From Ornithinicoccus hortensis (GTDB taxonomy: Bacteria > Actinomycetota > Actinomycetes > Actinomycetales > Dermatophilaceae), in assembly GCF_006716185.1 (NCBI RefSeq), contig NZ_VFOP01000001.1, positions 1,612,001 through 1,676,000 of the forward strand: 64,000 bases of DNA. The letters are read 5' to 3'. The first letter of the stretch is position 1, and each line of letters starts with the position of its first letter. The position numbers were made by a program, and so were the translations under genes. The notes below the pieces were generated by a model. That model was not told the DNA's origin and made no database searches. It saw nothing but the letters and a program-made list of their open reading frames with translations. Positions 1 to 64,000 of this stretch are shown here, one piece after another.

Positions 1-246
1 GATCGCTCCGCCGGAGCCCGCGTCCGCCACGTCCTCCACGTCGGCCGGCTCGGCCGTCACCACGGCATTGTCGGCCGCCGCCACCGTCGGCGTGTCGGCG
101 GTCGGGGTCGAGACGGAGGGGGCGTCACCGCCGGCGCAGCCGGCGGCGAGCAGGGCCACCGGGAGGGCCAGGGAAAGCGTGGTCAGCGGACGACGGTGGG
201 AAGCGGGGGTGAGCAACGAGGCACGGGGCTCGGCGGTGGGGCGCAT
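1..246 (-). CDS. Putative lipoprotein, N-terminal part (cut by window edge)
   Basis: Reading leftwards from an ATG at 246, 82 codons stay open to the window edge. The N-terminus has basic residues, a hydrophobic stretch at about residues 21-36 and a lipobox LAAGC with the lipidated Cys at residue 37. A Thr/Ala/Pro/Asp-rich linker follows, typical of actinobacterial surface lipoproteins. An AGGAG ribosome site lies just upstream (about 255-260). The functional domain is outside the window, so no role can be given. Confidence 0.6.
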   Translation of the reverse strand, partial: MRPTAEPRASLLTPASHRRPLTTLSLALPVALLAAGCAGGDAPSVSTPTADTPTVAAADNAVVTAEPADVEDVADAGSGGAI

Positions 247-386
247 GGGGTCGACTCCTGTCGGGGAAGGCCGCGCGGGGAGCGCGGTGGGGATCCATCG
301 ACCGGTGATGAGTGCGCGGGCGTCCTCCTGATACGCCGGAGCCCTGGAGTCGTGACAGGTCGTGCTGAGACGGAGCGGAAAAGCGG

Positions 387-1268
387 TCAGGGGACGACGA
401 TGACCGGCGTGGGGGACTGCCGCACGATCTTGGTCGCGGCGTGCCCCAGGAAGAGTCGGGTCACCGGGCTGCTCACCGAGGAACCGACCACCAGGACCTC
501 GTCGGCGATCCAGTCGACCCGGCGGAAGGCCGAGGTCCAGTCGCGCCCCGCCGCTACGAGTTGCTCCACCGTCTCCGGGTCGACCCCCGTCAGCCCCTCG
601 ACCGCGTGTGCCTGGGCGGCACCCACCTGCTCGACCCAGCGGTCGGCCACCATCTCCTCGGCGCCGCTGACCCCGGCGGTGTGCATCGACCTGCCCTGGA
701 CGGCGAAAGTCACCACCCGCATCGGCACGCCCATGTCGCTGCACAGGTGGGCCGTCTGCCGGAGCACTCGGCGGGAGGCGTCGTCCCCGCGGAACGCGCA
801 GGTCACCCGGCTGACCCGGCTGTCGGGGTCGGCCCGGTACCCGCGGGTCCCGACGGCGACGGGGACCTCGGCGGTGTGCAGCAACCAGTCCGCGGTGGTG
901 CTGACCACGACCTGGCCCCACGGGCCGTTGTTGCCCGAGCCGAGGGCGATCAGCGAGGCCTTCGCCTCCCGGGCCCGGCTCCACAGGGTGGAGGGGACCG
1001 ACCGGCCGGTGACCCAGGTGGCCTCCGTGTCCAGGTCGGGGCAGTGCTGGGCCAGCAACTGTTCCGCCTCGGCGACAGCAGCCTCTCCCCGCTCCCGCGA
1101 CCAGCTGGCGAACTCCTTGTCCGCGCCCCCGGGCAGCGGAGTCGGCCAGGGCGCCGGCACCACGCTGACCACGAGCAGGTCGTCGCCCCGGGAGCGGGCG
1201 AGGGTCGCACCCAGTTCGATCGCGGAGGAGTCGTCCTTGTGGGGGGCGAAGCCGACCAGGATCGTCAT
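387..1268 (-). CDS. Universal stress protein, tandem UspA domains
   Basis: A 293-residue protein with two consecutive Usp folds. Domain 1 begins MTILVGFAPHKDDS, the usual start of a Usp nucleotide-binding strand, and ends near residue 145. Domain 2 ends with the ATP-site pattern GSSVSSPVTRLFLGH followed by a strand ending in VIVVP. Tandem Usp proteins are known stress and dormancy proteins that bind ATP. The gene starts 3 bp after the stop of the upstream amino-acid permease, so the two are almost certainly co-transcribed. That arrangement suggests a transporter-linked role, but the sequence does not show which stress is sensed. Confidence 0.9.
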   Translation of the reverse strand: MTILVGFAPHKDDSSAIELGATLARSRGDDLLVVSVVPAPWPTPLPGGADKEFASWSRERGEAAVAEAEQLLAQHCPDLDTEATWVTGRSVPSTLWSRAREAKASLIALGSGNNGPWGQVVVSTTADWLLHTAEVPVAVGTRGYRADPDSRVSRVTCAFRGDDASRRVLRQTAHLCSDMGVPMRVVTFAVQGRSMHTAGVSGAEEMVADRWVEQVGAAQAHAVEGLTGVDPETVEQLVAAGRDWTSAFRRVDWIADEVLVVGSSVSSPVTRLFLGHAATKIVRQSPTPVIVVP

Positions 1269-1271
1269 CGG

Positions 1272-2735
1272 TCAGTCCTCCACCGTCTCGAGGGGCGCCG
1301 CGTCGCTGTCCGGATCCAGCCGGGAGTGGTGCCGGCCCCACAGCAGGTAGAACGCGAGCACGAGCACCAGCCAGATCAGGAAGACCGACCAGGTGATCAG
1401 CGAGAGGTTGGTCAGCATGTAGACGCAGACCACCACGGTCAGGATCGGCACCACCGGGTAGCCGGGCACCTTGAACGGACGCTCCAGGTCAGGCTCCCTG
1501 CGGCGCAGGACGATCACCGAGATCGCGACGACCGAGAAGGCGGTCAGCGTGCCGATGGAGACCGTGTCCCAGAGGTAGCCGGCGGGGACGAAACCGGCGA
1601 TGAGGGCCACGACGGTGCCGGCCACGATCGTGTTGAAGGTGGGCGTCATGGTCCGCGGGTTCACGTGCGCGAACTTCTCCGGGAGCATCCGGTCCCGGCC
1701 CATCGCGAACAGGATGCGGGTCTGGCCGTAGAGGGTGACCAGGGTGACCGAGAAGATGGAGATCACCGCGCCGGCCGCCAGGATCGTGCCCGGAATGGAG
1801 GACCCGGTGATGTTGGTCAGGATCACCGAGAGCCCGGCACTCTGCTGCTCGGGATCCTCGAAGCGCTCCACCTCCTGCGCCCCGACCCCGGCCAGGGCCA
1901 CCAGCAGATAGACCGCGACGACGACGAAGAGGGCGCCGATGATGGCCCGGGGGAGCGCCTTCTGCGGGTCCCGCACCTCCTCGCCGGCGGTCGAGACCGC
2001 ATCCAACCCGATGAAGGAGAAGAAGATCGTAGCGGCCGCCGCGCCGATGCCGGCGAAGCCCGCGTCCCAGAAGCCCGCGAAGTGGTCCGACTTGAACGCG
2101 GTCAACCCGATCACGACGAACAGCATCAGCACGCCGATCTTGACGACCACCATGATGGCGTTGACCCGCGCCGACTCGCTCGCCCCGCGGATCAGCAGCA
2201 ACGTGCACAGGAAGACGAGGACGACGGCCGGCAGGTTGATCAGGCCGGAGGGGTCGCCCTCGAACGGGACGGGTGAGTAGGACAGCGAGTCCGGCAGGCT
2301 GACCCCGATGGTGTTGTCCAGCAGGTTGTTGAAGTACCCGCTCCAGCCGACCGCCACCGCCCCGGCCGCCACGCCATACTCCAAGATCACACAGGCCGCG
2401 ATCACCATGGCCATGAGCTCGCCAAGCGTGTGGTAGGTGTACGAATAGGTCGAGCCGCTCACCGGGATCGTGCTCGCCATCTCGGCGTAGCAGATCGCGG
2501 ACAGGCCGGCCGCGAGACCGGCGACCAGGAACGAGATCACCACCGCCGGGCCGGCATCCGGCACGGCCTCCTGCAGGACGAAGAAGATCCCGGTGCCGAC
2601 GGTCGCGCCGACGCCGAACATCATCAGCGAGAAGGTGCCGAAACTGGGCTCCAGGTGTTCGTCCGCCGATCCCGTGCGGGCAGCGCCGATCGGCTTGCGT
2701 CGAGTGAACTGCGTGCCGAGACTCATTCTGGACAT
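1272..2735 (-). CDS. APC-superfamily amino acid permease
   Basis: A 487-residue integral membrane protein with about 12 hydrophobic segments. The first helix carries the APC signature GVGATVGTGIFF (about residues 43-54), followed by helices rich in Gly and Ala. Segments such as FFSFIGLDAVSTAGEE match helix 6 of cationic amino acid and YfnA-type permeases. The start at 2735 is preferred over an in-frame ATG at 2801 because GGAAGGA stands 6 nt upstream of it. The substrate cannot be read from sequence; cationic or branched amino acids are plausible. The universal stress gene follows 3 bp downstream. Confidence 0.88.
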   Translation of the reverse strand: MSRMSLGTQFTRRKPIGAARTGSADEHLEPSFGTFSLMMFGVGATVGTGIFFVLQEAVPDAGPAVVISFLVAGLAAGLSAICYAEMASTIPVSGSTYSYTYHTLGELMAMVIAACVILEYGVAAGAVAVGWSGYFNNLLDNTIGVSLPDSLSYSPVPFEGDPSGLINLPAVVLVFLCTLLLIRGASESARVNAIMVVVKIGVLMLFVVIGLTAFKSDHFAGFWDAGFAGIGAAAATIFFSFIGLDAVSTAGEEVRDPQKALPRAIIGALFVVVAVYLLVALAGVGAQEVERFEDPEQQSAGLSVILTNITGSSIPGTILAAGAVISIFSVTLVTLYGQTRILFAMGRDRMLPEKFAHVNPRTMTPTFNTIVAGTVVALIAGFVPAGYLWDTVSIGTLTAFSVVAISVIVLRRREPDLERPFKVPGYPVVPILTVVVCVYMLTNLSLITWSVFLIWLVLVLAFYLLWGRHHSRLDPDSDAAPLETVED

Positions 2736-2861
2736 GGTGGTCCTTCCCGGCCCCCCGAGGGACCCGCGTGCAGCGAACCTCCGCAACATAGACCGTCCCA
2801 CCGCCGAGCGCTAGACCCCTGGCGACGCGTTCTGGCGGCCGTTGACCGTACCCTGACGGCG

Positions 2862-4982
2862 ATGACCACCGACACAGCGATGACGGACCGGGCGCGGCAG
2901 GCGCTGCGCGCACTGGTAGGACGGACCGACGCGGACTTCCGCGAAGGCCAGCTCGAGGCAGTGCAGGCACTGGTCGAACGGCGCGAGCGGGTCCTGGTGG
3001 TGCAACGCACCGGGTGGGGCAAGTCGGCCGTGTACTTCGTGGCCACCGCGATGCGGCGCGCCGAGGGTGCCGGGCCGACGGTGATCGTCTCCCCGTTGCT
3101 GGCCCTGATGCGCGACCAGATCGAGGCCGCCTCTCGGGCCGGGATCCACGCGGTCTCGATGAACTCGGCCAACGCCGAGGAGTGGGGCAGGGTCCGGGAG
3201 GACCTCGCCGCGGACCGGGTGGACGTGCTGCTGGTCAGCCCGGAGCGGCTGAACAACCCCCGGTTCCGGGAGGAGCAGCTGCCGGAACTGGCCGCGCGCT
3301 GCGGCCTGCTGGTGGTCGACGAGGCGCACTGCATCAGCGACTGGGGGCACGACTTCCGCCCCGACTACCGGCGGATCCGCACCCTGCTGGCGGGGTTGCC
3401 CGCCGACACCCCGGTGCTGGCGACGACCGCGACCGCGAACGAGCGGGTCGTGCACGACGTGGTGGAGCAGCTGTCGGTCGGCGCGGACGGGTCGGCCCGG
3501 TCGGTGACCACGATCAGGGGACCGTTGGCACGTGCCTCGTTGCGTCTGGGCGTGCTCACCCTGGAGACACCGGAGCGCCGCATCGCCTGGCTCGCGGCCT
3601 ACCTCGGGTCGCTGCCGGGTAGCGGCATCGTGTACGCCCTCACGGTGTCGGCGGCGGAGGACCTGGCGGCCACCCTGCAACGGGCCGGTCACGAGGTCCG
3701 GGCCTACACCGGCCGCACCGACCCGGCCGACCGGTTGGAGCTGGAGCGGGCGCTGCGGGACAACGAGGTGAAGGCGCTGGTGGCCACGAGCGCGCTCGGA
3801 ATGGGCTTCGACAAACCCGACCTGGGCTTCGTCGTGCACCTCGGGGCACCGTCCTCCCCGGTGGCCTACTACCAGCAGGTGGGACGCGCCGGTCGCGCCA
3901 CCGAGCGTGCCGACGTGCTGCTGCTGCCCGGTGTGGAGGACCGCAACATCTGGGCCTACTTCGCCTCCGCCTCGATGCCCCGTCAGGAGCAGGCCGACGC
4001 GGTGCTGACCGCGCTCGCGGGAGCCCCGAAACCGATGTCGACCGCCGCCCTGGAGACCCAGGTCGACGTGCGCCGCACCCGGCTGGAGCTGCTGCTGAAG
4101 GTGCTCGACGTCGAGGGAGCCGTGCAGCGGGTGTCCGGCGGCTGGACCGGCACCGGTGAGCCGTGGACCTATGACGCGGAGCGCTACGACCGGGTCGCCG
4201 AGGCGCGGGAGCGGGAGCAGCAGCTCATGCTCGACTACCTGGCGACGGCCGACTGCCGGATGGCCTTCCTGCAGTCGACGCTCGACGACGCGACGGCCGC
4301 ACCGTGCGGCCGGTGCGACAACTGCACCGAGCCGTGGTTCCCGACCGAGATCCCCCGCGAGGCCGTGGACCTGGCGCTCGGGCAGATCTCCCGGGTGGGT
4401 GTGGACCTCGACGCTCGCGCCCAGTGGCCGACCGGGATGGATCGTCTCGGCGTCCCGGTGAAGGGCCGTATCCCGGCGGGCGAGGGGCTCACGACCGGCC
4501 GGGTGCTCGCCCGCCTGTCGGACCTGGGGTGGGGCCAACGGATCCGGTCCCTGCTGGCCGAGGACCAGCCGGTGCCGGACCAGGTCGTCACCGGCGTCGT
4601 GCAGGTGCTCGCCGAGTGGGACTGGGTGACCCGGCCCGTCGCCGTGGTCGGTATGCCGTCCCGCACCCACCCCCAGCTGGTCACCTCGCTCGCCGAGCGG
4701 ATCAGCGAGTTGGGTCGCCTGCCGTTGCTCGGATCCCTCGACCTGGTGCACGGCGGACCGACCGGCGAAGCGGGGGGCAACTCGGCCTTCCGGCTGGCCG
4801 GTGTGTGGGACCGCTTCGCGGTCGGCCCCGAACTGGCGCAGGCCCTGGCCACCACCCGCGGCCCGGTGCTGCTGGTCGACGACCTGGTGGACTCCCGCTG
4901 GACGATGACCGTCGCTGGCCGCGCCCTGCGCCTCGCCGGTGCCGACGAGGTCCTCCCCTTCGCCCTCGCCCAGGCCGGCTGA
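2862..4982 (+). CDS. RecQ-type DNA helicase with C-terminal phosphoribosyltransferase-like domain
   Basis: A 706-residue protein. The N-terminal helicase core has Walker A GWGKS (residues 51-55), the DEAH box DEAHCISDWGHDF (153-165) and motif VI QVGRAGRA. A RecQ zinc-binding cluster (CGRCDNC) follows near residue 480. The last 90 or so residues, after the RecQ part, contain VLLVDDLVDSRWTM (about 669-682), which is the PRPP-binding motif of type I phosphoribosyltransferases such as ComF. ATP-driven 3'-5' unwinding is known for the family; what the PRTase-like tail does is not known to me. The start chosen is the ATG at 2862, upstream of the helicase homology; ATG 2880 is an alternative. Confidence 0.88.
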   Translation: MTTDTAMTDRARQALRALVGRTDADFREGQLEAVQALVERRERVLVVQRTGWGKSAVYFVATAMRRAEGAGPTVIVSPLLALMRDQIEAASRAGIHAVSMNSANAEEWGRVREDLAADRVDVLLVSPERLNNPRFREEQLPELAARCGLLVVDEAHCISDWGHDFRPDYRRIRTLLAGLPADTPVLATTATANERVVHDVVEQLSVGADGSARSVTTIRGPLARASLRLGVLTLETPERRIAWLAAYLGSLPGSGIVYALTVSAAEDLAATLQRAGHEVRAYTGRTDPADRLELERALRDNEVKALVATSALGMGFDKPDLGFVVHLGAPSSPVAYYQQVGRAGRATERADVLLLPGVEDRNIWAYFASASMPRQEQADAVLTALAGAPKPMSTAALETQVDVRRTRLELLLKVLDVEGAVQRVSGGWTGTGEPWTYDAERYDRVAEAREREQQLMLDYLATADCRMAFLQSTLDDATAAPCGRCDNCTEPWFPTEIPREAVDLALGQISRVGVDLDARAQWPTGMDRLGVPVKGRIPAGEGLTTGRVLARLSDLGWGQRIRSLLAEDQPVPDQVVTGVVQVLAEWDWVTRPVAVVGMPSRTHPQLVTSLAERISELGRLPLLGSLDLVHGGPTGEAGGNSAFRLAGVWDRFAVGPELAQALATTRGPVLLVDDLVDSRWTMTVAGRALRLAGADEVLPFALAQAG

Positions 4983-4985
4983 CTT

Positions 4986-5014
4986 CCACTCCCACTCCCA
5001 CTCCCACTCCCACC
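4986..5014. repeat. Hexanucleotide run (ACTCCC)n
   Basis: Immediately after the recQ-like stop codon the plus strand repeats the hexamer ACTCCC four times, then continues in a C-rich tract to about 5035. It is non-coding and may vary in copy number by slippage. Confidence 0.7.
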
Positions 5015-5040
5015 CGCACCCCACCCCACCCTCCCTTTGC

Positions 5041-5319
5041 GACCGGACGCCTGACCTGGCGGTCTCCACCCGCGACCGGACGTCCGACCTGGCGGCGGAT
5101 CCACCCCACAGGACGCGTGACCTGGCGGCTCAACCGTGCTTGGACGGGCGTGCGGGACGCCCCAGGGCCTGAGATCGACGCTCGCCCACGGCGGGTTCGC
5201 CCGTTGATGCGCTCGGTCAGTGGATGGGGCCGTCAGGTCACGCGTTCGGTGGGGGGTGGAGGCAGCCAGATCAGACATTCGGTGGGGGGTGGAGGCCGCC
5301 AGACGACGCGCTCGGTCGA
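5041..5319. repeat. 33-bp degenerate repeats in two oppositely oriented arrays
   Basis: The left array has three units beginning near 5041, 5074 and 5108, each containing a form of GACCGGACG..TGACCTGGCGG. The right array has three units whose reverse complements match them, with the TTCGGTG/CTCGGTC landmarks at 5245, 5278 and 5311, again 33 bp apart. The arrays face each other across about 90 bp and could fold into a large cruciform or hairpin. The stretch 4983-5365 otherwise shows no convincing gene, and no terminator with a T run is visible. Confidence 0.65.
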
Positions 5320-5407
5320 GGAAGGGGGCGGGGTCGAGGAAGGGGGGATAGTACCGCCGGCTGAGATGTACGTGGCGCCGGGGGGAGTCGCGGCGGATAC
5401 TGGCACG

Positions 5408-6259
5408 GTGGACACCGTAGCGACGTCGGAGTTCCGCGCCACGAGGCTGGCGGTGCCGGGCGTCGCGACGACGGTTGGCTACCGGTCCACCGGGCTGCCG
5501 CAGGGCACCCACTTGGGGCTGCCCTCGCCATACCTGACCTTCATCTTCTCCCTCGAGGGGCCGGTCGAGACCACGTTCGACCCGGACCGGGGTGCGGACG
5601 ACCGGCAGGCCACGACGATCCTGCTCAGCGGGCTGCACACCAGCCCGGCGTTCGTGGTCCAGCCGGAGCGTCAGTCCGGCATCCAGCTGGCGATCAACCC
5701 GCTGGCCTCGCGTGCGCTCTTCGGGGTACCGGCGGGGGAACTGCCGCTCGTCGGGGAGGGGGAGGACGTGCTGGGGTCGGCGGCGGAGCGGCTGCGGCAG
5801 CGGCTGATGCAGGAGCTCCCCTGGGAACAGGGTTTCGCCGAGGTGGGTCGCTACCTGCGGCGCCGGCTGGAGGACTCCCGCACGCCGCCTCCCCGCGCCG
5901 AACTCGTGGCCGGCTGGACCTGGATCGCCCGGCACCGGGGGAGCGGGTCCATGGAGGGCCTGTCCCGTCACGTCCACCTCGGTCCGCGACAACTGAGCAC
6001 GCTGTTCGACCGGGAGTTCGGCGTCTCGCCGAAGCGGCTGAGCCGGCTGATGCGGTTCCACAACGCCAAGCGCCGGGTCGTGGCGACCACCCACGGCTCG
6101 GGCGAGTCGGTGGCCGACATCGCCGCCGACTGCGGGTATGCCGACCACTCCCACCTGGTCCGGGAGTTCCGGGAGTTCACTTCGCTGAGCCCCACCGGGT
6201 GGCTGGAGCACGAACGCCGAAACGTCCAAGCCGAGACGTACCCCTACCCCGAAGACTGA
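5408..6259 (+). CDS. AraC-family transcriptional regulator
   Basis: About 283 residues. The C-terminal third holds the two helix-turn-helices of AraC proteins: a first HTH around LSRHVHLGPRQLSTLFDREF, and a second around SVADIAADCGYADHSHLVRE ending in the usual phenylalanine-rich motif. The N-terminal 150 residues form an uncharacterised sensor domain. GTG 5408 is chosen because homology-like sequence begins there; an in-frame ATG at 5366 is possible, and neither start has a strong ribosome site. The VOC gene follows 4 bp after the stop, so this regulator probably controls or accompanies that gene. Confidence 0.8.
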   Translation: MDTVATSEFRATRLAVPGVATTVGYRSTGLPQGTHLGLPSPYLTFIFSLEGPVETTFDPDRGADDRQATTILLSGLHTSPAFVVQPERQSGIQLAINPLASRALFGVPAGELPLVGEGEDVLGSAAERLRQRLMQELPWEQGFAEVGRYLRRRLEDSRTPPPRAELVAGWTWIARHRGSGSMEGLSRHVHLGPRQLSTLFDREFGVSPKRLSRLMRFHNAKRRVVATTHGSGESVADIAADCGYADHSHLVREFREFTSLSPTGWLEHERRNVQAETYPYPED

Positions 6260-6263
6260 GGGC

Positions 6264-6719
6264 ATGGACACCACATCAGACTCCACGACCCCCGAGCCCC
6301 AGGCAGTCGCAGGCGGCGCGCCCCCGCCGCCCACGGTCTGGCCGACGCTGCGCTACCGGGACGCACCGGCGATGATCACGTTCCTGACCGACGTCCTCGG
6401 CTTCACCCGCACAGCGGTGTATGCCGACGGTGACGTCGTCGAGCACGCCCAGCTCGGGTGGCCGGAGGGCGGCGGCGTGATGCTCGGGTCGGTGCGTGAC
6501 GGCTCCGACTGGGAGCAACCGCCGGGCGGGGCCGGCTGCTATGTGGTCACCCGCCACGTGGACGAGATCTTCCGGCGGGCGCGGGCCGCGGGTGCGGACA
6601 TCCGGATGGAGCTGCAGGAGGAGGACTACGGCAACCGGAGCTTCGTGGTGGCGGATCCGGAGGGCAACCTCTGGAGCTTCGGCCACTACGCGGGGGAGCC
6701 GGACAACTCCGGTTCCTGA
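6264..6719 (+). CDS. VOC (glyoxalase/bleomycin-resistance) family protein
   Basis: A 151-residue single-domain protein. It has the PhnB/VOC beta-alpha-beta-beta-beta pattern: LRYRDAPAMITFLTDVLGFT at residues 29-48, and at the C-terminus VVADPEGNLWSFGHY, where the Glu/Asp-Pro-Glu-Gly-Asn strand supplies metal or substrate contacts. It starts 4 bp after the AraC-type regulator. Members bind or modify small hydrophobic toxins or catalyse metal-dependent lyase/dioxygenase chemistry; the substrate here is unknown. Its 3' end overlaps the convergent hydrolase gene by 34 bp. Confidence 0.82.
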   Translation: MDTTSDSTTPEPQAVAGGAPPPPTVWPTLRYRDAPAMITFLTDVLGFTRTAVYADGDVVEHAQLGWPEGGGVMLGSVRDGSDWEQPPGGAGCYVVTRHVDEIFRRARAAGADIRMELQEEDYGNRSFVVADPEGNLWSFGHYAGEPDNSGS

Positions 6720-8347
6720 GTGTCCGTCCCCGCCGGACCACGACCGTCCCCGGCCTTCTCCTCCCCGGCCTTATCCGCTCGGTCCTTCCTCGCTCCGTCC
6801 TTGTCGACACCGGCCGGGGTGCGCGTCCGGGACCTCGCCCTCTTCCTCGCGTCAGGGGCCAGCGACCTCTCCAGCTCCCCGGCGGAGGGGACCCATCCGG
6901 AGGCCGCCAGGTCTAGGGCTTCACGCAGGATCGTGGCGGCTGAGGCTGGGGCATCGTCGTCGGGGAAGGAGAAGTACAGGCTGTGGGCGAAGCCTGGGAC
7001 CAGCCGGTTGCGCCATGGGCGCGCCTCGATGCCCCGCGGTCCGTTCCCGGTCACCATGACGTCCTTGATGCCGGTGCCGTAGAGGGGGGCCAGCGGGCCG
7101 CCGAACCAGTCGCCGAAGAAGCCGAGCCGGGCGGGGTAGTAGAGATTGGTCCACCGGACGACGGCGAACGGCGCACCCTCGTGCAGCACGCGGCGGCTGC
7201 CCCTGGCCCAGGTAAAGAAGCGACGGGTCCCGTGGATCCGGTTGCCTTCCTCGAGTTCGTTCTGCGGGGGACAGGTGGGCTGCTCCCCGCGCAGCACCCG
7301 TTCCCGGAAGGCGAGCTTGCCCTTGGCCCTGATCAGCCGGTCGGCGAAGTACATCGGAGACCCGGCGGTGATCAGGTCGGTGATCCGCCAGGGGTTGCCC
7401 TGCTCGCGCAGCCCGATCCAGGCCGCACGCTGGGCGTCACGGAACGCCTCCAGTGCCCCGTCCTCCAGGACCGGGAGCACGCCGGGCCGGTAACCCTGGT
7501 CAGGTAGAGCCGAGGCGGCCTCCTCGAGGTCTGCCAGGCCACGGAACTGCTCCGGGGCGCGGGCCCCCGCGTTCTTGGCGTTGCCCTGGGCCCAGAGGTA
7601 GCTGATCGCGTCGTAGGCGAGGTAGCTGCCGAGGCTGTGCGCGACGACGATGATCCGGTCGTATCGGGGGCCGTCCCGCAGTCGTGCATCGTGCAGTCGC
7701 TGCAGCAACTCGACCAGGCCCTGTCGGATCTCCCGGCGCACGGCATACGACCGGGGCGAGGTGTCCAGGTAGCGGACCACGTCCACGAAGCTCGTGGTCA
7801 GCCACCCCGGGAGCACCTTGCCGACGACGAACGTCACGACGGCGGCGATGGCGCCACCGGAGAGGACCGTCCCGAGCAGACGGGTCACCAGGTCGCCCTC
7901 CCCGCCTCCGGCCAGCACCGAGGACCAGGGCCCCCACACCAGCGCCCACAGGGAGGCCAGGGCCGCGGCCCACAGCAGCAGCCACGCCCAGACCAGCCCG
8001 TACGGCACGCGGGTGATCGGGAGGACGAGGATCCGGCGGACGGTGTCCGTCAGGTCGGCCAGCCGGTTGCCCTGCATCAGGTGCGACCAGTGGTACTCGA
8101 AGAACTCGGTGTGGGCGTTCACCTCCACCTCCCCGTCGCGGCCGGTGACGGAGCGGGCGGGTGCCAGGAACCGGCGGGACTCGTACGACCCGGTCACCGA
8201 CTCGGGGCGGGAGTAGTAGGTCCGGGTGCTCCCGGTCCCGGGAGCCGGGTCCAGCGCGTTGTCGATGAAGCCGATGACGGTGCTCAGGGGGCGTTGCTCG
8301 CCCATGCCGTGGATGACGACGACGGCCTGTCGGATGTATTCGCTCAC
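6686..8347 (-). CDS. Membrane-anchored alpha/beta-hydrolase-like protein
   Basis: A 553-residue protein. The N-terminus VVVIHGMGEQRP resembles an oxyanion-hole strand of alpha/beta hydrolases, and IIVVAHSLGSYLAYDAI near residue 232 is a nucleophile elbow (GxSxG-like AHSLG with Ser). Between them are two hydrophobic helices at about residues 112-138 and 155-180. The last 60 residues are a low-complexity Lys/Arg/Asp/Gly-rich tail. A lipase or esterase acting at the membrane is a reasonable guess, but no specific family was recognised. The tail overlaps the convergent VOC gene by 34 bp. Confidence 0.65.
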   Translation of the reverse strand: MSEYIRQAVVVIHGMGEQRPLSTVIGFIDNALDPAPGTGSTRTYYSRPESVTGSYESRRFLAPARSVTGRDGEVEVNAHTEFFEYHWSHLMQGNRLADLTDTVRRILVLPITRVPYGLVWAWLLLWAAALASLWALVWGPWSSVLAGGGEGDLVTRLLGTVLSGGAIAAVVTFVVGKVLPGWLTTSFVDVVRYLDTSPRSYAVRREIRQGLVELLQRLHDARLRDGPRYDRIIVVAHSLGSYLAYDAISYLWAQGNAKNAGARAPEQFRGLADLEEAASALPDQGYRPGVLPVLEDGALEAFRDAQRAAWIGLREQGNPWRITDLITAGSPMYFADRLIRAKGKLAFRERVLRGEQPTCPPQNELEEGNRIHGTRRFFTWARGSRRVLHEGAPFAVVRWTNLYYPARLGFFGDWFGGPLAPLYGTGIKDVMVTGNGPRGIEARPWRNRLVPGFAHSLYFSFPDDDAPASAATILREALDLAASGWVPSAGELERSLAPDARKRARSRTRTPAGVDKDGARKDRADKAGEEKAGDGRGPAGTDTQEPELSGSPA

Positions 8348-8527
8348 CGTGCCTCCTCGTGCCGGGCCGACCTGGGCCGACCGGGGTGAGACCGCACCGT
8401 ATGGAGCGCGTCGGCCCGGTCGCTGATACGGGACCCGGCCGGGGACCCTCGACAGCCGGCGTGCAGCGCAGGATCATGGAGGGACCGGTCGCGCACCGGT
8501 GCCCGACCGGAGCACCAGGAGGCGGTG

Positions 8528-8905
8528 ATGGTCGCGGTCCTCAGTTACCTGGCCCTGTGCCTGCTCCCGGCTGCCGTGACGGCCGTCCTCATCCGTCTGG
8601 TCAGTTGGTTCGTGGGTCACGAGCGACCTGCCGCGACCACCGCGCCGGATCCGGTGCCGACCGCGCGCAGCCTGGAGGCACTGGTGGCCACGTTGCGCCG
8701 GCTGGAGACCGACTACGCGGCCGTGGAGGCCTCCCGTCTCCCGGCGCGCGCGCACCGGCTGCAGGCGATCAGCCTGGCCTACGACGACACCCTCAGGGAG
8801 TGCTGTCTGGCGCTGGAGATCCCGCCGCCGGAGAACCCGCCGCTGCCTCCGGTCGAGCGGATGCGGACCGAGGCGGAGCTCTCGCTGCGTGGCCTGACCT
8901 GGTGA
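8528..8905 (+). CDS. Small hypothetical protein with one N-terminal membrane helix
   Basis: About 125 residues. Residues 3-24 form one hydrophobic segment. The rest is a soluble, Leu/Arg-rich helical region (LEALVATLRRLETDY) with a proline-rich stretch before the C-terminus. AGGAGG at 8517-8522 sits 5 nt before ATG 8528, making this start better than the overlapping GTG at 8525. No family recognised. It lies divergent from the hydrolase gene, with a 180-bp gap between them. Confidence 0.6.
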   Translation: MVAVLSYLALCLLPAAVTAVLIRLVSWFVGHERPAATTAPDPVPTARSLEALVATLRRLETDYAAVEASRLPARAHRLQAISLAYDDTLRECCLALEIPPPENPPLPPVERMRTEAELSLRGLTW

Positions 8906-8923
8906 GAGGGGCCACGCCGGACG

Positions 8924-9196
8924 TCACAGCCGCACGGTGGCCAGGTGGTAGCTCATCGTCTTGCCGTGCCCGTCGAGCACCGGGGACCCGGTGACCCCGC
9001 CACCCAGCACCCCGGGCAGGGTGAACACCATGGCGTGCAGCTGCGGCAGCACGTTCCGGGACACCGGCCCGGTCAGCAGGGGTGCGTAGGCAGCGGTCAC
9101 GACCTCCTCGGTCAGCCGCTCGACCAGCGTCCGGTGGGCCGGCCCGCCCCGGGCGATGACGGCCAGGATCAGCGTGTCGCCCTTGTCACCGGCACG
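8924..9196 (-). pseudogene. AtuA-like C-terminal domain fragment
   Basis: The reading frame encodes about 90 residues that match the C-terminal domain of acyclic-terpene-utilisation protein AtuA and its stand-alone relatives: RAGDKGDT at the start, then LPQLHAMVFTLPGVLGGGVT and LDGHGKTM near the end. The gene stops at 8924. Upstream of about 9196 the frame merely reads antisense through the LysR remnant, and no start codon or N-terminal domain is present. This is the 3' stub of a larger gene that lost its front part. Confidence 0.6.
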
Positions 9197-9975
9197 CTGC
9201 GCACCACCCGGCGGGTCGCGCTGACCGCCGACGGCGCCGCCGTCGTGGCCGTGGCCCGTTCCGTGGTCGCGGACGTCGAGGCCGGCCTCGCCCACGTCGA
9301 GGGCTACTGTCCGGGACCCGGGGGTCGCTGCGGATCGCCACGCTCCCGTCGCTGGCGGCCACCCTCCTGCCGCCCTTCGTGCTCGCGCTGCGCTCGGCGC
9401 ACCCCGGGGTGAGCATCACCGTCGAGGACCGCCTGAGCGAGGGGGTGCTGACCAGCCTCGGCAGCGGTGCCGTGGACCTGGCGGTGACCGCGCTGGGCCC
9501 GGACCGGCCGCGCCAGGCGCAGGTGCTGCCGCTGGCCAGGGACGACTTCTTCCTGGCGGTGCCGCAGGGGCACGACCTGGCCGACCGGGAGGAGGTGACC
9601 TGGGCCGACCTGGACGATCGGGCGCTGGTCGGCTTCTCCGGCTCCTCCAGCATCCGGCGCCTGGTGGACGAGGCGCTGGCCGCGCACGGCGTCGAACCGT
9701 CCGGGACGATCGAGGCGCAGAACGTCGGGTCGGTGGCGGGGCTGGTTTCCGGGGGCCTGGGGGTCGCCGCGGTCCCCGGTTTCGTGCTGCCGCCCCTGGA
9801 GTTCGCCCGGTTGCACTACGTGCCGCTGGTGCCGACGGTGAGCCGGCGCATCGTGCTGCTCCGCGATGCCCGCCGGCCGCTCACCCCCGCCGTGCGGACC
9901 TGGGTCGACATGGTGACCGGTCCCGGTGCGCCCCGCCCCGTGATGCGCGGCGTCACGTGGGTGGCCACCGGCTGA
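9196..9975 (+). pseudogene. LysR-family regulator, DNA-binding domain lost and frameshifted
   Basis: The effector-binding domain is intact from about 9313 (GTRGSLRIATLPSLAAT) to the stop at 9975. Upstream, in a different frame, come LRTTRRVALTADGAAVV and the linker helix, the normal end of a LysR helix-turn-helix domain. Two lesions are visible: the first 40 or so residues of the HTH are missing, and the frame changes between about 9303 and 9312. The break at about 9196 coincides with the break in the divergent AtuA-like fragment. The product cannot bind DNA as a normal LysR protein. Confidence 0.7.
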
Positions 9976-9985
9976 GCGGCGCCGG

Positions 9986-10435
9986 TCAGGTGCGCAGGCC
10001 GTCCAGGGTCCGGCGCAGCTGCTCGACGGTCTTGTCCGCGAGCCTCCTGAACGCCAGGTGCATCAGCGGGTACGCCAGCCGGGACCAGCCGCGCAGCTCC
10101 ACCGTGGCGTGGTAGTCGACCACGGAGCCGGTCGTGTCCTCGCCGGCGGCGGGTGCGACCCGGATGTCGTCGACCGTCCGGGCGCCGGCGTTGCGCCCCT
10201 CGAAGACCACGCCGTCCGTGCGCAGCTCGACGAGGGTGTACTCCACCGTGGTCTCCCGGCCCAGCACCCTGGACACGTTGCGCCACCTCGATCCCACCCG
10301 GACCGGCCCGTCGTCCAGCCGGGTGCACGAGCGGGTGCCCGGATCCCACTCCTCGGCGTGGCCGAAGTCCTGCAGGTAGCCGACGACCGCCTCCGGGGTC
10401 GCGGTCACGGTGGTGCTGCGGGTGACCCTGATCAT
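9986..10435 (-). CDS. SRPBCC-family (START/polyketide-cyclase-like) protein
   Basis: A 149-residue protein starting MIRVTRSTTVTATPEAVV, then a long helix-grip pattern with DFGHAEEWDPGT and a C-terminal amphipathic helix (LADKTVEQLRRTL). SRPBCC proteins enclose hydrophobic ligands, so lipid binding fits its place in a lipid-modifying operon; that is inference. Its ATG overlaps the stop of the upstream SDR gene (ATGA), and it is the last gene of the five-gene series beginning at 14658. Confidence 0.8.
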   Translation of the reverse strand: MIRVTRSTTVTATPEAVVGYLQDFGHAEEWDPGTRSCTRLDDGPVRVGSRWRNVSRVLGRETTVEYTLVELRTDGVVFEGRNAGARTVDDIRVAPAAGEDTTGSVVDYHATVELRGWSRLAYPLMHLAFRRLADKTVEQLRRTLDGLRT

Positions 10436-11208
10436 GCGTGCTCCTTGGTAGTGGTCGTCGTCTTCGAGGTGCCCGAGGGCGCCGCCAACCGGGCCCACAG
10501 CCCGACCGGCACGAGGCGGGCGGCCTTCATCAGCACCGCCATCCGCAGCGGGAAGACGATCTCGGACCGGTCCTTGGCCATCCCGTCCGCGATCGCGCGG
10601 GCGGCCTGCCCGGCGGTGATGATGAACGGCATCGGGAAGGTGTTTGCGCTCGTCATCGGGGTATCCACGAAGCCGGGGCAGACGGTCTGCACCCGGACGC
10701 CGGTGCCGTGCAGCCCGGCGCGCAGTGACTCCAGCAGGTTGATCTGGGCGGCCTTGCAGGCGCCGTAGGCCTCCGCGCCGGGCAGCCCCCGGTAGCCGGC
10801 CACCGAGGCGACCCCGACGATGCTGCCGTGCCCGCGCTCGCGCATCCCGGGCAGCACCTCGGCGATGCAGGTCGCCATCCCGAGCACGTTGGTGTCCAGG
10901 TGCTTGGTGAAGGAGTCGAGGTCCAGCTCGCCGGGGCGTCCCTGCTCCCACAGCCCGGAGCAGACCACCACGGCGTCCGGTGGTCCGACGGCTGCCTCGA
11001 CCAGACCGGCGGCCTCGCGCACCGCGGCACGGTCGGTCACGTCGACCGGCACGACGGTCATCGTCCCCCCGGCCACGCGGGCCAGCTTCGCCCCGTCCCT
11101 CGCGGACACCGCGACCCTGGCGCTCCGGGCCTGCAGTTCACGGGCCAGCGCGGCCCCGATCCCCGAGGACGCCCCGACCACCCAGACGGTCGATCCGAGC
11201 AGCCTCAT
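10432..11208 (-). CDS. Short-chain dehydrogenase/reductase
   Basis: A 258-residue classical SDR. It has the nucleotide-binding motif GASSGIG (residues 12-18), a catalytic Ser in VGVASVAGYRG and the YxxxK motif in AYGACKAAQ. A basic C-terminal segment follows. It would oxidise or reduce an alcohol/ketone with NAD(P)(H); given its neighbours the substrate may be a modified fatty acyl chain (inference). Both ends overlap neighbours by ATGA: its ATG overlaps the stop of the methyltransferase gene upstream and its stop overlaps the SRPBCC start, so translation is likely coupled. Confidence 0.88.
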   Translation of the reverse strand: MRLLGSTVWVVGASSGIGAALARELQARSARVAVSARDGAKLARVAGGTMTVVPVDVTDRAAVREAAGLVEAAVGPPDAVVVCSGLWEQGRPGELDLDSFTKHLDTNVLGMATCIAEVLPGMRERGHGSIVGVASVAGYRGLPGAEAYGACKAAQINLLESLRAGLHGTGVRVQTVCPGFVDTPMTSANTFPMPFIITAGQAARAIADGMAKDRSEIVFPLRMAVLMKAARLVPVGLWARLAAPSGTSKTTTTTKEHA

Positions 11209-12590
11209 CGCGCGCCTCCCGCGTCCGCCGCCGGGGACCCGGCGCCGGCGTCCAACCCGAACTGCCACACGTCCAGGTGGCCGGCGCGGAAGCCGGCCTC
11301 GGAGTAGGCCAGGTAGTACTCCCACACCCGCTGGAACTGCGCGTCGAAGCCCAGGGCGCCGACCCGTTCCGCCCCGGCCCGGAACCGGCTGCGCCACTCC
11401 CGCAGGGTGCGGGCGTAGTCGTCGCCCATCCTGCGCCGGCCGTCGATCCGGAGCCCGGCGCGTGCGGCCGCTTCCTCGATCGCCTCGACCGAGGGGATGA
11501 GCCCGCCGGGGAAGATGTACTTGTGGATCCAGGTGTAGGCGTGCCGTGAGTCCAGCATCACCTCGTGCGGCATGGTGATCGCCTGGAGCCCGAACCGGCC
11601 GCCCGGGACCAGCGCCGCGCGGACCGCGGCGAAGTAGGCGTCCCAGTAGTCGTAGCCGACCGCCTCGATCATCTCGACCGACACGACCGCGTCGTAGCGC
11701 TCCCGGATGTCGCGGTAGTCCCGGACCTCGACGGTCACGCGGTCACCCAGCCCCGCCGCCGCGACCCGCTCCTGCGCGAGCCGGGCCTGCTCGGCAGACA
11801 GCGTGATGCTGTGCACCCGCGCGCCGCGCCCGGCGGCCTGGATGGCCAGCTGCCCCCACCCGGTGCCGATCTCCAGCACGCGGCTGCCCGCCCGGACGCC
11901 CGCGAGGTCCAGCACGCCGTCCACCTTGTGCCGTTGCGCGGCGGCGAGCAGGTCCTCGCCCGGCTGCGCCTCCGCACCCTCGAACCGGGCGCCGGAGTAG
12001 GACATGGTCTCGTCCAGGAAGGTCGCGAACAGGTCGTTGGACAGGTCGTAGTGCCGCGCGATGTTGGACCGCGCGCCCTCCGGGTCACCGCCCTCGTCCG
12101 CGGGGTGGCTCGGCTCCAGGACGCGCCGGAACCGCTTGAGCCAGCCGGGCACGAGGGTGGTCAGCCGCTCTGCGAGCGGGGTGAGCACGTCGGCCAGGTC
12201 GCTGCCCGGTGCGGGCGCCCACTCCCCGGCCTGGAAGCCCTCGCCGACACCGATGCTCAGGTCCGCGCCGATCCGGTCGAAGAACCGCTCGGTCGAGATC
12301 TCCAGCCGGGGCGCCCCCGCGCCGGGGGAGCCCAGCACCGTCCCGTCCGGCAGCACCAGCTGCAGGTCGAGGTCGCGGACGGCGCGGCCGACCAGGGCCC
12401 GGGCCACCCGCCCGCGCACCGGCGCCCGCCGGGTCCGCTGGACATCGGCCCACGGGCCGTCGGCCCGCTGGTCAGTGCCCTGCTTATCGGTTCGGTGGTG
12501 GGTCGGGGTGACGCTCGGGGCCGTGGCGGTCCCGGTCGGCGCGGGGCCGCCGAGGTCCCGCGTCGTGGGGCGGGCGGTGTCCTGGGTCAT
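11205..12590 (-). CDS. Cyclopropane-fatty-acyl-phospholipid synthase family methyltransferase (UfaA-like)
   Basis: A 461-residue protein. About 65 residues of low-complexity Thr/Pro-rich sequence precede the conserved part. The core has NIARHYDLSNDLFATFLD, typical of CFA synthases, SAM motif I VLEIGTGWGQLAIQAA and VVSVEMIEAVG. The family transfers a methyl group from S-adenosylmethionine onto the double bond of a membrane-lipid acyl chain, making cyclopropane, 10-methyl or furan-precursor products. Which product is made cannot be told. It is the third gene of an operon in the order FAD oxidase, DUF1365, CFA-type, as at mycobacterial ufaA1. Confidence 0.9.
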   Translation of the reverse strand: MTQDTARPTTRDLGGPAPTGTATAPSVTPTHHRTDKQGTDQRADGPWADVQRTRRAPVRGRVARALVGRAVRDLDLQLVLPDGTVLGSPGAGAPRLEISTERFFDRIGADLSIGVGEGFQAGEWAPAPGSDLADVLTPLAERLTTLVPGWLKRFRRVLEPSHPADEGGDPEGARSNIARHYDLSNDLFATFLDETMSYSGARFEGAEAQPGEDLLAAAQRHKVDGVLDLAGVRAGSRVLEIGTGWGQLAIQAAGRGARVHSITLSAEQARLAQERVAAAGLGDRVTVEVRDYRDIRERYDAVVSVEMIEAVGYDYWDAYFAAVRAALVPGGRFGLQAITMPHEVMLDSRHAYTWIHKYIFPGGLIPSVEAIEEAAARAGLRIDGRRRMGDDYARTLREWRSRFRAGAERVGALGFDAQFQRVWEYYLAYSEAGFRAGHLDVWQFGLDAGAGSPAADAGGAR

Positions 12591-13351
12591 GCGGGTCTCC
12601 TGGTGGACGGGGTCGGGATGCTCGTATGCGGTGAGCTGGGTCGAGGGAACACGGGGAGTCGGCGCAGCCACAGCCAGCTGCCGTGCAGCCGGATCCGGGC
12701 GCTGGTCTGGTGCATCACCAGCGGGGTGCGCAGCAGTGCCCTGGCCAGCTCGCGCCGGGTGGCCGGCCGGGGCCGACCGGTGAACGAGGCCGCCAGCACC
12801 GGGGCACCGTCCTGGTGGAGCACCACGGAGACGGACACCCGGTCCGGGGAGAGGTGCAGGCGCACGGCATACCGCCCGTCGACGGACAGGAACGGGGAGA
12901 CGTAGAACTCCTTGGGCACCGAGGCCCGGCCGCTCCGGTCGGGCTCGAGCAGCTGGGCGTGCCGCTGCCCGTAGGTGTTGTGCACCTCCAGCACCGACCA
13001 CCGCACCGTCCCGTCGGGGGCCACGCACCAGTGCACCGACAGCGGGTTGAACTCGTGCCCCAGCGTGCGCGCGCCGGCGAGCATCAGCACCCGGTCCTCC
13101 GGGCCGGGTGCCGTGGCCCGACCCGTGGCGACCGCGAAGTCGACCACCTTGTCCCGGATCGGGCGGGGGTCCTCGGGGTCGAAGTGCCCCCGGGTGGGGA
13201 AGGCGGCGACCAGGCGGGGGGACGGAACCTCGGCCAGGTCGACCAGCCACAGGTATCCGGTCATCCCGACGTCGTGGCGGACCGGGGAGAGCCTGCGGTG
13301 GGCGACCCGACCGCGCACGACGGCCGGGAGGGCCGGGGGTACGGCCCTCAC
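12587..13351 (-). CDS. DUF1365 family protein
   Basis: A 254-residue protein with the hallmarks of DUF1365: VRGRVAHRRLSPVRHDVGMTGYLWLVDL near the N-terminus in two consecutive blocks, LGHEFNPLSVHWC in the middle and VPKEFYVSPFL. The GTG at 13351 is the start because it overlaps the FAD-oxidase stop (GTGA) and matches the usual family start. The stop overlaps the methyltransferase ATG. DUF1365 genes nearly always sit between an FAD amine-oxidase-like gene and a CFA-synthase-like gene; their biochemical role is unresolved, with lipid modification the accepted context. Confidence 0.85.
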   Translation of the reverse strand: MRAVPPALPAVVRGRVAHRRLSPVRHDVGMTGYLWLVDLAEVPSPRLVAAFPTRGHFDPEDPRPIRDKVVDFAVATGRATAPGPEDRVLMLAGARTLGHEFNPLSVHWCVAPDGTVRWSVLEVHNTYGQRHAQLLEPDRSGRASVPKEFYVSPFLSVDGRYAVRLHLSPDRVSVSVVLHQDGAPVLAASFTGRPRPATRRELARALLRTPLVMHQTSARIRLHGSWLWLRRLPVFPRPSSPHTSIPTPSTRRPA

Positions 13352-14658
13352 CAGGTCGCCCCGAGCCGCTCCGCGGCCTGCACGCCGGAGCGGCACCCGT
13401 CCTCGTGGAATCCCCAACCCAGGTGCGCCCCGGCGAACGCCAGGCGCGGTCCTCCCGCACCGCGCAGTACCCCTGCCGCGGCGACCGCGACGTGGGTGAA
13501 CACGGGGTGCCGGTAGGTCATCTCCGCGACCACGGCACGTCCCGGCACGGTGTCCCCCGGGTTGAGGGTGACCACGAAGTCGTCGGGGGAGTCCAGCCCG
13601 TGCAGCCGGTTCATCCAGTAGCTGACAAGGACCGGACGGTCCCCGCCGGCGCAGTCCTCGAGCCGGTAGTTCCAGGAGGCCCGGGCCTGGCGGCGGTCGG
13701 GCAGCACGGCCGGGTGCCGGTGCAGCACCGTGCGGTTGGTGGAGTACCCGATGGCCGACAGGGCCGACTTCTCCTCGGCGCTCGCGTCGGCCAGCAGGGC
13801 CAGGGCGTCGTCGGCGTGGGTCGCGACCACCACCCGGTCGAAGGTGGCGGTGGTCCCGTCGCCGGTGCGCACGTCCACCCCGTCGTCGTGCCGCTCGACG
13901 GCGAGGACGGGGGCACCGCTGCGCGCGACCGGCACCCGGGCGACGAGCGCGTCGACGTAGCTGGCCGACCCGCCGACCACCGTCCGCCAGGTGGGGGAGC
14001 CGGTGACCGACAGCATCCCGTGGTGGTCCAGGAAGGCGAACAGGTGCCGGGCCGGATAGTCGCGGGCGTCCTGCCCGTTGGCGGACCAGACGCAGGCGAC
14101 CAGCGGGACCGCGAAGTGCTGCACGAAGTAGCGGCTGAACCCGCCGGCCCGCAGGAACTGGCCCCAGGTGAGGGAGCCCTGACCGCGGGCGGCGTCGCCG
14201 GCGTCGTCCGCGGCCACGTCGTCCTCGCCCGCCCCGAGCAGCCGCCGGGCCAGCCGGTGGAAGCGCGGCACCTCGGTGAGCAGCCGCACGAACCGCGGGT
14301 CCGCGGCCCGCCGGGGCTGGGCGAGGATGCCGCGCGGTCCCCGGCCCCCGGCATACGACAGACCGCACCCGCCGCAGGTGACCGACATGCTCATCTCGGT
14401 CTCCCGGGTCCGGACCCCGAGCTCGCCGAACAACCGCAGCAGGTGCGGGTAGGTGCGCTCGTTGTGCACGATGAAGCCGCTGTCGATCCGCTGCGACCGG
14501 CCGGCCGAGTCGGTCACCGCGTGGGTGTGCGCGTGCCCGCCGAACCGGTCATCGCCCTCGAGGAGGGTCACCCGGTGGCTGCCCGACAGGACGTGTGCTG
14601 CGGTCAGCCCGGACACGCCGCTGCCGATGACGGCCGCGGTCGGTCGCCCGTCAACCAT
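13348..14658 (-). CDS. FAD-dependent amine-oxidase-like oxidoreductase, first gene of the lipid operon
   Basis: A 436-residue flavoprotein. The dinucleotide-binding motif AVIGSGVSGLTAAHVL lies at residues 9-24, followed by LLEGDDRFGGHAHT. The C-terminal FAD contact is FAGAHLGWGFHEDG. The family belongs to the NAD(P)-binding protein/amine oxidase group found beside DUF1365 and CFA synthase; the enzyme may desaturate or oxidise a fatty acyl chain (inference). The ATG at 14658 is chosen for the AGGTGG 6 nt upstream; an in-frame ATG at 14739 would run through the operator repeats. It is divergent from the CarH-like gene, 125 bp away. Confidence 0.85.
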   Translation of the reverse strand: MVDGRPTAAVIGSGVSGLTAAHVLSGSHRVTLLEGDDRFGGHAHTHAVTDSAGRSQRIDSGFIVHNERTYPHLLRLFGELGVRTRETEMSMSVTCGGCGLSYAGGRGPRGILAQPRRAADPRFVRLLTEVPRFHRLARRLLGAGEDDVAADDAGDAARGQGSLTWGQFLRAGGFSRYFVQHFAVPLVACVWSANGQDARDYPARHLFAFLDHHGMLSVTGSPTWRTVVGGSASYVDALVARVPVARSGAPVLAVERHDDGVDVRTGDGTTATFDRVVVATHADDALALLADASAEEKSALSAIGYSTNRTVLHRHPAVLPDRRQARASWNYRLEDCAGGDRPVLVSYWMNRLHGLDSPDDFVVTLNPGDTVPGRAVVAEMTYRHPVFTHVAVAAAGVLRGAGGPRLAFAGAHLGWGFHEDGCRSGVQAAERLGATW

Positions 14659-14673
14659 GCTGCCCACCTCTGA

Positions 14674-14774
14674 TCTGTCTAGGGTTTGTCCTGGTCTCAC
14701 TCGTGCGTGACGTTGGCCCAACGTAGCGGGTATGTCCAATGTTTGTCTAATGTATGTCGAGGGATGGCTAGGAT
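14674..14774. promoter_or_regulatory. Divergent promoter with 11-bp iterons and a 15-bp palindrome
   Basis: Between the FAD oxidase and CarH-like genes, the plus strand carries TATGTCCAATG (14731-14741), TTTGTCTAATG (14742-14752) and TATGTCGAGGG (14753-14763), an 11-bp series. Two weaker units of the same kind lie at 14674-14684 and 14685-14695, near the FAD oxidase start. Between the groups is the perfect palindrome ACGTTGG-C-CCAACGT (14710-14724). TAGGAT at 14769-14774 would make a -10 box for an almost leaderless carH-like mRNA starting at 14784. Known CarH operators consist of 11-bp direct repeats, so these are good candidates; binding is inferred. Confidence 0.65.
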
Positions 14775-14783
14775 GTCCGCACC

Positions 14784-15722
14784 ATGTACACGATCAAGCG
14801 CGCCGCCGAGCAGACCGGGGTCCCGGTCGCGACGCTGCGCGCCTGGGAGCGGCGCTACGGCGTCGTCTCGCCGGCCCGCACGGAGAGCGGCTACCGGGTG
14901 TACGACGAGGAGGCACTGCGCCGGCTGACCCGGATGCGCGACCTGGTCGCCCAGGGGTGGGCGCCCAAGCAGGCCGCCGAGCAGGTGCTGGGCGACGCCT
15001 CCGCGCCGGGGGGCGAGCGGGGCCCTGCTGACCCCGGTGACGCCGGTGAGGTGCCGGCCGATGCCGCGGCCCGGTTCGTGGACGCGGCGGCGCGGCTCGA
15101 CGGGGTGGCGATCGCGGCGGTGCTCGACGAGGTGATGGCCCACGCCAGCTTCGAGGCATTCGCCGACGGGTGGTTGATGCCGGCGCTGACCGAGCTGGGG
15201 GAGGCCTGGAGCCGTGGCACGGTCTCGGTCAGCGGCGAGCACCTCGCGGCCCACGCGGTCCTGCGCAGGCTCGCCGCCGCCTACGAAGCGGCGGGACGAC
15301 CCTCCGCCGGTCACCCGGTCCTGATCGGGCTGCCCGCCGGTGCGCACCACGAGCTGGGTGCCCTGGCGTTCGCGACGGCCGCCCGGCGGCAGGGGGTCGA
15401 CGTGCTCTACACCGGACCGGACCTGCCCGCCGACGGCTGGGTCGACGGGGTACGCCGGCACGGTGCCGTGGCCGCGGTCGTGGCGGTGCCGATGGGGGTG
15501 GACGTCCCCGCAGCACAGGAAGCCGTCGACGCGCTCCGCGCCGCCGACCCCGACCTGCTGGTCGCGGTCGGCGGCGCGCACCACGGTGTGCTGCGGGGTG
15601 CCCTCGGGCTGGGGCACACGATCACCGGCGGTGCGGCCCGGCTGGTCGCCGAGCTCACCGACCGGGACCGTGCTGCCGGGGGCCGTGCCGGTCACCGGAC
15701 CGGTCTCACATCTCCGGCATGA
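14784..15722 (+). CDS. MerR-family regulator with B12-binding photoreceptor domain (CarH/LitR type)
   Basis: A 312-residue protein. The N-terminal MerR helix-turn-helix ([20 protein letters not shown], then RRYGVVSP) spans residues 1-70. The four-helix cap carries the Wx9EH signature as [12 protein letters not shown], which in CarH contacts the adenosyl group of adenosylcobalamin. The cobalamin domain follows with AHHELG, where the His matches the lower-axial ligand of DxHxxG although the Asp is replaced by Ala. CarH proteins repress in the dark as AdoCbl tetramers and release DNA in light. It probably represses the divergent lipid operon and itself. The 3' end overlaps the convergent fasciclin gene by 17 bp. 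Confidence 0.85.
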
Positions 15723-16440
15723 GGACGGCGTCGATCAGGTAGACCGTGGCGTTCTCGGTCTCGACGCCCCCGCAGATCACGGTGGCGTCGTTGACCGTCA
15801 GCGAGTCGCCCTCGCCAGCCACCTCGACGGTGCCGCCCTGCACGGTCGTCTGCTCGCCGACGACCTCCTCGGGAGACAGTTGGCCGGGCACCACGTGATA
15901 GGTGAGCACCGTGGTCAGCAGGTCGGCGTCGGTGGAGAGCGCGTCGAGGGTCTCCTGGTCGACCGCCGCGAACGCGTCGTCGACCGGGGCGAACACGGTG
16001 AATTCGTCCCCGTTGAGGGTGTCGACCAGGTCGACGTCCGGGTTCAGCTCGCCGGACACCGCGGCGACCAGCGTGGTGAGCAGCGGATTGTTGCTCGCCG
16101 CGACCGCCACCGGGTCCTGGGCCATGCCCTCGACCGACCCGGCGCCGTCCGGCACCGCTTCCGCGTAGGCGGCGCAGCCGGGCCCGACGAGGTTGCCGCC
16201 GGCCGCCATGTCCTCGGTCGTCTCCTCGGCCATGTCGTCCTCACCGGCCATGCCCTCCTCGGTGGCCATGTCGTCCTCGGCCGTGCCGTCGTCGGCGGCG
16301 TTGCCCTCGGACTGCTCGTTGCCGGGCATGTCGTCCATGCCGGCGTCGCCGTCGTCCCCGTCGCCGCCGCAGGCAGAGAGGGCCAGGGCCGAGGCAGCGA
16401 CGAGGGCCAGCAGGGACTTCTTGGTACGCAGGGTGCGCAT
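15706..16440 (-). CDS. Fasciclin (FAS1) domain lipoprotein
   Basis: A 244-residue exported protein. A signal peptide ends in the lipobox LALSAC (Cys at about residue 24). A 60-residue Asp/Glu/Met/Gly-rich linker and one FAS1 domain follow, with [15 protein letters not shown] and [20 protein letters not shown] lies 6 nt upstream of ATG 16440. MPT70/MPT83 of mycobacteria are related surface proteins controlled by SigK; the proximity here to the ufaA-like operon parallels that regulon. FAS1 proteins mediate adhesion, but function here is unknown. Confidence 0.88.
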
Positions 16441-16469
16441 GGTGGTTCCTTCCGTGGTGGGTGTCGGCA

Positions 16470-17926
16470 TCAGGTGACGGTGACCGTCACGTTGTGCCAT
16501 CCGGTCGACCCGTCGGGCGCTACTGGGGCCCGCTGGGACGTCTGTGTGTCGCCGGTCCGGTCCGTCGCGCGGACCTCCAGGCGGTGGGTGCCGGGGGCGG
16601 CCTCCCACTCCCAGCGCCAGGGGCGCCAGGTATGGGTGGAGTCCTCCTCGGCCAATTCGGCGTCCTGCCATTCGCCGTCGCCGACGCGGACCTCGACCCG
16701 CTCGATCCCCCGGGGCTGTGCCCAGGCGACGCCCGCGACGACGGCGCGGCCGGCGCCCAGTTGGGCGAACGGGCCGGGCACGTCGATCCGGGAGGACAGC
16801 TTGATCGGGGCCTGCTCGGCATACCCACGGTCGGTCCAGTAGGGGGTGAAGTCGGCAAACCGGGTGACCTCCAGGTCGACCAGCCACTTGGTGGCGGAGA
16901 CGTAGCCGTACAGGCCGGGCGTGACCATCCGGACCGGGAAGCCGTGCTCCAGGGGGAGCGGCTCACCGTTCATCCCGATGGCCAGCAGGGCCCCGCGGTC
17001 GTCGGTCAGCGCCGAGAGCGGGGTGCCGGCGGTGAAGTCGTCGGCGCTGGTGGACTTCACGGCGTCGGCGCCGGCCTGCACGCCGGCCTCCTCGAGCAGG
17101 TCGCGCATCGGTATGCCGAGCCAGGTCGCGTTGTCCACGAGGTCGCCGCCGACCGGGTTGGACACGCAGGTCAGGGTGATCCGGCGCTCGACGAGCCTGC
17201 GCTCGAGCAAGTCGGCGAAGCTGAGCTCCAGCGGGGTGTCGACCAATCCGTGGATCCGCAGCAGGTAGCCCTCGAGCGGCACGTCGGGCACGGTGAGGGC
17301 CGTGTCGACCCGGTAGAAGTCGGCGTTGCTGCTCAGGTACGGCGTCAGACCGGGGACCTCGAAGGTCACCCCGGTCGGCACCGGTGGCGCAGCCTCGGCC
17401 GGGGAGGGAAGGGTCAGGGTGTCCCGTGCCCCCGAGGCCGCGGGGCCGGCGCCGAGTCGGGCCCCTGCGCCCCCGACGGCGCCGACCGCCGCGACCGTTC
17501 CTGCGGCCCGGAGGAAGGCGCGCCGGTCGAAGCCGGGCGGCACCTCCCTGCCAGCCATGTCGTCGGTGAGCAGCACCCGGGTCCGGCCCGGTGCGCGCTC
17601 CGCCCAGGTCTGCGGGACGGGAGGCGAGGCGGTCCTGGCGTCGGTGGGGTGGGCGCTCGTGGGGCGGAGGGTCCGCAGCATCCACCACAGACCCCCGACC
17701 CCGACCACGGCCATCGCCACCACGGGGAGCAACCGCAGCGCTGTGCTCGCCCCGGCGGCCCGGTCGGTGAGGACCGGGCGGTGACGCCGGGGAGCGGGGC
17801 GCTGACACCCTCCCCGGCCAGGACCCCCGCCGCAGCCGCGACCAGGCCGGCCGCGGCCCCGCGGCGGCGGGCGCCGTGCGGACCGTGGGCCAGCGGTGGG
17901 CCGGTGGCGGGGTCGGAGGTGGTCAC
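16470..17926 (-). CDS. Sulfite-oxidase-like molybdopterin oxidoreductase with disrupted N-terminus
   Basis: The catalytic part is intact in one frame from about 17775 to 16470. It has a Tat-like segment [20 protein letters not shown], the molybdenum-ligand Cys in [14 protein letters not shown], and a C-terminal Ig-like dimerisation domain ending in WHNVTVTVT. The expected start is GTG 17926 (VTTSDPATG and one membrane helix), but that frame is lost at about 17776-17790. The related family normally has four N-terminal membrane helices; only the first and last are recognisable, so about 80 codons seem deleted along with the frame. A downstream start (ATG 17714) could still give a soluble or singly anchored enzyme. 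Confidence 0.7.
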
Positions 17927-18062
17927 ACCGGGTCTTCGGCGCCGGCGGGTCGGCGGATGGGTGCGGTCCTCCGGTCAGTGGTGCTGGCCAATATCCATCG
18001 CCCGGACCCCGGGGCCGCGTCGCGTCACCTTCCTTCGCGGGCACGCACGTAGCGTGGGGGGC

Positions 18063-18578
18063 GTGACCAGGGACTCGGCGGCTCGTGCCCGGTGGCGGCG
18101 TCGCTACCTGAGCCTCGGGTGGGGCGAGTGGACGGCGGCCGCGGTCTTCGCCGTCGTCGCAGCCACCGTCGTCGTGCCCCGGCTGGACGCCCGCGCGGCG
18201 CTGGCGCTCTGGTGGGCTCTCGCGCCGCTGCTCCTGGTGCTGGTCCAGGCGGGGGCCTACTGGCTGCTGGCGCGCAGTTGGGTGGGACGCGGAGCGATGC
18301 CGCCACGGGTGGCGGGGGCATTCCGGGTATGCCGGGTGCTGGGGCCTCCGGTGCTCCTGCTGGGGGCCGTAGGCGTCCTGGCGAACCACCCCGCGGGAGT
18401 CGCGGAGGCGCTCCTGGTGTGGGCGGTCTGGGTGTTCGGCATGGTCGAGTACCTCAACTACTACGTCGTCCGGCTCGCCTACCCCGTGGCCCACTGGGCC
18501 CGTGAGGTCACCCGGTGGCGCCGTCCGCGACTGGTGCTCGACCTTCAAGCGGCCCGGGGCACCGACGCCCGCCCGTGA
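18063..18578 (+). CDS. Hypothetical multi-pass membrane protein
   Basis: About 171 residues starting at GTG 18063 behind a G-rich ribosome site. Four hydrophobic segments are visible (about residues 25-45, 50-72, 88-108, 112-130), then a short basic cytosolic tail (WAREVTRWRRPRLVLDLQ). No family signature recognised. It is divergent from the Mo-oxidoreductase and convergent with the HNH gene. Confidence 0.65.
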   Translation: MTRDSAARARWRRRYLSLGWGEWTAAAVFAVVAATVVVPRLDARAALALWWALAPLLLVLVQAGAYWLLARSWVGRGAMPPRVAGAFRVCRVLGPPVLLLGAVGVLANHPAGVAEALLVWAVWVFGMVEYLNYYVVRLAYPVAHWAREVTRWRRPRLVLDLQAARGTDARP

Positions 18579-18609
18579 CGCAGCAGGGCCCCGGCACCTG
18601 GGCGTGCGG

Positions 18610-20079
18610 TCAGGCTGTCTCGGGTGCCGCCCCGAGGTCCCGGGGTGGCTTGTACCGGGTGTTGCGTCTCCACACCGCGCCCCTGCCGGTATCGCCGGGT
18701 CCCGTGGTCCCCAGCGGTTTGCGGAACTCGGGGATGCCGTCACGCGGGTTGAAGCGGATCACCCAGAGGCCCTGGTGGAGCTGGTGGTGGTGGAACGGAC
18801 AGAGCATCACGCCCTGGTCGAGGTCGGTCGGGCCCCCGGCGGCCCAGGCGTCGCCCGCGTGGTGGACCTCGCACCAGGCCGGCGGTCGGTCGCATCCGGG
18901 GGTGGCACATCCCTGGTCCCGTTGGGCGTAGGCGACTCGTTGGTGCCAGTCGAACAGTCGCTTCGTCGTGCCGTGGTCCAGGGGCAGGCTCGTGCCGTTG
19001 AAGACCTGCGGGAGGAGCTTGTGGGTGCAGGCCAGCCGGCGGATCTCCCCGGCGGAGAGGCGGACCCCGGTGCTCGTACTGCCGCACCCGGTTCCCGAAG
19101 CCAGCTTCTCCCAGGACAGGGAGACTGCGATCACCGCAGCTGAGCCGCCGGCGTGGGCGAACCCGTCGGTGGGCACGTGCTCGATCAGCGCGCAGAAGGC
19201 CTGCCCGAGCTTCTGCGGATACGTCCGTTCATCCGGCACCGGACCCGGCTCGCCCGCGCCGCACTGGGCCCGGGTGCGGATGTGGTCCCTGCGCGGAGCA
19301 GCGGATGCCTCGAGCATGGTCTTGAGCATCTCGCCCTGCAGGGTCGGAATCGTGAATCCGCCCCGATAGGTCCCGTTGCCGCTGTCGCGCAGCCAGAACT
19401 CGGTCCTGGCGCGGGCGCGGGCCTCCCGCGCCTTCACGATCGCCTCCTCGTCGGCGTCGGCCTGCTCGACGGTGCTCCGGAACACCTCACTGATCCGATC
19501 ACCCCGCCGGCGCAGGTCGCGCAGGCTCATCGTGGGTGCTTCGGCCAACAGGGTGTTCTCGGCCATCTCGCGGTCCTGCGGCGTGACATCGTCCGGGAGG
19601 CGGCTGAGTATCCCGGCGATCACGTCGGCCTGGGCCTGGCTGATCGCCCCGGTGGCAAATCCTTCCTCGGTGGCGACGGCCTTCGCCCTCGACAGGTTGT
19701 TGCCGAGCCGGACCAGATCGTCGCCGGTACGCCGGTCTCCGCCGAAGTCGGCGCCGAGCATGGATCCCGTCGAGGTCGCCCCGTCCTTGGCGGCGGTCCC
19801 CGCCGCGTCCAGGACCCGGGCGGCGGTCATCCGGTGCGCCGACAGTTGCTCACAGACCCGGCTCAGTCGGCCGTACAGGGCCCGGATCTCGGGCTCGGCC
19901 AGGCCCTCCCAGGCTGAGCGGTCCGTCGCATGGATCGCTGCCTCCACGGTGTCGACCATGGCCTCGAGCGGGTGGGAGGCCGGCGCCGGTGCGGTGCCGG
20001 CGGTGCCAGGGCCCACGTCGAGGGCGTGAGCGTCCGCGGCCGATTCCTCCTCCGACCCGACTGGCTGGACCGCCACCAC
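18610..20079 (-). CDS. DUF222 / HNH endonuclease family protein
   Basis: A 489-residue protein of the actinobacterial DUF222-HNH (13E12-like) family. The N-terminal two thirds is the alpha-helical DUF222 region with MTAARVLDAAG and ISQAQADVIAGIL. The C-terminal HNH motif is CATPGCDRPPAWCEVHHAGD, continued by LCPFHHHQLHQG. These proteins are common in multiple copies in actinobacteria and some have been acquired by mobile elements; biochemical roles are poorly defined. It stands alone between two gaps. Confidence 0.88.
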   Translation of the reverse strand: MVAVQPVGSEEESAADAHALDVGPGTAGTAPAPASHPLEAMVDTVEAAIHATDRSAWEGLAEPEIRALYGRLSRVCEQLSAHRMTAARVLDAAGTAAKDGATSTGSMLGADFGGDRRTGDDLVRLGNNLSRAKAVATEEGFATGAISQAQADVIAGILSRLPDDVTPQDREMAENTLLAEAPTMSLRDLRRRGDRISEVFRSTVEQADADEEAIVKAREARARARTEFWLRDSGNGTYRGGFTIPTLQGEMLKTMLEASAAPRRDHIRTRAQCGAGEPGPVPDERTYPQKLGQAFCALIEHVPTDGFAHAGGSAAVIAVSLSWEKLASGTGCGSTSTGVRLSAGEIRRLACTHKLLPQVFNGTSLPLDHGTTKRLFDWHQRVAYAQRDQGCATPGCDRPPAWCEVHHAGDAWAAGGPTDLDQGVMLCPFHHHQLHQGLWVIRFNPRDGIPEFRKPLGTTGPGDTGRGAVWRRNTRYKPPRDLGAAPETA

Positions 20080-20488
20080 ACACCCCCTTGCCGCGTCCCG
20101 ACTCCGCCGACCGGTGTCGCCGGAGCCCCCTCCCGAACTGTGCCCCCACCGTAATCGGCCCCATCGAGACGTGTCCGCACCGCGGTCGGAGCCTGTGGAC
20201 GGTGACGTGCTGTGGATGACGGTGACCCCGCCCGCCCGGCGCGCGGCGGGGGACCTGGCCGCCTGCAGGCCCGCTCCCGAACGGTGACCCGTTGAAGAGT
20301 TGTGGCGACTATTGCAGCGAGCGACGCGGGCGGAGCGCGGCGCTGCAGGCGTAAGGCCAGCCTAACCTAACTCGAACGTGGAGGCCATGGTGCCTCGTGT
20401 GATCCGCGACTCGGCAGTCGGGCCCGTGTCCACTTCGGCCGATCCGGCTGGTGGCCCGAGGGTCTGTCACCTGCTGGTGACCCCGAGG
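20080..20488. other. 409-bp intergenic region with an IdeR/DmdR-type iron box
   Basis: No convincing gene fills this stretch. It holds one IdeR-like palindrome (20352-20370, listed separately). An RBS-like GGAGG stands just before ATG 20387, whose reading frame runs antisense into the LLM oxidoreductase gene and does not look coding beyond the first codons. Confidence 0.5.
20352..20370 (+). promoter_or_regulatory. Candidate IdeR/DtxR iron box
   Basis: TAAGGCCAGCCTAACCTAA agrees with the 19-bp IdeR consensus TTAGGTWAGSCTWACCTAA at 16 positions. Its right half contains TAACCT, which could also be a -10 box for rightward transcription. No recognisable iron-uptake gene lies on either side. Confidence 0.55.
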
Positions 20489-21514
20489 TCAGGCGGACGA
20501 CTCCGGGAGACCCCACGCGTCGGCGAGCAGCCGGAAGGACCGGCGGCGCAGCTCCGGGTCGTAGGTGTAGGTCGTGATGATCAACTCGTCCAGGTCGTGT
20601 TCGGCCACGATGGCCTCCAACCGGTCCACCACCTCCTCCGGCGTGCCGACCGCGCGGAAGGAGTGCAGCCCGGACGTGAGCTCGAGGACCCCCTGCGGCA
20701 GGACGGAGCCGAGGTCCTCGACCGGCGGGTCGAGCGGCGCGGGCTGACCGGTGCGGATCCGTGCGGCCATCAGTCGGGCCGTGCTGAAGAGGAACTCCGC
20801 CTCCTCGGTGGTGGGGGCGACCAGGACGTTGACGCCGGCCATCACGGTCGGGCGGTCCACCTGGGCGGTGTCGGCGTCGGCCTGGAACCGCTCCCGGTAG
20901 AGCGCGATCGCCTCGGTCATCTGCTGCGGCGCGAAGTGGCTGGCGAAGGAGAACGGCAGCCCGAGCAGGGCGGCCACCTGGGCGCCGCCGGTGGAGGAGC
21001 CCAACATCCACAACGGCACCTTGGTGCCCTCGCCGGGCAGCGCCCGCACCTTGCGCTCACCGTCGGGGTCGCCCAGGTAGCCCACCAGGTCCAGCACGTC
21101 CCGCGCGAACGTGTCCAGCTGCCCGGACCCGCGTTGCAGCGCCGCGGCCGTCATCGGGTCGGTGCCCGGCGCCCGTCCGAGGCCGAGGTCGAACCGGTCG
21201 CCGTAGAGCGTGGCGAGGGTGCCGTAGTACTCCGCCACCATCAGCGGGGAGTGGTTGGGCAGCATCACCCCGCCCGAGCCGAGCCGGATCCGCCCGGTGT
21301 GCTCGGCGATGTGCCCGAGGAGCAGTGAGGTCGCCGACGCCATGAACGCCTCGCTGCCGTGGTGTTCGGCCACCCACAACCGGTGGTACCCCAGCCGGTC
21401 CACCTCCTGCGCCAGCTTCGTCGACTCGGCCAGGGCGTCGGCCGGGGACATGCCCCGGGACCGCGGGGCCAGCTCGAGGACGGACAGGGGTATGCGGTGG
21501 GCAGGGTTCGGCAT
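20489..21514 (-). CDS. LLM-class flavin-dependent oxidoreductase (MsnO8-like)
   Basis: A 341-residue luciferase-like monooxygenase. It has IPLSVLELAPRSRG at the N-terminus, LWVAEHHGSEAF, RIRLGSGGVMLPNHSP and FDLGLGRAPGTD, the standard pattern of the MsnO8-type LLM group. These enzymes use reduced FMN or F420; which one applies here is not evident. The OsmC-like gene lies upstream on the same strand after a 48-bp gap, so they may form one transcript. Confidence 0.9.
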   Translation of the reverse strand: MPNPAHRIPLSVLELAPRSRGMSPADALAESTKLAQEVDRLGYHRLWVAEHHGSEAFMASATSLLLGHIAEHTGRIRLGSGGVMLPNHSPLMVAEYYGTLATLYGDRFDLGLGRAPGTDPMTAAALQRGSGQLDTFARDVLDLVGYLGDPDGERKVRALPGEGTKVPLWMLGSSTGGAQVAALLGLPFSFASHFAPQQMTEAIALYRERFQADADTAQVDRPTVMAGVNVLVAPTTEEAEFLFSTARLMAARIRTGQPAPLDPPVEDLGSVLPQGVLELTSGLHSFRAVGTPEEVVDRLEAIVAEHDLDELIITTYTYDPELRRRSFRLLADAWGLPESSA

Positions 21515-21562
21515 ACCTGCGTCAACAATCCTGTGGCCCGGGTGTTCCCACCCGGTGCCGTC

Positions 21563-22039
21563 TCACTCGGTGGACGGTTCCGGGTCGGCGATCTCGACGA
21601 CCGGCTCGACGGTGATGGCGCTGTTCAACGAGTTGGCGATGAAGCACTCCTCGTGGGCGCGCTGGGTGAGCTCCGCGATCCGGCTGGTGTCGCTGCCCGC
21701 TGCCAGGACGATCCGGGGGCGCAGGGTGATCGTGCTGATCCGCATCCCGGTCCGGGCCATCGGCATCCGTCCGAGCGCGTCGTCGGTGTAGGCCACGACG
21801 TCCAGCCGCTCGCGGGCGGCGACGGCGAGGAAGGACAGCATCTGGCAGCTGCTCGCGGCGAGGACGACGAGCTGCTCGGGGTTGAGCCGGTCGGCCACCC
21901 CGCGGAAGTGCGGGTCGGCGGTCAGCTCCAATTCGAGGCCCGGCCCCGCCGTGCCGGTGTGGTTGCGGGTGTAGTGGCGCAGCCCCTCGGCGGTGGAGCC
22001 GCTCCAGGTCACGGTCGTCGGGAAGGTGTGTTCGAGCAT
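21563..22039 (-). CDS. OsmC-family peroxiredoxin-like protein
   Basis: A 158-residue OsmC/Ohr-fold protein. The two conserved redox cysteines are visible in LAASSCQMLSFLAVAA and RAHEECFIANSLNS. The family reduces organic hydroperoxides through a Cys pair. Length is normal. It shares strand and orientation with the LLM oxidoreductase 48 bp downstream. Confidence 0.88.
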   Translation of the reverse strand: MLEHTFPTTVTWSGSTAEGLRHYTRNHTGTAGPGLELELTADPHFRGVADRLNPEQLVVLAASSCQMLSFLAVAARERLDVVAYTDDALGRMPMARTGMRISTITLRPRIVLAAGSDTSRIAELTQRAHEECFIANSLNSAITVEPVVEIADPEPSTE

Positions 22040-22097
22040 GGGGACAGTCTGCTCCCGGCGCGGGCAGCACCCCCCCCGGTGCCGTCACCACGAGGGG

Positions 22098-23198
22098 TCA
22101 GGGTGCCGGGAGCTCGACCACCTCGTCGGGCGTCACCGTGCCCTCACCGGCCGCGACAGTGACCTGCACGGGGTCCGGACAGGCCTGGCTCGGGACGACC
22201 ATCACCGTGACGCCCCCGGTGCCCGAGGCGAGGGCGATCACCGGGATCCCGGCGTCCTCCGCCGCGGCCTCGGCGCAGCCCGCGCCGAGCCGCTGCGCCC
22301 AGACCTCCCCCTCGCCCGTCAGCCGCAGGTGCGCGGCGACCGGAGCCGGGTCGAGGGCCTTCTCGGCCGGTGTCACCGGTGGGTTCGCGGCCCAGACGAA
22401 CCCGACGAGACACAGGGCGGAGACCAGGGTCAGCCCGAGCACGATCTTGGTCACCCGCTGGGCCCGCCTGGCGATCTGCAGGTGGCCGTCCAGCTGGGAC
22501 ACCTGCCGGAGCCCGAGACGGTAGCGGGCGTAGACCTCCGACCGGACCGAGAGGGTGGCCTCGGCGGCCTCCTTGGTCTTGGCCAACGGGGTCGAGTCCG
22601 GGTCGGCGGCCGCCGCGAGCCGGGCGGTGATCGCGTCGTCCCGGGCCTGGTAGTACTCGGTGCTCGTCTCGGCGACCTTAGCGAGCAGGTCGGCCAGGCT
22701 TCCGGTGCCGCGGTGGTAGGAGGAGTCCTCGTCCACCGACCGGACGACCTCGTGGCCCCGACCCTCCTGCACGATCTTCCTCAGCCGTGCCAGGTCGCTG
22801 CCTCGGCCTGGCATCTGCACGTGTGCCAGCAGTCCGACCGCCACCACGACGGAGAGCAGGACCACGGTGAAGGTGCCGCCCGCCAGGAAGATCCGGATCC
22901 GGTCCTCGGGCCAGGACAGCTCGCGGATGTCGGAGAGCTGGGTGCCCGCGAGCAACAGGGCCGCGATCGCCGCCAGGGCACCGATCAGCCACTTGATGGA
23001 GTTGAGGTACTGGTTGTTGGCCTCGGCGAACGGGTTGCCCGGGTCGCTGCTGGCGGCGCCCGCCTTCTCCCCGGCGGAAGAGGCCTTGGTCGCGGTGGAG
23101 CCGGGTGTGGGTCCGGCGGTGCCGTCAGCCGCGGCGTCGGGACCGCCCCGCAGGGCCGCGAGGGCGGCCCGCGCGGCCGCCCGGATCCGTCTAGTCAT
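22098..23198 (-). CDS. Hypothetical membrane protein, three hydrophobic segments
   Basis: A 366-residue protein. A basic, Ala/Gly/Ser-rich N-terminus (residues 1-55) precedes two membrane helices (about 68-88 and 103-126). A helical, charged middle region follows, a third helix lies near residue 250 (VLGLTLVSALCLVGFVW), and the C-terminal exported domain has two Cys residues. Its ATG overlaps the stop of the 78-residue protein upstream, so the two are probably translated together. No family recognised. Confidence 0.6.
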   Translation of the reverse strand: MTRRIRAAARAALAALRGGPDAAADGTAGPTPGSTATKASSAGEKAGAASSDPGNPFAEANNQYLNSIKWLIGALAAIAALLLAGTQLSDIRELSWPEDRIRIFLAGGTFTVVLLSVVVAVGLLAHVQMPGRGSDLARLRKIVQEGRGHEVVRSVDEDSSYHRGTGSLADLLAKVAETSTEYYQARDDAITARLAAAADPDSTPLAKTKEAAEATLSVRSEVYARYRLGLRQVSQLDGHLQIARRAQRVTKIVLGLTLVSALCLVGFVWAANPPVTPAEKALDPAPVAAHLRLTGEGEVWAQRLGAGCAEAAAEDAGIPVIALASGTGGVTVMVVPSQACPDPVQVTVAAGEGTVTPDEVVELPAP

Positions 23199-23427
23199 CC
23201 AGGTCTGCGATCGTGACCCGGACCGACGTCACGTGCGGGGAGACCACGTCCACGATCTCGGTCCGGGACAGTTCGCTGGACCGGCTCTCGATCGTGAGCC
23301 GGGCGTTCCCGGGCAGGCTGTCGGCCCACGTGCTGAGCTCCACCTTGGTGACGTCGGTGCTCAGCCGGACGTAACGGATCGGGTTGCCCTCGGGGTCATC
23401 CTCGCTGGTCACGATCCTGATCGCCAT
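23191..23427 (-). CDS. Small beta-rich hypothetical protein coupled to a membrane protein
   Basis: 78 residues from ATG 23427, which has GGAGG 6 nt upstream. The sequence alternates hydrophobic and polar residues (RIVTSEDDPEGNPIRYVRLS; LTIESRSSEL), suggesting beta strands and no helix or signal peptide. It overlaps the start of the downstream membrane-protein gene by 8 bp. No family recognised. Confidence 0.6.
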   Translation of the reverse strand: MAIRIVTSEDDPEGNPIRYVRLSTDVTKVELSTWADSLPGNARLTIESRSSELSRTEIVDVVSPHVTSVRVTIADLDD

Positions 23428-23497
23428 CCGCGCCTCCGTCCGTTGGGCACAGGATTCACCCAACGGTTCGCGGGTGTCAATGGACCGGAGGGCGGGG

Positions 23498-24499
23498 TCA
23501 GTCGGTCCTCAACCAGCCGCACTGTCGCTCGAAGGCGCTGGTGTCCTGCCCGGGCAGGATGAACTGGATGATCGTCCACCCGGGATGGGCCGGGTCGGTG
23601 CGCATCCCCTCCTCGGGCATGGACAGCCGGTAGGTCTCGTCCAGGTCGATCAGGGCCATCGCGGCGTCGTCGGGATAGGCCCGGATGCTGCCGTCCGGCA
23701 GGCCGGTGTCCTCCGGCGGGGCCGGCTCGGCACCTATGGCTCCGCAGTAGAGCAGCGCCGACAGGTGTGGCTCGATCTCGAAGGCGTAGCCGTCGACGAT
23801 CTTCACGGTCCGGGTGGCCTCGGCGCTGGGCTGTTCCGCGCACGCCTCGGAGTTTACGGTGCGGTCCAGGTAGTCGACGGTGATGACGCCGTTCTCCGGC
23901 ACGATCGCGGTGGTGACGTTGCCGCAGCGGGCGTCGTCGGTGATGGCGGGCAGCACCTGGCGCGGTCCCGCTGTCTCCTCCTCCCACAGCAGGACATAGG
24001 TGTAGTCCGCCCACCCGTTGCCCTGCTCGGCGAAGATGCGCACCAGCGCGTCCTCGGCGCCGTCGCCGTCGACGTCGGCGAAGTCGGGGTCCTCCTGCAG
24101 CGTGTAGCGGGTCGGGAAGCCGTCGGTGTCGATGGTGGCGGTGCCCTGCTCAAGCGTGACCTCCTGACCGGTCCAGGTGTCGGTGAACGTCAGGCCGGCG
24201 AAGTCGGCGTCCCGGATGCTGCCGGTCGGTGCCGCCGAGGGGGAGTCCTCCGCCGGTGGGGCGGTGAAGGTCGCAGCGTCGTCCGCCGGGGCGCTGGTGG
24301 GCCCGGTGTCGTCCCCGGGGGTGTCGGTCGTGGGCGTCTCGTCGTCCGCCGGTGGTGCCTCCGTCGCGGTGGGAGACGCGTCGTCGGCGGTGGCGGAGGG
24401 CGCCTCCTGGACGACCGGCCCATCACCGCCGCAGCCGGCGAGCGCCAGCGCGCCGCCCACGGCGCACACGGTCCACGGTCGTCCTCCCCGGATCCTCAT
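23498..24499 (-). CDS. Hypothetical lipoprotein with Asp-rich repeat-like segment
   Basis: A 333-residue exported protein. The signal peptide ends in the lipobox LALAGC. An 80-residue Thr/Pro/Asp/Ala-rich linker follows, then a globular domain with DFADVDGDGAEDALVRI, which resembles a FG-GAP/calcium-binding loop. Four further Cys residues probably pair outside the cell. Function is unknown. Confidence 0.7.
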   Translation of the reverse strand: MRIRGGRPWTVCAVGGALALAGCGGDGPVVQEAPSATADDASPTATEAPPADDETPTTDTPGDDTGPTSAPADDAATFTAPPAEDSPSAAPTGSIRDADFAGLTFTDTWTGQEVTLEQGTATIDTDGFPTRYTLQEDPDFADVDGDGAEDALVRIFAEQGNGWADYTYVLLWEEETAGPRQVLPAITDDARCGNVTTAIVPENGVITVDYLDRTVNSEACAEQPSAEATRTVKIVDGYAFEIEPHLSALLYCGAIGAEPAPPEDTGLPDGSIRAYPDDAAMALIDLDETYRLSMPEEGMRTDPAHPGWTIIQFILPGQDTSAFERQCGWLRTD

Positions 24500-24562
24500 G
24501 CCCGGCAGACTATCCCCCGCCCCGCTCGCACCGCTGGCCGTCTGGCGGCGGGGGGACCCGGT

Positions 24563-25465
24563 TTAGCGCAGGTGCTGGCGCAGGTGGGCGACGGCCCTGT
24601 CCAGGTGCGGCCCGATGGGGGTGCCGATGAAGCAGTGGTCGGCCCCCGGGGTGATCTCCAGGGTGCTGTCGACGCCGGCACCCAGCAGGGCGGCGTGCAG
24701 CCGTTCGCTGTGCTCCACCCCGACGACCCCGTCGCTGGCGCCGTGCATGAGCAGGGTCGGCGGGACCGCGCCGTGCACGTGCTCGGCCGGTGCCATGGCG
24801 CGCAGCACGTCCGGATCGCCCTGGAAGGCCGCCGCGCCGAGGAAGGGTGCGCCGCCGTCGTCTGCCGCGAACTCCTCCAGCCGGTCCGGCCCGTAGAACA
24901 GGACCGCGGCCCGGGTATCCACGGGACCGGAGCCGACGCCGAGGTCGCCGACCAGGTGCGGATCGGCATACGGACGGCTGCCGGCGAAGGCCAGGAGCGC
25001 GGCGAGCTGCGCACCGGCCGACTCGCCCCAGACCCCGACCCGGCCGGGGTCCACGCCCAGATCCGGGGCATAACGGCGCAGGTAGCGCAGCGCGGCGAAG
25101 CAGTCGTGGACCGGGGCCGGGAAGGGCTCCTCGGCGAGCAACCGGTAGTCGACCGTGGCGACCGCCATGCCGGCCCCGACCACCGTGTCGAAGAGGGTCT
25201 GCTGCCCCCACTGCAACGGCACGTAGCGCCGGTCACCCTCGACCCAGCCGCCGCCGTGGATCCACACCACGAGCGGCACCGGACCCGACGCGCCGGTCGG
25301 CACGTGCAGGTCGAGCGTCAGCGGACGGAAGCCGTGGACGAAGGCATAGGTCAGGCCGGTCCAGGACCGGGCGCCCCGCACCCCGGTGGTGCTGATCGGC
25401 GGGTAGTGCGTCGGCGGCGGGAACGGCCCGTCCGGGACGGGCGGGCGCAGTTCACGGATGTCCAT
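24563..25465 (-). CDS. Alpha/beta hydrolase (HSL/BD-FAE-type esterase)
   Basis: A 300-residue esterase of the hormone-sensitive-lipase type. The oxyanion-hole motif HGGGW is in VVWIHGGGWVEG, the nucleophile elbow GESAG in VGVWGESAGAQLA, and Asp and His are supplied by HGASDGVVGV and GADHCFIGT. Length is typical. The natural ester is unknown. The amylase gene lies 32 bp upstream on the same strand, so co-transcription is possible. Confidence 0.9.
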   Translation of the reverse strand: MDIRELRPPVPDGPFPPPTHYPPISTTGVRGARSWTGLTYAFVHGFRPLTLDLHVPTGASGPVPLVVWIHGGGWVEGDRRYVPLQWGQQTLFDTVVGAGMAVATVDYRLLAEEPFPAPVHDCFAALRYLRRYAPDLGVDPGRVGVWGESAGAQLAALLAFAGSRPYADPHLVGDLGVGSGPVDTRAAVLFYGPDRLEEFAADDGGAPFLGAAAFQGDPDVLRAMAPAEHVHGAVPPTLLMHGASDGVVGVEHSERLHAALLGAGVDSTLEITPGADHCFIGTPIGPHLDRAVAHLRQHLR

Positions 25466-25497
25466 GGGGCCACGATGTCAGGCCCGCCGCGGCGGGC

Positions 25498-26799
25498 CTA
25501 CGGCACCTGCCAGAGCACCTCGGCGCCGTCCCGGACGGTGGCCGACGGCGCCGTGGCGTCGAGCTCCACGTCGAGCCGGTGCTGCCCGTCGCGGGCGTGC
25601 ACGCGGTAGACGATGCGGGCGTTGGTCAGGTCCAGGGTCTCGGTGCGCGCGGTGGTGAGCCAGGGGTGGCGCCGGCGCAGGCCGATCAGCTCGCGGTGGG
25701 CGCGGTGCACGGCCGCGCCGAGGGTGGACAGGTCATCCGGCCGCTCGGGGAAGGCGGGCCGGACCTGGTCGTCGCCGCCGACCCGCTCCTCCTTGATCCC
25801 CGTGTAGCCCTGGTCGTCGCCGTAGTAGACCGACGGGATGCCGCCCACGGTCAGCAGCACGGCCACGGCGAGCGGTACCCGCTCGGGACCGACCCTGCTG
25901 GCCAGCCGGGTGACGTCGTGGTTGCCGACGAAGGTCTGCGGGGTGAAGGTGTCCAGGAACCCGTTGTGCCTGGTCAGCGCTGCGTCCAACTCGAAGAAGT
26001 TGGCATCGACCAGGCTCGACCAGATCGCCTTCCACAACTCGTACTGGGTGACCGAGTCCACGCCGGAGGAGGTGACGAATGCGGGGTAGTCGCCCTGGAT
26101 CACCTCGCCGACGAACCAGGCCTCGGGGTGCGTCTCCCGGACCTGCGGGAGGACCCGGGCCCAGAAGGACGGGTCGACCGCGTAGGCCGCGTCCAGCCGC
26201 CACCCGTCCGCCCCGCGGTCGAGCCAGTGCCGTATGACGCCGGTGACCTCCTCGGCCGTGCGCCGGCTCCGGTGGTCCAGCTCGACCAGGCCGCCGTGAC
26301 CCTCGAAGACGGCCGGTCGCGGACCGTCGGCGCCGTCCCACTCGATCGCGAAGAGGTCGGCGTCGGGGGAGTCCGGACCCTCCGCGAGCACCCGGGTGAG
26401 GGTCGGGTGATCGCGGCCGACGTGGTTGAAGACCCCGTCCAGGACCAGCCGCAGTCCCCGCTCGCGGCAGGCGGCGACCAGGTCGTCGAAGTCGGCGTCG
26501 CCGCCGAGGCGCGGGTCGATCCGCCGGTAGTCCAGGGTGTCGTAGCCGTGGCTCGCGGAGGCGAAGACCGGCCCGAGCAGCAGGCCGTTCAGCCCGAGGT
26601 CCACGGCGTAGTCGAGCCAGGGGAGCAGGCGGCGCAGCCGCGGCGCCCGCTCCGGTGCGTCACCGGGGTGCTCGGGGCGGATCGGTGCACCGGTGAAACC
26701 GAGGGGGTAGACGTGCCACCAGATCGCGTGCTCGACCCAGCCCACGGCACCTCCGTCCCCGTGCCGACCGTATGCCGGCGCGTCGTTGGCCGTCAGCAT
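25498..26799 (-). CDS. GH13 alpha-amylase-family glycosidase
   Basis: A 433-residue protein with the four GH13 regions in order: LVLDGVFNHVGRDH (region I), GADGWRLDAAYAV with the nucleophile Asp (II), WFVGEVIQGDY with the acid Glu (III) and FVGNHDVTRLAS (IV). No signal peptide, so it acts in the cytosol, probably on maltodextrin or a related alpha-glucan. Start ATG 26799 has GGGAGG upstream; an in-frame start at 26853 lacks one. Confidence 0.9.
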   Translation of the reverse strand: MLTANDAPAYGRHGDGGAVGWVEHAIWWHVYPLGFTGAPIRPEHPGDAPERAPRLRRLLPWLDYAVDLGLNGLLLGPVFASASHGYDTLDYRRIDPRLGGDADFDDLVAACRERGLRLVLDGVFNHVGRDHPTLTRVLAEGPDSPDADLFAIEWDGADGPRPAVFEGHGGLVELDHRSRRTAEEVTGVIRHWLDRGADGWRLDAAYAVDPSFWARVLPQVRETHPEAWFVGEVIQGDYPAFVTSSGVDSVTQYELWKAIWSSLVDANFFELDAALTRHNGFLDTFTPQTFVGNHDVTRLASRVGPERVPLAVAVLLTVGGIPSVYYGDDQGYTGIKEERVGGDDQVRPAFPERPDDLSTLGAAVHRAHRELIGLRRRHPWLTTARTETLDLTNARIVYRVHARDGQHRLDVELDATAPSATVRDGAEVLWQVP

Positions 26800-26827
26800 A
26801 GGGCGCCACCTCCCGTGGCAGGGGGCG

Positions 26828-26941
26828 TCAGGTCCGGGGCAGGCCCAGCTCACGGTCGAGCCGGGCTACCTGGGCGCGCACCATCGGCAGGACGGGGGAG
26901 CCGGCCGGCAGCAACCGGACCTCCACCGATCCCGTGGTCAC
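26828..26941 (-). CDS. Possible 37-residue peptide
   Basis: From GTG 26941 the frame encodes 37 residues with normal-looking composition (TGSVEVRLLPAGSPVLPM, then VARLDRELGLP). It could be a small gene ahead of the amylase gene or the end of a lost one. No ribosome site is clear and no relative is known, so the call is weak. Confidence 0.25.
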   Translation of the reverse strand: MTTGSVEVRLLPAGSPVLPMVRAQVARLDRELGLPRT

Positions 26942-26947
26942 GCCGCG

Positions 26948-26980
26948 CCGGTATGCCGACCCACGCGTTCGGCATACCGG
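26948..26980. repeat. Perfect 12-bp inverted repeat
   Basis: CCGGTATGCCGA at 26948-26959 and TCGGCATACCGG at 26969-26980 are exact reverse complements with a 9-nt loop. The hairpin lies between the amylase region and the divergent methyltransferase gene. It contains two copies of the genome-frequent word GTATGCC/GGCATAC. It could terminate a transcript or bind a regulator; no T run follows. Confidence 0.65.
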
Positions 26981-27046
26981 CGCCTGCCGCGTGCGCGCAG
27001 CCAGCGTGGGTAACCTGACGCCCACCACAACGGTGAGGAGCGGGGC

Positions 27047-28441
27047 ATGGACGGGAACGACGTCGTCGCGGGGGTCGACGGCCCCGCCGAGGGGCAGGGT
27101 CAGCATCCGTGGGAGCAGGCGCTGGTGCGACAGGGCTGGGAGCTCGTCGAGGTGATGGAGCGGCTGGGCCCCGCCCGGACGGGCACGGTGTTCGCGCCCC
27201 GGTGGGAACGGTCGACCGAGCGGGGCGCGTCGGCATACACGCCGTTGCCGCCGACCGAGGGGCTGTCGGCCTTCCAGCGGGCGATGTACGAGTCGCCGGG
27301 CAACCTGACCCGGTTCGCGTGGACCTGCGCCCTGGTGCGCCCGGGGGAGCGGGTGATGGAGATCGGCATCGGCCGCGGGTTCCTGGCCACCATGCTGCTG
27401 CGCGACGCGGGGATCGGGGGCTACCGGGGGATCGAGCTGGAGGCGGGCAACGTCCGGGCGGCCAACGCCATGTTCGCCGCGAACGGTTTCGCCGACCGGG
27501 CCACCGCCGAGCAGGGCGACCTCTACCAGCTCACCCGTGAGGTGGTCGCCGACCACGGCACCGACCTGCTGGTTTGCTGCGAGGTGCTGGAGCACGTCCC
27601 CGACCCCGAGGCCGGGCTGAAGGCGCTGGCCGACGCGCTGCCGGAGGGCACCGACCTGCTGGTCTCGGTCCCGCTGCGAGGCCGGTTGGAGACCATCTGG
27701 GGACACGTCGCGATGTTCGGCGCCGCCCGGGTGCGCGACATGCTGGCCGCCGCGGGCCTGACGGTCCACCACGTCGAGCCGCTCGCCAACACGTGGGTCT
27801 TCGTGCTGGCCAGCCGCGACCCGCGGGGCAGCGGTCGCTCGGCGCTGGCCGCGGCCGCGGTGCCGGACCTGGTCGCCGACCTGGAGGCCCCGCCCGAGTG
27901 GCCGATGCGCGTGGACAACGTGGACGTGGAGCCGGTGGAGTCGCGCTGGAACCGGCGGCTGACCTCCCACCGGGTGCGGCCGGCCGACCCGGAGCGCAAC
28001 GAGCGGGGGGCCTACCTGGAGGCCACGGCCGAGGCCGACCCCGCGCTGGCCGCGAACCTGGGCCGGCTGGGGCGGGGACCGCTGCGCAGGGTCCCGGCGC
28101 TGCGCGGGGCGAAGGGGCACTACGCGGGTATGCAGTTCCGCTGCACCGGTGTCCGCGGGGTCCGGTTCGAGCTCGACCCGCTCGACATCGACGGGGTGGT
28201 CGCGTTCTATGCCGACTTCTACGCCGGCGGCACGCGGGTGGCCCGCTGGAAGTGGGACATGACGAAGCGCCCGAAGAGCAAGCACCCGACGTTCATGCTG
28301 GAGGAGCGGCGCAGCGGCACCTACTTCCGGAAGGCGCAGGTCGGTGATGTCAGCACCGCCGACGCGTTCGAGCTGCACGCTCAGGTCGAGCAGGGGGCGA
28401 CCGTCCGCTTCGGCGTGCGGCGGCTGGGCTGGCTGCGCTGA
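27047..28441 (+). CDS. SAM-dependent methyltransferase with C-terminal extension
   Basis: A 464-residue protein. After about 100 residues, SAM motif I appears as VMEIGIGRGFLATMLL, then the acidic ribose-binding loop GIELEAGN and LLVCCEVLEHVPDPE, typical of class I methyltransferases. The C-terminal 180 residues (from about GSGRSALAAAA) form a basic beta-rich region not usual for small methyltransferases. GAGGAG lies upstream of the ATG, and TAACCT at about 27009 is a plausible -10 box. The substrate is unknown; a cell-surface or glycan role is only a guess. Confidence 0.75.
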   Translation: MDGNDVVAGVDGPAEGQGQHPWEQALVRQGWELVEVMERLGPARTGTVFAPRWERSTERGASAYTPLPPTEGLSAFQRAMYESPGNLTRFAWTCALVRPGERVMEIGIGRGFLATMLLRDAGIGGYRGIELEAGNVRAANAMFAANGFADRATAEQGDLYQLTREVVADHGTDLLVCCEVLEHVPDPEAGLKALADALPEGTDLLVSVPLRGRLETIWGHVAMFGAARVRDMLAAAGLTVHHVEPLANTWVFVLASRDPRGSGRSALAAAAVPDLVADLEAPPEWPMRVDNVDVEPVESRWNRRLTSHRVRPADPERNERGAYLEATAEADPALAANLGRLGRGPLRRVPALRGAKGHYAGMQFRCTGVRGVRFELDPLDIDGVVAFYADFYAGGTRVARWKWDMTKRPKSKHPTFMLEERRSGTYFRKAQVGDVSTADAFELHAQVEQGATVRFGVRRLGWLR

Positions 28442-28462
28442 GCGGTGGTCGTCGCGGTCCTG

Positions 28463-29422
28463 TTACCGCTGGTGCGGGGCCGGGTGCTCGTTGGGCACCC
28501 GCGGGCGTGCGTCCAGGACCGAGCTGAGCAGCAGTGCGCCGCCGAGCACGAGCGGGAGGCTTAACGGCTCACCGAGCAGTAGCACGGCCAGCACCGTGGC
28601 CGTGAGCGGCTCGAGCAGTGCGACCACGGTCGCGGTGGCGGCGCCTGCGTGCGGCAGGCCGCGGAAGTAGACCGTGTAGGCAAGTGCGGTCGGCACGACG
28701 GCGAGCAGGGTGAGCAGCCCGAGCCCCTTGACCGTCGGGGCGAAGGTCATCGGGCTGAACGGCACCGTGACGACGGCGAGCATCACTCCGCCGGCGAGGA
28801 ACCCGTAGCCGGTCACCATCGGGGCGTCGGTGCCCACATGGCGCCGGGCCCCGAGCATGGTGAAGATGGCGAACGCCGCCCCGGCCGCCAGGGCCAGCGC
28901 GGTGCCGGCCAGCAGGTCCGGCCCGCGGTCCCCGCCACCTGGGCCGAGGACGAGGACCGCCAGGCCGGTGATGCCGAGCACCACGGGTCGTAGCTGGCGC
29001 ACCGTGGGGAGCCGGTGCTGCCGCACCGACTGGGTCAGGATGACGACCATGGGGGCCGAGCCGATCGCGATCAGCGTGGCGATGCTCACCGACGCCAGTT
29101 GCACCCCGGCGAAGTAGCAGCCCTGAAAGAGCGCCGCGAGCAGGCCGGTCAGCAGGATCCGGGTGACAGCGGGACGCCCCCGGGGCACCCGGCGTCGCTG
29201 CGCCAGGAGGACGAGGACCAGCAGCAGGCCACCGAGTCCGATCCGGTAGGTGGCGACCGCTGGTCCGCCCAGGCCGGTGGCGTCGGCGAGGGCGGCGCCG
29301 GTGACACCACCGGTGCCCCAGAGGAGGCCGGCGATGACGAGGAGACCGAACCCGGAGGTCGTGGGTTGCGGAGTGAGGTCGCGTGCTGTGCGTGCTGAAG
29401 GTGAGGATGGACGGAAGGTCAT
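28463..29422 (-). CDS. EamA/DMT-family transporter
   Basis: A 319-residue membrane protein with ten hydrophobic segments in two EamA repeats. The first has GLLWGTGGVTGAAL and the second VPTALAYTVYFRGL followed by ALLEPLTATVLAVLLLGE, the signature end of the repeat. DMT exporters of this kind (RhtA, YdcZ-like) move amino acids or other small metabolites. A 13-codon leader peptide gene precedes it by 119 bp. The 3' end is 21 bp from the convergent methyltransferase gene. Confidence 0.88.
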   Translation of the reverse strand: MTFRPSSPSARTARDLTPQPTTSGFGLLVIAGLLWGTGGVTGAALADATGLGGPAVATYRIGLGGLLLVLVLLAQRRRVPRGRPAVTRILLTGLLAALFQGCYFAGVQLASVSIATLIAIGSAPMVVILTQSVRQHRLPTVRQLRPVVLGITGLAVLVLGPGGGDRGPDLLAGTALALAAGAAFAIFTMLGARRHVGTDAPMVTGYGFLAGGVMLAVVTVPFSPMTFAPTVKGLGLLTLLAVVPTALAYTVYFRGLPHAGAATATVVALLEPLTATVLAVLLLGEPLSLPLVLGGALLLSSVLDARPRVPNEHPAPHQR

Positions 29423-29541
29423 GGGGGATGCTCCGACGGTGCGAGGTGGCTGGGACCGCGAGGAGCAGAGACCGACAGCGCTGTGACGCTCGACGTCAGG
29501 TCACCACGCCCGCCGTGGGGCGTGGACCGGTCGGGCTCTGC

Positions 29542-29583
29542 TCAGGAGCGGACCGGCGGGGTGATGATGCGCGTGCGGTGCAT
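29542..29583 (-). CDS. Candidate 13-residue leader peptide (MHRTRIITPPVRS)
   Basis: A short reading frame ATG 29583 to TGA 29542 encodes MHRTRIITPPVRS. TAGCAT at 29590-29595 is a possible -10 box that would make the mRNA leaderless. A G/C-rich hairpin (about 29508-29529, CCACGCCC pairing with GGGCGTGG) lies between it and the EamA gene. The Thr-Ile-Ile-Thr codons suggest ribosome-mediated attenuation in response to amino acids, but this is inference. Confidence 0.35.
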   Translation of the reverse strand: MHRTRIITPPVRS

Positions 29584-29675
29584 GACGGTGATGCTACCCA
29601 ACCGCGGTCTGGGCGCGGCGACCTCCCGCCCTATCCCGACCGGTGCTGCAGGGGACCCGGGACTCCGGCGAAGGG

Positions 29676-30569
29676 TCAGTCGCCCCGCAGCCGGTTGCGA
29701 CTGGTCAGGACCTCCAACGGCTGGGCCGGGCCCGAGATCTCGATCGTCGCGGGGATCGTGGACCAGCCGCCACCGTCCACACTGACCTCACCCCCGTACG
29801 TCACGGTGATGCTCGGACCGACCTCGCCCGAGGAGGCGTACTCGTGCGTGATGTCGCCGTCGGGATAGGTGCCGCCCATCGATGCCGTCGGTCCCTCGCT
29901 CGTCCCGTCACCGAAGGAGTAGGTGGCGTCCTGGAAGACGGGACGGATGCGCACCTCGTGCCCCACGATCGTGGTCGTGTCGACCTCACCCGGCTCGAAC
30001 CCCTCCTCCGGCCACTCGAGCGCGAAGTAGACCGGGAGGTTGACCAGCGCCCGGTTGTCCTCCGGCTGGAGCGACGCGGTCGGGAGCGCGAAGGCCGTGC
30101 GGTGGAACTGCTCGATGATCATCGCCTCGGTCAGCTCGACCTCGGCGCCGGACCGCGGCGGGACATGACTCGTGTAGCAGGTGTGGCTGAAGTGTTGCCA
30201 GGGCGTCAACGGGCCGCCGTCGTCGGCCTCCCGGCGGTAGAGCAGTGACAGGGGGCCCTCGCTCTGTGGCTGCACGTCCCGGCAGTACTGCTCCGCGCTG
30301 ACGCACCGGACCAGTTCGGGGTTCTCGGGGGTGTTGCCGACGCAGCTCACGACCGCTGCGTACTCGTACCAGAGCTCGGGGTTGGGGCCAGGATTCTCCT
30401 CCGGGTACACCTGGGAGAGTGACGTGGTTTCGGCGAGCGTTAAGCCAACATAGACACCGTCGCCCTCGCCGATGCACTTCTCGAGATCTTCTATCGGACA
30501 GTTTGGTTCCCAAGGTGACCCTGCGATCGGAAGCAGGATCGAGATCGCCACGATTTGGAGGAATCTCAT
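29676..30569 (-). CDS. Exported PKD-like domain protein
   Basis: A 297-residue protein with a short signal peptide (residues 2-17). A Cys-containing N-terminal half follows, then a PKD-like domain with ATYSFGDGTSEG and THEYASSGEVG. Near its 5' end the DNA is noticeably less GC-rich than its neighbours. The ATG overlaps the stop of the lipoprotein gene upstream (ATGA), so they are made together. Function is unknown; surface-exposed. Confidence 0.65.
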   Translation of the reverse strand: MRFLQIVAISILLPIAGSPWEPNCPIEDLEKCIGEGDGVYVGLTLAETTSLSQVYPEENPGPNPELWYEYAAVVSCVGNTPENPELVRCVSAEQYCRDVQPQSEGPLSLLYRREADDGGPLTPWQHFSHTCYTSHVPPRSGAEVELTEAMIIEQFHRTAFALPTASLQPEDNRALVNLPVYFALEWPEEGFEPGEVDTTTIVGHEVRIRPVFQDATYSFGDGTSEGPTASMGGTYPDGDITHEYASSGEVGPSITVTYGGEVSVDGGGWSTIPATIEISGPAQPLEVLTSRNRLRGD

Positions 30570-31171
30570 GGTGCGACCTGGATCTTATCGACGAGCCAGG
30601 CATCGCCCTCCTGCACGACAACGAACATCACGTTCAGGGAAGTTGGATCGGCCGAGTCGCGCACAACGCCGTCATCGTTGTCCAACACTCTTGCGCCCAA
30701 TTGGTTGAGACGGCCCGAGACCTGGACGTTGTCCGCCAGTCGCAGTACGTCCACATCTGAGAGTTCCGCGATCGCCCCTTCGGTGTGGTGGTTATTCAAC
30801 ACCAGTTCATCGATCCCGTTCTCGAAGTTACGGCAGGTTTCGCAGTCTGCGGTTGAGAGGGCTTCTAAGACCCCAGACTGCGGATGCTCGCTCAATTCGT
30901 TCAGGGTGGAGACGTATTCGTACACGGCGTCCGTGGCGCCGGACTCTATGTCTCCCGTCTCAGTGGTCTCCTCTGCATCGTCGGGTGCCGAGGTCGTGGG
31001 GTCATCGTCGGCCGGCGCATCGGTCGTCTGCTCGGTGTCGTCTGCGGGCGGGACGGCGGTAACAGTCGTCAACGAATCTTCCGGCGTCGGCATCGGGGCC
31101 GGCTCGTCATTCCCACTGCAGCCGGCCACGGCAAGCACGCCGATCAGGACGAACGGCACTGTTCGTTTCAC
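30566..31171 (-). CDS. Lipoprotein (DUF6318-like)
   Basis: A 201-residue protein starting at GTG 31171 with GGGAGGG upstream. The lipobox is LAVAGC, followed by a Thr/Asp/Pro/Ala linker. The conserved domain begins with AVYEYVSTLNELSEH and contains a CETC pair (LSTADCETCRNFENG). The pattern resembles the DUF6318 group of actinobacterial lipoproteins; I assign it tentatively. It is translationally coupled to the PKD-like secreted protein. Confidence 0.65.
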   Translation of the reverse strand: MKRTVPFVLIGVLAVAGCSGNDEPAPMPTPEDSLTTVTAVPPADDTEQTTDAPADDDPTTSAPDDAEETTETGDIESGATDAVYEYVSTLNELSEHPQSGVLEALSTADCETCRNFENGIDELVLNNHHTEGAIAELSDVDVLRLADNVQVSGRLNQLGARVLDNDDGVVRDSADPTSLNVMFVVVQEGDAWLVDKIQVAP

Positions 31172-31412
31172 GGGACCCTCCCGGATCTCAGTTCGGACCG
31201 CAGTGCCCCCGCGGTCCCGGGTCCTGCCAGTGTGGTCGCCCATCGGCCCGGATGGGAGTTTTCCACAGGTAAAGATTCCGTAAGAGATCTCCGACCGGTG
31301 ATCACGGACGGTCCCCGGGACCGCTCCTGACACCGTCCGCCGCGGCCGTCCGTGGGGGCCACCGGGAGGGGCCGGGCTTCCGGTTCCCGGCACGACGGGG
31401 CATACTGGCCGC

Positions 31413-31539
31413 ACGCGCTCCGGGGTCGGTGTAATTCCGAACCGGCGGTGATAGTCCGCGACCCGTCCGCAGCCAGCGGCCGGTTGACCTGGTGGAACTC
31501 CAGGACCGACGGTGAAAGTCCGGATGGTAGGCAGCGCGT
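31413..31539 (+). ncRNA. FMN riboswitch (RFN element)
   Basis: The conserved RFN blocks are in order: CGGGGTCGGTGTAATTCCGA, ACCGGCGGTGATAGTCCGCG, CCGGTTGACCTGGTGGAACT, CCGACGGTGAAAGTCCGGAT and a closing GGTAGGCAGCGC. The first P1 strand pairs with the last block. It lies about 145 nt upstream of ribD and would shut the riboflavin operon off when FMN is plentiful. Confidence 0.95.
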
Positions 31540-31682
31540 GACCTGCACCGCAGGTCCAGGCACGGTCCGGGAGACCGTGGCCGACGTCGGACTCCGACGT
31601 TGGTCCACGCGCACCCCGAGGCCGGTCGCCCATCCTCCCGGAGCTCGAGCCAGTGGCCGAGCGAGAGGGAGTGAACCTTCCG

Positions 31683-32729
31683 ATGACCAGCACGGTGGAC
31701 CGTGAGCCGATGCGCCGCGCGCTGCGCGCTGCGCTGCGCGGCCCCGCCGCCGACCCCAACCCGCGGGTGGGTGCGGTCGTGCTGGACGCCGCCGGCGAGG
31801 TCGTCGGGGAGGGCCACCACGCCGGAGCGGGCACCCCGCACGCCGAGGTCGTCGCGCTGGCGCAGGCGGGGGAGCGGGCCAGGGGCGGGACGGCATACGT
31901 CACCCTCGAGCCCTGCTCGCACACCGGGCGCACCCCGCCGTGCACCCGCGCCCTGCTCGACGCCGGAGTGGCAGCGGTCGTGTATGCCGTGTCCGACCCC
32001 AGTGCGGAGGCCGGCGGCGGGGCGCAGGTGCTGCGCGGGCACGGGGTGCGGGTGAGCGAGGGAGCAGCGGCCGTCGGTGCCGAACTCGCGCAGGAGGCGG
32101 AGCAGCTGGTGGCCGCCTTCAGCTTCGCGGTGCGGCACGGCCGCCCCCGGGTGGTCTGGAAGATGGCCACCACGCTCGACGGGCGGATCGCCGCGGCCGA
32201 CGGCAGCAGCGCCTGGATCACCTCCCCGGAAGCCCGCGCGGACGCGCAGCAGCTGCGTGCGGCGTCCGGCGCGGTCATGGTCGGGACCGGGACCGCGCTC
32301 GCCGACGACCCGTCGCTGACCGCCCGGCACGACGACGGCACCCTCCGGGAGCGCCAGCCGCTACGCGTCGTCGTGGGGCACCGCGACCTGCCCCAGGGCG
32401 CCCGCCTGCTGGACGGCCAGGCCGAGACGCTGCGCCTGCCCACCCACGACCCCGCGGAGGCGCTCTCCGCCCTGCACGCGCGCCAGGTCCGCCAGGTGCT
32501 GCTCGAGGGGGGCGCCACGCTCGCGGCCGCCTGCTGGCGCGCCGGGCTGATCGACGAGGTGGTCAGCTACCTCGCGCCGGCGCTGCTGGGGGCGGGACCG
32601 GCCGCCGTGGGGGACCTGGGGATCACGACCATCGACGGGATCGCGCGCCTGGAGGTCACCGACCTGCGCCGCGTCGGCCCCGACATCCGATTCACCGCCC
32701 GCCCTGTCGGCACCCAGAAGGAGATCTAG
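31683..32729 (+). CDS. ribD: Bifunctional riboflavin deaminase/reductase RibD
   Basis: About 348 residues. The N-terminal deaminase has the zinc ligands in PHAEVVAL and PCSHTGRTPPC. The C-terminal reductase begins at PRVVWKMATTLDGRIA and has VLLEGGATLAAACW. It converts diaminohydroxyphosphoribosylaminopyrimidine to the ribitylamino-uracil phosphate in two steps. ATG 31683 is chosen because homology begins close by; GTG 31671 and GTG 31653 are in frame. It is first in the FMN-riboswitch operon, and ribE starts right after its stop. Confidence 0.93.
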   Translation: MTSTVDREPMRRALRAALRGPAADPNPRVGAVVLDAAGEVVGEGHHAGAGTPHAEVVALAQAGERARGGTAYVTLEPCSHTGRTPPCTRALLDAGVAAVVYAVSDPSAEAGGGAQVLRGHGVRVSEGAAAVGAELAQEAEQLVAAFSFAVRHGRPRVVWKMATTLDGRIAAADGSSAWITSPEARADAQQLRAASGAVMVGTGTALADDPSLTARHDDGTLRERQPLRVVVGHRDLPQGARLLDGQAETLRLPTHDPAEALSALHARQVRQVLLEGGATLAAACWRAGLIDEVVSYLAPALLGAGPAAVGDLGITTIDGIARLEVTDLRRVGPDIRFTARPVGTQKEI

Positions 32730-33347
32730 ATGTTCACCGGAATCGTGGAAGAGCTCGGCGAGCTCGTCGCCCGCACCGAGCTGGGGGACTCGGCCGTGCT
32801 CCGGATCCGCGGCCCCCTGGTCACCGCGGGCGCCGGGCACGGCGACTCGATCGCCGTCAACGGCGTCTGCCTGACCGTGACCGAGGTGGGTGACGGCGAG
32901 TTCAGCACCGACGTGATGGCCGAGACGCTGGCGCACACCGCCCTCGGCGACCTCGACCCCGGGGCACCGGTGAACCTGGAGCGGGCGCTGCGCTCGGACG
33001 GGAGGTTCGGCGGGCACGTCGTCCAGGGGCACGTCGACACCACCACGACGCTGCTGGCCCGGGAACCGGGCGAGCGGTGGGAGGTGGTCACACTTGCCCT
33101 CCCGCCGGAGATCGCCCGCTACGTGGTGCACAAGGGCTCGGTCACCCTGGACGGGGTCTCGCTCACCGTCTCGGCGGTGACCGACGACACCTTCCAGGTC
33201 TCCCTCATCCCGACCACCCTGGCCGTGACCACCTTGGGCCGCCGTGCCGTGGGGGAGCGGCTGAACGTGGAGGTGGACGTGTTGGCCAAGTATGTCGAGC
33301 GGTTGCTGGGCGACCGCGTGGGGCAGCCGGTGGGGGTGACCTCGTGA
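32730..33347 (+). CDS. ribE: Riboflavin synthase (alpha chain)
   Basis: A 205-residue lumazine-binding protein with two repeated barrels. The start MFTGIVEELG is diagnostic, and VNGVCLTVT (repeat 1) and LDGVSLTVS (repeat 2) are the paired motifs. It dismutates two 6,7-dimethyl-8-ribityllumazine molecules into riboflavin. It begins directly after ribD stops and its own stop overlaps the ribBA start (GTGA). Confidence 0.95.
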   Translation: MFTGIVEELGELVARTELGDSAVLRIRGPLVTAGAGHGDSIAVNGVCLTVTEVGDGEFSTDVMAETLAHTALGDLDPGAPVNLERALRSDGRFGGHVVQGHVDTTTTLLAREPGERWEVVTLALPPEIARYVVHKGSVTLDGVSLTVSAVTDDTFQVSLIPTTLAVTTLGRRAVGERLNVEVDVLAKYVERLLGDRVGQPVGVTS

Positions 33348-34660
33348 ACGCCTTCCAGCCGGTCCCGACGGAGCAGGACTCCGTGGACGCCGCGGTCGGG
33401 GCGGCGCTGGAGTCGCTGCGGCAGGGCCGGCCGGTGCTCGTGCTCGACGACGCCGACCGGGAGAACGAGGGCGACGTCATCCTGGCTGCCGAGACGCTCA
33501 GCACCGAGTGGTTGGGCTGGACCGTGCGGCACAGCTCCGGCTACGTCTGCGCCCCGATGCCGGCCGAGTGGGCCGACCGCCTCGAGCTCCCGCTCATGGT
33601 GACGCAGAACGCGGACCCGCTGCGGACGGCATACACGATCACGGTGGACGCGGCCGACGGGGTGACCACGGGGATCAGCGCCACCGACCGCGCGCGGACC
33701 ATCCGGCTGCTCGGCGACCCGACGACCGGGCCGCAGGACCTGATCCGGCCCGGCCACGTGGTGCCGCTGCGGGCCAGGGCGGGTGGGGTGCTGGAGCGTC
33801 CCGGCCACACCGAGGCCGCGGTCGACCTGTGCACCGCCGCCGGCCTCACCCCTGTCGGCGCGATCGCCGAGCTCGTCGACGACGCGGGCGAGCCGCTGCG
33901 GGGCCCGGCCGTGCACGCCCTCGCGGAGGCCCACGACCTGCCGGTGATCACCATCGCCGAGCTGATCGCCTGGCGCCGCCGGCACCAGCGGGTGCGGCGG
34001 GCGGCGACGACACAGCTGCCGACCGCGCACGGACTGTTCACCGTGCACGGCTACCGGGACACCACGACCGGGGCCGAGCATGTCGCCCTCGTCTCCCCGC
34101 GCGGCGCGGGTGAGGTCGCGCCGCTCGTCCGGGTGCACTCCGAGTGCCTCACCGGGGACACCTTCGGCTCGCGGCGCTGCGACTGCGGCCCCCAGTTGGA
34201 CGACGCCCTGCGGCGGGTGGCCGACGAGGGTGGGGTCGTGGTCTACCTGCGCGGACACGAGGGCCGGGGGATCGGCCTGGTCGACAAGCTGCGCGCGTAT
34301 GCCGTGCAGGACACCGGCGTGGACACCGTCGACGCCCAGACCGCGCTCGGCCTGCCGGTCGACGCGCGGGAGTACGGCGCGGCGGCCGCGATCCTCACCG
34401 ACCTCGGGATCGGGACGCTGCGGCTGATCACGCACAACCCGGACAAGGTGGCGGCGCTGCAGGCCGCCGGCCTCACGGTGGCCGACGTGCTCGCCTCGCA
34501 CACGCCGCCCGTCCCCGAGGCCGCGGGATACCTGCACGCCAAGCGGACCCGGCTGGGGCACGTCTCGATCCCCGGCGCCGTGGACACCCGGAGCGACCAC
34601 GACCACGACGACCATGAACACGCGGTCCCGGTGGCCGCACTGACCAGGAGGACCGGATGA
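33344..34660 (+). CDS. ribBA: Bifunctional DHBP synthase / GTP cyclohydrolase II
   Basis: A 438-residue fusion. The DHBP synthase half has [10 protein letters not shown] (about residues 36-45) and RPGHVVPL. The GTP cyclohydrolase II half has [20 protein letters not shown] with three zinc cysteines, then [11 protein letters not shown]. The two reactions feed both branches of riboflavin synthesis. The C-terminal tail holds a short His/Asp cluster (DHDHDDHEH), perhaps metal-binding. Start GTG 33344 overlaps the ribE stop and the stop overlaps ribH ATG. Confidence 0.95.
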
Positions 34661-35124
34661 GCGGGCACGGCGCACCGACGGTGAACGTCGACGGCAGCGG
34701 GATGAGGGTGGCGGTCGTCGCCGCCTCCTGGCACCAGGAGGTGATGGGCGGCCTGCTGGCGGGGGCGGAGCGCGCGCTCGCCGAGGCCGGGGTCGACCGG
34801 GTGGACGTGGTGCGGGTGCCGGGCAGCTTCGAGCTGCCGGTCGCCTGCGCGCGCCTGGCCAAACAGCGGTATGACGCACTGGTCGCCCTGGGCGTGGTGA
34901 TCCGCGGTGGCACGCCGCACTTCGACTACGTCTGCCAGGCGGCGACCTGGGGGCTGACCCAGGTCGCGGTGACCACCGGTGTGCCCGTCGGCTTCGGCGT
35001 GCTCACCTGCGACGACGAGCAGCAGGCGCTGGACCGTGCCGGGCTCCCTGGGTCGGTCGAGGACAAGGGGCACGAAGCGGCGACGGCCGCGATCGCCACG
35101 GCGGCGGCCCTGGGCGGGGCCTGA
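34657..35124 (+). CDS. ribH: 6,7-dimethyl-8-ribityllumazine synthase
   Basis: A 155-residue protein with [24 protein letters not shown] and [15 protein letters not shown], the active-site strands of lumazine synthase including the catalytic His. It joins the ribitylamino-uracil to DHBP to make the lumazine. It completes the FMN-riboswitch operon. The start overlaps the ribBA stop by ATGA. In some actinobacterial homologues this position reads RGETPHF; GGTPHF is a mild variant. Confidence 0.95.
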
Positions 35125-35145
35125 CCCGGGGGTCTCGGTGAATCG

Positions 35146-36098
35146 CTAGAACTGCAGGCCGGCGCAGCTGCGCTGCTCGAGACCGAGCTCCGCGAACGCC
35201 GGACCGGGGTGGTCGCCCCGGCCGATCTCGAAGGCCTCGGCGATCGCAGCCTGGTCACCGGACTCCGCGGCCGCTGCCCGGTCGCCGGAGATCCCGACCC
35301 GTTCGCGCGCGGCCTCCAGGGTGGCGGTCCACGCTCCAGGGTCGCTGGCGCTCGCGGCGTCGACCGACTCGAGGTCGTCCACGGTCTGCACCCATTCGTC
35401 GTGGAGGCGGTTCAGCGCGTCCGTCGTTTCGGCGGGGAGGTCGTCTGGCGGGCCGTCCTGGAAGGTCGCCATGACCACGTCGAGGCCACGTCGGCGTCCT
35501 GGCTGTATCCGGCCGCGTGCCGCCGGTTCGCGATGTCGGTGCAGGTCGTGGTGACGTCACGGACGAAGTCCTCGGACCCGGGTTCGACGACGGCCGGTGC
35601 GTAGACCCAGTGGCAGTCGGTCCGCCCCAGGCCGAGCGCGGCCAGCGCGTCCTCCACGTCATCGGAGGGTGCCGGCCTGGGCTCGAACCGGTCCTTGACC
35701 TCGTCCCAGGCCTCCTCGAGGAGTTGCTGGCGGGCCTGGAGCGCCTCGGCCTCGGCATCGCTGCCGGCCACGACGGTTTGCCAGTGGGCGTCCTCGTCCG
35801 GGTCGTCGGGGGAGAACTCGCTAAGCGCCTCCCGGATGGACCCGAGCCGGTCCACCTCCTCCTGGAGACCGGCGGACCAATCGCTGATCTGCTCGGGTGT
35901 GGGCTCCTCGTCCCCGAGGGCGGCCGCGAGGACCTCGACACCGTCCTGCCCGGGCTCCAGGAGCAGGTGGTCGTTCACGACCTCCGTGCAGTGGCTGGCG
36001 GCGCGGGCCCGGAAATCCTCGGGTCCGCCCTCTGCCTCCCGGCTGCACGCGGCCAGGGGCACCAGGACGAGGAGAAGGCGTGCGATACGCCGGGTCAC
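35146..36098 (-). pseudogene. Lipoprotein with two repeated Cys-bounded domains, apparent frameshift
   Basis: From GTG 36098 a signal peptide with lipobox VPLAAC is followed by a first domain running from SHCTEVVNDHLL to LGLGRTDCHW. The second copy starts TTCTDIANRRHAAG but the frame breaks at about 35480. The continuation, MATFQDGPPDDLPAETTDAL to LGLEQRSCAGLQF, is in another frame and ends at 35146. The two halves share the same Cys-helix-Cys layout, so the original gene was a tandem duplication of about 310 residues. The break sits near a repeated CGACGTGG. It may be a real frameshift or a sequencing error. Confidence 0.6.
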
Positions 36099-36271
36099 AC
36101 CCACGGATCCAACCCGCGACGGTCGGGAAAGTCCAGTTCTGCCGGTCTCCGGTGGGTGCGCAGGGGCGACCGTTCCGGGGGACACGCCGGTCCCGGAACG
36201 GGGGTCGGCGGCGCGTCATGTGGGCTGACCTGCGACGTTCACAACCCGGCAGAAACCTGACCTCCAGGGTG

Positions 36272-36348
36272 TTGCATCTAGTGACGGGTCGTGCCTAGGA
36301 TCGCTATATCTAGTAGTTACACAGATGTGGTTCGTCCACATGTTGTGC
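36272..36348 (+). promoter_or_regulatory. nrdR promoter with two NrdR-box-like sites
   Basis: TTGCAT (36272-36277) and TAGGAT (36296-36301) are 18 bp apart and form a good promoter. Box 1, TCGCTATATCTAGTAG at 36301-36316, contains CTATATCTAGT, the core of the NrdR box. A weaker box 2, CGTCCACATGTTGTGC, lies at 36333-36348, with 32 bp between starts (three helical turns). Autoregulation of nrdR through such paired boxes is known in other bacteria. Confidence 0.6.
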
Positions 36349-36432
36349 ACAGCTGAACCACCGTTGCCCACACGTTCTCCACAGGACGTCCCCAACTTCG
36401 TCCCCACCCGACCCGTCACGCAAGGAGGAGTC

Positions 36433-36906
36433 GTGCACTGTCCGTTCTGCCGGCATACCGACTCCCGCGTCGTGGACAGCCGGGTGCAGGAGGAGGGTAC
36501 GGTCATCCGCCGGCGGCGTCAGTGCCCCGAGTGCGGGCGGCGGTTCGGCACCGTGGAGACGGCCACCCTGGCCGTCACCAAGCGGTCCGGAGCGACGGAA
36601 CCGTTCAGTCGGGAGAAGGTGCTGGCCGGCGTCCGCAAGGCGTGCCAGGGCCGACCGGTGACCGAGGACCAGTTGCAGGTGCTGGCACAGCAGGTGGAGG
36701 AGTCCATCCGCGCGATGGGGCAGGCCGAGATCGACGCCCACGAGGTGGGACTGGCGGTGCTGGACCCGTTGCGCTGCCTCGACGAAGTCGCCTACCTGCG
36801 CTTCGCCAGCGTCTACCAGGCGTTCGACTCCCTGGAGGACTTCGAGGCGGCCATCACGCTGCTGCGGACCGAGCGGGACGCGGCGCCAGCAGGGGGCATG
36901 CCGTAG
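36433..36906 (+). CDS. nrdR: Transcriptional repressor NrdR
   Basis: A 157-residue protein starting at GTG 36433, with AAGGAGGAG just upstream. The zinc ribbon has Cys at 3, 6, 31 and 34 (HCPFC and QCPECGRRF), followed by an ATP-cone domain ([19 protein letters not shown]). NrdR senses ATP/dATP and represses ribonucleotide reductase genes. The class II reductase gene nrdJ begins 120 bp downstream, a common pairing in actinobacteria. Two NrdR-like boxes overlap its own promoter. Confidence 0.95.
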
Positions 36907-36913
36907 CGCGGCC

Positions 36914-36949
36914 CTGACGGATCACCGCAGGTCAGCGGTGGTCTGTCAG
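36914..36949 (+). terminator. Hairpin between nrdR and nrdJ
   Basis: CTGAC-GGATCACCGC pairs imperfectly with GCGGTGGTC-TGTCAG around a loop AGGTCA. It is a strong stem, but no T run follows. It may terminate or attenuate read-through from nrdR. Confidence 0.5.
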
Positions 36950-37026
36950 ACGGTTGTGCGAGGCTGCCAGCAGGATTTGAAGATGCAGACACCAGTTCAC
37001 GAAGTACGAGTCACAAGGAGTAGCTC

Positions 37027-39918
37027 ATGACGGAGACGGCCGGGGCACGATCCCGTTCGCGGCGGGGCGGCAAGGGTCTGAAGATCGAGCGCATCTACAC
37101 CACGCCCGGTGTTCACCCCTACGACGAGGTCACCTGGGAGAAGCGTGACGTCGTCCAGCAGAACTGGAAGACCGGCGAGACGATCTTCGAGCAACGCGGC
37201 GTGGAGTTCCCCGACTTCTGGTCGGCGAACGCCTCCACCATCGTGACCACCAAGTACTTCCGCGGGGCCGTCGGCACCGACGCCCGGGAGACCGGCCTCA
37301 AGCAGCTGATCGACCGGGTCGTGCTGACCTACACGGCGGCCGGCAAGGAGCACGGCTACTTCGCCACCGACGAGGACGCCGAGGTCTTCGAGCACGAGCT
37401 CACGTATGCCCTGGTGCACCAGATCTTCAGCTTCAACTCCCCGGTGTGGTTCAACGTCGGCACCAAGAGCCCGCAGCAGGTCTCCGCGTGCTTCATCCTG
37501 TCGGTCGACGACTCGATGGACTCGATCCTGAACTGGTACAAGGAAGAGGGCTTCATCTTCAAGGGCGGCTCGGGCGCCGGGCTGAACCTGTCCCGTATCC
37601 GCTCCTCCAAGGAGCTGCTCTCCTCCGGCGGCACCGCCTCCGGCCCGGTCTCCTTCATGCGTGGCGCCGACGCGTCCGCGGGGACCATCAAGTCCGGTGG
37701 CGCCACCCGCCGCGCGGCCAAGATGGTCGTCCTCGACGTGGACCACCCGGACATCGAGGAGTTCATCGAGACCAAGGCGCGCGAGGAGGACAAGATCCGC
37801 GCCCTGCGCGACGCCGGCTTCGACATGGACCTGGGCGGCGCAGACATCGTGTCGGTGCAGTACCAGAACGCCAACAACTCGGTCCGGGTCACCGACGAGT
37901 TCATGAAGGCCGTCGAGGACGGCAGCGACTTCGGCCTGCGGTCCCGGATGGACGGCTCGGTCATCGACACCGTCGACGCCCGCGAGCTGTTCCAGAAGAT
38001 GGCGGTCGCCGCCTGGGAGTGCGCCGACCCCGGCATCCAGTACGACGACACCATCAACGACTGGCACACCAACCCCGAGACCGGCCGGATCACCGCGTCC
38101 AACCCGTGCTCGGAGTACATGTCGCTGGACAACTCCTCGTGCAACCTGGCCAGCCTGAACCTGCTGAAGTTCCTGCGCGACGACAACACCTTCGACGTTG
38201 AGAAGTACCAGGCCGTCGCCGAGCTGGTCATCACCGCGATGGACATCTCGATCTGCTTCGCCGACTTCCCGACCGAGCCGATCGGTGAGACCACGCGCAA
38301 CTACCGTCAGCTGGGCATCGGCTACGCCAACCTGGGCGCGCTGCTCATGGCGACCGGTCGCGGCTACGACACCGAGGGTGGCCGCTCGCTCGCCGCGACG
38401 CTGACCTCGCTGCTCACCGGCGCCGCCTACAAGCGTTCCGCCGAGCTGGCCGCCGTGGTCGGGCCGTACGCCGGCTACGCCCGCAACGCCGACGCCCACA
38501 AGCGGGTCATGCGCAAGCACCAGGCCGCCAACGACGAGATCCGCACCCTGCACGGGATGGACGCCGACGTCCACAAGGCCGCCACCAAGGCGTGGGACGC
38601 CGTGGTGAAGGTGGGGGAGAAGAACGGCTACCGCAACGCCCAGGCGTCGGTGCTGGCCCCGACCGGGACCATCGGCTTCATGATGGACTGCGACACCACC
38701 GGCATCGAGCCGGACTTCTCGCTGGTCAAGTTCAAGAAGCTGGTCGGCGGCGGCTCCATGCAGATCGTCAACCAGACGATCCCGCGGGCGCTGAAGATCC
38801 TCGGCTACACCGAGGAGACCATCGAGGCGATCGTGGAGTTCATCGCCGACAAGGGCCACGTCATCGATGCGCCGGGCCTGAAGCCGGAGCACTACGAGGT
38901 CTTCGACTGCGCGATGGGCGCCCGGGCGATCAAGCCGATGGGCCACGTGCGGATGATGGCCGCCACCCAGCCGTTCCTGTCCGGTGCCATCTCCAAGACG
39001 GTCAACCTGCCGGAGAGCGCCACGGTCGAGGAGATCGCTGACGTCTACATGCAGGGCTGGAAGCTCGGCCTCAAGGCGCTGGCCGTCTACCGGGACAACT
39101 GCAAGGTCGGTCAGCCGCTCTCGGACGGCAAGAAGGACGAGAAGAAGGACGACGAGTCCATCGAGTCCGAGGCCAAGGTCGAGAAGGTCATCGAGTACCG
39201 TCCGGTGCGCAAGCGGCTGCCGAAGCGGCGCACCTCGCAGACCACGTCCTTCGCCGTGGGCGGCGCCGAGGGCTACCTGACCGCCGGCACCTACGACGAC
39301 GGCGACCTGGGCGAGATCTTCCTCAAGTTCGGCAAGCAGGGCTCGACCCTGGCCGGCGTGATGGACGCCTTCTCGATCGCGGTCTCGATCGGCCTGCAGT
39401 ACGGCGTGCCGCTGGAGACCTTCGTGGAGAAGTTCACCAACCTGCGGTTCGAGCCGGCTGGCCTGACCGACGACCCGGACGTGCGGATGGCGCAGTCGAT
39501 CATGGACTACGTGTTCCGCCGGCTGGCGCTGGACTACATGGACTTCGACACCCGCAGCTTCATGGGCATCCACACGGCTGAGGAGCGGGCCCGCGAGCTG
39601 GAGACCGGGTCCTACCTCGCCGACGAGTCCGGCGACGAGAAGGAGTCCCTCGAGGACGAGCTGGAGTCCTACAGCCAGTCCCCGGCCCCGGCCAGCAAGC
39701 GCCAGGAGAAGGTCGAGGAGATCGCCGACCAGTCTGGTGCGGGCGCCGCCTCGGCCCGGGTCACCGAGCCGACCGTGCACTCCTCCGCAGAGCTGCTCGA
39801 GCAGTTCCAGGGCAAGTCCGCCGACGCCCCGATCTGCATGACCTGCGGCACCAAGATGCGCCCTGCCGGGTCCTGCTACGTGTGCGAAGGCTGCGGGAGC
39901 ACCAGCGGCTGCAGCTGA
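37027..39918 (+). CDS. nrdJ: Adenosylcobalamin-dependent ribonucleotide reductase (class II)
   Basis: A 963-residue NrdJ. Thiyl and reducing cysteines are placed as in the family: SACFIL near residue 156, NPCSEYMSLDNSSCNLASLN near 358-377, and the C-terminal shuttle region ICMTCGTKMRPAG with GSCYVCEGCG. It reduces ribonucleotides using coenzyme B12 with no oxygen need. AAGGAG lies 7 nt upstream of the ATG. nrdR precedes it and probably represses it, although I saw no clear NrdR box directly upstream. A strong terminator follows. Confidence 0.97.
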   Translation: MTETAGARSRSRRGGKGLKIERIYTTPGVHPYDEVTWEKRDVVQQNWKTGETIFEQRGVEFPDFWSANASTIVTTKYFRGAVGTDARETGLKQLIDRVVLTYTAAGKEHGYFATDEDAEVFEHELTYALVHQIFSFNSPVWFNVGTKSPQQVSACFILSVDDSMDSILNWYKEEGFIFKGGSGAGLNLSRIRSSKELLSSGGTASGPVSFMRGADASAGTIKSGGATRRAAKMVVLDVDHPDIEEFIETKAREEDKIRALRDAGFDMDLGGADIVSVQYQNANNSVRVTDEFMKAVEDGSDFGLRSRMDGSVIDTVDARELFQKMAVAAWECADPGIQYDDTINDWHTNPETGRITASNPCSEYMSLDNSSCNLASLNLLKFLRDDNTFDVEKYQAVAELVITAMDISICFADFPTEPIGETTRNYRQLGIGYANLGALLMATGRGYDTEGGRSLAATLTSLLTGAAYKRSAELAAVVGPYAGYARNADAHKRVMRKHQAANDEIRTLHGMDADVHKAATKAWDAVVKVGEKNGYRNAQASVLAPTGTIGFMMDCDTTGIEPDFSLVKFKKLVGGGSMQIVNQTIPRALKILGYTEETIEAIVEFIADKGHVIDAPGLKPEHYEVFDCAMGARAIKPMGHVRMMAATQPFLSGAISKTVNLPESATVEEIADVYMQGWKLGLKALAVYRDNCKVGQPLSDGKKDEKKDDESIESEAKVEKVIEYRPVRKRLPKRRTSQTTSFAVGGAEGYLTAGTYDDGDLGEIFLKFGKQGSTLAGVMDAFSIAVSIGLQYGVPLETFVEKFTNLRFEPAGLTDDPDVRMAQSIMDYVFRRLALDYMDFDTRSFMGIHTAEERARELETGSYLADESGDEKESLEDELESYSQSPAPASKRQEKVEEIADQSGAGAASARVTEPTVHSSAELLEQFQGKSADAPICMTCGTKMRPAGSCYVCEGCGSTSGCS

Positions 39919-39927
39919 CCTAGCAGT

Positions 39928-39971
39928 TCAGCGAAGGGCCCTACCGCTCTGCCGGTGGGGCCCTTCGCTGA
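39928..39971 (+). terminator. Transcription terminator of nrdJ
   Basis: TCAGCGAAGGGCCC (39928-39941) and GGGCCCTTCGCTGA (39958-39971) pair perfectly over 14 bp around a 16-nt loop. No T run is present, as is common for actinobacterial stem-loop terminators. Confidence 0.8.
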
Positions 39972-40028
39972 CTCGCGGTGCATACCTAGAAGCAGGCGAC
40001 GTCACGTCGCGATGACTAAGCTCCGGTC

Positions 40029-41453
40029 ATGGCGGATGAGTCATGGACCTTCGAGCCAGGTGACCTCACCACCCGCTCGGAGGTCAAGGACCTGTATGGC
40101 GGATCGATCTTCGGCGGCATCGAGCCCTCTCGAAGTACCGCGAACGTCATGGTGTATTCCGACCCAAGCCAAGGCGAACAGCACGGTTACAACTATGACG
40201 GTTGGGATCGGTCGGAGAGGGAGGTCTTTCACTACACCGGGGAAGGTCAGGTAGGTGACCAGGACCCCGGGGCGGCAGGTAACGGAGCGATCCTCAGACA
40301 CGATAGCGAAGGGCGGGCCTTGCGCCTGTTCGAAGTGGCTAGCCGAAAACGATCTGGCGGCAAGCTCCAGCGCTACGTCGGTGAGTTCTACATCGACCCA
40401 GACGACCCATGGCGTTTTGAGGATGCGCCTGACCGGAACGGGGAGATCCGGAAGGTAGTGGTCTTCCGCCTCCTGGCCGTAGAACCGGCCGTCAGTCGAG
40501 AAGTCAGTTCCGCTCCGATCGTTGCTGAGGGCTCCCGCGGTCGTGAGTCGGCTGCGCCCAAACTCTCAATCTCCGAGAACCTGGATCGTCGCAAAATCGT
40601 CATGGAGTGGCTCAGCGCTCGAAGCCACGACGGCAGTGAACCCTTGAGTCTCGAGTCGCTGCAGGACTTCGAGATGGGTGGAGTCTCAGTGCGTCTCGTC
40701 GGCGGCCCTGGCGAGGTGTGGTCCCCGCCAGGATTTGGCGGTCCCCTTTCCATCCGGAATACGCAGGGTGCCGTCCGTGAGCTATCCCAACGCGACGGCC
40801 TGCTGCGGTGGATACCGTCTGCATCCTCTCGAGGGGGGCCGGCCTTGCGCCAAGCCATGAAGGCGAGGTTGCCCCTGATCTTGTTCCAGGACGTGGGTGG
40901 CGGGTTATTCCTACCGATCTTTCCGGTCTACGTCGCGGCAGAGCAGGACGGAGTCTTCCTGTTCGCGCTAGACGAGTTGTACGGACTCGTTCCGACGGAG
41001 CCCGAATCGCCGGCTGAGGAAGTGCTTCGCCGTTACGCACGCGCGGAGGTGAAGCGTCGCCTGCACCAACCCGTGTTTCGGGCGATGGTTCTTCGGGCAT
41101 ACCGAAATCGATGCTCTGTCTGTGCGCTGGCGCACGTGGAACTCCTCGATGCAGCGCACATCGTGGGTGACTCTGAGGATCAGGGAATCGCGGCCGTCAG
41201 GAATGGTTTGGCGCTGTGCAAACTGCACCATGCCGCATTCGACTCCCACATCATGGGGATCACGCCCTCGTTGCACGTTGAGGTTGCCTACCGGATCTTG
41301 GACGAGGTCGATGGGCCTACCCTCAAGCATTCGCTGCAGGGGAGGCATGGTCAGCGGCTGATGATCCTGCCGGATCTGAGGACGGAATATCCGGATCCAG
41401 AGTTGCTTGAGCAGCACTACGAATTGTTTCAAAGGACTGGCGGTTCCGCATAG
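40029..41453 (+). CDS. SRA/YDG-domain HNH endonuclease (candidate modification-dependent, type IV restriction)
   Basis: A 474-residue protein. The first 160 residues look like a YDG/SRA base-flipping domain: YGGSIFGGIEPS, NYDGWDRSEREVFHYTGEG and GAAGNGAILRH. A middle region (about 170-340) of unknown fold follows. The C-terminal HNH nuclease has CSVCALAHVELLDAAHI and NGLALCKLHHAAFD. SRA-HNH proteins cut DNA carrying 5-methyl- or hydroxymethyl-cytosine. The DNA is visibly less GC-rich than its neighbours, pointing to acquisition. A TAAGCT box 6 nt before the ATG would make it leaderless. No cognate methylase gene is nearby, as expected for type IV systems. Confidence 0.8.
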   Translation: MADESWTFEPGDLTTRSEVKDLYGGSIFGGIEPSRSTANVMVYSDPSQGEQHGYNYDGWDRSEREVFHYTGEGQVGDQDPGAAGNGAILRHDSEGRALRLFEVASRKRSGGKLQRYVGEFYIDPDDPWRFEDAPDRNGEIRKVVVFRLLAVEPAVSREVSSAPIVAEGSRGRESAAPKLSISENLDRRKIVMEWLSARSHDGSEPLSLESLQDFEMGGVSVRLVGGPGEVWSPPGFGGPLSIRNTQGAVRELSQRDGLLRWIPSASSRGGPALRQAMKARLPLILFQDVGGGLFLPIFPVYVAAEQDGVFLFALDELYGLVPTEPESPAEEVLRRYARAEVKRRLHQPVFRAMVLRAYRNRCSVCALAHVELLDAAHIVGDSEDQGIAAVRNGLALCKLHHAAFDSHIMGITPSLHVEVAYRILDEVDGPTLKHSLQGRHGQRLMILPDLRTEYPDPELLEQHYELFQRTGGSA

Positions 41454-41621
41454 CCCACAGTCATGTCGGCAGACCTGGCCACGCTGGATCCGACCATGAC
41501 AGCCCGCAATGACTGACCGAAGCACGGAGGCTCAGGATGACTCTGTGGCACCGCGGACGTGATGCGTGTGCGAGTCTGGTCTCGCCACGCCCGCGCCACC
41601 CTCGTACAGCGCAGTCGTTCC

Positions 41622-42041
41622 CTACATCCCCCCCTCGACCTTCGTGACCTCCACTCCGCCGTCGACGGGTTTTTGCGTCGTTGTTGTTGTCGGGGACGAG
41701 GCGCCGGCGAGGTATCCGGCGATAGTTCCCAGGAGCGCGAAAGCGGCGGAGAGTGACTCGGCCGCAACGTTGGAGAATGCAAGAAGAACCGCGAGGATAG
41801 CGACCGTTGTCAGGCCGTACAGGCGAGCAAATGTCGCGTACGACGCCGCACCTGTGAGTCCGTGGGCTTGCTTGAGGCGAGCAAGGATATAGACCACTGC
41901 GAAGACTGCCAGGACGACCCCAGCGAAAAGGAGCAACTGGGCCACGGAGATGGAGCCTGCGGTGAGCGCGTCCGTGGCTCCACCTGGGGTTTCGCCCGAT
42001 GGCGCGGTGGTGGGACTCTCTGTGTCCTGCGTCAGCACCAT
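41622..42041 (-). CDS. Small hypothetical membrane protein
   Basis: About 139 residues from ATG 42041 with GGAGG upstream. A Thr/Ser/Gly-rich N-terminal segment is followed by three hydrophobic segments (about residues 32-52, 68-86 and 94-112) and a short Thr-rich tail. No family recognised. It lies in the same lower-GC block as the SRA-HNH gene but on the other strand. Confidence 0.55.
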   Translation of the reverse strand: MVLTQDTESPTTAPSGETPGGATDALTAGSISVAQLLLFAGVVLAVFAVVYILARLKQAHGLTGAASYATFARLYGLTTVAILAVLLAFSNVAAESLSAAFALLGTIAGYLAGASSPTTTTTQKPVDGGVEVTKVEGGM

Positions 42042-42292
42042 GGTTGCCTCCACGGTCGAACGGCACAAGCGTGACCAGAACTAAAGTAGGGCCGCAGAAT
42101 GCTCTCTGACAAGAGGTATTCAGCAATGGAATTTGACAACATTTAAGCAACGCTATTCAACTGCTTTAGGTAGTTCTCGAGGGTTTCTCTGGTTGTTGCA
42201 CCGGTTCTGGGTGAGCGACTCGGTGGGCCATGGCGGCCGGTAGCCGGCAGCCCGCCTCGGGAGTAGCACCGAGGTCACGAGAGGATCGGATC
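42042..42292. other. AT-richer intergenic stretch at the right edge of the insert
   Basis: This 250-bp region contains an unusually AT-rich core (about 42070-42210) for this genome. No gene, clear att duplication or tRNA is visible. The abrupt return to GC-rich sequence near 42240 marks the likely end of an acquired block. Confidence 0.4.
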
Positions 42293-42811
42293 ATGAACGA
42301 GATGTCCACGACCTCCGCCGACCGATCCCCGGCCACGGCCGATCTGATGGATGTGCATGAAGCTGTGCTCGACAGCGTCGACCTGCCGATCCGGCTCTAC
42401 GGGGGCAGGCGCCGGTTCAGTGGCAGCGTGGTGACGCTGCGGGCCTTCGAGGACAACTCCGGCTTGAAACGCCTGGTCGCCGAGCCGGGGGAGGGCAGGG
42501 TCATCGTCGTGGACGGCAGCGGCTCGACGCGTGTCGCCATGCTGGGGGACATGGTGGCGGCGACGGCTGCGTCCAATGGTTGGGCGGGGGTCGTGGTGCA
42601 CGGCGCGGTGCGGGATGTCGACGCACTGGCGCAGGTGGACCTGGGGATCGCTGCGCTCGGGTCCAACCCGCGGCGCTCGAAGAAGGAGTCGGAAGGCGAG
42701 CGAGACGTGCCGGTGGCTTTCGGCGGTGCGCTGTTCACGCCCGGGTCGTGGGTCGCGGTGGACGCGGACGGGATCGTGGTGAGCCGGAGCGGCCCCTTGG
42801 CCGCGGGCTGA
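42293..42811 (+). CDS. RraA-family protein
   Basis: A 172-residue protein with the RraA/dimethylmenaquinone-methyltransferase-like fold: MLGDMVAATAASNGWAGVV, HGAVRDVDALAQVDLGI and ALGSNPRRSKKE, then WVAVDADGIVV. In E. coli RraA binds RNase E; other members are HMG/CHA aldolases, and the sequence alone does not separate them. GAGAGGAT precedes ATG 42293; ATG 42302 is also in frame. Confidence 0.85.
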   Translation: MNEMSTTSADRSPATADLMDVHEAVLDSVDLPIRLYGGRRRFSGSVVTLRAFEDNSGLKRLVAEPGEGRVIVVDGSGSTRVAMLGDMVAATAASNGWAGVVVHGAVRDVDALAQVDLGIAALGSNPRRSKKESEGERDVPVAFGGALFTPGSWVAVDADGIVVSRSGPLAAG

Positions 42812-42827
42812 CAACCGCGGGGAGCCG

Positions 42828-43871
42828 TCAGGGCTCGATGATCGTGACCCCGGGTCCGGCCGGGGTGTCCATCGCGGCGAGGGCGGCAGGTGCCTCCTCG
42901 AGACCGATGGCGCGACCGAGCAGCCGTTCGGGAGCGAGCCGGCCCTCGGCGATGTCGGCGAGCATCCGCGGGTAGTCCCGGGCGGGCATGCCGTGGCTGC
43001 CCAGGATCTGGAGCTCACGGCCGATCACGGTGTGCATCGGGACGGTGGCCCGGTCGGCGACGACGGCGGGCGGGAGCAGCCCGATCTGGACGTGCCGGCC
43101 GCGGATCGTCAGGCTTTGCGCTGCCGCGCGGGCGGTCGCGACGCTACCGAGCGCGTCGACCGCCACGTCGGCTCCGCCGCCGGTCATCTCCCGCACGGTG
43201 TCGACCAGGTCCTCCCGCGTGGCGTCGAGCACGTTGCCGGCCCCGAGGTCGGCGGCCAGCTGGAGGGCGGCCGGGTTGACGTCGACGGCGATGACCTCGG
43301 CGTCCAGCAACCGGGCGACCATCACGGCGGCGAGGCCGACGCCTCCGCAGCCGAAGACGACGACGGTCTCCCCGGGGCGCACCCGGCCGACGTCGACGAT
43401 GCCGCGGTATGCCGTGGCGAACCGGCAGCCGAGCCCCGCGGCGACGGCGAAGCCCACCTCGTCCGGCAGCGGCACCACGTTGAAGTCGGCGAACGGGAGC
43501 GCGACGTACTCCGCGAACGATCCCGGCCCGCTGAAGCCGGGCTGCCACTGGTGGGGGCAGACGTGCGAGGCGCCGGACCGGCATACGGCGCAGTCGCCGC
43601 ACCCGCAGACGAACGGCACGGTGACCCGCTGACCGACGGACAGCCGCTCGACGCCTCTGCCGACGGCGTGCACCACGCCGGCCAGCTCGTGGCCGGGAGT
43701 GTGCGGCAACGCGGTGATGTCCGGGTCGTGGCCCTGCCAGCCGTGCCAGTCCGAGCGGCACAGGCCGGTCGCCCCGACCTGGACCACGACGCCGCCCGCC
43801 GGTGCCTGTGGGACCGGCACGTCCGCGAGGTACGGCATCTCACCGAAGGCGTCGAACCGGACCGTGCGCAT
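42828..43871 (-). CDS. Zinc-dependent alcohol dehydrogenase
   Basis: A 347-residue medium-chain dehydrogenase. Catalytic zinc ligands are in GLCRSDWHGW and the GHE motif (PGHELAGVV). The four structural zinc cysteines are in CGCGDCAVCRSGASHVC. The Rossmann motif is VFGCGGVGLAAVMVARLL. It oxidises an alcohol with NAD(P). It stands convergent with the RraA gene; its own start is 54 bp from the next divergent gene. Confidence 0.93.
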   Translation of the reverse strand: MRTVRFDAFGEMPYLADVPVPQAPAGGVVVQVGATGLCRSDWHGWQGHDPDITALPHTPGHELAGVVHAVGRGVERLSVGQRVTVPFVCGCGDCAVCRSGASHVCPHQWQPGFSGPGSFAEYVALPFADFNVVPLPDEVGFAVAAGLGCRFATAYRGIVDVGRVRPGETVVVFGCGGVGLAAVMVARLLDAEVIAVDVNPAALQLAADLGAGNVLDATREDLVDTVREMTGGGADVAVDALGSVATARAAAQSLTIRGRHVQIGLLPPAVVADRATVPMHTVIGRELQILGSHGMPARDYPRMLADIAEGRLAPERLLGRAIGLEEAPAALAAMDTPAGPGVTIIEP

Positions 43872-43924
43872 GGGGCCATCCTGTCAGGACGGTCCGTAAC
43901 GCCCGCCGCCTAGGCTCTATAGCC

Positions 43925-44710
43925 ATGAACGACATCGACTACACGCCGCTGACGACGGAGCCGGACGCCCGCGACGTCGCCCGGTGGCGCGAGTCCGTGC
44001 GTCGGCACGACGAGGCGATCGGGCACCACGGACCCGCCTCCGGTGACGGGGGAGGCGGCAACGCGGCACCCGCCTGGGTGGGCGTGGCCTTCATCTGGTG
44101 GACGATCGTCGCGCTGATCTGCACCGTCGCCGGCTGGTGGATCCTGCTGTCCGAGGGCGCCGCATCCGGGCTGATCTTCGGCCTCGGGGCGCCCGTGCTG
44201 TGGCTCCTGTCGGGCTGGCTCCTCGCCCGGTCGCGGGTGCAGCCGGCCGTCGAGGGGTGGACGGAGCCGTACCAGCTGATGGCCTTCGCCCGGGCCAACG
44301 GGTTGGAGTCGGTGCCGGTGACCGGGCCCTCCGAGCTGCGGGGGCGGATCTTCGGGCGGGGGCTTGCCGGCAACCGGGTCCGGCACGACCTGGTGGCCTG
44401 GACCCAGGACGGCCGCCAGGCCGAGGTGGCCACCGAGTCCTGGCACTCCGGCAACCCGCCCGGAGGTGGCCGGCCGGAGGATGCGGGGAGTTGCCGCTAC
44501 CTGGCGGTGCAGGTCGGCGACGTGCCGGAGGACTCGGTCGTCACCGAGGAGGTGCAGCGGCTGCTGGATGACCCCGCGGAGCCGCGTGAGGCGGAGGTGG
44601 TCGACGGCTGGTTCCTGGCCTACGACTTCGGCGACCCCGACCCGTTGGACGTGGGGGACTGGCAGCGCAGCTTCGCGCTGGCCAGGGCGGTGTCCGCGAC
44701 CCTGAATTAA
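43925..44710 (+). CDS. Hypothetical membrane protein with cytosolic domain
   Basis: A 261-residue protein. Two adjacent hydrophobic segments at about residues 53-73 and 82-102 are followed by a soluble C-terminal half with WTEPYQLMAFARANG and LAVQVGDVPEDSVVT. TAGGCT about 8 nt before the ATG could serve as a -10 box for a leaderless mRNA. No family recognised. Confidence 0.6.
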   Translation: MNDIDYTPLTTEPDARDVARWRESVRRHDEAIGHHGPASGDGGGGNAAPAWVGVAFIWWTIVALICTVAGWWILLSEGAASGLIFGLGAPVLWLLSGWLLARSRVQPAVEGWTEPYQLMAFARANGLESVPVTGPSELRGRIFGRGLAGNRVRHDLVAWTQDGRQAEVATESWHSGNPPGGGRPEDAGSCRYLAVQVGDVPEDSVVTEEVQRLLDDPAEPREAEVVDGWFLAYDFGDPDPLDVGDWQRSFALARAVSATLN

Positions 44711-44734
44711 GGCCGTGGGGAGGGCTGACTCTCA

Positions 44735-44760
44735 CGTTCGGGCGAGCGCTTGCCCGAACG
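44735..44760 (+). terminator. Perfect 9-bp hairpin downstream of 43925-44710
   Basis: CGTTCGGGC (44735-44743) pairs exactly with GCCCGAACG (44752-44760) around GAGCGCTT. It lies 25 bp after the stop codon and is a likely terminator. Confidence 0.6.
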
Positions 44761-44883
44761 GGAAGGCAAGCGTGCTCGTTGCGTGTTGCCTTGGGGCTAT
44801 GGCGGACCCGGCTGGATGGGGAGACTGGACCGATCTCGCAGTCCAGCCCATACGGTCGACTCGGTCCGAAAGGCGCGCAACAG

Positions 44884-45933
44884 ATGACCCAGGCATCTGC
44901 ATACTCCTCAAGCCATCCGGACCGTGGCGTCCGCCCCCGACCTACCGGGCGGGACCGTAGAAGTGCGCCCCGGTCTCCGGCAATCGACAAACTTCTGGCG
45001 CTACAGGCTGGCGCGGGGAACCGGGCGGTGTTTGGCGCTTTGAGTCAAGGGAGCAAAGCGCCGGACCCAGTGGTGCAGCGCCAATACATCCTGGCAGCCG
45101 ATCGCGAGGAGGCCCAGACGGCGCTGCGAGCCACGTACGAGATGATCACTATCGCCCAGCTTGGTGGTGGGGACATCGTGCTGGCGGACCAGTTCTGGCG
45201 GGACCATCTGCACGAGTACACACTTAGCGGCCTGCTGGGCGAACTGCTCGCCCCGCTCAACGACACAGAGCGGAAGGAGAGCAAGGTCGGGGTGAGCGTC
45301 ATCGTGGAGCAGTCAGACCAGCGGGTAACGGGGATCCGGATCAAGATTCATGTGGTGGATCCACAGCGGCAGTTTCGGCCGGGGGCGGCAACCTTCGTGC
45401 TCAACAAGGTGTTCCAGGTCGACGAGGGGGGCGCTCTGACGTCCAAGGTCGAGACCATCGTCGCTCCCGGGCGCTCCCGCCCCTACTTCCGTGACCAACT
45501 GCTCCCGATCCTCGATCGGTTGGGGATCACGAAAATCTCGCTGACCGCTTCCCAGATCATGGGCTACGACGCGCCAGGAGGTGTCTCCGTCTGGGCCCGC
45601 TACGGATTCATCCCGGATGCCGATCAGTGGGGAAGGATGCGTGACAGCGGACAGCAGAGGTTGGCCGCCCTCCCGCAGGATGCGGGCATCCGCGAACACA
45701 TCCCTGCGCTCCAGCAGATCTACCAGGACGAGGACCCGAAGGCGCTGCGGCCGCTTGCTCTACTGGCCATGCAGAGTGTCGAGGTGGCCGAACACGTCAC
45801 CGCCGTGCTGCTGGTCGATCAAAACTGGATCGGCACAATCGACCTGGGTGATCCGGAAGCCCGCCGGTGGATTACGACCTACGTCAGGGGAAATACCGAG
45901 GCCTTCCTGGCAGCCATGGGGGTGAACCAATGA
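44884..45933 (+). CDS. Possible secreted effector with LQxxAGNxAV N-terminal motif
   Basis: A 349-residue protein. Residues 40-49 read LQAGAGNRAV and residues 63-67 VVQRQ, the short motif pair that marks N-termini of many actinobacterial proteins associated with extracellular contractile injection systems and DUF4157-type toxins. The rest (about 70-349) is not recognised; DAPGGVSVWARYGFIPD is its most distinctive part. No signal peptide or membrane helix. ATG 44884 is preferred (AAAGG upstream) over TTG 44779. GC and codon use are somewhat lower than in the neighbours. No injection-system genes are in the window. Confidence 0.6.
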   Translation: MTQASAYSSSHPDRGVRPRPTGRDRRSAPRSPAIDKLLALQAGAGNRAVFGALSQGSKAPDPVVQRQYILAADREEAQTALRATYEMITIAQLGGGDIVLADQFWRDHLHEYTLSGLLGELLAPLNDTERKESKVGVSVIVEQSDQRVTGIRIKIHVVDPQRQFRPGAATFVLNKVFQVDEGGALTSKVETIVAPGRSRPYFRDQLLPILDRLGITKISLTASQIMGYDAPGGVSVWARYGFIPDADQWGRMRDSGQQRLAALPQDAGIREHIPALQQIYQDEDPKALRPLALLAMQSVEVAEHVTAVLLVDQNWIGTIDLGDPEARRWITTYVRGNTEAFLAAMGVNQ

Positions 45934-45937
45934 ACGG

Positions 45938-47341
45938 TCACCCGATCGGCCAGTCGGGCACGGCGGAGGCCGGGCGGTGCGCCTCGTACCAGGCTGCGGC
46001 GCGCAGCACGCCGGGGTCGTCGAACCGTCGACCGGAGATCTGCACGCCGATGGTGCGGCCGTCGGTGGTGAAGCCGCAGTTGACCGTCGCGGCTGGCTGC
46101 CCGGACATGTTGTAGGGCACGGTGAAGCCGATGTGCTGCATGCCGCGCCCGTTGTCGGGGTAGGGCATCGGCTGCTCCGCCGGGAAGGCCGACACCGGCG
46201 CGACGGGGGAGAGCACGATGTCGTAGGGGAGGGTCGCCTCCACGGTGACCGCCTGCATCCGCATGATCTGCTGGTAGCAGTCCAGCACCCGGACGCCGCT
46301 CGCCCCGGCGCCGCCGGCGACCCACTCGGCGATGTAGGGCAGCACCCGGGACTGCTGCTCGGGGGTGAGCGCGTCGTAGTCGTTCAGCGAGCGGACCCGC
46401 CAGAACAGGTCGACGGAGTCGAGCAGGTCTGGGGTCATGAACGGGGCCACCTCGGCGACCTCGGCCCCCGCGGCGGCGAACACGTCGGCGACGCCCTGCA
46501 CCGCGGCCAGGATCTCCGGATCCACCTCGCCGCCGCATCCGGCGTCCAGGTGCAGACCCACGCGCAGCCCACGCGGGTCCAGGTCGGTCAGCGTCCAGTC
46601 GATGGAGTGCGGCGGCAGGCTCGTCCAGTCGCGGTCGTCGGGCCGGCTCAGGACCTCCATGAACAGCGCCAGGTCGCCGACGGTGCGCGCCATCGGTCCG
46701 GCGGCCCGGCCCAGGTAGGGCGCGTCGAGCGGGATGCGGCCGTTGGACGGTTTGAGGGTGGCCAGGCCCAGCCAGGTGCCGGGCAGCCGGATCGACCCAC
46801 CGATGTCGGTCCCGACGTGCAGCGGCCCGTAGCCGGCGGCCGCGGCGGCACCGGCCCCCGCGCTGGACCCGCCGGTGGTCAGGTCCGGGTTCCACGGGCT
46901 GCGGGTGGTGCCGTGCAGGCTGGAGACGCCGGAGGAGAGCATGCCCCAGTCCGGCATCACGGTGGAGCCGAGGACCACGCCGCCGGTCTCCAGGACCCGT
47001 GCGGTGATCGGGGCGTCCCGCTCGGGGACGACCGGCTCCACGCCGGCGGTGCCGGCCGGCATCGGGACGCCGGCGCGGGCGACGTTCTCCTTCAGGGTCA
47101 GCGGTATGCCGTCGGCCGGCCCGAGCGGTTCCCCGTCCCGCCAGCGGCGCTCGCTCTCCTTCGCCTGGGCACGCGAGCCCTCGGGGTCGTGCCGCCAGAA
47201 CGCGTTGAGCACCGGCTCCCGCCGCGCGATCACGTCCTGGACCGCCTCGTGCACCTCGACCGGGGAGAGCGAGCCCTCGGCATACCGGGCGCGCAGTTCC
47301 ACCGCGGACAGTCCAGCAATTCCGGCGTCGGTCACGGCCAT
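45938..47341 (-). CDS. Amidase (amidase-signature family)
   Basis: A 467-residue amidase. The catalytic Lys is in GIPLTLKENVARAG, the cis-Ser in TTGGSSAGAGAAAAAGYG and the nucleophile Ser in GTDIGGSIRLPGTWLG, the Ser-cisSer-Lys triad of the family. It hydrolyses an amide bond; substrate unknown. It lies convergent with the preceding gene with 4 bp between stops, and downstream of the carboxypeptidase on the same strand with a terminator between. Confidence 0.93.
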   Translation of the reverse strand: MAVTDAGIAGLSAVELRARYAEGSLSPVEVHEAVQDVIARREPVLNAFWRHDPEGSRAQAKESERRWRDGEPLGPADGIPLTLKENVARAGVPMPAGTAGVEPVVPERDAPITARVLETGGVVLGSTVMPDWGMLSSGVSSLHGTTRSPWNPDLTTGGSSAGAGAAAAAGYGPLHVGTDIGGSIRLPGTWLGLATLKPSNGRIPLDAPYLGRAAGPMARTVGDLALFMEVLSRPDDRDWTSLPPHSIDWTLTDLDPRGLRVGLHLDAGCGGEVDPEILAAVQGVADVFAAAGAEVAEVAPFMTPDLLDSVDLFWRVRSLNDYDALTPEQQSRVLPYIAEWVAGGAGASGVRVLDCYQQIMRMQAVTVEATLPYDIVLSPVAPVSAFPAEQPMPYPDNGRGMQHIGFTVPYNMSGQPAATVNCGFTTDGRTIGVQISGRRFDDPGVLRAAAWYEAHRPASAVPDWPIG

Positions 47342-47454
47342 TCCTTCCCTGGGAGCGCCGCCCGGGTCGCGACGGGGCGTCGGCCGGCGGGCGCGAGGTC
47401 AGCGTATCCCCGGGCCCCGGAGGCCCGGCCGCGGGTCTCCGGCCCCACGGCAAC

Positions 47455-47488
47455 GGCGAGCCCCCGACCGGTCGGTCGGGGAATCGCC
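47455..47488 (-). terminator. Terminator of the 47505-50186 peptidase gene
   Basis: On the minus strand GGCGA..CCCCGACC pairs with GGTCGGGG..TCGCC around a short loop. It starts about 17 nt past the stop codon of the carboxypeptidase gene. Confidence 0.65.
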
Positions 47489-47504
47489 TTCTGTTGCGCC
47501 CGGG

Positions 47505-50186
47505 TCAGCGGAACCGCAGGGCCAGCTCGTCCGCGGTGAGCGGGGTGCCGGCGCCGTTGTAGATGGCGTTGGTGACCAGCGTCCAGGTGGCCCGCGGCCA
47601 GGTCCGGAAGGTGATGTGACCGCCGGCGATGGTGGCCTGGCCGTCACCGACCTCGAAGGTGGCCACGTTGCTGGCGCCCGCGATGGCGGACGTGCCGTGG
47701 GCGTAGCCGCTGACCAGCAGGTCCTCGGACTCCGGGTAGGAGGCCGCCACCTGCGCCTCGCCACCCACCGCGAAGGCCGGGTCGTTGCCGTACCAGACCG
47801 GCCACGCCTCGGGCATGCCCCACGCGGCCGGCGCCGTCGGGTCGAAGGTCTGCTCCAGCAGGGCACCCGGCGCGGACATCACGTCGCGGTCCCTCGGGGT
47901 GATGTTGTCCGCCGGCAGGGACAACGCGTCGACGGCCGTGGTCGAGGCGCTGCCGAGGGCGACCAGGTTGCCGCCGCCCTCGACGAACTCGGCCAGCTTG
48001 GCCGGGCCATCGGGGACGCCCCGGGCCCAGTGGAACTCCTCGGGGTAGTTCGCCGGGTTAAGGCCGTCGGTGATCCGGGAGGTCGAGATCCCCGGCGCCA
48101 GCACGATGGTGTCGTACTTCGCGGCGAGGTCCTCGTAGTCGTCGGCGCTCACCACGGCGTAGTCGGTCCCGTACTGCTCCAGCATCCACATCAGCCAGCC
48201 GCCCGGCATATTGTTGGCGCCGCGGACCAGGCCGACCCGCGTGGTCTCCTCAAGCTCGACCGCGGGCACGCGCGGGGCCTTGCGCACCGCATACACCGGC
48301 AGACCCAGGTCGGCGCTCGCCTGCTCCAGCGCCTCCCGTGCGCCGTCGGCTCTGGCCGGGACGATCAGGGCACCGGGCGGCAGCACGGTGCCGGAGCGGA
48401 CGTCCACCTCCTCGGCGGCGCGGTAGACCGGCACGTCGGTCTGCTCCAGCGCGGTGATCACCCGGCCCAGCCCGTAGGAGGTCGGGCCGACCACGTAGGC
48501 ACCGGTGCGGCCCGGGTCCTTCGGGAACGGCTGGGCAGCCGGGGTCACCTCGTCCACGACGACGCTGGACACCTGCACCGGCTCGTTAACGGCGTCGACG
48601 TCCACGCCCATCAGCAGACCGAGGTTATCCGTGGTCTCGCTGTAGGGCATGATCAGCGGGCAGTCGTTGCACTTGCGTGCCTCGTCCGGGTACTCGTCGA
48701 TCCGCAGCAACTGGTCCACCCACCGGCCCATCGGCTGGTCCGTGCGCAGGATCCAGGACCCCTCCTCGTATGCCGTGCCGCCGGCGGTGAAGTCCTCGGT
48801 CGCCTGCTCGATGACGACCGCGCCGAGGTCGAAGATGCTGAGCAGCTCGTAGGTCGCGAACGGGTCCCGCTGCTCGGCCGGGATGACGTAGGCGCTGGCC
48901 CCGCCGTCCCAGGTCTCGCTGTTGGCGTTGACCTGGTACATGTTGCGGTAGAGCCACTCCTGCGGGTTGCCCGCCACCGTCTCCAGGCCGGAGTAGACGG
49001 CCGTCTCGGCATACTCCACGATCTGCATGGGGCGCCAGGTGGTCTCGTCGTAGGGCAGCGGGGAGCGCAGCGTCGCCGCGGACGGTTCCAGGATGTTCTC
49101 GGAGGTGTAGGTGAACCAGAGGTCCCGGGCGGAGGCGATCTCGGTCAGCCACGTGGTGGTGCCCTGGAAGGTGCTGTAGCCCATCACGTCGGCGTTCCAC
49201 ATGATGCCGTAGGCGTCGTCGGTCTTGGCGCCCTTCTTGCCGGCGGCGATCAGGTCGCGGTTGGCCTCCTGGCCGATGCTGTTCGCCGAGGAGACGGTGA
49301 TCGGGTCCAGGACCGGGGACATCGGCTCGTCCCACGGCGGGCTCCAGATGCGGGGGCTGTTGGCCCCGGCCTGGTGCATGTAGTGCTGCACGACCGGGCG
49401 GTACTTCTGCTCCAGCGCCAGCCGGATCCGGGACTCCTCCTGGGTGAACATGAACCAGTCGCGGTTGTTGTCGTGGCCGACGTACTTCTGATAGAGGTCG
49501 GGGAAGACCCGGGCGTAGTCGGTGCCCTCGGTGTCCATGAAGTAGTCGACCACCCGGTTGTGCCCGTCCGGGTTCTGCGAGGGGACCACCACGATCACCA
49601 TGGCGTCCAGCACCTTCTCGGTGAAGTCGGACTGCTCGGTCGCGAACCGGTGGACCACGTTCATCAGCGCCGGGGTGTTGCCGACCTCGGTGGAGTGGAT
49701 GCCCGCCTCGATGTAGTAGACCGGCACGCTGTCGGCGGCCAGGGTGCGGGCGTACTCGTCGCGGGGCACCCCGGCGGCGTCCGCCTCGACCTGCAGCTGT
49801 GCCGGGTCGGCGAGGCGGGCGTTGATGTCCAGGATCTCCTCCAACCGGTCCAGGTTGGCCGCTGACCCGATCTGCACGATCGGGAATTCCTCGCCCTCCG
49901 TCGTCTCCCCGACGACCTCATAGTTCACCAGCGGGGAACTGTCGGCGATCTGGCTCAGGTAGGCCTTCACCTCGTGGAATCTGGGGAGTTTTGCCTCCTC
50001 GCCCAACGGGTATCCGAAGAATTCCTCGGGCGTGGGCACGGACTGGGTCGGGGCGGTGAATGCCGAGCCGCCCTGGGTCGTGGGGGTGGGGGTCAGGGTC
50101 GCGGTCGCTCCGGTTGTGCCGGAGAGCAACCCGACGATGGAGGCGGCGGCGACGAAGGCGGTCAGGCCCGTCTTTCTCAGTGACAC
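47505..50186 (-). CDS. M14-family zinc carboxypeptidase, exported (copy 1)
   Basis: An 893-residue protein from GTG 50186 with GAGAGGA upstream. A signal peptide spans about residues 8-30. The M14 zinc site is HSTEVGN near residue 165 plus a third ligand in QHYMHQAGANSP, and the catalytic Glu is likely in WLTEIASARD. PSQNPDGHNR is another family motif. The C-terminal 350 residues contain a glutamine-amidotransferase-like, non-catalytic region. It probably trims peptides or cell-wall material outside the cell. It is a paralogue of the gene at 55450-58161. Confidence 0.9.
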   Translation of the reverse strand: MSLRKTGLTAFVAAASIVGLLSGTTGATATLTPTPTTQGGSAFTAPTQSVPTPEEFFGYPLGEEAKLPRFHEVKAYLSQIADSSPLVNYEVVGETTEGEEFPIVQIGSAANLDRLEEILDINARLADPAQLQVEADAAGVPRDEYARTLAADSVPVYYIEAGIHSTEVGNTPALMNVVHRFATEQSDFTEKVLDAMVIVVVPSQNPDGHNRVVDYFMDTEGTDYARVFPDLYQKYVGHDNNRDWFMFTQEESRIRLALEQKYRPVVQHYMHQAGANSPRIWSPPWDEPMSPVLDPITVSSANSIGQEANRDLIAAGKKGAKTDDAYGIMWNADVMGYSTFQGTTTWLTEIASARDLWFTYTSENILEPSAATLRSPLPYDETTWRPMQIVEYAETAVYSGLETVAGNPQEWLYRNMYQVNANSETWDGGASAYVIPAEQRDPFATYELLSIFDLGAVVIEQATEDFTAGGTAYEEGSWILRTDQPMGRWVDQLLRIDEYPDEARKCNDCPLIMPYSETTDNLGLLMGVDVDAVNEPVQVSSVVVDEVTPAAQPFPKDPGRTGAYVVGPTSYGLGRVITALEQTDVPVYRAAEEVDVRSGTVLPPGALIVPARADGAREALEQASADLGLPVYAVRKAPRVPAVELEETTRVGLVRGANNMPGGWLMWMLEQYGTDYAVVSADDYEDLAAKYDTIVLAPGISTSRITDGLNPANYPEEFHWARGVPDGPAKLAEFVEGGGNLVALGSASTTAVDALSLPADNITPRDRDVMSAPGALLEQTFDPTAPAAWGMPEAWPVWYGNDPAFAVGGEAQVAASYPESEDLLVSGYAHGTSAIAGASNVATFEVGDGQATIAGGHITFRTWPRATWTLVTNAIYNGAGTPLTADELALRFR

Positions 50187-50409
50187 GGAAATGTCCTCTC
50201 TAGCCCGGCTATGAATGGTCCCCGTTCAGTGAGAATGAACATTTTCAGTGCGGTGAGGGCGCGTCAATCGAAATGGGCAAAAGAGAGACGATTGGTGGGA
50301 TTGCTAGAGCATGCGACGCCATTGGTCCACCGGTCTTGGGAAAGTCCGGTAATGCCATTGGGACCGTGTGTACGTTACCGCCCGGTGTGCTTTTGCCGGG
50401 ACCTGGCGA

Positions 50410-52356
50410 TTACGAGAAGGCCTGCGAGATGTCCTCGACGGTGGACTCGATGGCCGCACGTTCCTGCTCCGGCGCTTCGGGCTCCTCCTGCCGCGGTGCC
50501 ATGACCGCGGGGTCGACCGTCATCACCGCGTAGCCGGCCACGGCACCCGCGCCGAAGCCGGGGGCGAAGATCCTGGTCGGCCCCGTGATCACGCCCTCGC
50601 TGACCGCGTCGTAGATGGCCAGCGGGATGCTGGCGGAGGAGGTGTTGCCCATCCGCTCGATGTTGAAGTAGAGCCGGTCGGCGGACAGTCCGGACTGGGC
50701 GGCGAGCTCGATGACCATGGTCTTGTTGGCCTGGTGCGGCACGATCAGGTCGATGCTGTCCAGCAGCGAGACGGCCTTGCCGTCGGGGTCTGGGAGCGCG
50801 CCGATCTCCTCCAACATTTGGGCCAGGTAGCGCCCGGCGAGGGTCTTCACCTCCGGTCCGTAGACGGTGATGTTGTTGTCGAAGTCCGGGTTGGGCCAGA
50901 TGATCGAGTTCACCTGGCTCTCCGGCCCGCTGGCGTAGGTCTTGAGGAACTCGATGTCCGGGGCCTCGCCGGGCTCCGCCACGCCGACCAGCAGGGCGGC
51001 CGCGCCGTCGCCGAAGATCATCCGGGACGGTCGGACGTTGCCGATCTTGTCCGAGAACTTCTCGACGCAGACCACCAGGACGGGGCGCTCCACCTCCTGG
51101 ATCAGCCGCACCGCCTCGGCCAGCCCGTAGGGCATCCCGGCGCAGGCGGCGATGAGGTCGAAGGAGGCGTGCGACTGGTAGATCCCCAGGGCGCCCGACA
51201 GGTAGGTCGCGATCGAGGGGATCAGCCGGTTGCTGGTGCAGGTGCACACCACGACCGCGCCGACCTCCTCCGGCCCGACCCCGGCGTGCGCCAGGGCCGA
51301 CCGGGCGGCCCGCAGGGCGATCTCCTCGATGTCCAGCGAGGTGTAGAGCCGCTGCTCGATCCCGGTCTTGCTGCTGATCTCCGCGGCGCTCATCGGCGAC
51401 CAGTTGTAGCCGGAGTTGCGGATCAGGTCCTCGTTGCTGCACACCTGGTCGCCCGGCTCGACGGACAGGGCCAGGATGCGCGGCTGCACCGCGAGGTCGC
51501 GGACCGCGATGGGACGGTAGGGGCGGGTCGGCTGCCGGGCCTCGACCGGGGGGTGCGACGGCCGGTACGGGCCGGGCGCGCCCGTCCTGACCCGGGTGAG
51601 GAACTGCTGCACCTGGCGGTCGCGGGGGTGGAAGAGGACCACGTAGTCGTCGTCGCGCAGGTCACCGACCCGGGCGAGCTCGCTCCGGGTGCGGTCCCAC
51701 GGGTACTGGTTGTGCAGCACCATCGCCCACCGGTGCAGCGCCTCCAGCTCCGGGACGTCCTCGCTGGCGTCCAGGATGTCCTCGAACCGGTAGACCGGGT
51801 AGTCCGGGTCGTAGCCGGTGAGGCGGAGCGTCTGGTGGTCCGGGTCGGCGAGCAGCTCGGCCACGGTGGGCTTGACCGGCGACAGGTCGGTGGCGTGGAA
51901 GGTGCGGTGCGAGAAGACGTCGAAGATCACCTCGAAGATGCGGTCCTCAAGGTCCTGGTCCCACGTGGCGGGCAGCTGCTGGTAGACCTCGCGCACCGCC
52001 TCGGCCTTGCGTGGCCCGTCCTCCCAGGGGGTGAGGGTCGGCATGTAGAGGTCGTCCCGGTTGCGCGGGACGTCCCCCCAGCGGCACGGCCGCTTGTCGA
52101 ACATGGTGATGGCGTACCGGTTGGACCAGAAGAGGTTCATCGCGACGTCGCGCATCAGCTCGTAACGGTGGGTGTAGCGCCCCTGCTCGATGCGCGCGAG
52201 GATCTCGGTCCCGCTGGGCGACTTCGTCTCGAAGTCCCTGCGGATCACCGCCTCCAGTTGCTCCACGTCGGCGAGGGCCGCGAAGTCGAGTTCCGGGGCG
52301 AAGTTGGACGGGAACACCATCCGACCCTGGCTGTTCAGCTGGAAGGGCTGAGTCAT
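50410..52356 (-). CDS. Ketoacyl-ACP synthase III-like protein with 285-residue N-terminal extension
   Basis: A 648-residue protein. The C-terminal 350 residues are a KASIII/FabH fold with the full triad: Cys in LIAACAGMPYG (about residue 405), His in IVPHQANKTM and Asn in RMGNTSSASIP. The first 285 residues (NLFWSNRYAITMFDKRPCRW; EALHRWAMVLHNQYPWD) form a domain I do not recognise. It would condense an acyl-CoA with a malonyl or similar partner. The start at ATG 52356 has GGAG upstream. It is divergent from the NERD helicase and shares 130 bp with it. Confidence 0.75.
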   Translation of the reverse strand: MTQPFQLNSQGRMVFPSNFAPELDFAALADVEQLEAVIRRDFETKSPSGTEILARIEQGRYTHRYELMRDVAMNLFWSNRYAITMFDKRPCRWGDVPRNRDDLYMPTLTPWEDGPRKAEAVREVYQQLPATWDQDLEDRIFEVIFDVFSHRTFHATDLSPVKPTVAELLADPDHQTLRLTGYDPDYPVYRFEDILDASEDVPELEALHRWAMVLHNQYPWDRTRSELARVGDLRDDDYVVLFHPRDRQVQQFLTRVRTGAPGPYRPSHPPVEARQPTRPYRPIAVRDLAVQPRILALSVEPGDQVCSNEDLIRNSGYNWSPMSAAEISSKTGIEQRLYTSLDIEEIALRAARSALAHAGVGPEEVGAVVVCTCTSNRLIPSIATYLSGALGIYQSHASFDLIAACAGMPYGLAEAVRLIQEVERPVLVVCVEKFSDKIGNVRPSRMIFGDGAAALLVGVAEPGEAPDIEFLKTYASGPESQVNSIIWPNPDFDNNITVYGPEVKTLAGRYLAQMLEEIGALPDPDGKAVSLLDSIDLIVPHQANKTMVIELAAQSGLSADRLYFNIERMGNTSSASIPLAIYDAVSEGVITGPTRIFAPGFGAGAVAGYAVMTVDPAVMAPRQEEPEAPEQERAAIESTVEDISQAFS

Positions 52357-52485
52357 GGCACACACTCCGTCGTGTGGGGGACCGTTGCCCCAGAGCCTAG
52401 GGGCTGCGCGCGGTTTAGTCTCGCCGTCTCCCGCAGCCGCTCCGGGTCCAGTAGGGTCGCGGCAGCGACGAGCGAGGGAGGACCC

Positions 52486-54168
52486 GTGGGTGCCCGGTTG
52501 GTTCCGGTCGAGCCGAGTTTCACGACCGAGTCCGAACGCATGGTGTGGGAGAGGCTGCGCATCCAACTGGGCGACGACGCCACGCTGCTGGCCAACCTCC
52601 GGCTGACCGACGAGGAGAAGGACCACGAGCTGGACCTGGTGGTGCTGCTGCCGGGCGCGGGCATCGTAGTGGTCGAGGTCAAGGGTGGCTCGGTCTCGGT
52701 CGACGGGACCGGGGCCTGGCGGCAGGGGAGCGGCCCGGGACGGACGCGCCGGATCTGGCCGGTCGACCAGGCGATGGCCGGCAAGCACGCACTGCGCAAG
52801 TATGTCGAGGCCGACCCGCGCTGGCGGGACTCCTCGCGCACCCGGGTGCGGTGGGCGCACGGGGTCGTGACGGCATACAGCCGCATCGCCGACGACTTCG
52901 CCACCCCCGAGTGCCCCCGCTGGATGGTGCACGACGCGGACGACCTGGGCCGGCTGGCCGAACGGCTGCGGGACAGCGCGCTGCGCCAGGAGTCGGGGTT
53001 CCGGGTGCCGGACGAGGACGACCTCGACCTGGTCGTGGAGATCCTGCGCGGGCGCCACCTGCCCGCCCCGAGCGTCGTCGCGGAGGCCGACGAGCGGGAG
53101 GACCGGGCCGACCGGCTCACCCAGGAGCAGGCGCTGCTGCTCAAGGTGACCCGGCTGCTGCGCAGGGTGGAGATCCGCGGGGGTGCGGGCAGCGGCAAAA
53201 CGGTCTTGGCCCTCACCCAGGCCAAGGAACTGACCCGGGGTGCCTACAAGCAGCCGACACAGCGGGTGGCGCTGCTGTGCTACTCGATGGGGTTGGCGGC
53301 CTTCCTCACCCGGGAGGTGGCCGCCGTGAAGCGACAGCACCAGCCCGCGTTCGTCGGGACCTTCCACGAGCTGGGCCGACGGTGGGGCGCGCCCGACGGG
53401 GACCGCACCGACAGCGACTTCTGGGAGAACCGGCTGCCGACCCTGATGGCCGAGCTGGCCCAGGGACTGTCGGACCGGGAGAAGTTCGACGCGATCGTGG
53501 TGGACGAGGCGCAGGACTTCGCGCAGTCGTGGTGGACCCCGCTGCTCGCCGCGCTGCGCGACCCGGACGAGGGCGGGCTCTACGTCTACTCCGACGAGAA
53601 CCAGCGGATCTTCCCGCGGTTCGGCCGCCCACCGATCGAGCTGGTGCCGTTGGTGCTGGACCACAACCTGCGCAACACCACCCAGATCGGGCAGGCGTTC
53701 GCCCCGCTCACCCCGATGCGGATGCGCCTGCTGGGCGGCGACGGGCCGGAGGTCACCTTCGTGCCGTGCGCCGCCGAGGATGCGCTGGACACCGCGGACG
53801 ACCAGGTCGACCTGCTGCTCGAGGAGGGGTGGGAGCCGGGGCACGTGGCGCTGCTGACCACCGGCTCGCGGCACCCCATGCAGGTGGATCAGACGGAGCG
53901 CCGCGGCTACGACGGCTACTGGGAGACCTTCTGGGACGCCGAGGAGGTGTTCTACGGCACCGTCCTGGGGTGCAAGGGGCTGGAGCGCCGGGCGGTCGTG
54001 CTCTGCGTCAACCAGGAGGATGTCCGGGACCGGTCCCGGGAGCGGCTGTATGTCGGGTTGTCCCGCGCGACGGACCGTCTCGTGGTCGTGGGTGACCCCG
54101 GGGTGGTGCGGGAGATGGGCGGCGACGAGGTCGCGCGGAACCTGGGCGTGCCGACCGGGAAGCCCTAG
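52486..54168 (+). CDS. NERD-domain SF1 DNA helicase
   Basis: A 560-residue protein. The N-terminal NERD nuclease-related domain has LTDEEKDHELDLVVLLP and GIVVVEVKGGSVSV. A UvrD-type helicase follows with Walker A GGAGSGKTVLALT, Walker B VVDEAQDFAQSW and the C-terminal RERLYVGLSRATDRLVVVG. Start GTG 52486 has GAGGGAGGA 3-4 nt upstream. NERD helicases are linked to DNA processing and sometimes defence. The YihY gene begins 7 bp after the stop. Confidence 0.85.
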   Translation: MGARLVPVEPSFTTESERMVWERLRIQLGDDATLLANLRLTDEEKDHELDLVVLLPGAGIVVVEVKGGSVSVDGTGAWRQGSGPGRTRRIWPVDQAMAGKHALRKYVEADPRWRDSSRTRVRWAHGVVTAYSRIADDFATPECPRWMVHDADDLGRLAERLRDSALRQESGFRVPDEDDLDLVVEILRGRHLPAPSVVAEADEREDRADRLTQEQALLLKVTRLLRRVEIRGGAGSGKTVLALTQAKELTRGAYKQPTQRVALLCYSMGLAAFLTREVAAVKRQHQPAFVGTFHELGRRWGAPDGDRTDSDFWENRLPTLMAELAQGLSDREKFDAIVVDEAQDFAQSWWTPLLAALRDPDEGGLYVYSDENQRIFPRFGRPPIELVPLVLDHNLRNTTQIGQAFAPLTPMRMRLLGGDGPEVTFVPCAAEDALDTADDQVDLLLEEGWEPGHVALLTTGSRHPMQVDQTERRGYDGYWETFWDAEEVFYGTVLGCKGLERRAVVLCVNQEDVRDRSRERLYVGLSRATDRLVVVGDPGVVREMGGDEVARNLGVPTGKP

Positions 54169-54175
54169 CGCGCCC

Positions 54176-55158
54176 ATGTGGCTGGCGAAACGGCTGGACC
54201 GGGCTCAACGTCGGCACCCGGGACTCGGCGTCCCCACCGCCGTCGTGTTCAAGTACGCCGACGACCAGGGCCCCTACCTCGCGGCGCTGATCACCTACTA
54301 CGGGTTCCTGGCGCTGTTCCCGCTGCTGCTCCTGCTGACCTCGGTGCTGGGCTTCCTGCTCGCCGGCGAGCCGGAGCTGACCCAGCAGATCCTGGACACC
54401 GCGATCAGCCAGTTCCCCGTCCTCGGCTCCCAGCTGGGCACGCCGGAGGGGATCCAGGGCAGCGGCTTCGCCGTGGTGGTCGGCGCGCTCGTGGCACTGT
54501 GGGTGCGGTGCGGGCCTGCCAGGCGACGCTGCACATGATGGACGTCTGCTGGGCGGTGCCCCGCAGCGAGCGCCCAGACCCGCTGCGCGCGCCGGTCCGC
54601 AGCCTGCCGCTGCTGGGCTTCGCCGGGCTGATGCTCCTCGGCAGCACCCTGGTGTCGGTGCTGGCCGGCAACGCGGACGCCTACGGGCTGCAGGTCGAGG
54701 CGTTCCTGCGGCTGCTCGCGACCGTCCTCGCGTTCCTGGTGGCACTGGCCGTCTTCCTGCTCGCGATGCGGATCACGCCCACCTACTCGCTGGGCTGGCG
54801 GGAGGCGCTCCCCGGCGCCCTGGTCGCGGCGCTCTGGTGGCAGCTCCTGCAGTGGTTCGGCACGGCATACGTCACCCGCGTCGCGCAGAGCAACGACGCC
54901 TACGGTGTCTTCGGGGTGGTGCTCGGCCTGGTCGGGTTCCTCTACCTGGCCGCGGTGATCGTGGTGCTGTCCGTCGAGCTCAACGTGGTGCTGACCAAAC
55001 GGCTGTACCCGCGGGCGCTGCTCGCACCGTTCAGCGACGAGGAGTCGCTGACCGACGCGGACGAGCAGGCGATCACCGACGCCGCCCAGGCGACCGCGAC
55101 CAAGGACTACGAGGAGGTCGAGGTGACTTTCGAGGAGCAGGACGACCGCGAGGGGTGA
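54176..55158 (+). pseudogene. YihY/BrkB-family membrane protein, single-base frameshift
   Basis: The start MWLAKRLDRAQRRHP and first two helices (AALITYYGFLALFPLLLLLT is the YihY hallmark) are in one frame up to about 54500. From there the continuation VRACQATLHMMDVCWAVPRS and five more helices are in another frame to 55158. Adding one G to the run at 54501-54503 restores a normal 327-residue YihY protein. It follows the NERD helicase by 7 bp. It may be a real pseudogene or a homopolymer error. Confidence 0.8.
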
Positions 55159-55278
55159 GCGGGTCCCGGCTCGGGCCGGGACCGGCCCGCCGGGCATGAA
55201 CGCGGGCAACGGGAGGTATGAACGGCACCGGGCGTTGGTCTGCGTTGCCGGTCCACAGTAAATTCCCAGCCTGCGCTA

Positions 55279-55307
55279 TTGACCCTCTGACCTGCGGTTT
55301 CTATGGT
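55279..55307 (+). promoter_or_regulatory. Promoter upstream of the second M14 peptidase
   Basis: TTGACC (55279-55284) and TATGGT (55302-55307) are separated by exactly 17 bp. The pair stands 142 bp upstream of ATG 55450. Confidence 0.6.
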
Positions 55308-55449
55308 GCCAACAGGTGACGGGGCGGTCGGGGTCGAAGGATCGCACCGCGCGTTTGACCCGTCCCGCACTGCCCACGGATCGTCCGATCCGTGCTGCCC
55401 CCTGACCGTCCTGGCCCGGGGGCTTCTGCGTCTCCAGGAAGGTTCGACG

Positions 55450-58161
55450 ATGAATCCCCACTACAGGCGGAGACCGGTGCTCGCCGGTCTCCTCGCCACC
55501 GCCCTGGCCGGTGCCGGACTGGTCGCACCCCTCACGTCCGGACCACAGGCGGGGGCCCAGGCCGGGTTGCCGGTCGCCGCAGCCGGTGAGCTCGGGCCGG
55601 GCGCGGACGTCCCGACACCGGAGGAGTACTTCGGGTTCGCGATGGGCACCGAGGGTCGCCTCGCGGCCTACCCCGACGTGCTCGACTACTTCCGCCTCAT
55701 CGCCGACGCCTCGGACCGGGTCGACTACGAGACCATCGGCGAGACCACGATGGGCAACGAGTACGCCACCGTGCTGATCAGCTCGCCGGAGAACCTCGAG
55801 CGGATCGACCGGCTGGTCGAGATCAACCAGCAGCTGTCCGACCCGCGCAGCACCACCCCGGAGGAGGCGCGGGAGTTGGCGGACGAGGGTGTGCCGTTCT
55901 ACCACCTGGAGGCCACGATCCACTCCAGCGAGGTCGGCAACGGGCAGGCGATCAACGACATCGTGCACCGGCTCGCGACCGAGAACTCCGAATTCACCGA
56001 GAACGTCCTGAACAACTCGGTGATCGTCCTGGTCCCGTCGCAGAACCCGGACGGGCAACACCTGGTGGTGGACCACTTCAACGAGACGGCCGGCACCGAC
56101 CTGGCCCGCACCTTCCCCGACCTCTACCACAAGTACACCGGGCACGACGACAACCGCGACTGGATCATGTTCACCCAGGTCGAGGCGCAGTACCGGCTGG
56201 AGCTGATCAAGAAGTACCGGCCGGCGATCGTGCACATCATGCACCAGCAGGGCAACAGCGGGGAGCGCATCTTCGTCCCGCCCTACGGCGGCATCAACAA
56301 CGACAACGTGCCGACCAACATGACGACCGCGGTCAACGCGATCGGCCAGCACGCGGCCCGCGCCATGTCGGCCGAGGGCAAGACCGGCGTCGGCACCGGC
56401 GACTACCCGATCTTCTGGGCGCTGGAGCAGCCGGTCGGCTTCTACCCGTTCACGGGGACCGGCGTCTTCCTGACCGAGATCGCCAGCGTGGTCGACTACG
56501 CCTACCCCCAGGTGTCCCAGGACGGGTCGAACCTGGGGCCGCAGGACCCGATGATGACCCTGCTCGAGCCCTACGACAGCGACGTCTGGACCCTGGCGGA
56601 CATCGTGGCGTATGCCGAGACGGCCACCTACGCGGGGATGGAGTACACGGCCTCGCACGGCACGCAGCTGCTCTACGACAACCTCTTCTCGGTGCCGCAC
56701 GAGTACCTGAACGAGGGGGTGCCGTCCGGCACCTACGCGTTCGTGGTGGACGCGGACCAGCGGGACCCGTACGCGACCTTCGAGATGCTCCAGCGCCTGG
56801 AGTGGACCCAGGTCGAGATCGAGCGGGCGACCGCGGACTTCGAGGCCGGAGGCAAGACCTACGGTGAGGGCTCCTACGTGATCCGGATGGCGCAGCCCCG
56901 CGGCAACTGGGCGCACCAGGTGCTCGGGGTCGACGAGTACCCCGAGCTGCGGGACTGCGCGGACTGCCCGATCCTGCTGCCGTATGCCGAGACCACCACG
57001 ACCATGCCGCTGCTGCTCGGGGTGGACGTCGACGAGGTGATGGAGCCGTTCGAGGCCAGCCTGGAGCCGGTCGAGTCGGTCGAACTGCCCGAGGTGAGCA
57101 TGCCCGAGGCCCCCGGCCGGCACGGCGCCTACCTGGTGGACCCGGCGTCCTACGGGACGGTGCAGATCGTCACGGCGCTGCAGGACAACAACATCCGCAC
57201 CTTCCGGGCCGCTGAGGAGTTCCGCGAGGCCAGGACGACCTACCCCGCCGGCACCTACGTCGTCCCGGCGACGCCGCAGGCGCGCAGCGTCCTCGCCACC
57301 GCGTCCGCGAAGGTCGGGCTGGAGGTCGAGGCGGTCCAGCGGGCCCCGCGCGTGGAGGGCGTGCAACTCAAGCCCAAGACCCAGGTCGGGCTCTTCCGCG
57401 GCGCCAACAACATGCCCGGTGGCTGGGACATGTGGCTGTTCGACGAGTACGGCGTGGACTACGACGTCGTCTCCGCCCAGGACTTCGAGTACGACTCGCT
57501 GACCGAGCTCTACGACACGATCGTGCTCTCCAAGGGGATCTCGACCGAGGACATCGTGGAGGGCCTGGACCCGGCGAGGTACGACGAGGACTACGCGTGG
57601 GCATACGGCGTCGGCGAGGAGGGCCTGCAGAAGCTGCGCGAGTTCGTCGAGGACGGCGGGACGCTGTTGGCGATCGGTGACTCGGTGCCGACCGTCCAGG
57701 ATCTGCTGGACCTGCCGATCGAGCAGGTGCTGCCCAGGGACCGGGACGAGTTCCTGGCCGGCGGCAGCATGCTGAACCAGGAGTTCGACGTGACCAACCC
57801 GGTCGCGTGGGGCATGCCCGAGTCCTGGCCGGTGTGGTTCTACGACACCGGGGCCTACCAGGTCACCGGCGACGGGGCCGAGGTGGCCGGCAACTACCCG
57901 GCGGAGGGTGAGCTGCTGGCCAGCGGCTACCTGCGCGGGGAGGAGCACCTGCAGGGTGCCGCCAACGTCGTCTCCTTCGACGTCGGCGAGGGCACGGTGG
58001 TGACCTACGGCAGCGAGATCACCTTCCGGTCGCTGCCCCGGTCGACCTTCAACCTGCTGTTCAACGCCGTCTACCACGGCCCGTCGGCGGAAGTCGACGG
58101 CCCGACGTTGTCGCGGATGGAGGAGCAGTTCGCCCCTGACGGGACGTTGCTGCAGGACTGA
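55450..58161 (+). CDS. M14-family zinc carboxypeptidase, exported (copy 2)
   Basis: A 903-residue protein, ATG 55450 behind GGAAGG. A signal peptide occupies about residues 8-37. The zinc site HSSEVGN lies near residue 157, third ligand in HIMHQQGNSGER and catalytic Glu in FLTEIASVVD. It shares with copy 1 the block order VPTPEE, DDNRDWIMFTQ, CADCPILLPYAET and LFRGANNMPGGW. Extracellular carboxypeptidase activity is expected; the substrate is unknown. A strong promoter and terminator flank it, so it is transcribed alone. Confidence 0.9.
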   Translation: MNPHYRRRPVLAGLLATALAGAGLVAPLTSGPQAGAQAGLPVAAAGELGPGADVPTPEEYFGFAMGTEGRLAAYPDVLDYFRLIADASDRVDYETIGETTMGNEYATVLISSPENLERIDRLVEINQQLSDPRSTTPEEARELADEGVPFYHLEATIHSSEVGNGQAINDIVHRLATENSEFTENVLNNSVIVLVPSQNPDGQHLVVDHFNETAGTDLARTFPDLYHKYTGHDDNRDWIMFTQVEAQYRLELIKKYRPAIVHIMHQQGNSGERIFVPPYGGINNDNVPTNMTTAVNAIGQHAARAMSAEGKTGVGTGDYPIFWALEQPVGFYPFTGTGVFLTEIASVVDYAYPQVSQDGSNLGPQDPMMTLLEPYDSDVWTLADIVAYAETATYAGMEYTASHGTQLLYDNLFSVPHEYLNEGVPSGTYAFVVDADQRDPYATFEMLQRLEWTQVEIERATADFEAGGKTYGEGSYVIRMAQPRGNWAHQVLGVDEYPELRDCADCPILLPYAETTTTMPLLLGVDVDEVMEPFEASLEPVESVELPEVSMPEAPGRHGAYLVDPASYGTVQIVTALQDNNIRTFRAAEEFREARTTYPAGTYVVPATPQARSVLATASAKVGLEVEAVQRAPRVEGVQLKPKTQVGLFRGANNMPGGWDMWLFDEYGVDYDVVSAQDFEYDSLTELYDTIVLSKGISTEDIVEGLDPARYDEDYAWAYGVGEEGLQKLREFVEDGGTLLAIGDSVPTVQDLLDLPIEQVLPRDRDEFLAGGSMLNQEFDVTNPVAWGMPESWPVWFYDTGAYQVTGDGAEVAGNYPAEGELLASGYLRGEEHLQGAANVVSFDVGEGTVVTYGSEITFRSLPRSTFNLLFNAVYHGPSAEVDGPTLSRMEEQFAPDGTLLQD

Positions 58162-58175
58162 ACGCAGGCGCAGGC

Positions 58176-58213
58176 GGTGGGGGCGGTGACCGGACCCGGT
58201 CGCCGCCCCCACC
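58176..58213 (+). terminator. Terminator of the second M14 peptidase gene
   Basis: GGTGGGGGCGG-T-GACCG pairs with CGGTC-G-CCGCCCCCACC around a 4-nt loop, 15 bp after the stop codon. Confidence 0.75.
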
Positions 58214-58267
58214 ACCATGTCGCGGCGACCCTTACGCGAGTGTGGCGCCGGGTCCTACGCTGTGCCC

Positions 58268-61198
58268 GTGGTCGGCGTGCGCCTGCTGGGGCCGGTAGTC
58301 GTGGAGGCGGACACGACTGTGCCGCTGGGCGGCGCCAAGCAGCGCGGCCTGTTCGCCCTGCTGGCCGGCAGCGTCCCCCCGCGCCGGACCGACGACCAGC
58401 TGATCCAGGGGCTGTGGGGCGAGGAGCCACCGGCCAGCGCCCGCAACGCCGTCCAGGTCTACGTGACCGGTCTGCGGCGCGCCCTCCAACCGCTCGGCCT
58501 CGGGATCGCCCGCTCTGGTGACGGCTACGCCCTGACGGGTTCGGCATACGAGGTCGACGTCGTGCGGTTCGAGACCGTCGTGGCGCAGGGACGCGCGGCG
58601 CTGCGGGGCGGCGACGCGGGCCGCGCCGCGGACCTGCTCGAGCAGGCACTCCGGCTCTGGGGAGGGACACCGTTCGACGGCGTCGGTGACCTGCCGGCCT
58701 TCGAGCAGTGGCGGGACGCACTGGTCGCGGTGCGGCAGTCCGCGCGGGCGGACCTGGCCACCGCCCTGCTGCGCACCGGACGCTACGACGAGGCGATCGC
58801 CACGGCCCAGGCCCTGGTGGCTGACCACCCTTACGACGAGCGGGGGTGGGTGGTGGCCGCGACGGCGCAGTACTGGGCAGGACGCCAGGCCGCCGCCCTG
58901 GAGACCTGCACGAGGGCCCGGGACCTGCTTGCCGACGAGCTGGGGGTCGACCCCGGCCCCGAGCTGGCCCAGCTGCCCACCCAGATCCTGCGCCAGGAGC
59001 TCCGCGACCCCACCGAGGGGCGGGCCGCGCCGGACGGCGGCGCGGATGACGAGGCGGCCGAACCAGTGCCCTCGTTGCCCCCGTTGCCACCTGCGCCGGA
59101 CCCGTTCGTGGGGCGCCAGGACGCGGTGCAGGAGGTCCTCGACCTGGTGGCGGCGGGGCGTCGGGTGATCACACTGGTGGGGATGGGCGGGATCGGCAAG
59201 ACGACCCTCTCGCTGGCGGTGGCGCACCGGCTGGACGAGGCGGACCGGGCTGTGCTGTTCTGTGAGCTCGAGGCCGAGACGGATGCCGCCTCCGCGCTGG
59301 ACCGGGTCTGCCGGGATCTGGGCGTGGACCCGGAGGACGACGCGGCCGCGGCGATCGGTAGTGGGCCGGCGGACGTGATCGTGCTCGACAACGCCGAGCA
59401 GGTCGACGGGCTCGGGGCCGCCCTCGGCGACCTGGTCCGGCGGTATGCCGCGCCGCAGTTCGTCCTGACCAGCCGCACCCACGTGGGTGCCCGGGGCGAG
59501 CAGACGGTCCCGGTGTCCCCGCTCATGGTCGGTGCGGGAGAGGGCGAGGCGTCACCGGCGACCGAGCTCTTCTGGGCGGCGGCCGCACGGGTCCGTCCCG
59601 ATGTCGACCGGGGCGGTGACGACGCGGACGTGCGGCAGTTGTGTGAACTGCTGGGCGGCATCCCGTTGGCGATCGAGCTGGTGGCCGGGCGGATGCGGAC
59701 GCAGACTCCGGCACACCTGCTGCGCCGTGTCGTGGAACACCGCACCTCCCTCCTGGACACCCGCTCGACCGGTCACCTGCCGGCACGCCAGGCGACGCTG
59801 CGCGTGGTCATCGACGCAGCGGTCGGGAGCCTGTCCGGGCCCGCACGACAGCTGCTGCGGCTGGCAGCCGGGGTCGACGGGTGGGTCCGGCAGGAGACCC
59901 TCGAGCAGGTCGCGGACCCGGTGCTCGCGGACGACTTCCTCGCCGCGCTGGACGAGCTGTCCTCGCACGGCCTGGCGGCGGTGGACCGCGCGGGCCGGGT
60001 GCGGCTGCCCCCGCCGGTCCGTGAGTTCGTGCGGGAGGACGGGGGCGCCCCGGTCGAGCCGCTCCTGCCCGTGGTCGTCGACCTGGCCGAGGAGTTTGGT
60101 GCCCGGCTCTACGGACCGGAGGCCAGCGAGGCGCTCGCCAACCTGACCGGCGATGCCGACGTCCTCGGCACCGTGCTCAACCGGGCCGTCGAGGACGGGG
60201 CACCAGCCGAGACGGTCGCGGCCGCGGCGCGGCTGCTCATCGCGCTGCGCCGCTACTGGCTGCTGGCCTCACGGATCCCCGAGGCCAGGCGGTGGTCCGG
60301 GGTGCTCCGTGACCGGGCCGCGCTGAGGGAGCTGGACCGAGCCCGGCTCGCGATCCTGGACGGCAACCTGGCCCAGTGGGTCGATGACCACCGGGCCCGC
60401 GACCTGCTCGAGTCCGGACTGGCCGACGCGACCAGGTTGGGCGCGCCCAGTGATCGGCTGCTCGTCTCCGGGTGGTGCTCCCTCGCCGCGCACACGGCCA
60501 CCTACGGGGAGGTCGACACCGCGGAGCGGGCCGTCGCGCAGGCGGCCGCGACGGCTGCCGAGTCGGGCGACCCGCTGCTCGTCGGGCTGGTCCAGGACCT
60601 CGAGGGTTTCGTCGCCAACCAGCTCGGTGACCTGGAGACGGCCCTCAACGCCAGTCTGCGGGGACTGGAGACGGCCCGGGCCGCCGGCGACGAGTACGAC
60701 ATCGTCACCCTCCTGACGGCTGCCGCCGAGGTGCTCTCCGAGCTCGGCCGGGACGCCGAGGCGGTGCGCTTCGCCGACGAGGCGTTCGAGCGCACCACGC
60801 GGTTGGAGCTCGGTCCCCAGTGGGTGGTCGGTCTGGTGATCCGCGCCGCGGTGCAGGTGGCCGCGGGCCAGGTGGCGGCGGCCCGGGGCAGCGTGCTCGA
60901 GGGGTTGCGCAGCGCCCGGCGCCAGCACCCGGCCCCGAAGACCTTCGCCGACGGTTTGCGCACCATGGCCGCCGTCGAGGCGGCATCGGGCCGGGACGAG
61001 GAGGCGGCGCGGTTGACCGGCGCCGCCCTGGCGATCATGGCCGACCTGCAGCTGGACAACGACGGCACCTCCCGGGTCGACCTGGTCGCGGCCGCCGCGC
61101 GGGACCGGATGGGAGAGGAGGCGTGGCGGGCGGTGGGGGCCATCGGCGCCGCGGACCCGATGGGCGTGCTCGACCGGCTGCTGGCCGAACCCACCTGA
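58268..61198 (+). CDS. BTAD/NB-ARC transcriptional regulator (AfsR/SARP-like)
   Basis: About 976 residues. An OmpR-type winged helix (residues 1-95: LLGPVVVEADTTVPLGGAKQ and ARNAVQVYVTGLRRAL) is followed by the bacterial transcriptional activation (BTAD) TPR domain to about 240. A P-loop ATPase of NB-ARC type has GMGGIGKTTLS near 304 and VLDNAEQVDG. The C-terminal third is TPR repeats. GTG 58268 fits a TACGCT -10 box 7 nt earlier (leaderless); GTG 58262 and 58277 are alternatives. Relatives bind heptamer direct repeats at 11-bp spacing; two such repeats lie within 1.7 kb downstream. Confidence 0.85.
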   Translation: MVGVRLLGPVVVEADTTVPLGGAKQRGLFALLAGSVPPRRTDDQLIQGLWGEEPPASARNAVQVYVTGLRRALQPLGLGIARSGDGYALTGSAYEVDVVRFETVVAQGRAALRGGDAGRAADLLEQALRLWGGTPFDGVGDLPAFEQWRDALVAVRQSARADLATALLRTGRYDEAIATAQALVADHPYDERGWVVAATAQYWAGRQAAALETCTRARDLLADELGVDPGPELAQLPTQILRQELRDPTEGRAAPDGGADDEAAEPVPSLPPLPPAPDPFVGRQDAVQEVLDLVAAGRRVITLVGMGGIGKTTLSLAVAHRLDEADRAVLFCELEAETDAASALDRVCRDLGVDPEDDAAAAIGSGPADVIVLDNAEQVDGLGAALGDLVRRYAAPQFVLTSRTHVGARGEQTVPVSPLMVGAGEGEASPATELFWAAAARVRPDVDRGGDDADVRQLCELLGGIPLAIELVAGRMRTQTPAHLLRRVVEHRTSLLDTRSTGHLPARQATLRVVIDAAVGSLSGPARQLLRLAAGVDGWVRQETLEQVADPVLADDFLAALDELSSHGLAAVDRAGRVRLPPPVREFVREDGGAPVEPLLPVVVDLAEEFGARLYGPEASEALANLTGDADVLGTVLNRAVEDGAPAETVAAAARLLIALRRYWLLASRIPEARRWSGVLRDRAALRELDRARLAILDGNLAQWVDDHRARDLLESGLADATRLGAPSDRLLVSGWCSLAAHTATYGEVDTAERAVAQAAATAAESGDPLLVGLVQDLEGFVANQLGDLETALNASLRGLETARAAGDEYDIVTLLTAAAEVLSELGRDAEAVRFADEAFERTTRLELGPQWVVGLVIRAAVQVAAGQVAAARGSVLEGLRSARRQHPAPKTFADGLRTMAAVEAASGRDEEAARLTGAALAIMADLQLDNDGTSRVDLVAAAARDRMGEEAWRAVGAIGAADPMGVLDRLLAEPT

Positions 61199-61248
61199 AC
61201 GACCACCGTGCGGGCGGCCTGTCGAGGGCCACCCGCACGGCGGTCGTG
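61199..61248. terminator. Bidirectional terminator between regulator and protease genes
   Basis: ACGACC-CCGTGCGGG pairs with CCCGCACGG-GGTCGT with small bulges. It serves both converging genes. Confidence 0.65.
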
Positions 61249-61267
61249 TCGCTGGTCTCACGGCGGC

Positions 61268-62449
61268 TCAGGCGGCCGACCTGGACCGGGCGAGGTAGCG
61301 TCCGCCCAGCCCGCCACCGAGCAGGAGCAGCAGCCCGGCCAGGCCGATCGAGGCCCAGGCGACCGCGGGCAGACCGGCCTCGTCCGCCGCCGCGGGCGGG
61401 GCGGCCGGACCGTCGGAGAGGCTCACCGGGGTGGCCGTGTCGGCAGCGCCGCCGTCCGCCGCCGCGCCGGGGAGGCTGCCCTGGTCGGTAGCCACGTGTC
61501 CGGTTCCTTCCTGCGGCACTGTCACCGCGACCTCGGCAGCAGTGGCGGTCTCCTCGCTCGGTGCGGCGGCCTCGGCCACGTCCACGCCGTTGCGGGTGAG
61601 GAAGTCGCGCAGCGTCTCGGTGTCGGTGACGAAGTTGAACGGCTGGCTCTCGCCGTGGATGCCGAAGGAGTTGACGCCGATCACCGCGCCGGACTCGTCC
61701 AGCGTCGGGCCACCCGACATGCCACCGGTGACCGCGGCGTCGATCTCGGTGTTCGGCACGCCCTTGGTGGTGTACTGCCGGGAGCTGACGGTGCCGAACT
61801 TGTAGGAGGGGAGCTGGCGCCGGTAGTCCGATACGTCCGAGACGCTGCCGGCGAAACCGATGGAGGTGACCGGGTCGCCGACCACGGGGGTGTCCTCGCT
61901 GATCGGCAGTGCGGGGCTGTCGGCCAGGTCGGCCACCCGCAGGAGCGCGTTGTCGCCCTTGGCGAAGCCCTGGGAGTCCACGATCTGGGCGATCATCGAG
62001 TCGGACCCGCTGAAGATGCCGTCGGCGATGCCGGTGGGTTGTCCGACGTATGCCGTGGGCTCGCCGATCCCCACCGCCCAGTCCAGGGTGGCCAGGTCCA
62101 GGTGGCTGAGGTCGTAACCCTCCTGCTGGAGGTCGCCGGCCACCTGGCCGACCGCGGCCCGCTCGGTGGTGGCATCGGCCTCGACGCAGTGGCTGGCGGT
62201 GACGATCTCGCCATCGTCGCTGACGAAGAACCCGGTGCACAGGGCCAGCACGTCCGTGCTGTAGAGCGTCGACGTGCCGTCCTCCCACGGGACCTCGACG
62301 GTCGCGGGGAACTCGACGTCGACCCAGACGATCGAGGCGTTCGCGTCGGAGCGGGCCCCGGTCTCGGACGCCGAGGCGGCAGCCGGGACGACGAGGGCTC
62401 CGGCGAGGAGCGCGGTGGTGGTCAGGGCCTGGAGCTGGGTGGTGCGCAT
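61268..62449 (-). CDS. Trypsin-like serine protease, exported, with C-terminal membrane anchor
   Basis: A 393-residue protein from ATG 62449 with AGGAGG upstream. Signal peptide at residues 5-27. The chymotrypsin-fold His is in VTASHCVEAD and the nucleophile Ser in VTGGMSGGPTLDE. The Asp is probably in the intervening LDWAVG or KGDNALLRV region. A Glu/Ala/Pro linker and one hydrophobic helix (ASIGLAGLLLLLGGG) with basic tail end the protein, so the protease faces outward and stays anchored. CGCTTAA heptamers stand 73 bp upstream of the start. Confidence 0.85.
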   Translation of the reverse strand: MRTTQLQALTTTALLAGALVVPAAASASETGARSDANASIVWVDVEFPATVEVPWEDGTSTLYSTDVLALCTGFFVSDDGEIVTASHCVEADATTERAAVGQVAGDLQQEGYDLSHLDLATLDWAVGIGEPTAYVGQPTGIADGIFSGSDSMIAQIVDSQGFAKGDNALLRVADLADSPALPISEDTPVVGDPVTSIGFAGSVSDVSDYRRQLPSYKFGTVSSRQYTTKGVPNTEIDAAVTGGMSGGPTLDESGAVIGVNSFGIHGESQPFNFVTDTETLRDFLTRNGVDVAEAAAPSEETATAAEVAVTVPQEGTGHVATDQGSLPGAAADGGAADTATPVSLSDGPAAPPAAADEAGLPAVAWASIGLAGLLLLLGGGLGGRYLARSRSAA

Positions 62450-62521
62450 GTCATCCTCCTGGGATCTGGTCCGTCCGACCTCTCCGGCGGGCGGTGGTGC
62501 TGGCTCCACCGTCGCGGCGGG

Positions 62522-62539
62522 CGCTTAACCGCCGCTTAA
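62522..62539 (-). promoter_or_regulatory. CGCTTAA heptamer pair upstream of the protease gene
   Basis: CGCTTAA at 62522-62528 and again at 62533-62539, 4 bp between (period 11). Seen from the protease gene it reads TTAAGCG twice. The layout is that of SARP/AfsR binding sites. Confidence 0.6.
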
Positions 62540-62632
62540 GGCCGAGTTGGGGCTGTCGTGGCAGCACGGGGACGCAGCGACGCCGGGACCACGGGGGTCC
62601 CGGCGTCGCCGGTCTGGTTCGGGCCCTGCGGG

Positions 62633-62788
62633 TCACGGGCTCCTGCGGCCGGCGACGACCTCGCCGTAGGTCTGGCCGTCCGCCTGGTCGGCGAGGTCGG
62701 TCGTGACACCGAAGAGGGCGGTCAGGGACAGGGTGAGCGCGGCGGTGAGGAGGGCGATGGTGCCGCGGGTGCTGGTCGTGGTGGTCAT
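62633..62788 (-). CDS. Small exported or membrane peptide, 51 residues
   Basis: From ATG 62788 (AGGAG about 7 nt upstream) to TGA 62633. Residues 9-27 (GTIALLTAALTLSLTALFG) form a signal or membrane segment. A short acidic tail, TDLADQADGQTYGEVV, follows. No family recognised. It has a heptamer pair 65 bp upstream in the same orientation as the protease gene. Confidence 0.6.
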   Translation of the reverse strand: MTTTTSTRGTIALLTAALTLSLTALFGVTTDLADQADGQTYGEVVAGRRSP

Positions 62789-62852
62789 GGCGGGCTCCTG
62801 GGTCTCGGGGAACTGTGGGTGCTGCTCCGTTGACTCCCATGCTGCGCAGCGG

Positions 62853-62870
62853 CGCTTAAGGCCCGCTTAA
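62853..62870. promoter_or_regulatory. CGCTTAA heptamer pair between two exported-protein genes
   Basis: CGCTTAA at 62853-62859 and 62864-62870, again period 11. It lies between the divergent 51-residue peptide gene and the 176-residue secreted-protein gene. GGCGCTTAAG and CTTAAGCGCC also make the site an inverted repeat. Confidence 0.6.
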
Positions 62871-62926
62871 GCGCCGCCGAGGACGGTGCTACGTGTCGGA
62901 CACCCACCACATCGGAAGGCAGTGCC

Positions 62927-63457
62927 ATGAACACCACACCCATCTCCAGGATCCACCGCAGCGGGGCCCGTGCCCTGGCGGTCCTGCTGCTCGCCGTCGG
63001 CGTGTGCCTGCCGCTGGGCGGGCAGCCGGCCTCGGCATACGGCAACAGCGGGTGGGGCAACCCCGGGGGCGCCATCCCCGTGGCTGCCGCCTACAACGGT
63101 CTCTACGGGCTCGTCGTGCCCGGCGTCTACGTCGGTCGATCACCCGGCAGCCGGGACACCCAGTTCGTGACCGCGCGGATGCACGTGAACGAGTGGCGTC
63201 CGGCCGAGCAGCGCTGGGTCCGGATCAGGACCGGATCCCAGTCGATCAGCATGCTCCCCGGTCAGGCGTTCGGAATCGTCCCCGCCGTGACCGTCCCCGT
63301 CGACTACCGCCGCTACTACAACGTCGAGGTCGAGGTGATCTGGGAGAACGGGTACGGCGGGACCTTCGGCAGCAACACGATCCACCTCGTGCACGCCGGC
63401 GACTACCGGTGCGGCTACAGCGCGTGCACCGTCGGTCAGGGATGGATCTACTTCTGA
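62927..63457 (+). CDS. Secreted hypothetical protein
   Basis: A 176-residue protein with a signal peptide (basic residues, hydrophobic LAVLLLAVGVCLPLG, cleavage near ASA at about residue 37). The mature part is aromatic- and glycine-rich (YGNSGWGNPGG; ENGYGGTFGSN) with two Cys near the end (YRCGYSACTVG). GGAAGG lies about 7 nt upstream of the ATG. No family recognised; extracellular. Confidence 0.7.
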   Translation: MNTTPISRIHRSGARALAVLLLAVGVCLPLGGQPASAYGNSGWGNPGGAIPVAAAYNGLYGLVVPGVYVGRSPGSRDTQFVTARMHVNEWRPAEQRWVRIRTGSQSISMLPGQAFGIVPAVTVPVDYRRYYNVEVEVIWENGYGGTFGSNTIHLVHAGDYRCGYSACTVGQGWIYF

Positions 63458-63488
63458 CCGGCGGCCGGTGGGCCGGGTCGGCGCCGGC

Positions 63489-64000
63489 TCACCCGAACAG
63501 CTCGCGCAGTTCCTCCGCCCGGGCCAGGGCGGCCTCCTCGCCGGCCGAGATGGCCGACTTGGCCCGGTGGAAGTCGGCGATCTCCACGCCGTCGATGTGC
63601 GGGTCCAGCACCAGGTCCGGCTTGTAGAAGGAGAGCCGGGCCATGGTCAGCTGGGCCTGCATGATGTCGGCCGCCCGCAACAGCTCCCGCAGGGCGCCCA
63701 GGCGGTACTTGCGCCGCGGGGCACCGGCGTCCTGCTCCGGGTGGTCCAGCTCGGCCAGCGGGGTGGCGTTGACCGCCAGGACGCGGTCGGCACCCAGCAG
63801 GAGCGCGCCGTCGACCGGGATCTGGTTGAGCAGCCCGCCGTCGACCAGCCGGGCCCGGCCGATCGCCACCGGCTCGATCGCGCCGGGGTAGGCGGTCGTG
63901 GCGCGCAGCGCCTGGATCAGGTCGCCCTGCTGGCTGTAGTGGATCCGACCGTCGGTGATGTCGGTCGCGGTGAGCACCAGCCGGAGGTCCAGCTCCTCGA
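63489..64000 (-). CDS. Patatin-like phospholipase, C-terminal part (cut by window edge)
   Basis: The reading frame enters from the right edge and stops at 63489. It contains LVLTATDITDG and LIQALRATTAYPGAIEP, and the catalytic-Asp motif VDGGLLNQIPV, typical of patatin/RssA-type proteins. The Ser (GxSxG) lies outside the window. The C-terminal 90 residues are helical and charged. Confidence 0.8.
   Translation of the reverse strand, partial: EELDLRLVLTATDITDGRIHYSQQGDLIQALRATTAYPGAIEPVAIGRARLVDGGLLNQIPVDGALLLGADRVLAVNATPLAELDHPEQDAGAPRRKYRLGALRELLRAADIMQAQLTMARLSFYKPDLVLDPHIDGVEIADFHRAKSAISAGEEAALARAEELRELFG

Follow-up and report, generated by a model that had tools for sequence, protein, structure and literature searches.

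A CarH/LitR-type regulator divergent from a putative furan fatty acid operon in Ornithinicoccus hortensis

In Ornithinicoccus hortensis, a MerR-family regulator of the CarH/LitR type faces a divergent operon that resembles the furan fatty acid genes of alphaproteobacteria, and the reading put forward here, to which we give a probability of about 0.6, is that this protein is an AdoCbl photoreceptor-repressor (CarH/LitR class I type) that controls both its own gene and the operon. By analogy with CarH, the AdoCbl-bound regulator would occupy tandem 11-bp repeats (O1 and O2) in the dark and block both promoters, and light would break the Co-C bond, which in turn would lead to dissociation of the oligomer and opening of both promoters. 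A UfaM-like methyltransferase would then methylate a monounsaturated phospholipid acyl chain, a UfaD-like FAD enzyme would introduce a conjugated double bond, and a UfaO-like DUF1365 protein would insert O2 and close the furan ring, with an SDR and an SRPBCC protein as presumed accessories. The resulting furan fatty acid may serve as a membrane scavenger of singlet oxygen. In this scheme we infer the light response, the repression, the furan product and the protective role.

The divergent locus and its candidate operators

The gene set, the regulator signature, the predicted fold, the operator-like repeats and the cassette membership are given by the sequence. In the window, the whole 64-kb stretch of DNA that was analysed, the operon lies on the minus strand and begins with a ufaD-like FAD-dependent protein, a putative acyl desaturase (13348..14658; ATG start, 436 aa; Amino_oxidase in Pfam). 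This is followed by a ufaO-like DUF1365 protein, putatively an O2-using furan-ring former (12587..13351; 254 aa; Pfam E 2.7e-55), whose GTG start overlaps the FAD gene stop, by a putative ufaM-like CFA-type SAM-dependent fatty acyl methyltransferase (11205..12590; 461 aa; Pfam CMAS, E 2.2e-83), and by two conserved companions, an SDR (10432..11208; 258 aa; Pfam adh_short) and an SRPBCC protein that is possibly a lipid binder (9986..10435; 149 aa; Pfam Polyketide_cyc2). The regulator is encoded divergently on the plus strand (14784..15722; 312 aa). Gene coordinates and Pfam domains agree with a preliminary description of this DNA as a five-gene operon divergent from a MerR regulator with Wx9EH and AHHELG motifs, and the ATGA or GTGA overlap that it reported at every operon junction is present as GTGA once and ATGA three times, each of 4 bp.

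The regulator contains the MerR DNA-binding domain (MerR_1) and both B12-binding domains (B12-binding_2 and B12-binding), all above the Pfam cut-off, with Wx9EH at residues 142-153 and AHHELG at residues 187-192. The AdoCbl light-response signature GxxW, EH, GxxH, GxxxP, as described in PMC11796333, is present at residues 139-215 as G139xxW142, E152H153, G186xxH189 and G211xxxP215, under spacing limits chosen for this analysis. H189, the second His of AHHELG, aligns with the His of GERHEIG in Thermus thermophilus CarH, which is the cobalt ligand His177. A CarH fold is predicted for the protein, and sequence evidence supports its assignment to the CarH type; against the NCBIfam CarH equivalog model it scores 125.8 bits, below the cut-off of 400, and it is therefore regarded as a homologue of CarH type and not as an NCBIfam-certified CarH equivalog.

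The gap between the divergent genes contains two candidate operators, both read on the minus strand. O1 (14733..14760) contains the TnnACA repeat three times, as TCGACA, TAGACA and TGGACA in 11-bp phase, and ends 23 bp before the regulator start codon. O2 (14676..14692; AGGACAAACCCTAGACA) pairs a full repeat with an imperfect one and lies 17 bp before the FAD start codon. The triple-repeat pattern of O1 has one match in the 64-kb window versus none in 100 shuffles, and two matches genome-wide versus none for the backwards control; the gap operator was equalled in 4 of 200,000 dinucleotide shuffles of the gap. The second genome-wide match (G000:C1:2970728) is found just before a short ORF and is perhaps due to chance. 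With an operator matrix built from 18 sites in relatives' loci, picked by resemblance, including no window site and omitting seven further relatives' sites with unexamined surroundings, the top two scores in the window fall in O1, and O2 ranks third among all 17-mers on both strands. The exact triple pattern occurs at 15 places in 13 of 38 genomes (own genome included) and is, taken alone, non-specific in relatives, because the backwards control gives four matches and many of the 15 places are TCCACA-rich; these look like DnaA-box arrays. Scanning the gap for promoters and terminators gave no sigma-70-type promoter and no terminator.

The cassette across genomes and the nature of the product

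It has been reported that UfaM, UfaD and UfaO make furan fatty acids in Rhodobacter sphaeroides and Rhodopseudomonas palustris, and that UfaO carries DUF1365 (PMC7380195). Because the FAD-DUF1365-CFA order matches ufaD-ufaO-ufaM of R. palustris RPA2571-2569 (PMC7380195), a likeness drawn by domains and order, the product is likely to be a methylated furan fatty acid and not a generic acyl-chain change. The preliminary description had suggested that light alters membrane acyl chains directly, perhaps against singlet oxygen; its CarH-type regulator, divergent operon, membrane-lipid output and singlet-oxygen link are retained, while its generic acyl-chain change has been sharpened to a furan product.

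In a search of 396 genomes, 69 Actinomycetota DUF1365 loci were fetched (a set that excludes the G028 locus, L038), of which 58 have the FAD-DUF1365-CFA order on one strand, and many of these bacteria may therefore make furan fatty acids or related lipids. This recurrence, like the rarity of the gap operator among shuffles, goes beyond chance. The FAD protein is 41-67% identical to FAD genes adjoining DUF1365 in other loci, and 37% identical to a FAD gene of Ensifer (L052) that is not adjacent to DUF1365. The SDR is 53% identical to a Janibacter terrae SDR placed after the methyltransferase and 44% identical to one adjoining the Azospirillum lipoferum cassette, and SRPBCC homologues occur near the cassette in L030, L031, L034, L049, L084, L125 and L126. 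In a tree of 102 methyltransferases, from which matches of 750 bp or less were left out and which has no row for a characterised UfaM, the 81 cassette copies, including that of the window, form a single group (support 98); Escherichia coli Cfa falls outside it, as does the other CMAS copy of this genome. That other copy, at 1693466 (L001), is separate and long-branched and lies beside an AI-2E transporter gene.

A different product of the same light switch, such as a methyl-branched or cyclopropane chain, with a role for DUF1365 other than furan formation, is the strongest competitor, and we regard it as unlikely, if worth keeping in view. No match to the fatty acid desaturase families PF00487 and PF03405, which could supply the known Ufa pathway with cis-monounsaturated acyl chains, was found in the complete genome, a point that also counts against the main reading, and the function of UfaO has been reported in two alphaproteobacteria (PMC7380195). 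In NCBIfam the methyltransferase is best matched by models named cyclopropane fatty acid synthase, none of which reaches its cut-off. For mycobacterial UfaA1, from a similar gene set, 10-methyl chains were reportedly once suggested as the product. On the other side, the methyltransferases of the cassette cluster together and E. coli Cfa does not join them, and in the same 58 loci DUF1365 keeps its place with the FAD gene on one side and the methyltransferase gene on the other, as would fit a fixed three-step pathway. Membership among E. coli-type cyclopropane synthases is not supported, given the position of Cfa outside the group and the sub-threshold NCBIfam CFA scores.

Control by light, cobalamin supply or another factor

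It weighs against light control by CarH that most Actinomycetota cassettes have no CarH nearby: a strict-signature CarH was found in 4 of the 69 loci (window included) and a looser-signature one in 7. The strict signature fixes Wx9EH, so that Streptomyces-type regulators with Wx10EH fail it, and four of these (L049, L086, L094, L101) pass the looser form. Among 97 MerR matches covering more than 60% of the query, 55 have the signature, 25 have FAD and DUF1365 in the locus, and 18 have both. In the best 80 of at least 534 loci ranked by CarH similarity, DUF1365 was present in 10 and FAD in 9, counts that give no frequency estimate because the loci were chosen by that similarity. The pairing of a CarH-type sensor with a lipid operon is uncommon, yet it is present in other bacteria and its parts are of known kinds. 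A search of other genomes for the neighbour set, as the preliminary description had proposed, found it again in Janibacter terrae NBRC 107853 and Terrabacter sp. Root181. The preliminary description was overstated on this point, as the set recurs in these genomes and light induction of such genes has been published for ufaM in a class II LitR region of Pseudomonas (PMC9758184) and for Vibrio cholerae VC1122 (PMC5241685).

It is improbable that CarH regulates itself alone and that the operon answers to another factor, for instance an ECF sigma factor as in alphaproteobacterial SigE-ChrR. SigE-ChrR genes adjoin cassette genes in Azospirillum and Ensifer, and 21 of the 69 Actinomycetota loci have sigma-factor matches; mycobacterial sigK, for its part, is reported to be autoregulated through the Rv0449c promoter (PMC7509140). 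However, no sigma-factor family match was found among the genes called at 5366-22039 of the window (three of which have no family assignment), O2 is located at the FAD gene, and three same-genus species keep the repeats directly before the FAD gene with carH approximately 5 kb away. In a survey of 79 loci, 11 of which were dropped for want of a FAD match of 80% length or of a DUF1365 match, 10 had a strict-signature CarH close to the cassette, and 4 of these lacked the operator pair at the FAD gene, which counts against the main reading. Equally doubtful is a regulator that senses coenzyme B12 supply in place of light, with AdoCbl shortage leaving an apo-protein that releases the operon: CarH requires AdoCbl for DNA binding, so lack of B12 should derepress too, and an adenosyltransferase gene is found in the O. 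hortensis genome, but the photoreceptor-signature GxxW and EH residues are retained, light induction is reported both for ufaM of a similar set in Pseudomonas and for the V. cholerae CFA gene, and a photolyase gene lies within the Terrabacter operon.

The preliminary description noted no carotenoid or photolyase gene in the window, and this can be extended to the complete genome, a single contig of 3.94 Mb, which has no match to PF00494 (carotenoid synthase) or PF00875 (photolyase), negatives that cover these two families. This, together with the tandem 11-bp repeats in the gap, adds support for the interpretation given in that description. In the sister species G004, G006, G014 and G016, a CarH homologue is found in the same stretch as crtB, and no DUF1365 gene was found in these four. 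It is conceivable, though we would put it below even odds, that re-wiring within the genus has shifted the B12 light sensor between carotenoids and furan fatty acids; since the window species has the furan operon by CarH-type operators and neither match, membrane lipid would then be its only known light-protective output. If CarH does have a natural target in the chemistry of membrane lipids, this would widen the scope of B12-based green-light sensing, and the compact divergent promoter offers a test bed for CarH control of lipid genes.

Comparison with known systems

The regulator resembles CarH of T. thermophilus, Bacillus megaterium and myxobacteria in domain order, cobalamin residues and predicted fold, and the tandem 11-bp TnnACA operator is likewise shared (PMC9304148; PMC10442372). 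The CarH targets described in these sources are carotenoid genes, as opposed to the lipid operon found here, where the genome has no match to PF00494. In open-access PMC literature, covered mostly at the level of titles and abstract openings, no account of a ufa operon under class I CarH control was found.

The operon itself is like the Ufa pathway of R. sphaeroides and R. palustris, with the same three protein types and a link to singlet oxygen (PMC7380195). The ufa genes of R. sphaeroides are reported to belong to the SigE-ChrR singlet-oxygen response (PMC6852236), unlike the present operon with its CarH-type sensor neighbour, actinobacterial host, and SDR and SRPBCC genes. The same three cassette genes may carry different light or stress regulators in different bacteria. 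The Pseudomonas class II LitR (PplR/PmlR) system has a light regulon reported to include phrB, an SDR, a FAD oxidoreductase and ufaM, the last of these strongly light-induced; in common with the window locus, a LitR-family regulator gene lies beside SDR, FAD and ufaM genes (PMC9758184). The class II protein is reported to retain just one B12-binding domain of the two and to work with LOV proteins (PMC9758184), as opposed to the window regulator, in which both are present along with the AdoCbl signature, in a genome with no photolyase match. In V. cholerae, the MerR/ChrR blue-light response likewise includes a light-induced CFA-type gene, VC1122, and a MerR protein in the circuit, but there MerR is placed downstream of ROS and the product is described as cyclopropane (PMC5241685).

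Close likenesses are found in J. terrae NBRC 107853 and Terrabacter sp. Root181, where genes for CarH homologues (55% and 47%, respectively) face FAD-DUF1365-CFA divergently and the gap contains repeat pairs. J. terrae shares the SDR, with gene overlaps of 4-7 bp, and Terrabacter has a photolyase gene at the position of that SDR. In both, SRPBCC lies upstream of carH, as opposed to the operon end in the window, and the cassettes are followed by further genes, which in Janibacter are Rce1-like and epimerase-TspO.

The six-gene locus

The six-gene layout put forward in the preliminary description was borne out when coordinates and strands were read from the window and each domain was matched by Pfam. 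The MerR-type regulator gene (14784-15722) runs in the opposite direction to a minus-strand operon composed of the FAD gene (14658-13348), the DUF1365 gene (13351-12587), the CFA-type gene (12590-11205), the SDR gene (11208-10432) and the SRPBCC gene (10435-9986), whose junctions in the window sequence are four 4-bp overlaps, the first GTGA and the next three ATGA. Two minus-strand genes at 15706-17723, convergent with the regulator gene, encode a lipoprotein with a fasciclin domain (PF02469) and a molybdopterin oxidoreductase (PF00174); in mycobacteria, SigK targets include fasciclin proteins, and the sigK locus also carries a similar cassette. Directly past the operon end (9379-9975, plus strand) lies a LysR substrate-binding domain, with the DNA-binding part unmatched in the open frame; it may belong to a LysR gene that is truncated or frame-shifted.

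Operator-like repeats in the gap and in relatives

CarH of Thermus and Bacillus has been reported to bind three to four tandem 11-bp repeats, nnnnTnnACAn, that overlie promoter elements (PMC9304148). In the gap between the regulator and FAD genes, a putative operator, O1 (14733-14760, minus strand), is made up of TCGACA, TAGACA and TGGACA with a T-to-T spacing of exactly 11 bp. Such a triple is found once in the window versus 0/100 shuffles, and twice in the 3.9-Mb genome, where the backwards control gave 0, and dinucleotide shuffling of the 125-bp gap produced the pattern in 4 of 200,000 trials; across 38 genomes, its own included, the exact triple occurs at 15 places against 4 for the backwards control, and is therefore less telling outside its own genome. 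A putative second site, O2 (AGGACAAACCCTAGACA, 14676-14692), lies directly 5' of the FAD gene and ranks third in a matrix scan, in which ranks 1, 2 and 3 of all 17-mers (64 kb, both strands) are three places in the gap, the matrix being built on 18 sites from relatives and none from the window. The repeat pair TNGACAAACATTNGACA, with one mismatch allowed, was matched at 19 places across 14 of the 38 genomes (control matches 0), all 14 of the window's genus; in the window's own genome it occurs at O1 only, and the pattern is too strict for weaker sites such as O2. The genome's second exact TnnACA triple (G000:C1:2970728-2970755; L028 1501-1528), just 5' of a ~52-codon ORF, may mark a second target or be a chance match.

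In three species of the same genus (L030, L031, L034), a repeat pair lies immediately 5' of the cassette FAD gene, with a signature-bearing CarH ~5 kb away, and at L078, from a different genus of the same family, the FAD gene is divergent from carH with two repeat pairs in between. Among 68 usable loci, the window included, a pair lies within 650 bp 5' of the FAD gene in 6/10 loci with a strict-signature CarH (Wx9EH fixed) and 0/58 others (Fisher p 1.9e-6), in 6/12 versus 0/56 with the looser signature, which also admits Wx10EH (p 8.4e-6), and in 6/15 versus 0/53 for any MerR hit (p 4.6e-5), these p-values being too good because the species are related; leaving the window out gives 5/9 versus 0/58 for the strict signature. 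Four strict-signature loci (L029, L032, L033, L092) had no pair within 650 bp 5' of the FAD gene. In the same-genus genome G016, a triple repeat (L042 7894-7921, minus strand) stands 5' of an SDR-like gene that lies apart from carH and crt, and this gene is a possible extra CarH target.

The probable furan fatty acid cassette and its companions

The FAD–DUF1365–CFA order of the window is that of UfaD-UfaO-UfaM in R. palustris (RPA2571-2570-2569), which is sufficient in an R. sphaeroides triple mutant and gives methylated furan fatty acids on phospholipids; UfaD has been described there as having a NAD-FAD-binding domain of a type akin to phytoene desaturases, and UfaO as a DUF1365 protein that uses O2 (PMC7380195). 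DUF1365 was found in 70 of 396 Actinomycetota genomes, and FAD–DUF1365–CFA stand in order on a single strand in 58 of the 69 Actinomycetota DUF1365 loci fetched. At seven loci of this phylum (L112, L114, L115, L117, L119, L120, L121), which represent a second kind of DUF1365 locus, the gene has a sigma-factor hit as its neighbour, and neither FAD nor CFA was matched. A tree was built from 102 CFA-type proteins by a quick method, without a characterised UfaM; all 81 cassette copies fall in one group (support 98) spanning Actinomycetota, Proteobacteria and one deltaproteobacterial MAG. Outside that group lie E. coli Cfa, the second copy that the genome itself carries, and 19 copies that are not part of a cassette. 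Cassette copies of the window's genus are spread over four places of this tree, which hints at cassette transfer. The known furan pathway starts from cis-vaccenate; the complete genome had no match to the PF00487 and PF03405 desaturases, and either the unsaturated chain comes from another source or the product is a different one.

The SDR is 53% identical to that placed after the methyltransferase in Janibacter terrae and 44% identical to that adjoining the Azospirillum lipoferum cassette, and SRPBCC homologues lie close to the cassette at L030, L031, L034, L049, L084, L125 and L126. An epimerase-like gene is often close to CarH or the cassette (L030 9212-10648, L031 9823-11301, L125 3195-4613), and in L125 it is fused to a TspO domain; TspO is a porphyrin binder, and its presence here would fit a photosensitiser link.

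Possible sensor outputs and the pairing in other bacteria

Neither the photolyase family PF00875 nor the phytoene/squalene synthase family PF00494 had a match in the complete genome. CarH stretches were taken from nine same-genus genomes without DUF1365 (L039-L041, L043-L048), and crtB shares the stretch with CarH in four (G014, G006, G004, G016); among the relatives searched, no full-length homologue is closer to the window's regulator than that of G006 (61%). This small sample suggests that the sensor may be wired to either protective output, a reading for which the carotenoid gene search among cassette-bearing species covered the window's species only.

The preliminary description had proposed searching other genomes for this neighbour set, and all six genes were found in Janibacter terrae, whose operon also has overlapping genes, there by 4-7 bp, but whose SRPBCC gene is placed before carH. 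In Terrabacter sp. Root181 five of the six are present, and a photolyase gene takes the place of the SDR. On Azospirillum and Ensifer plasmids SigE-ChrR adjoins cassette genes, an Aeromonas plasmid carries the run MerR–phrB–NTF2–SDR–FAD–DUF1365–CFA, and a Streptomyces plasmid carries FAD–DUF1365–CFA–DUF1295 and a B12-type MerR that failed the strict signature and passed the looser one. Signature-bearing CarH, FAD and DUF1365 share one locus in gamma- and deltaproteobacterial MAGs (L142, L145, L148, L150, L162, L171, L184), with the methyltransferase adjoining DUF1365 in six of the seven (the seventh, L162, is truncated at its locus boundary).

Searches of the open-access PMC literature turned up no B12-type sensor whose operator repeats serve such a lipid operon. 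The locus joins a known regulator type to a known enzyme cassette in a pairing that is coherent, recurs and is well supported, and for which the light response, repression and lipid product are predicted. The pairing of a LitR-type regulator with this gene set is already known from P. mendocina ufaM, V. cholerae VC1122 and the loci of other genomes. In P. mendocina, light raises ufaM expression 25- to 33-fold; the gene lies in a LitR region together with genes for an SDR, a FAD protein and a photolyase, and this LitR is thought not to be B12-binding (PMC9758184). VC1122 is likewise induced by light (PMC5241685).
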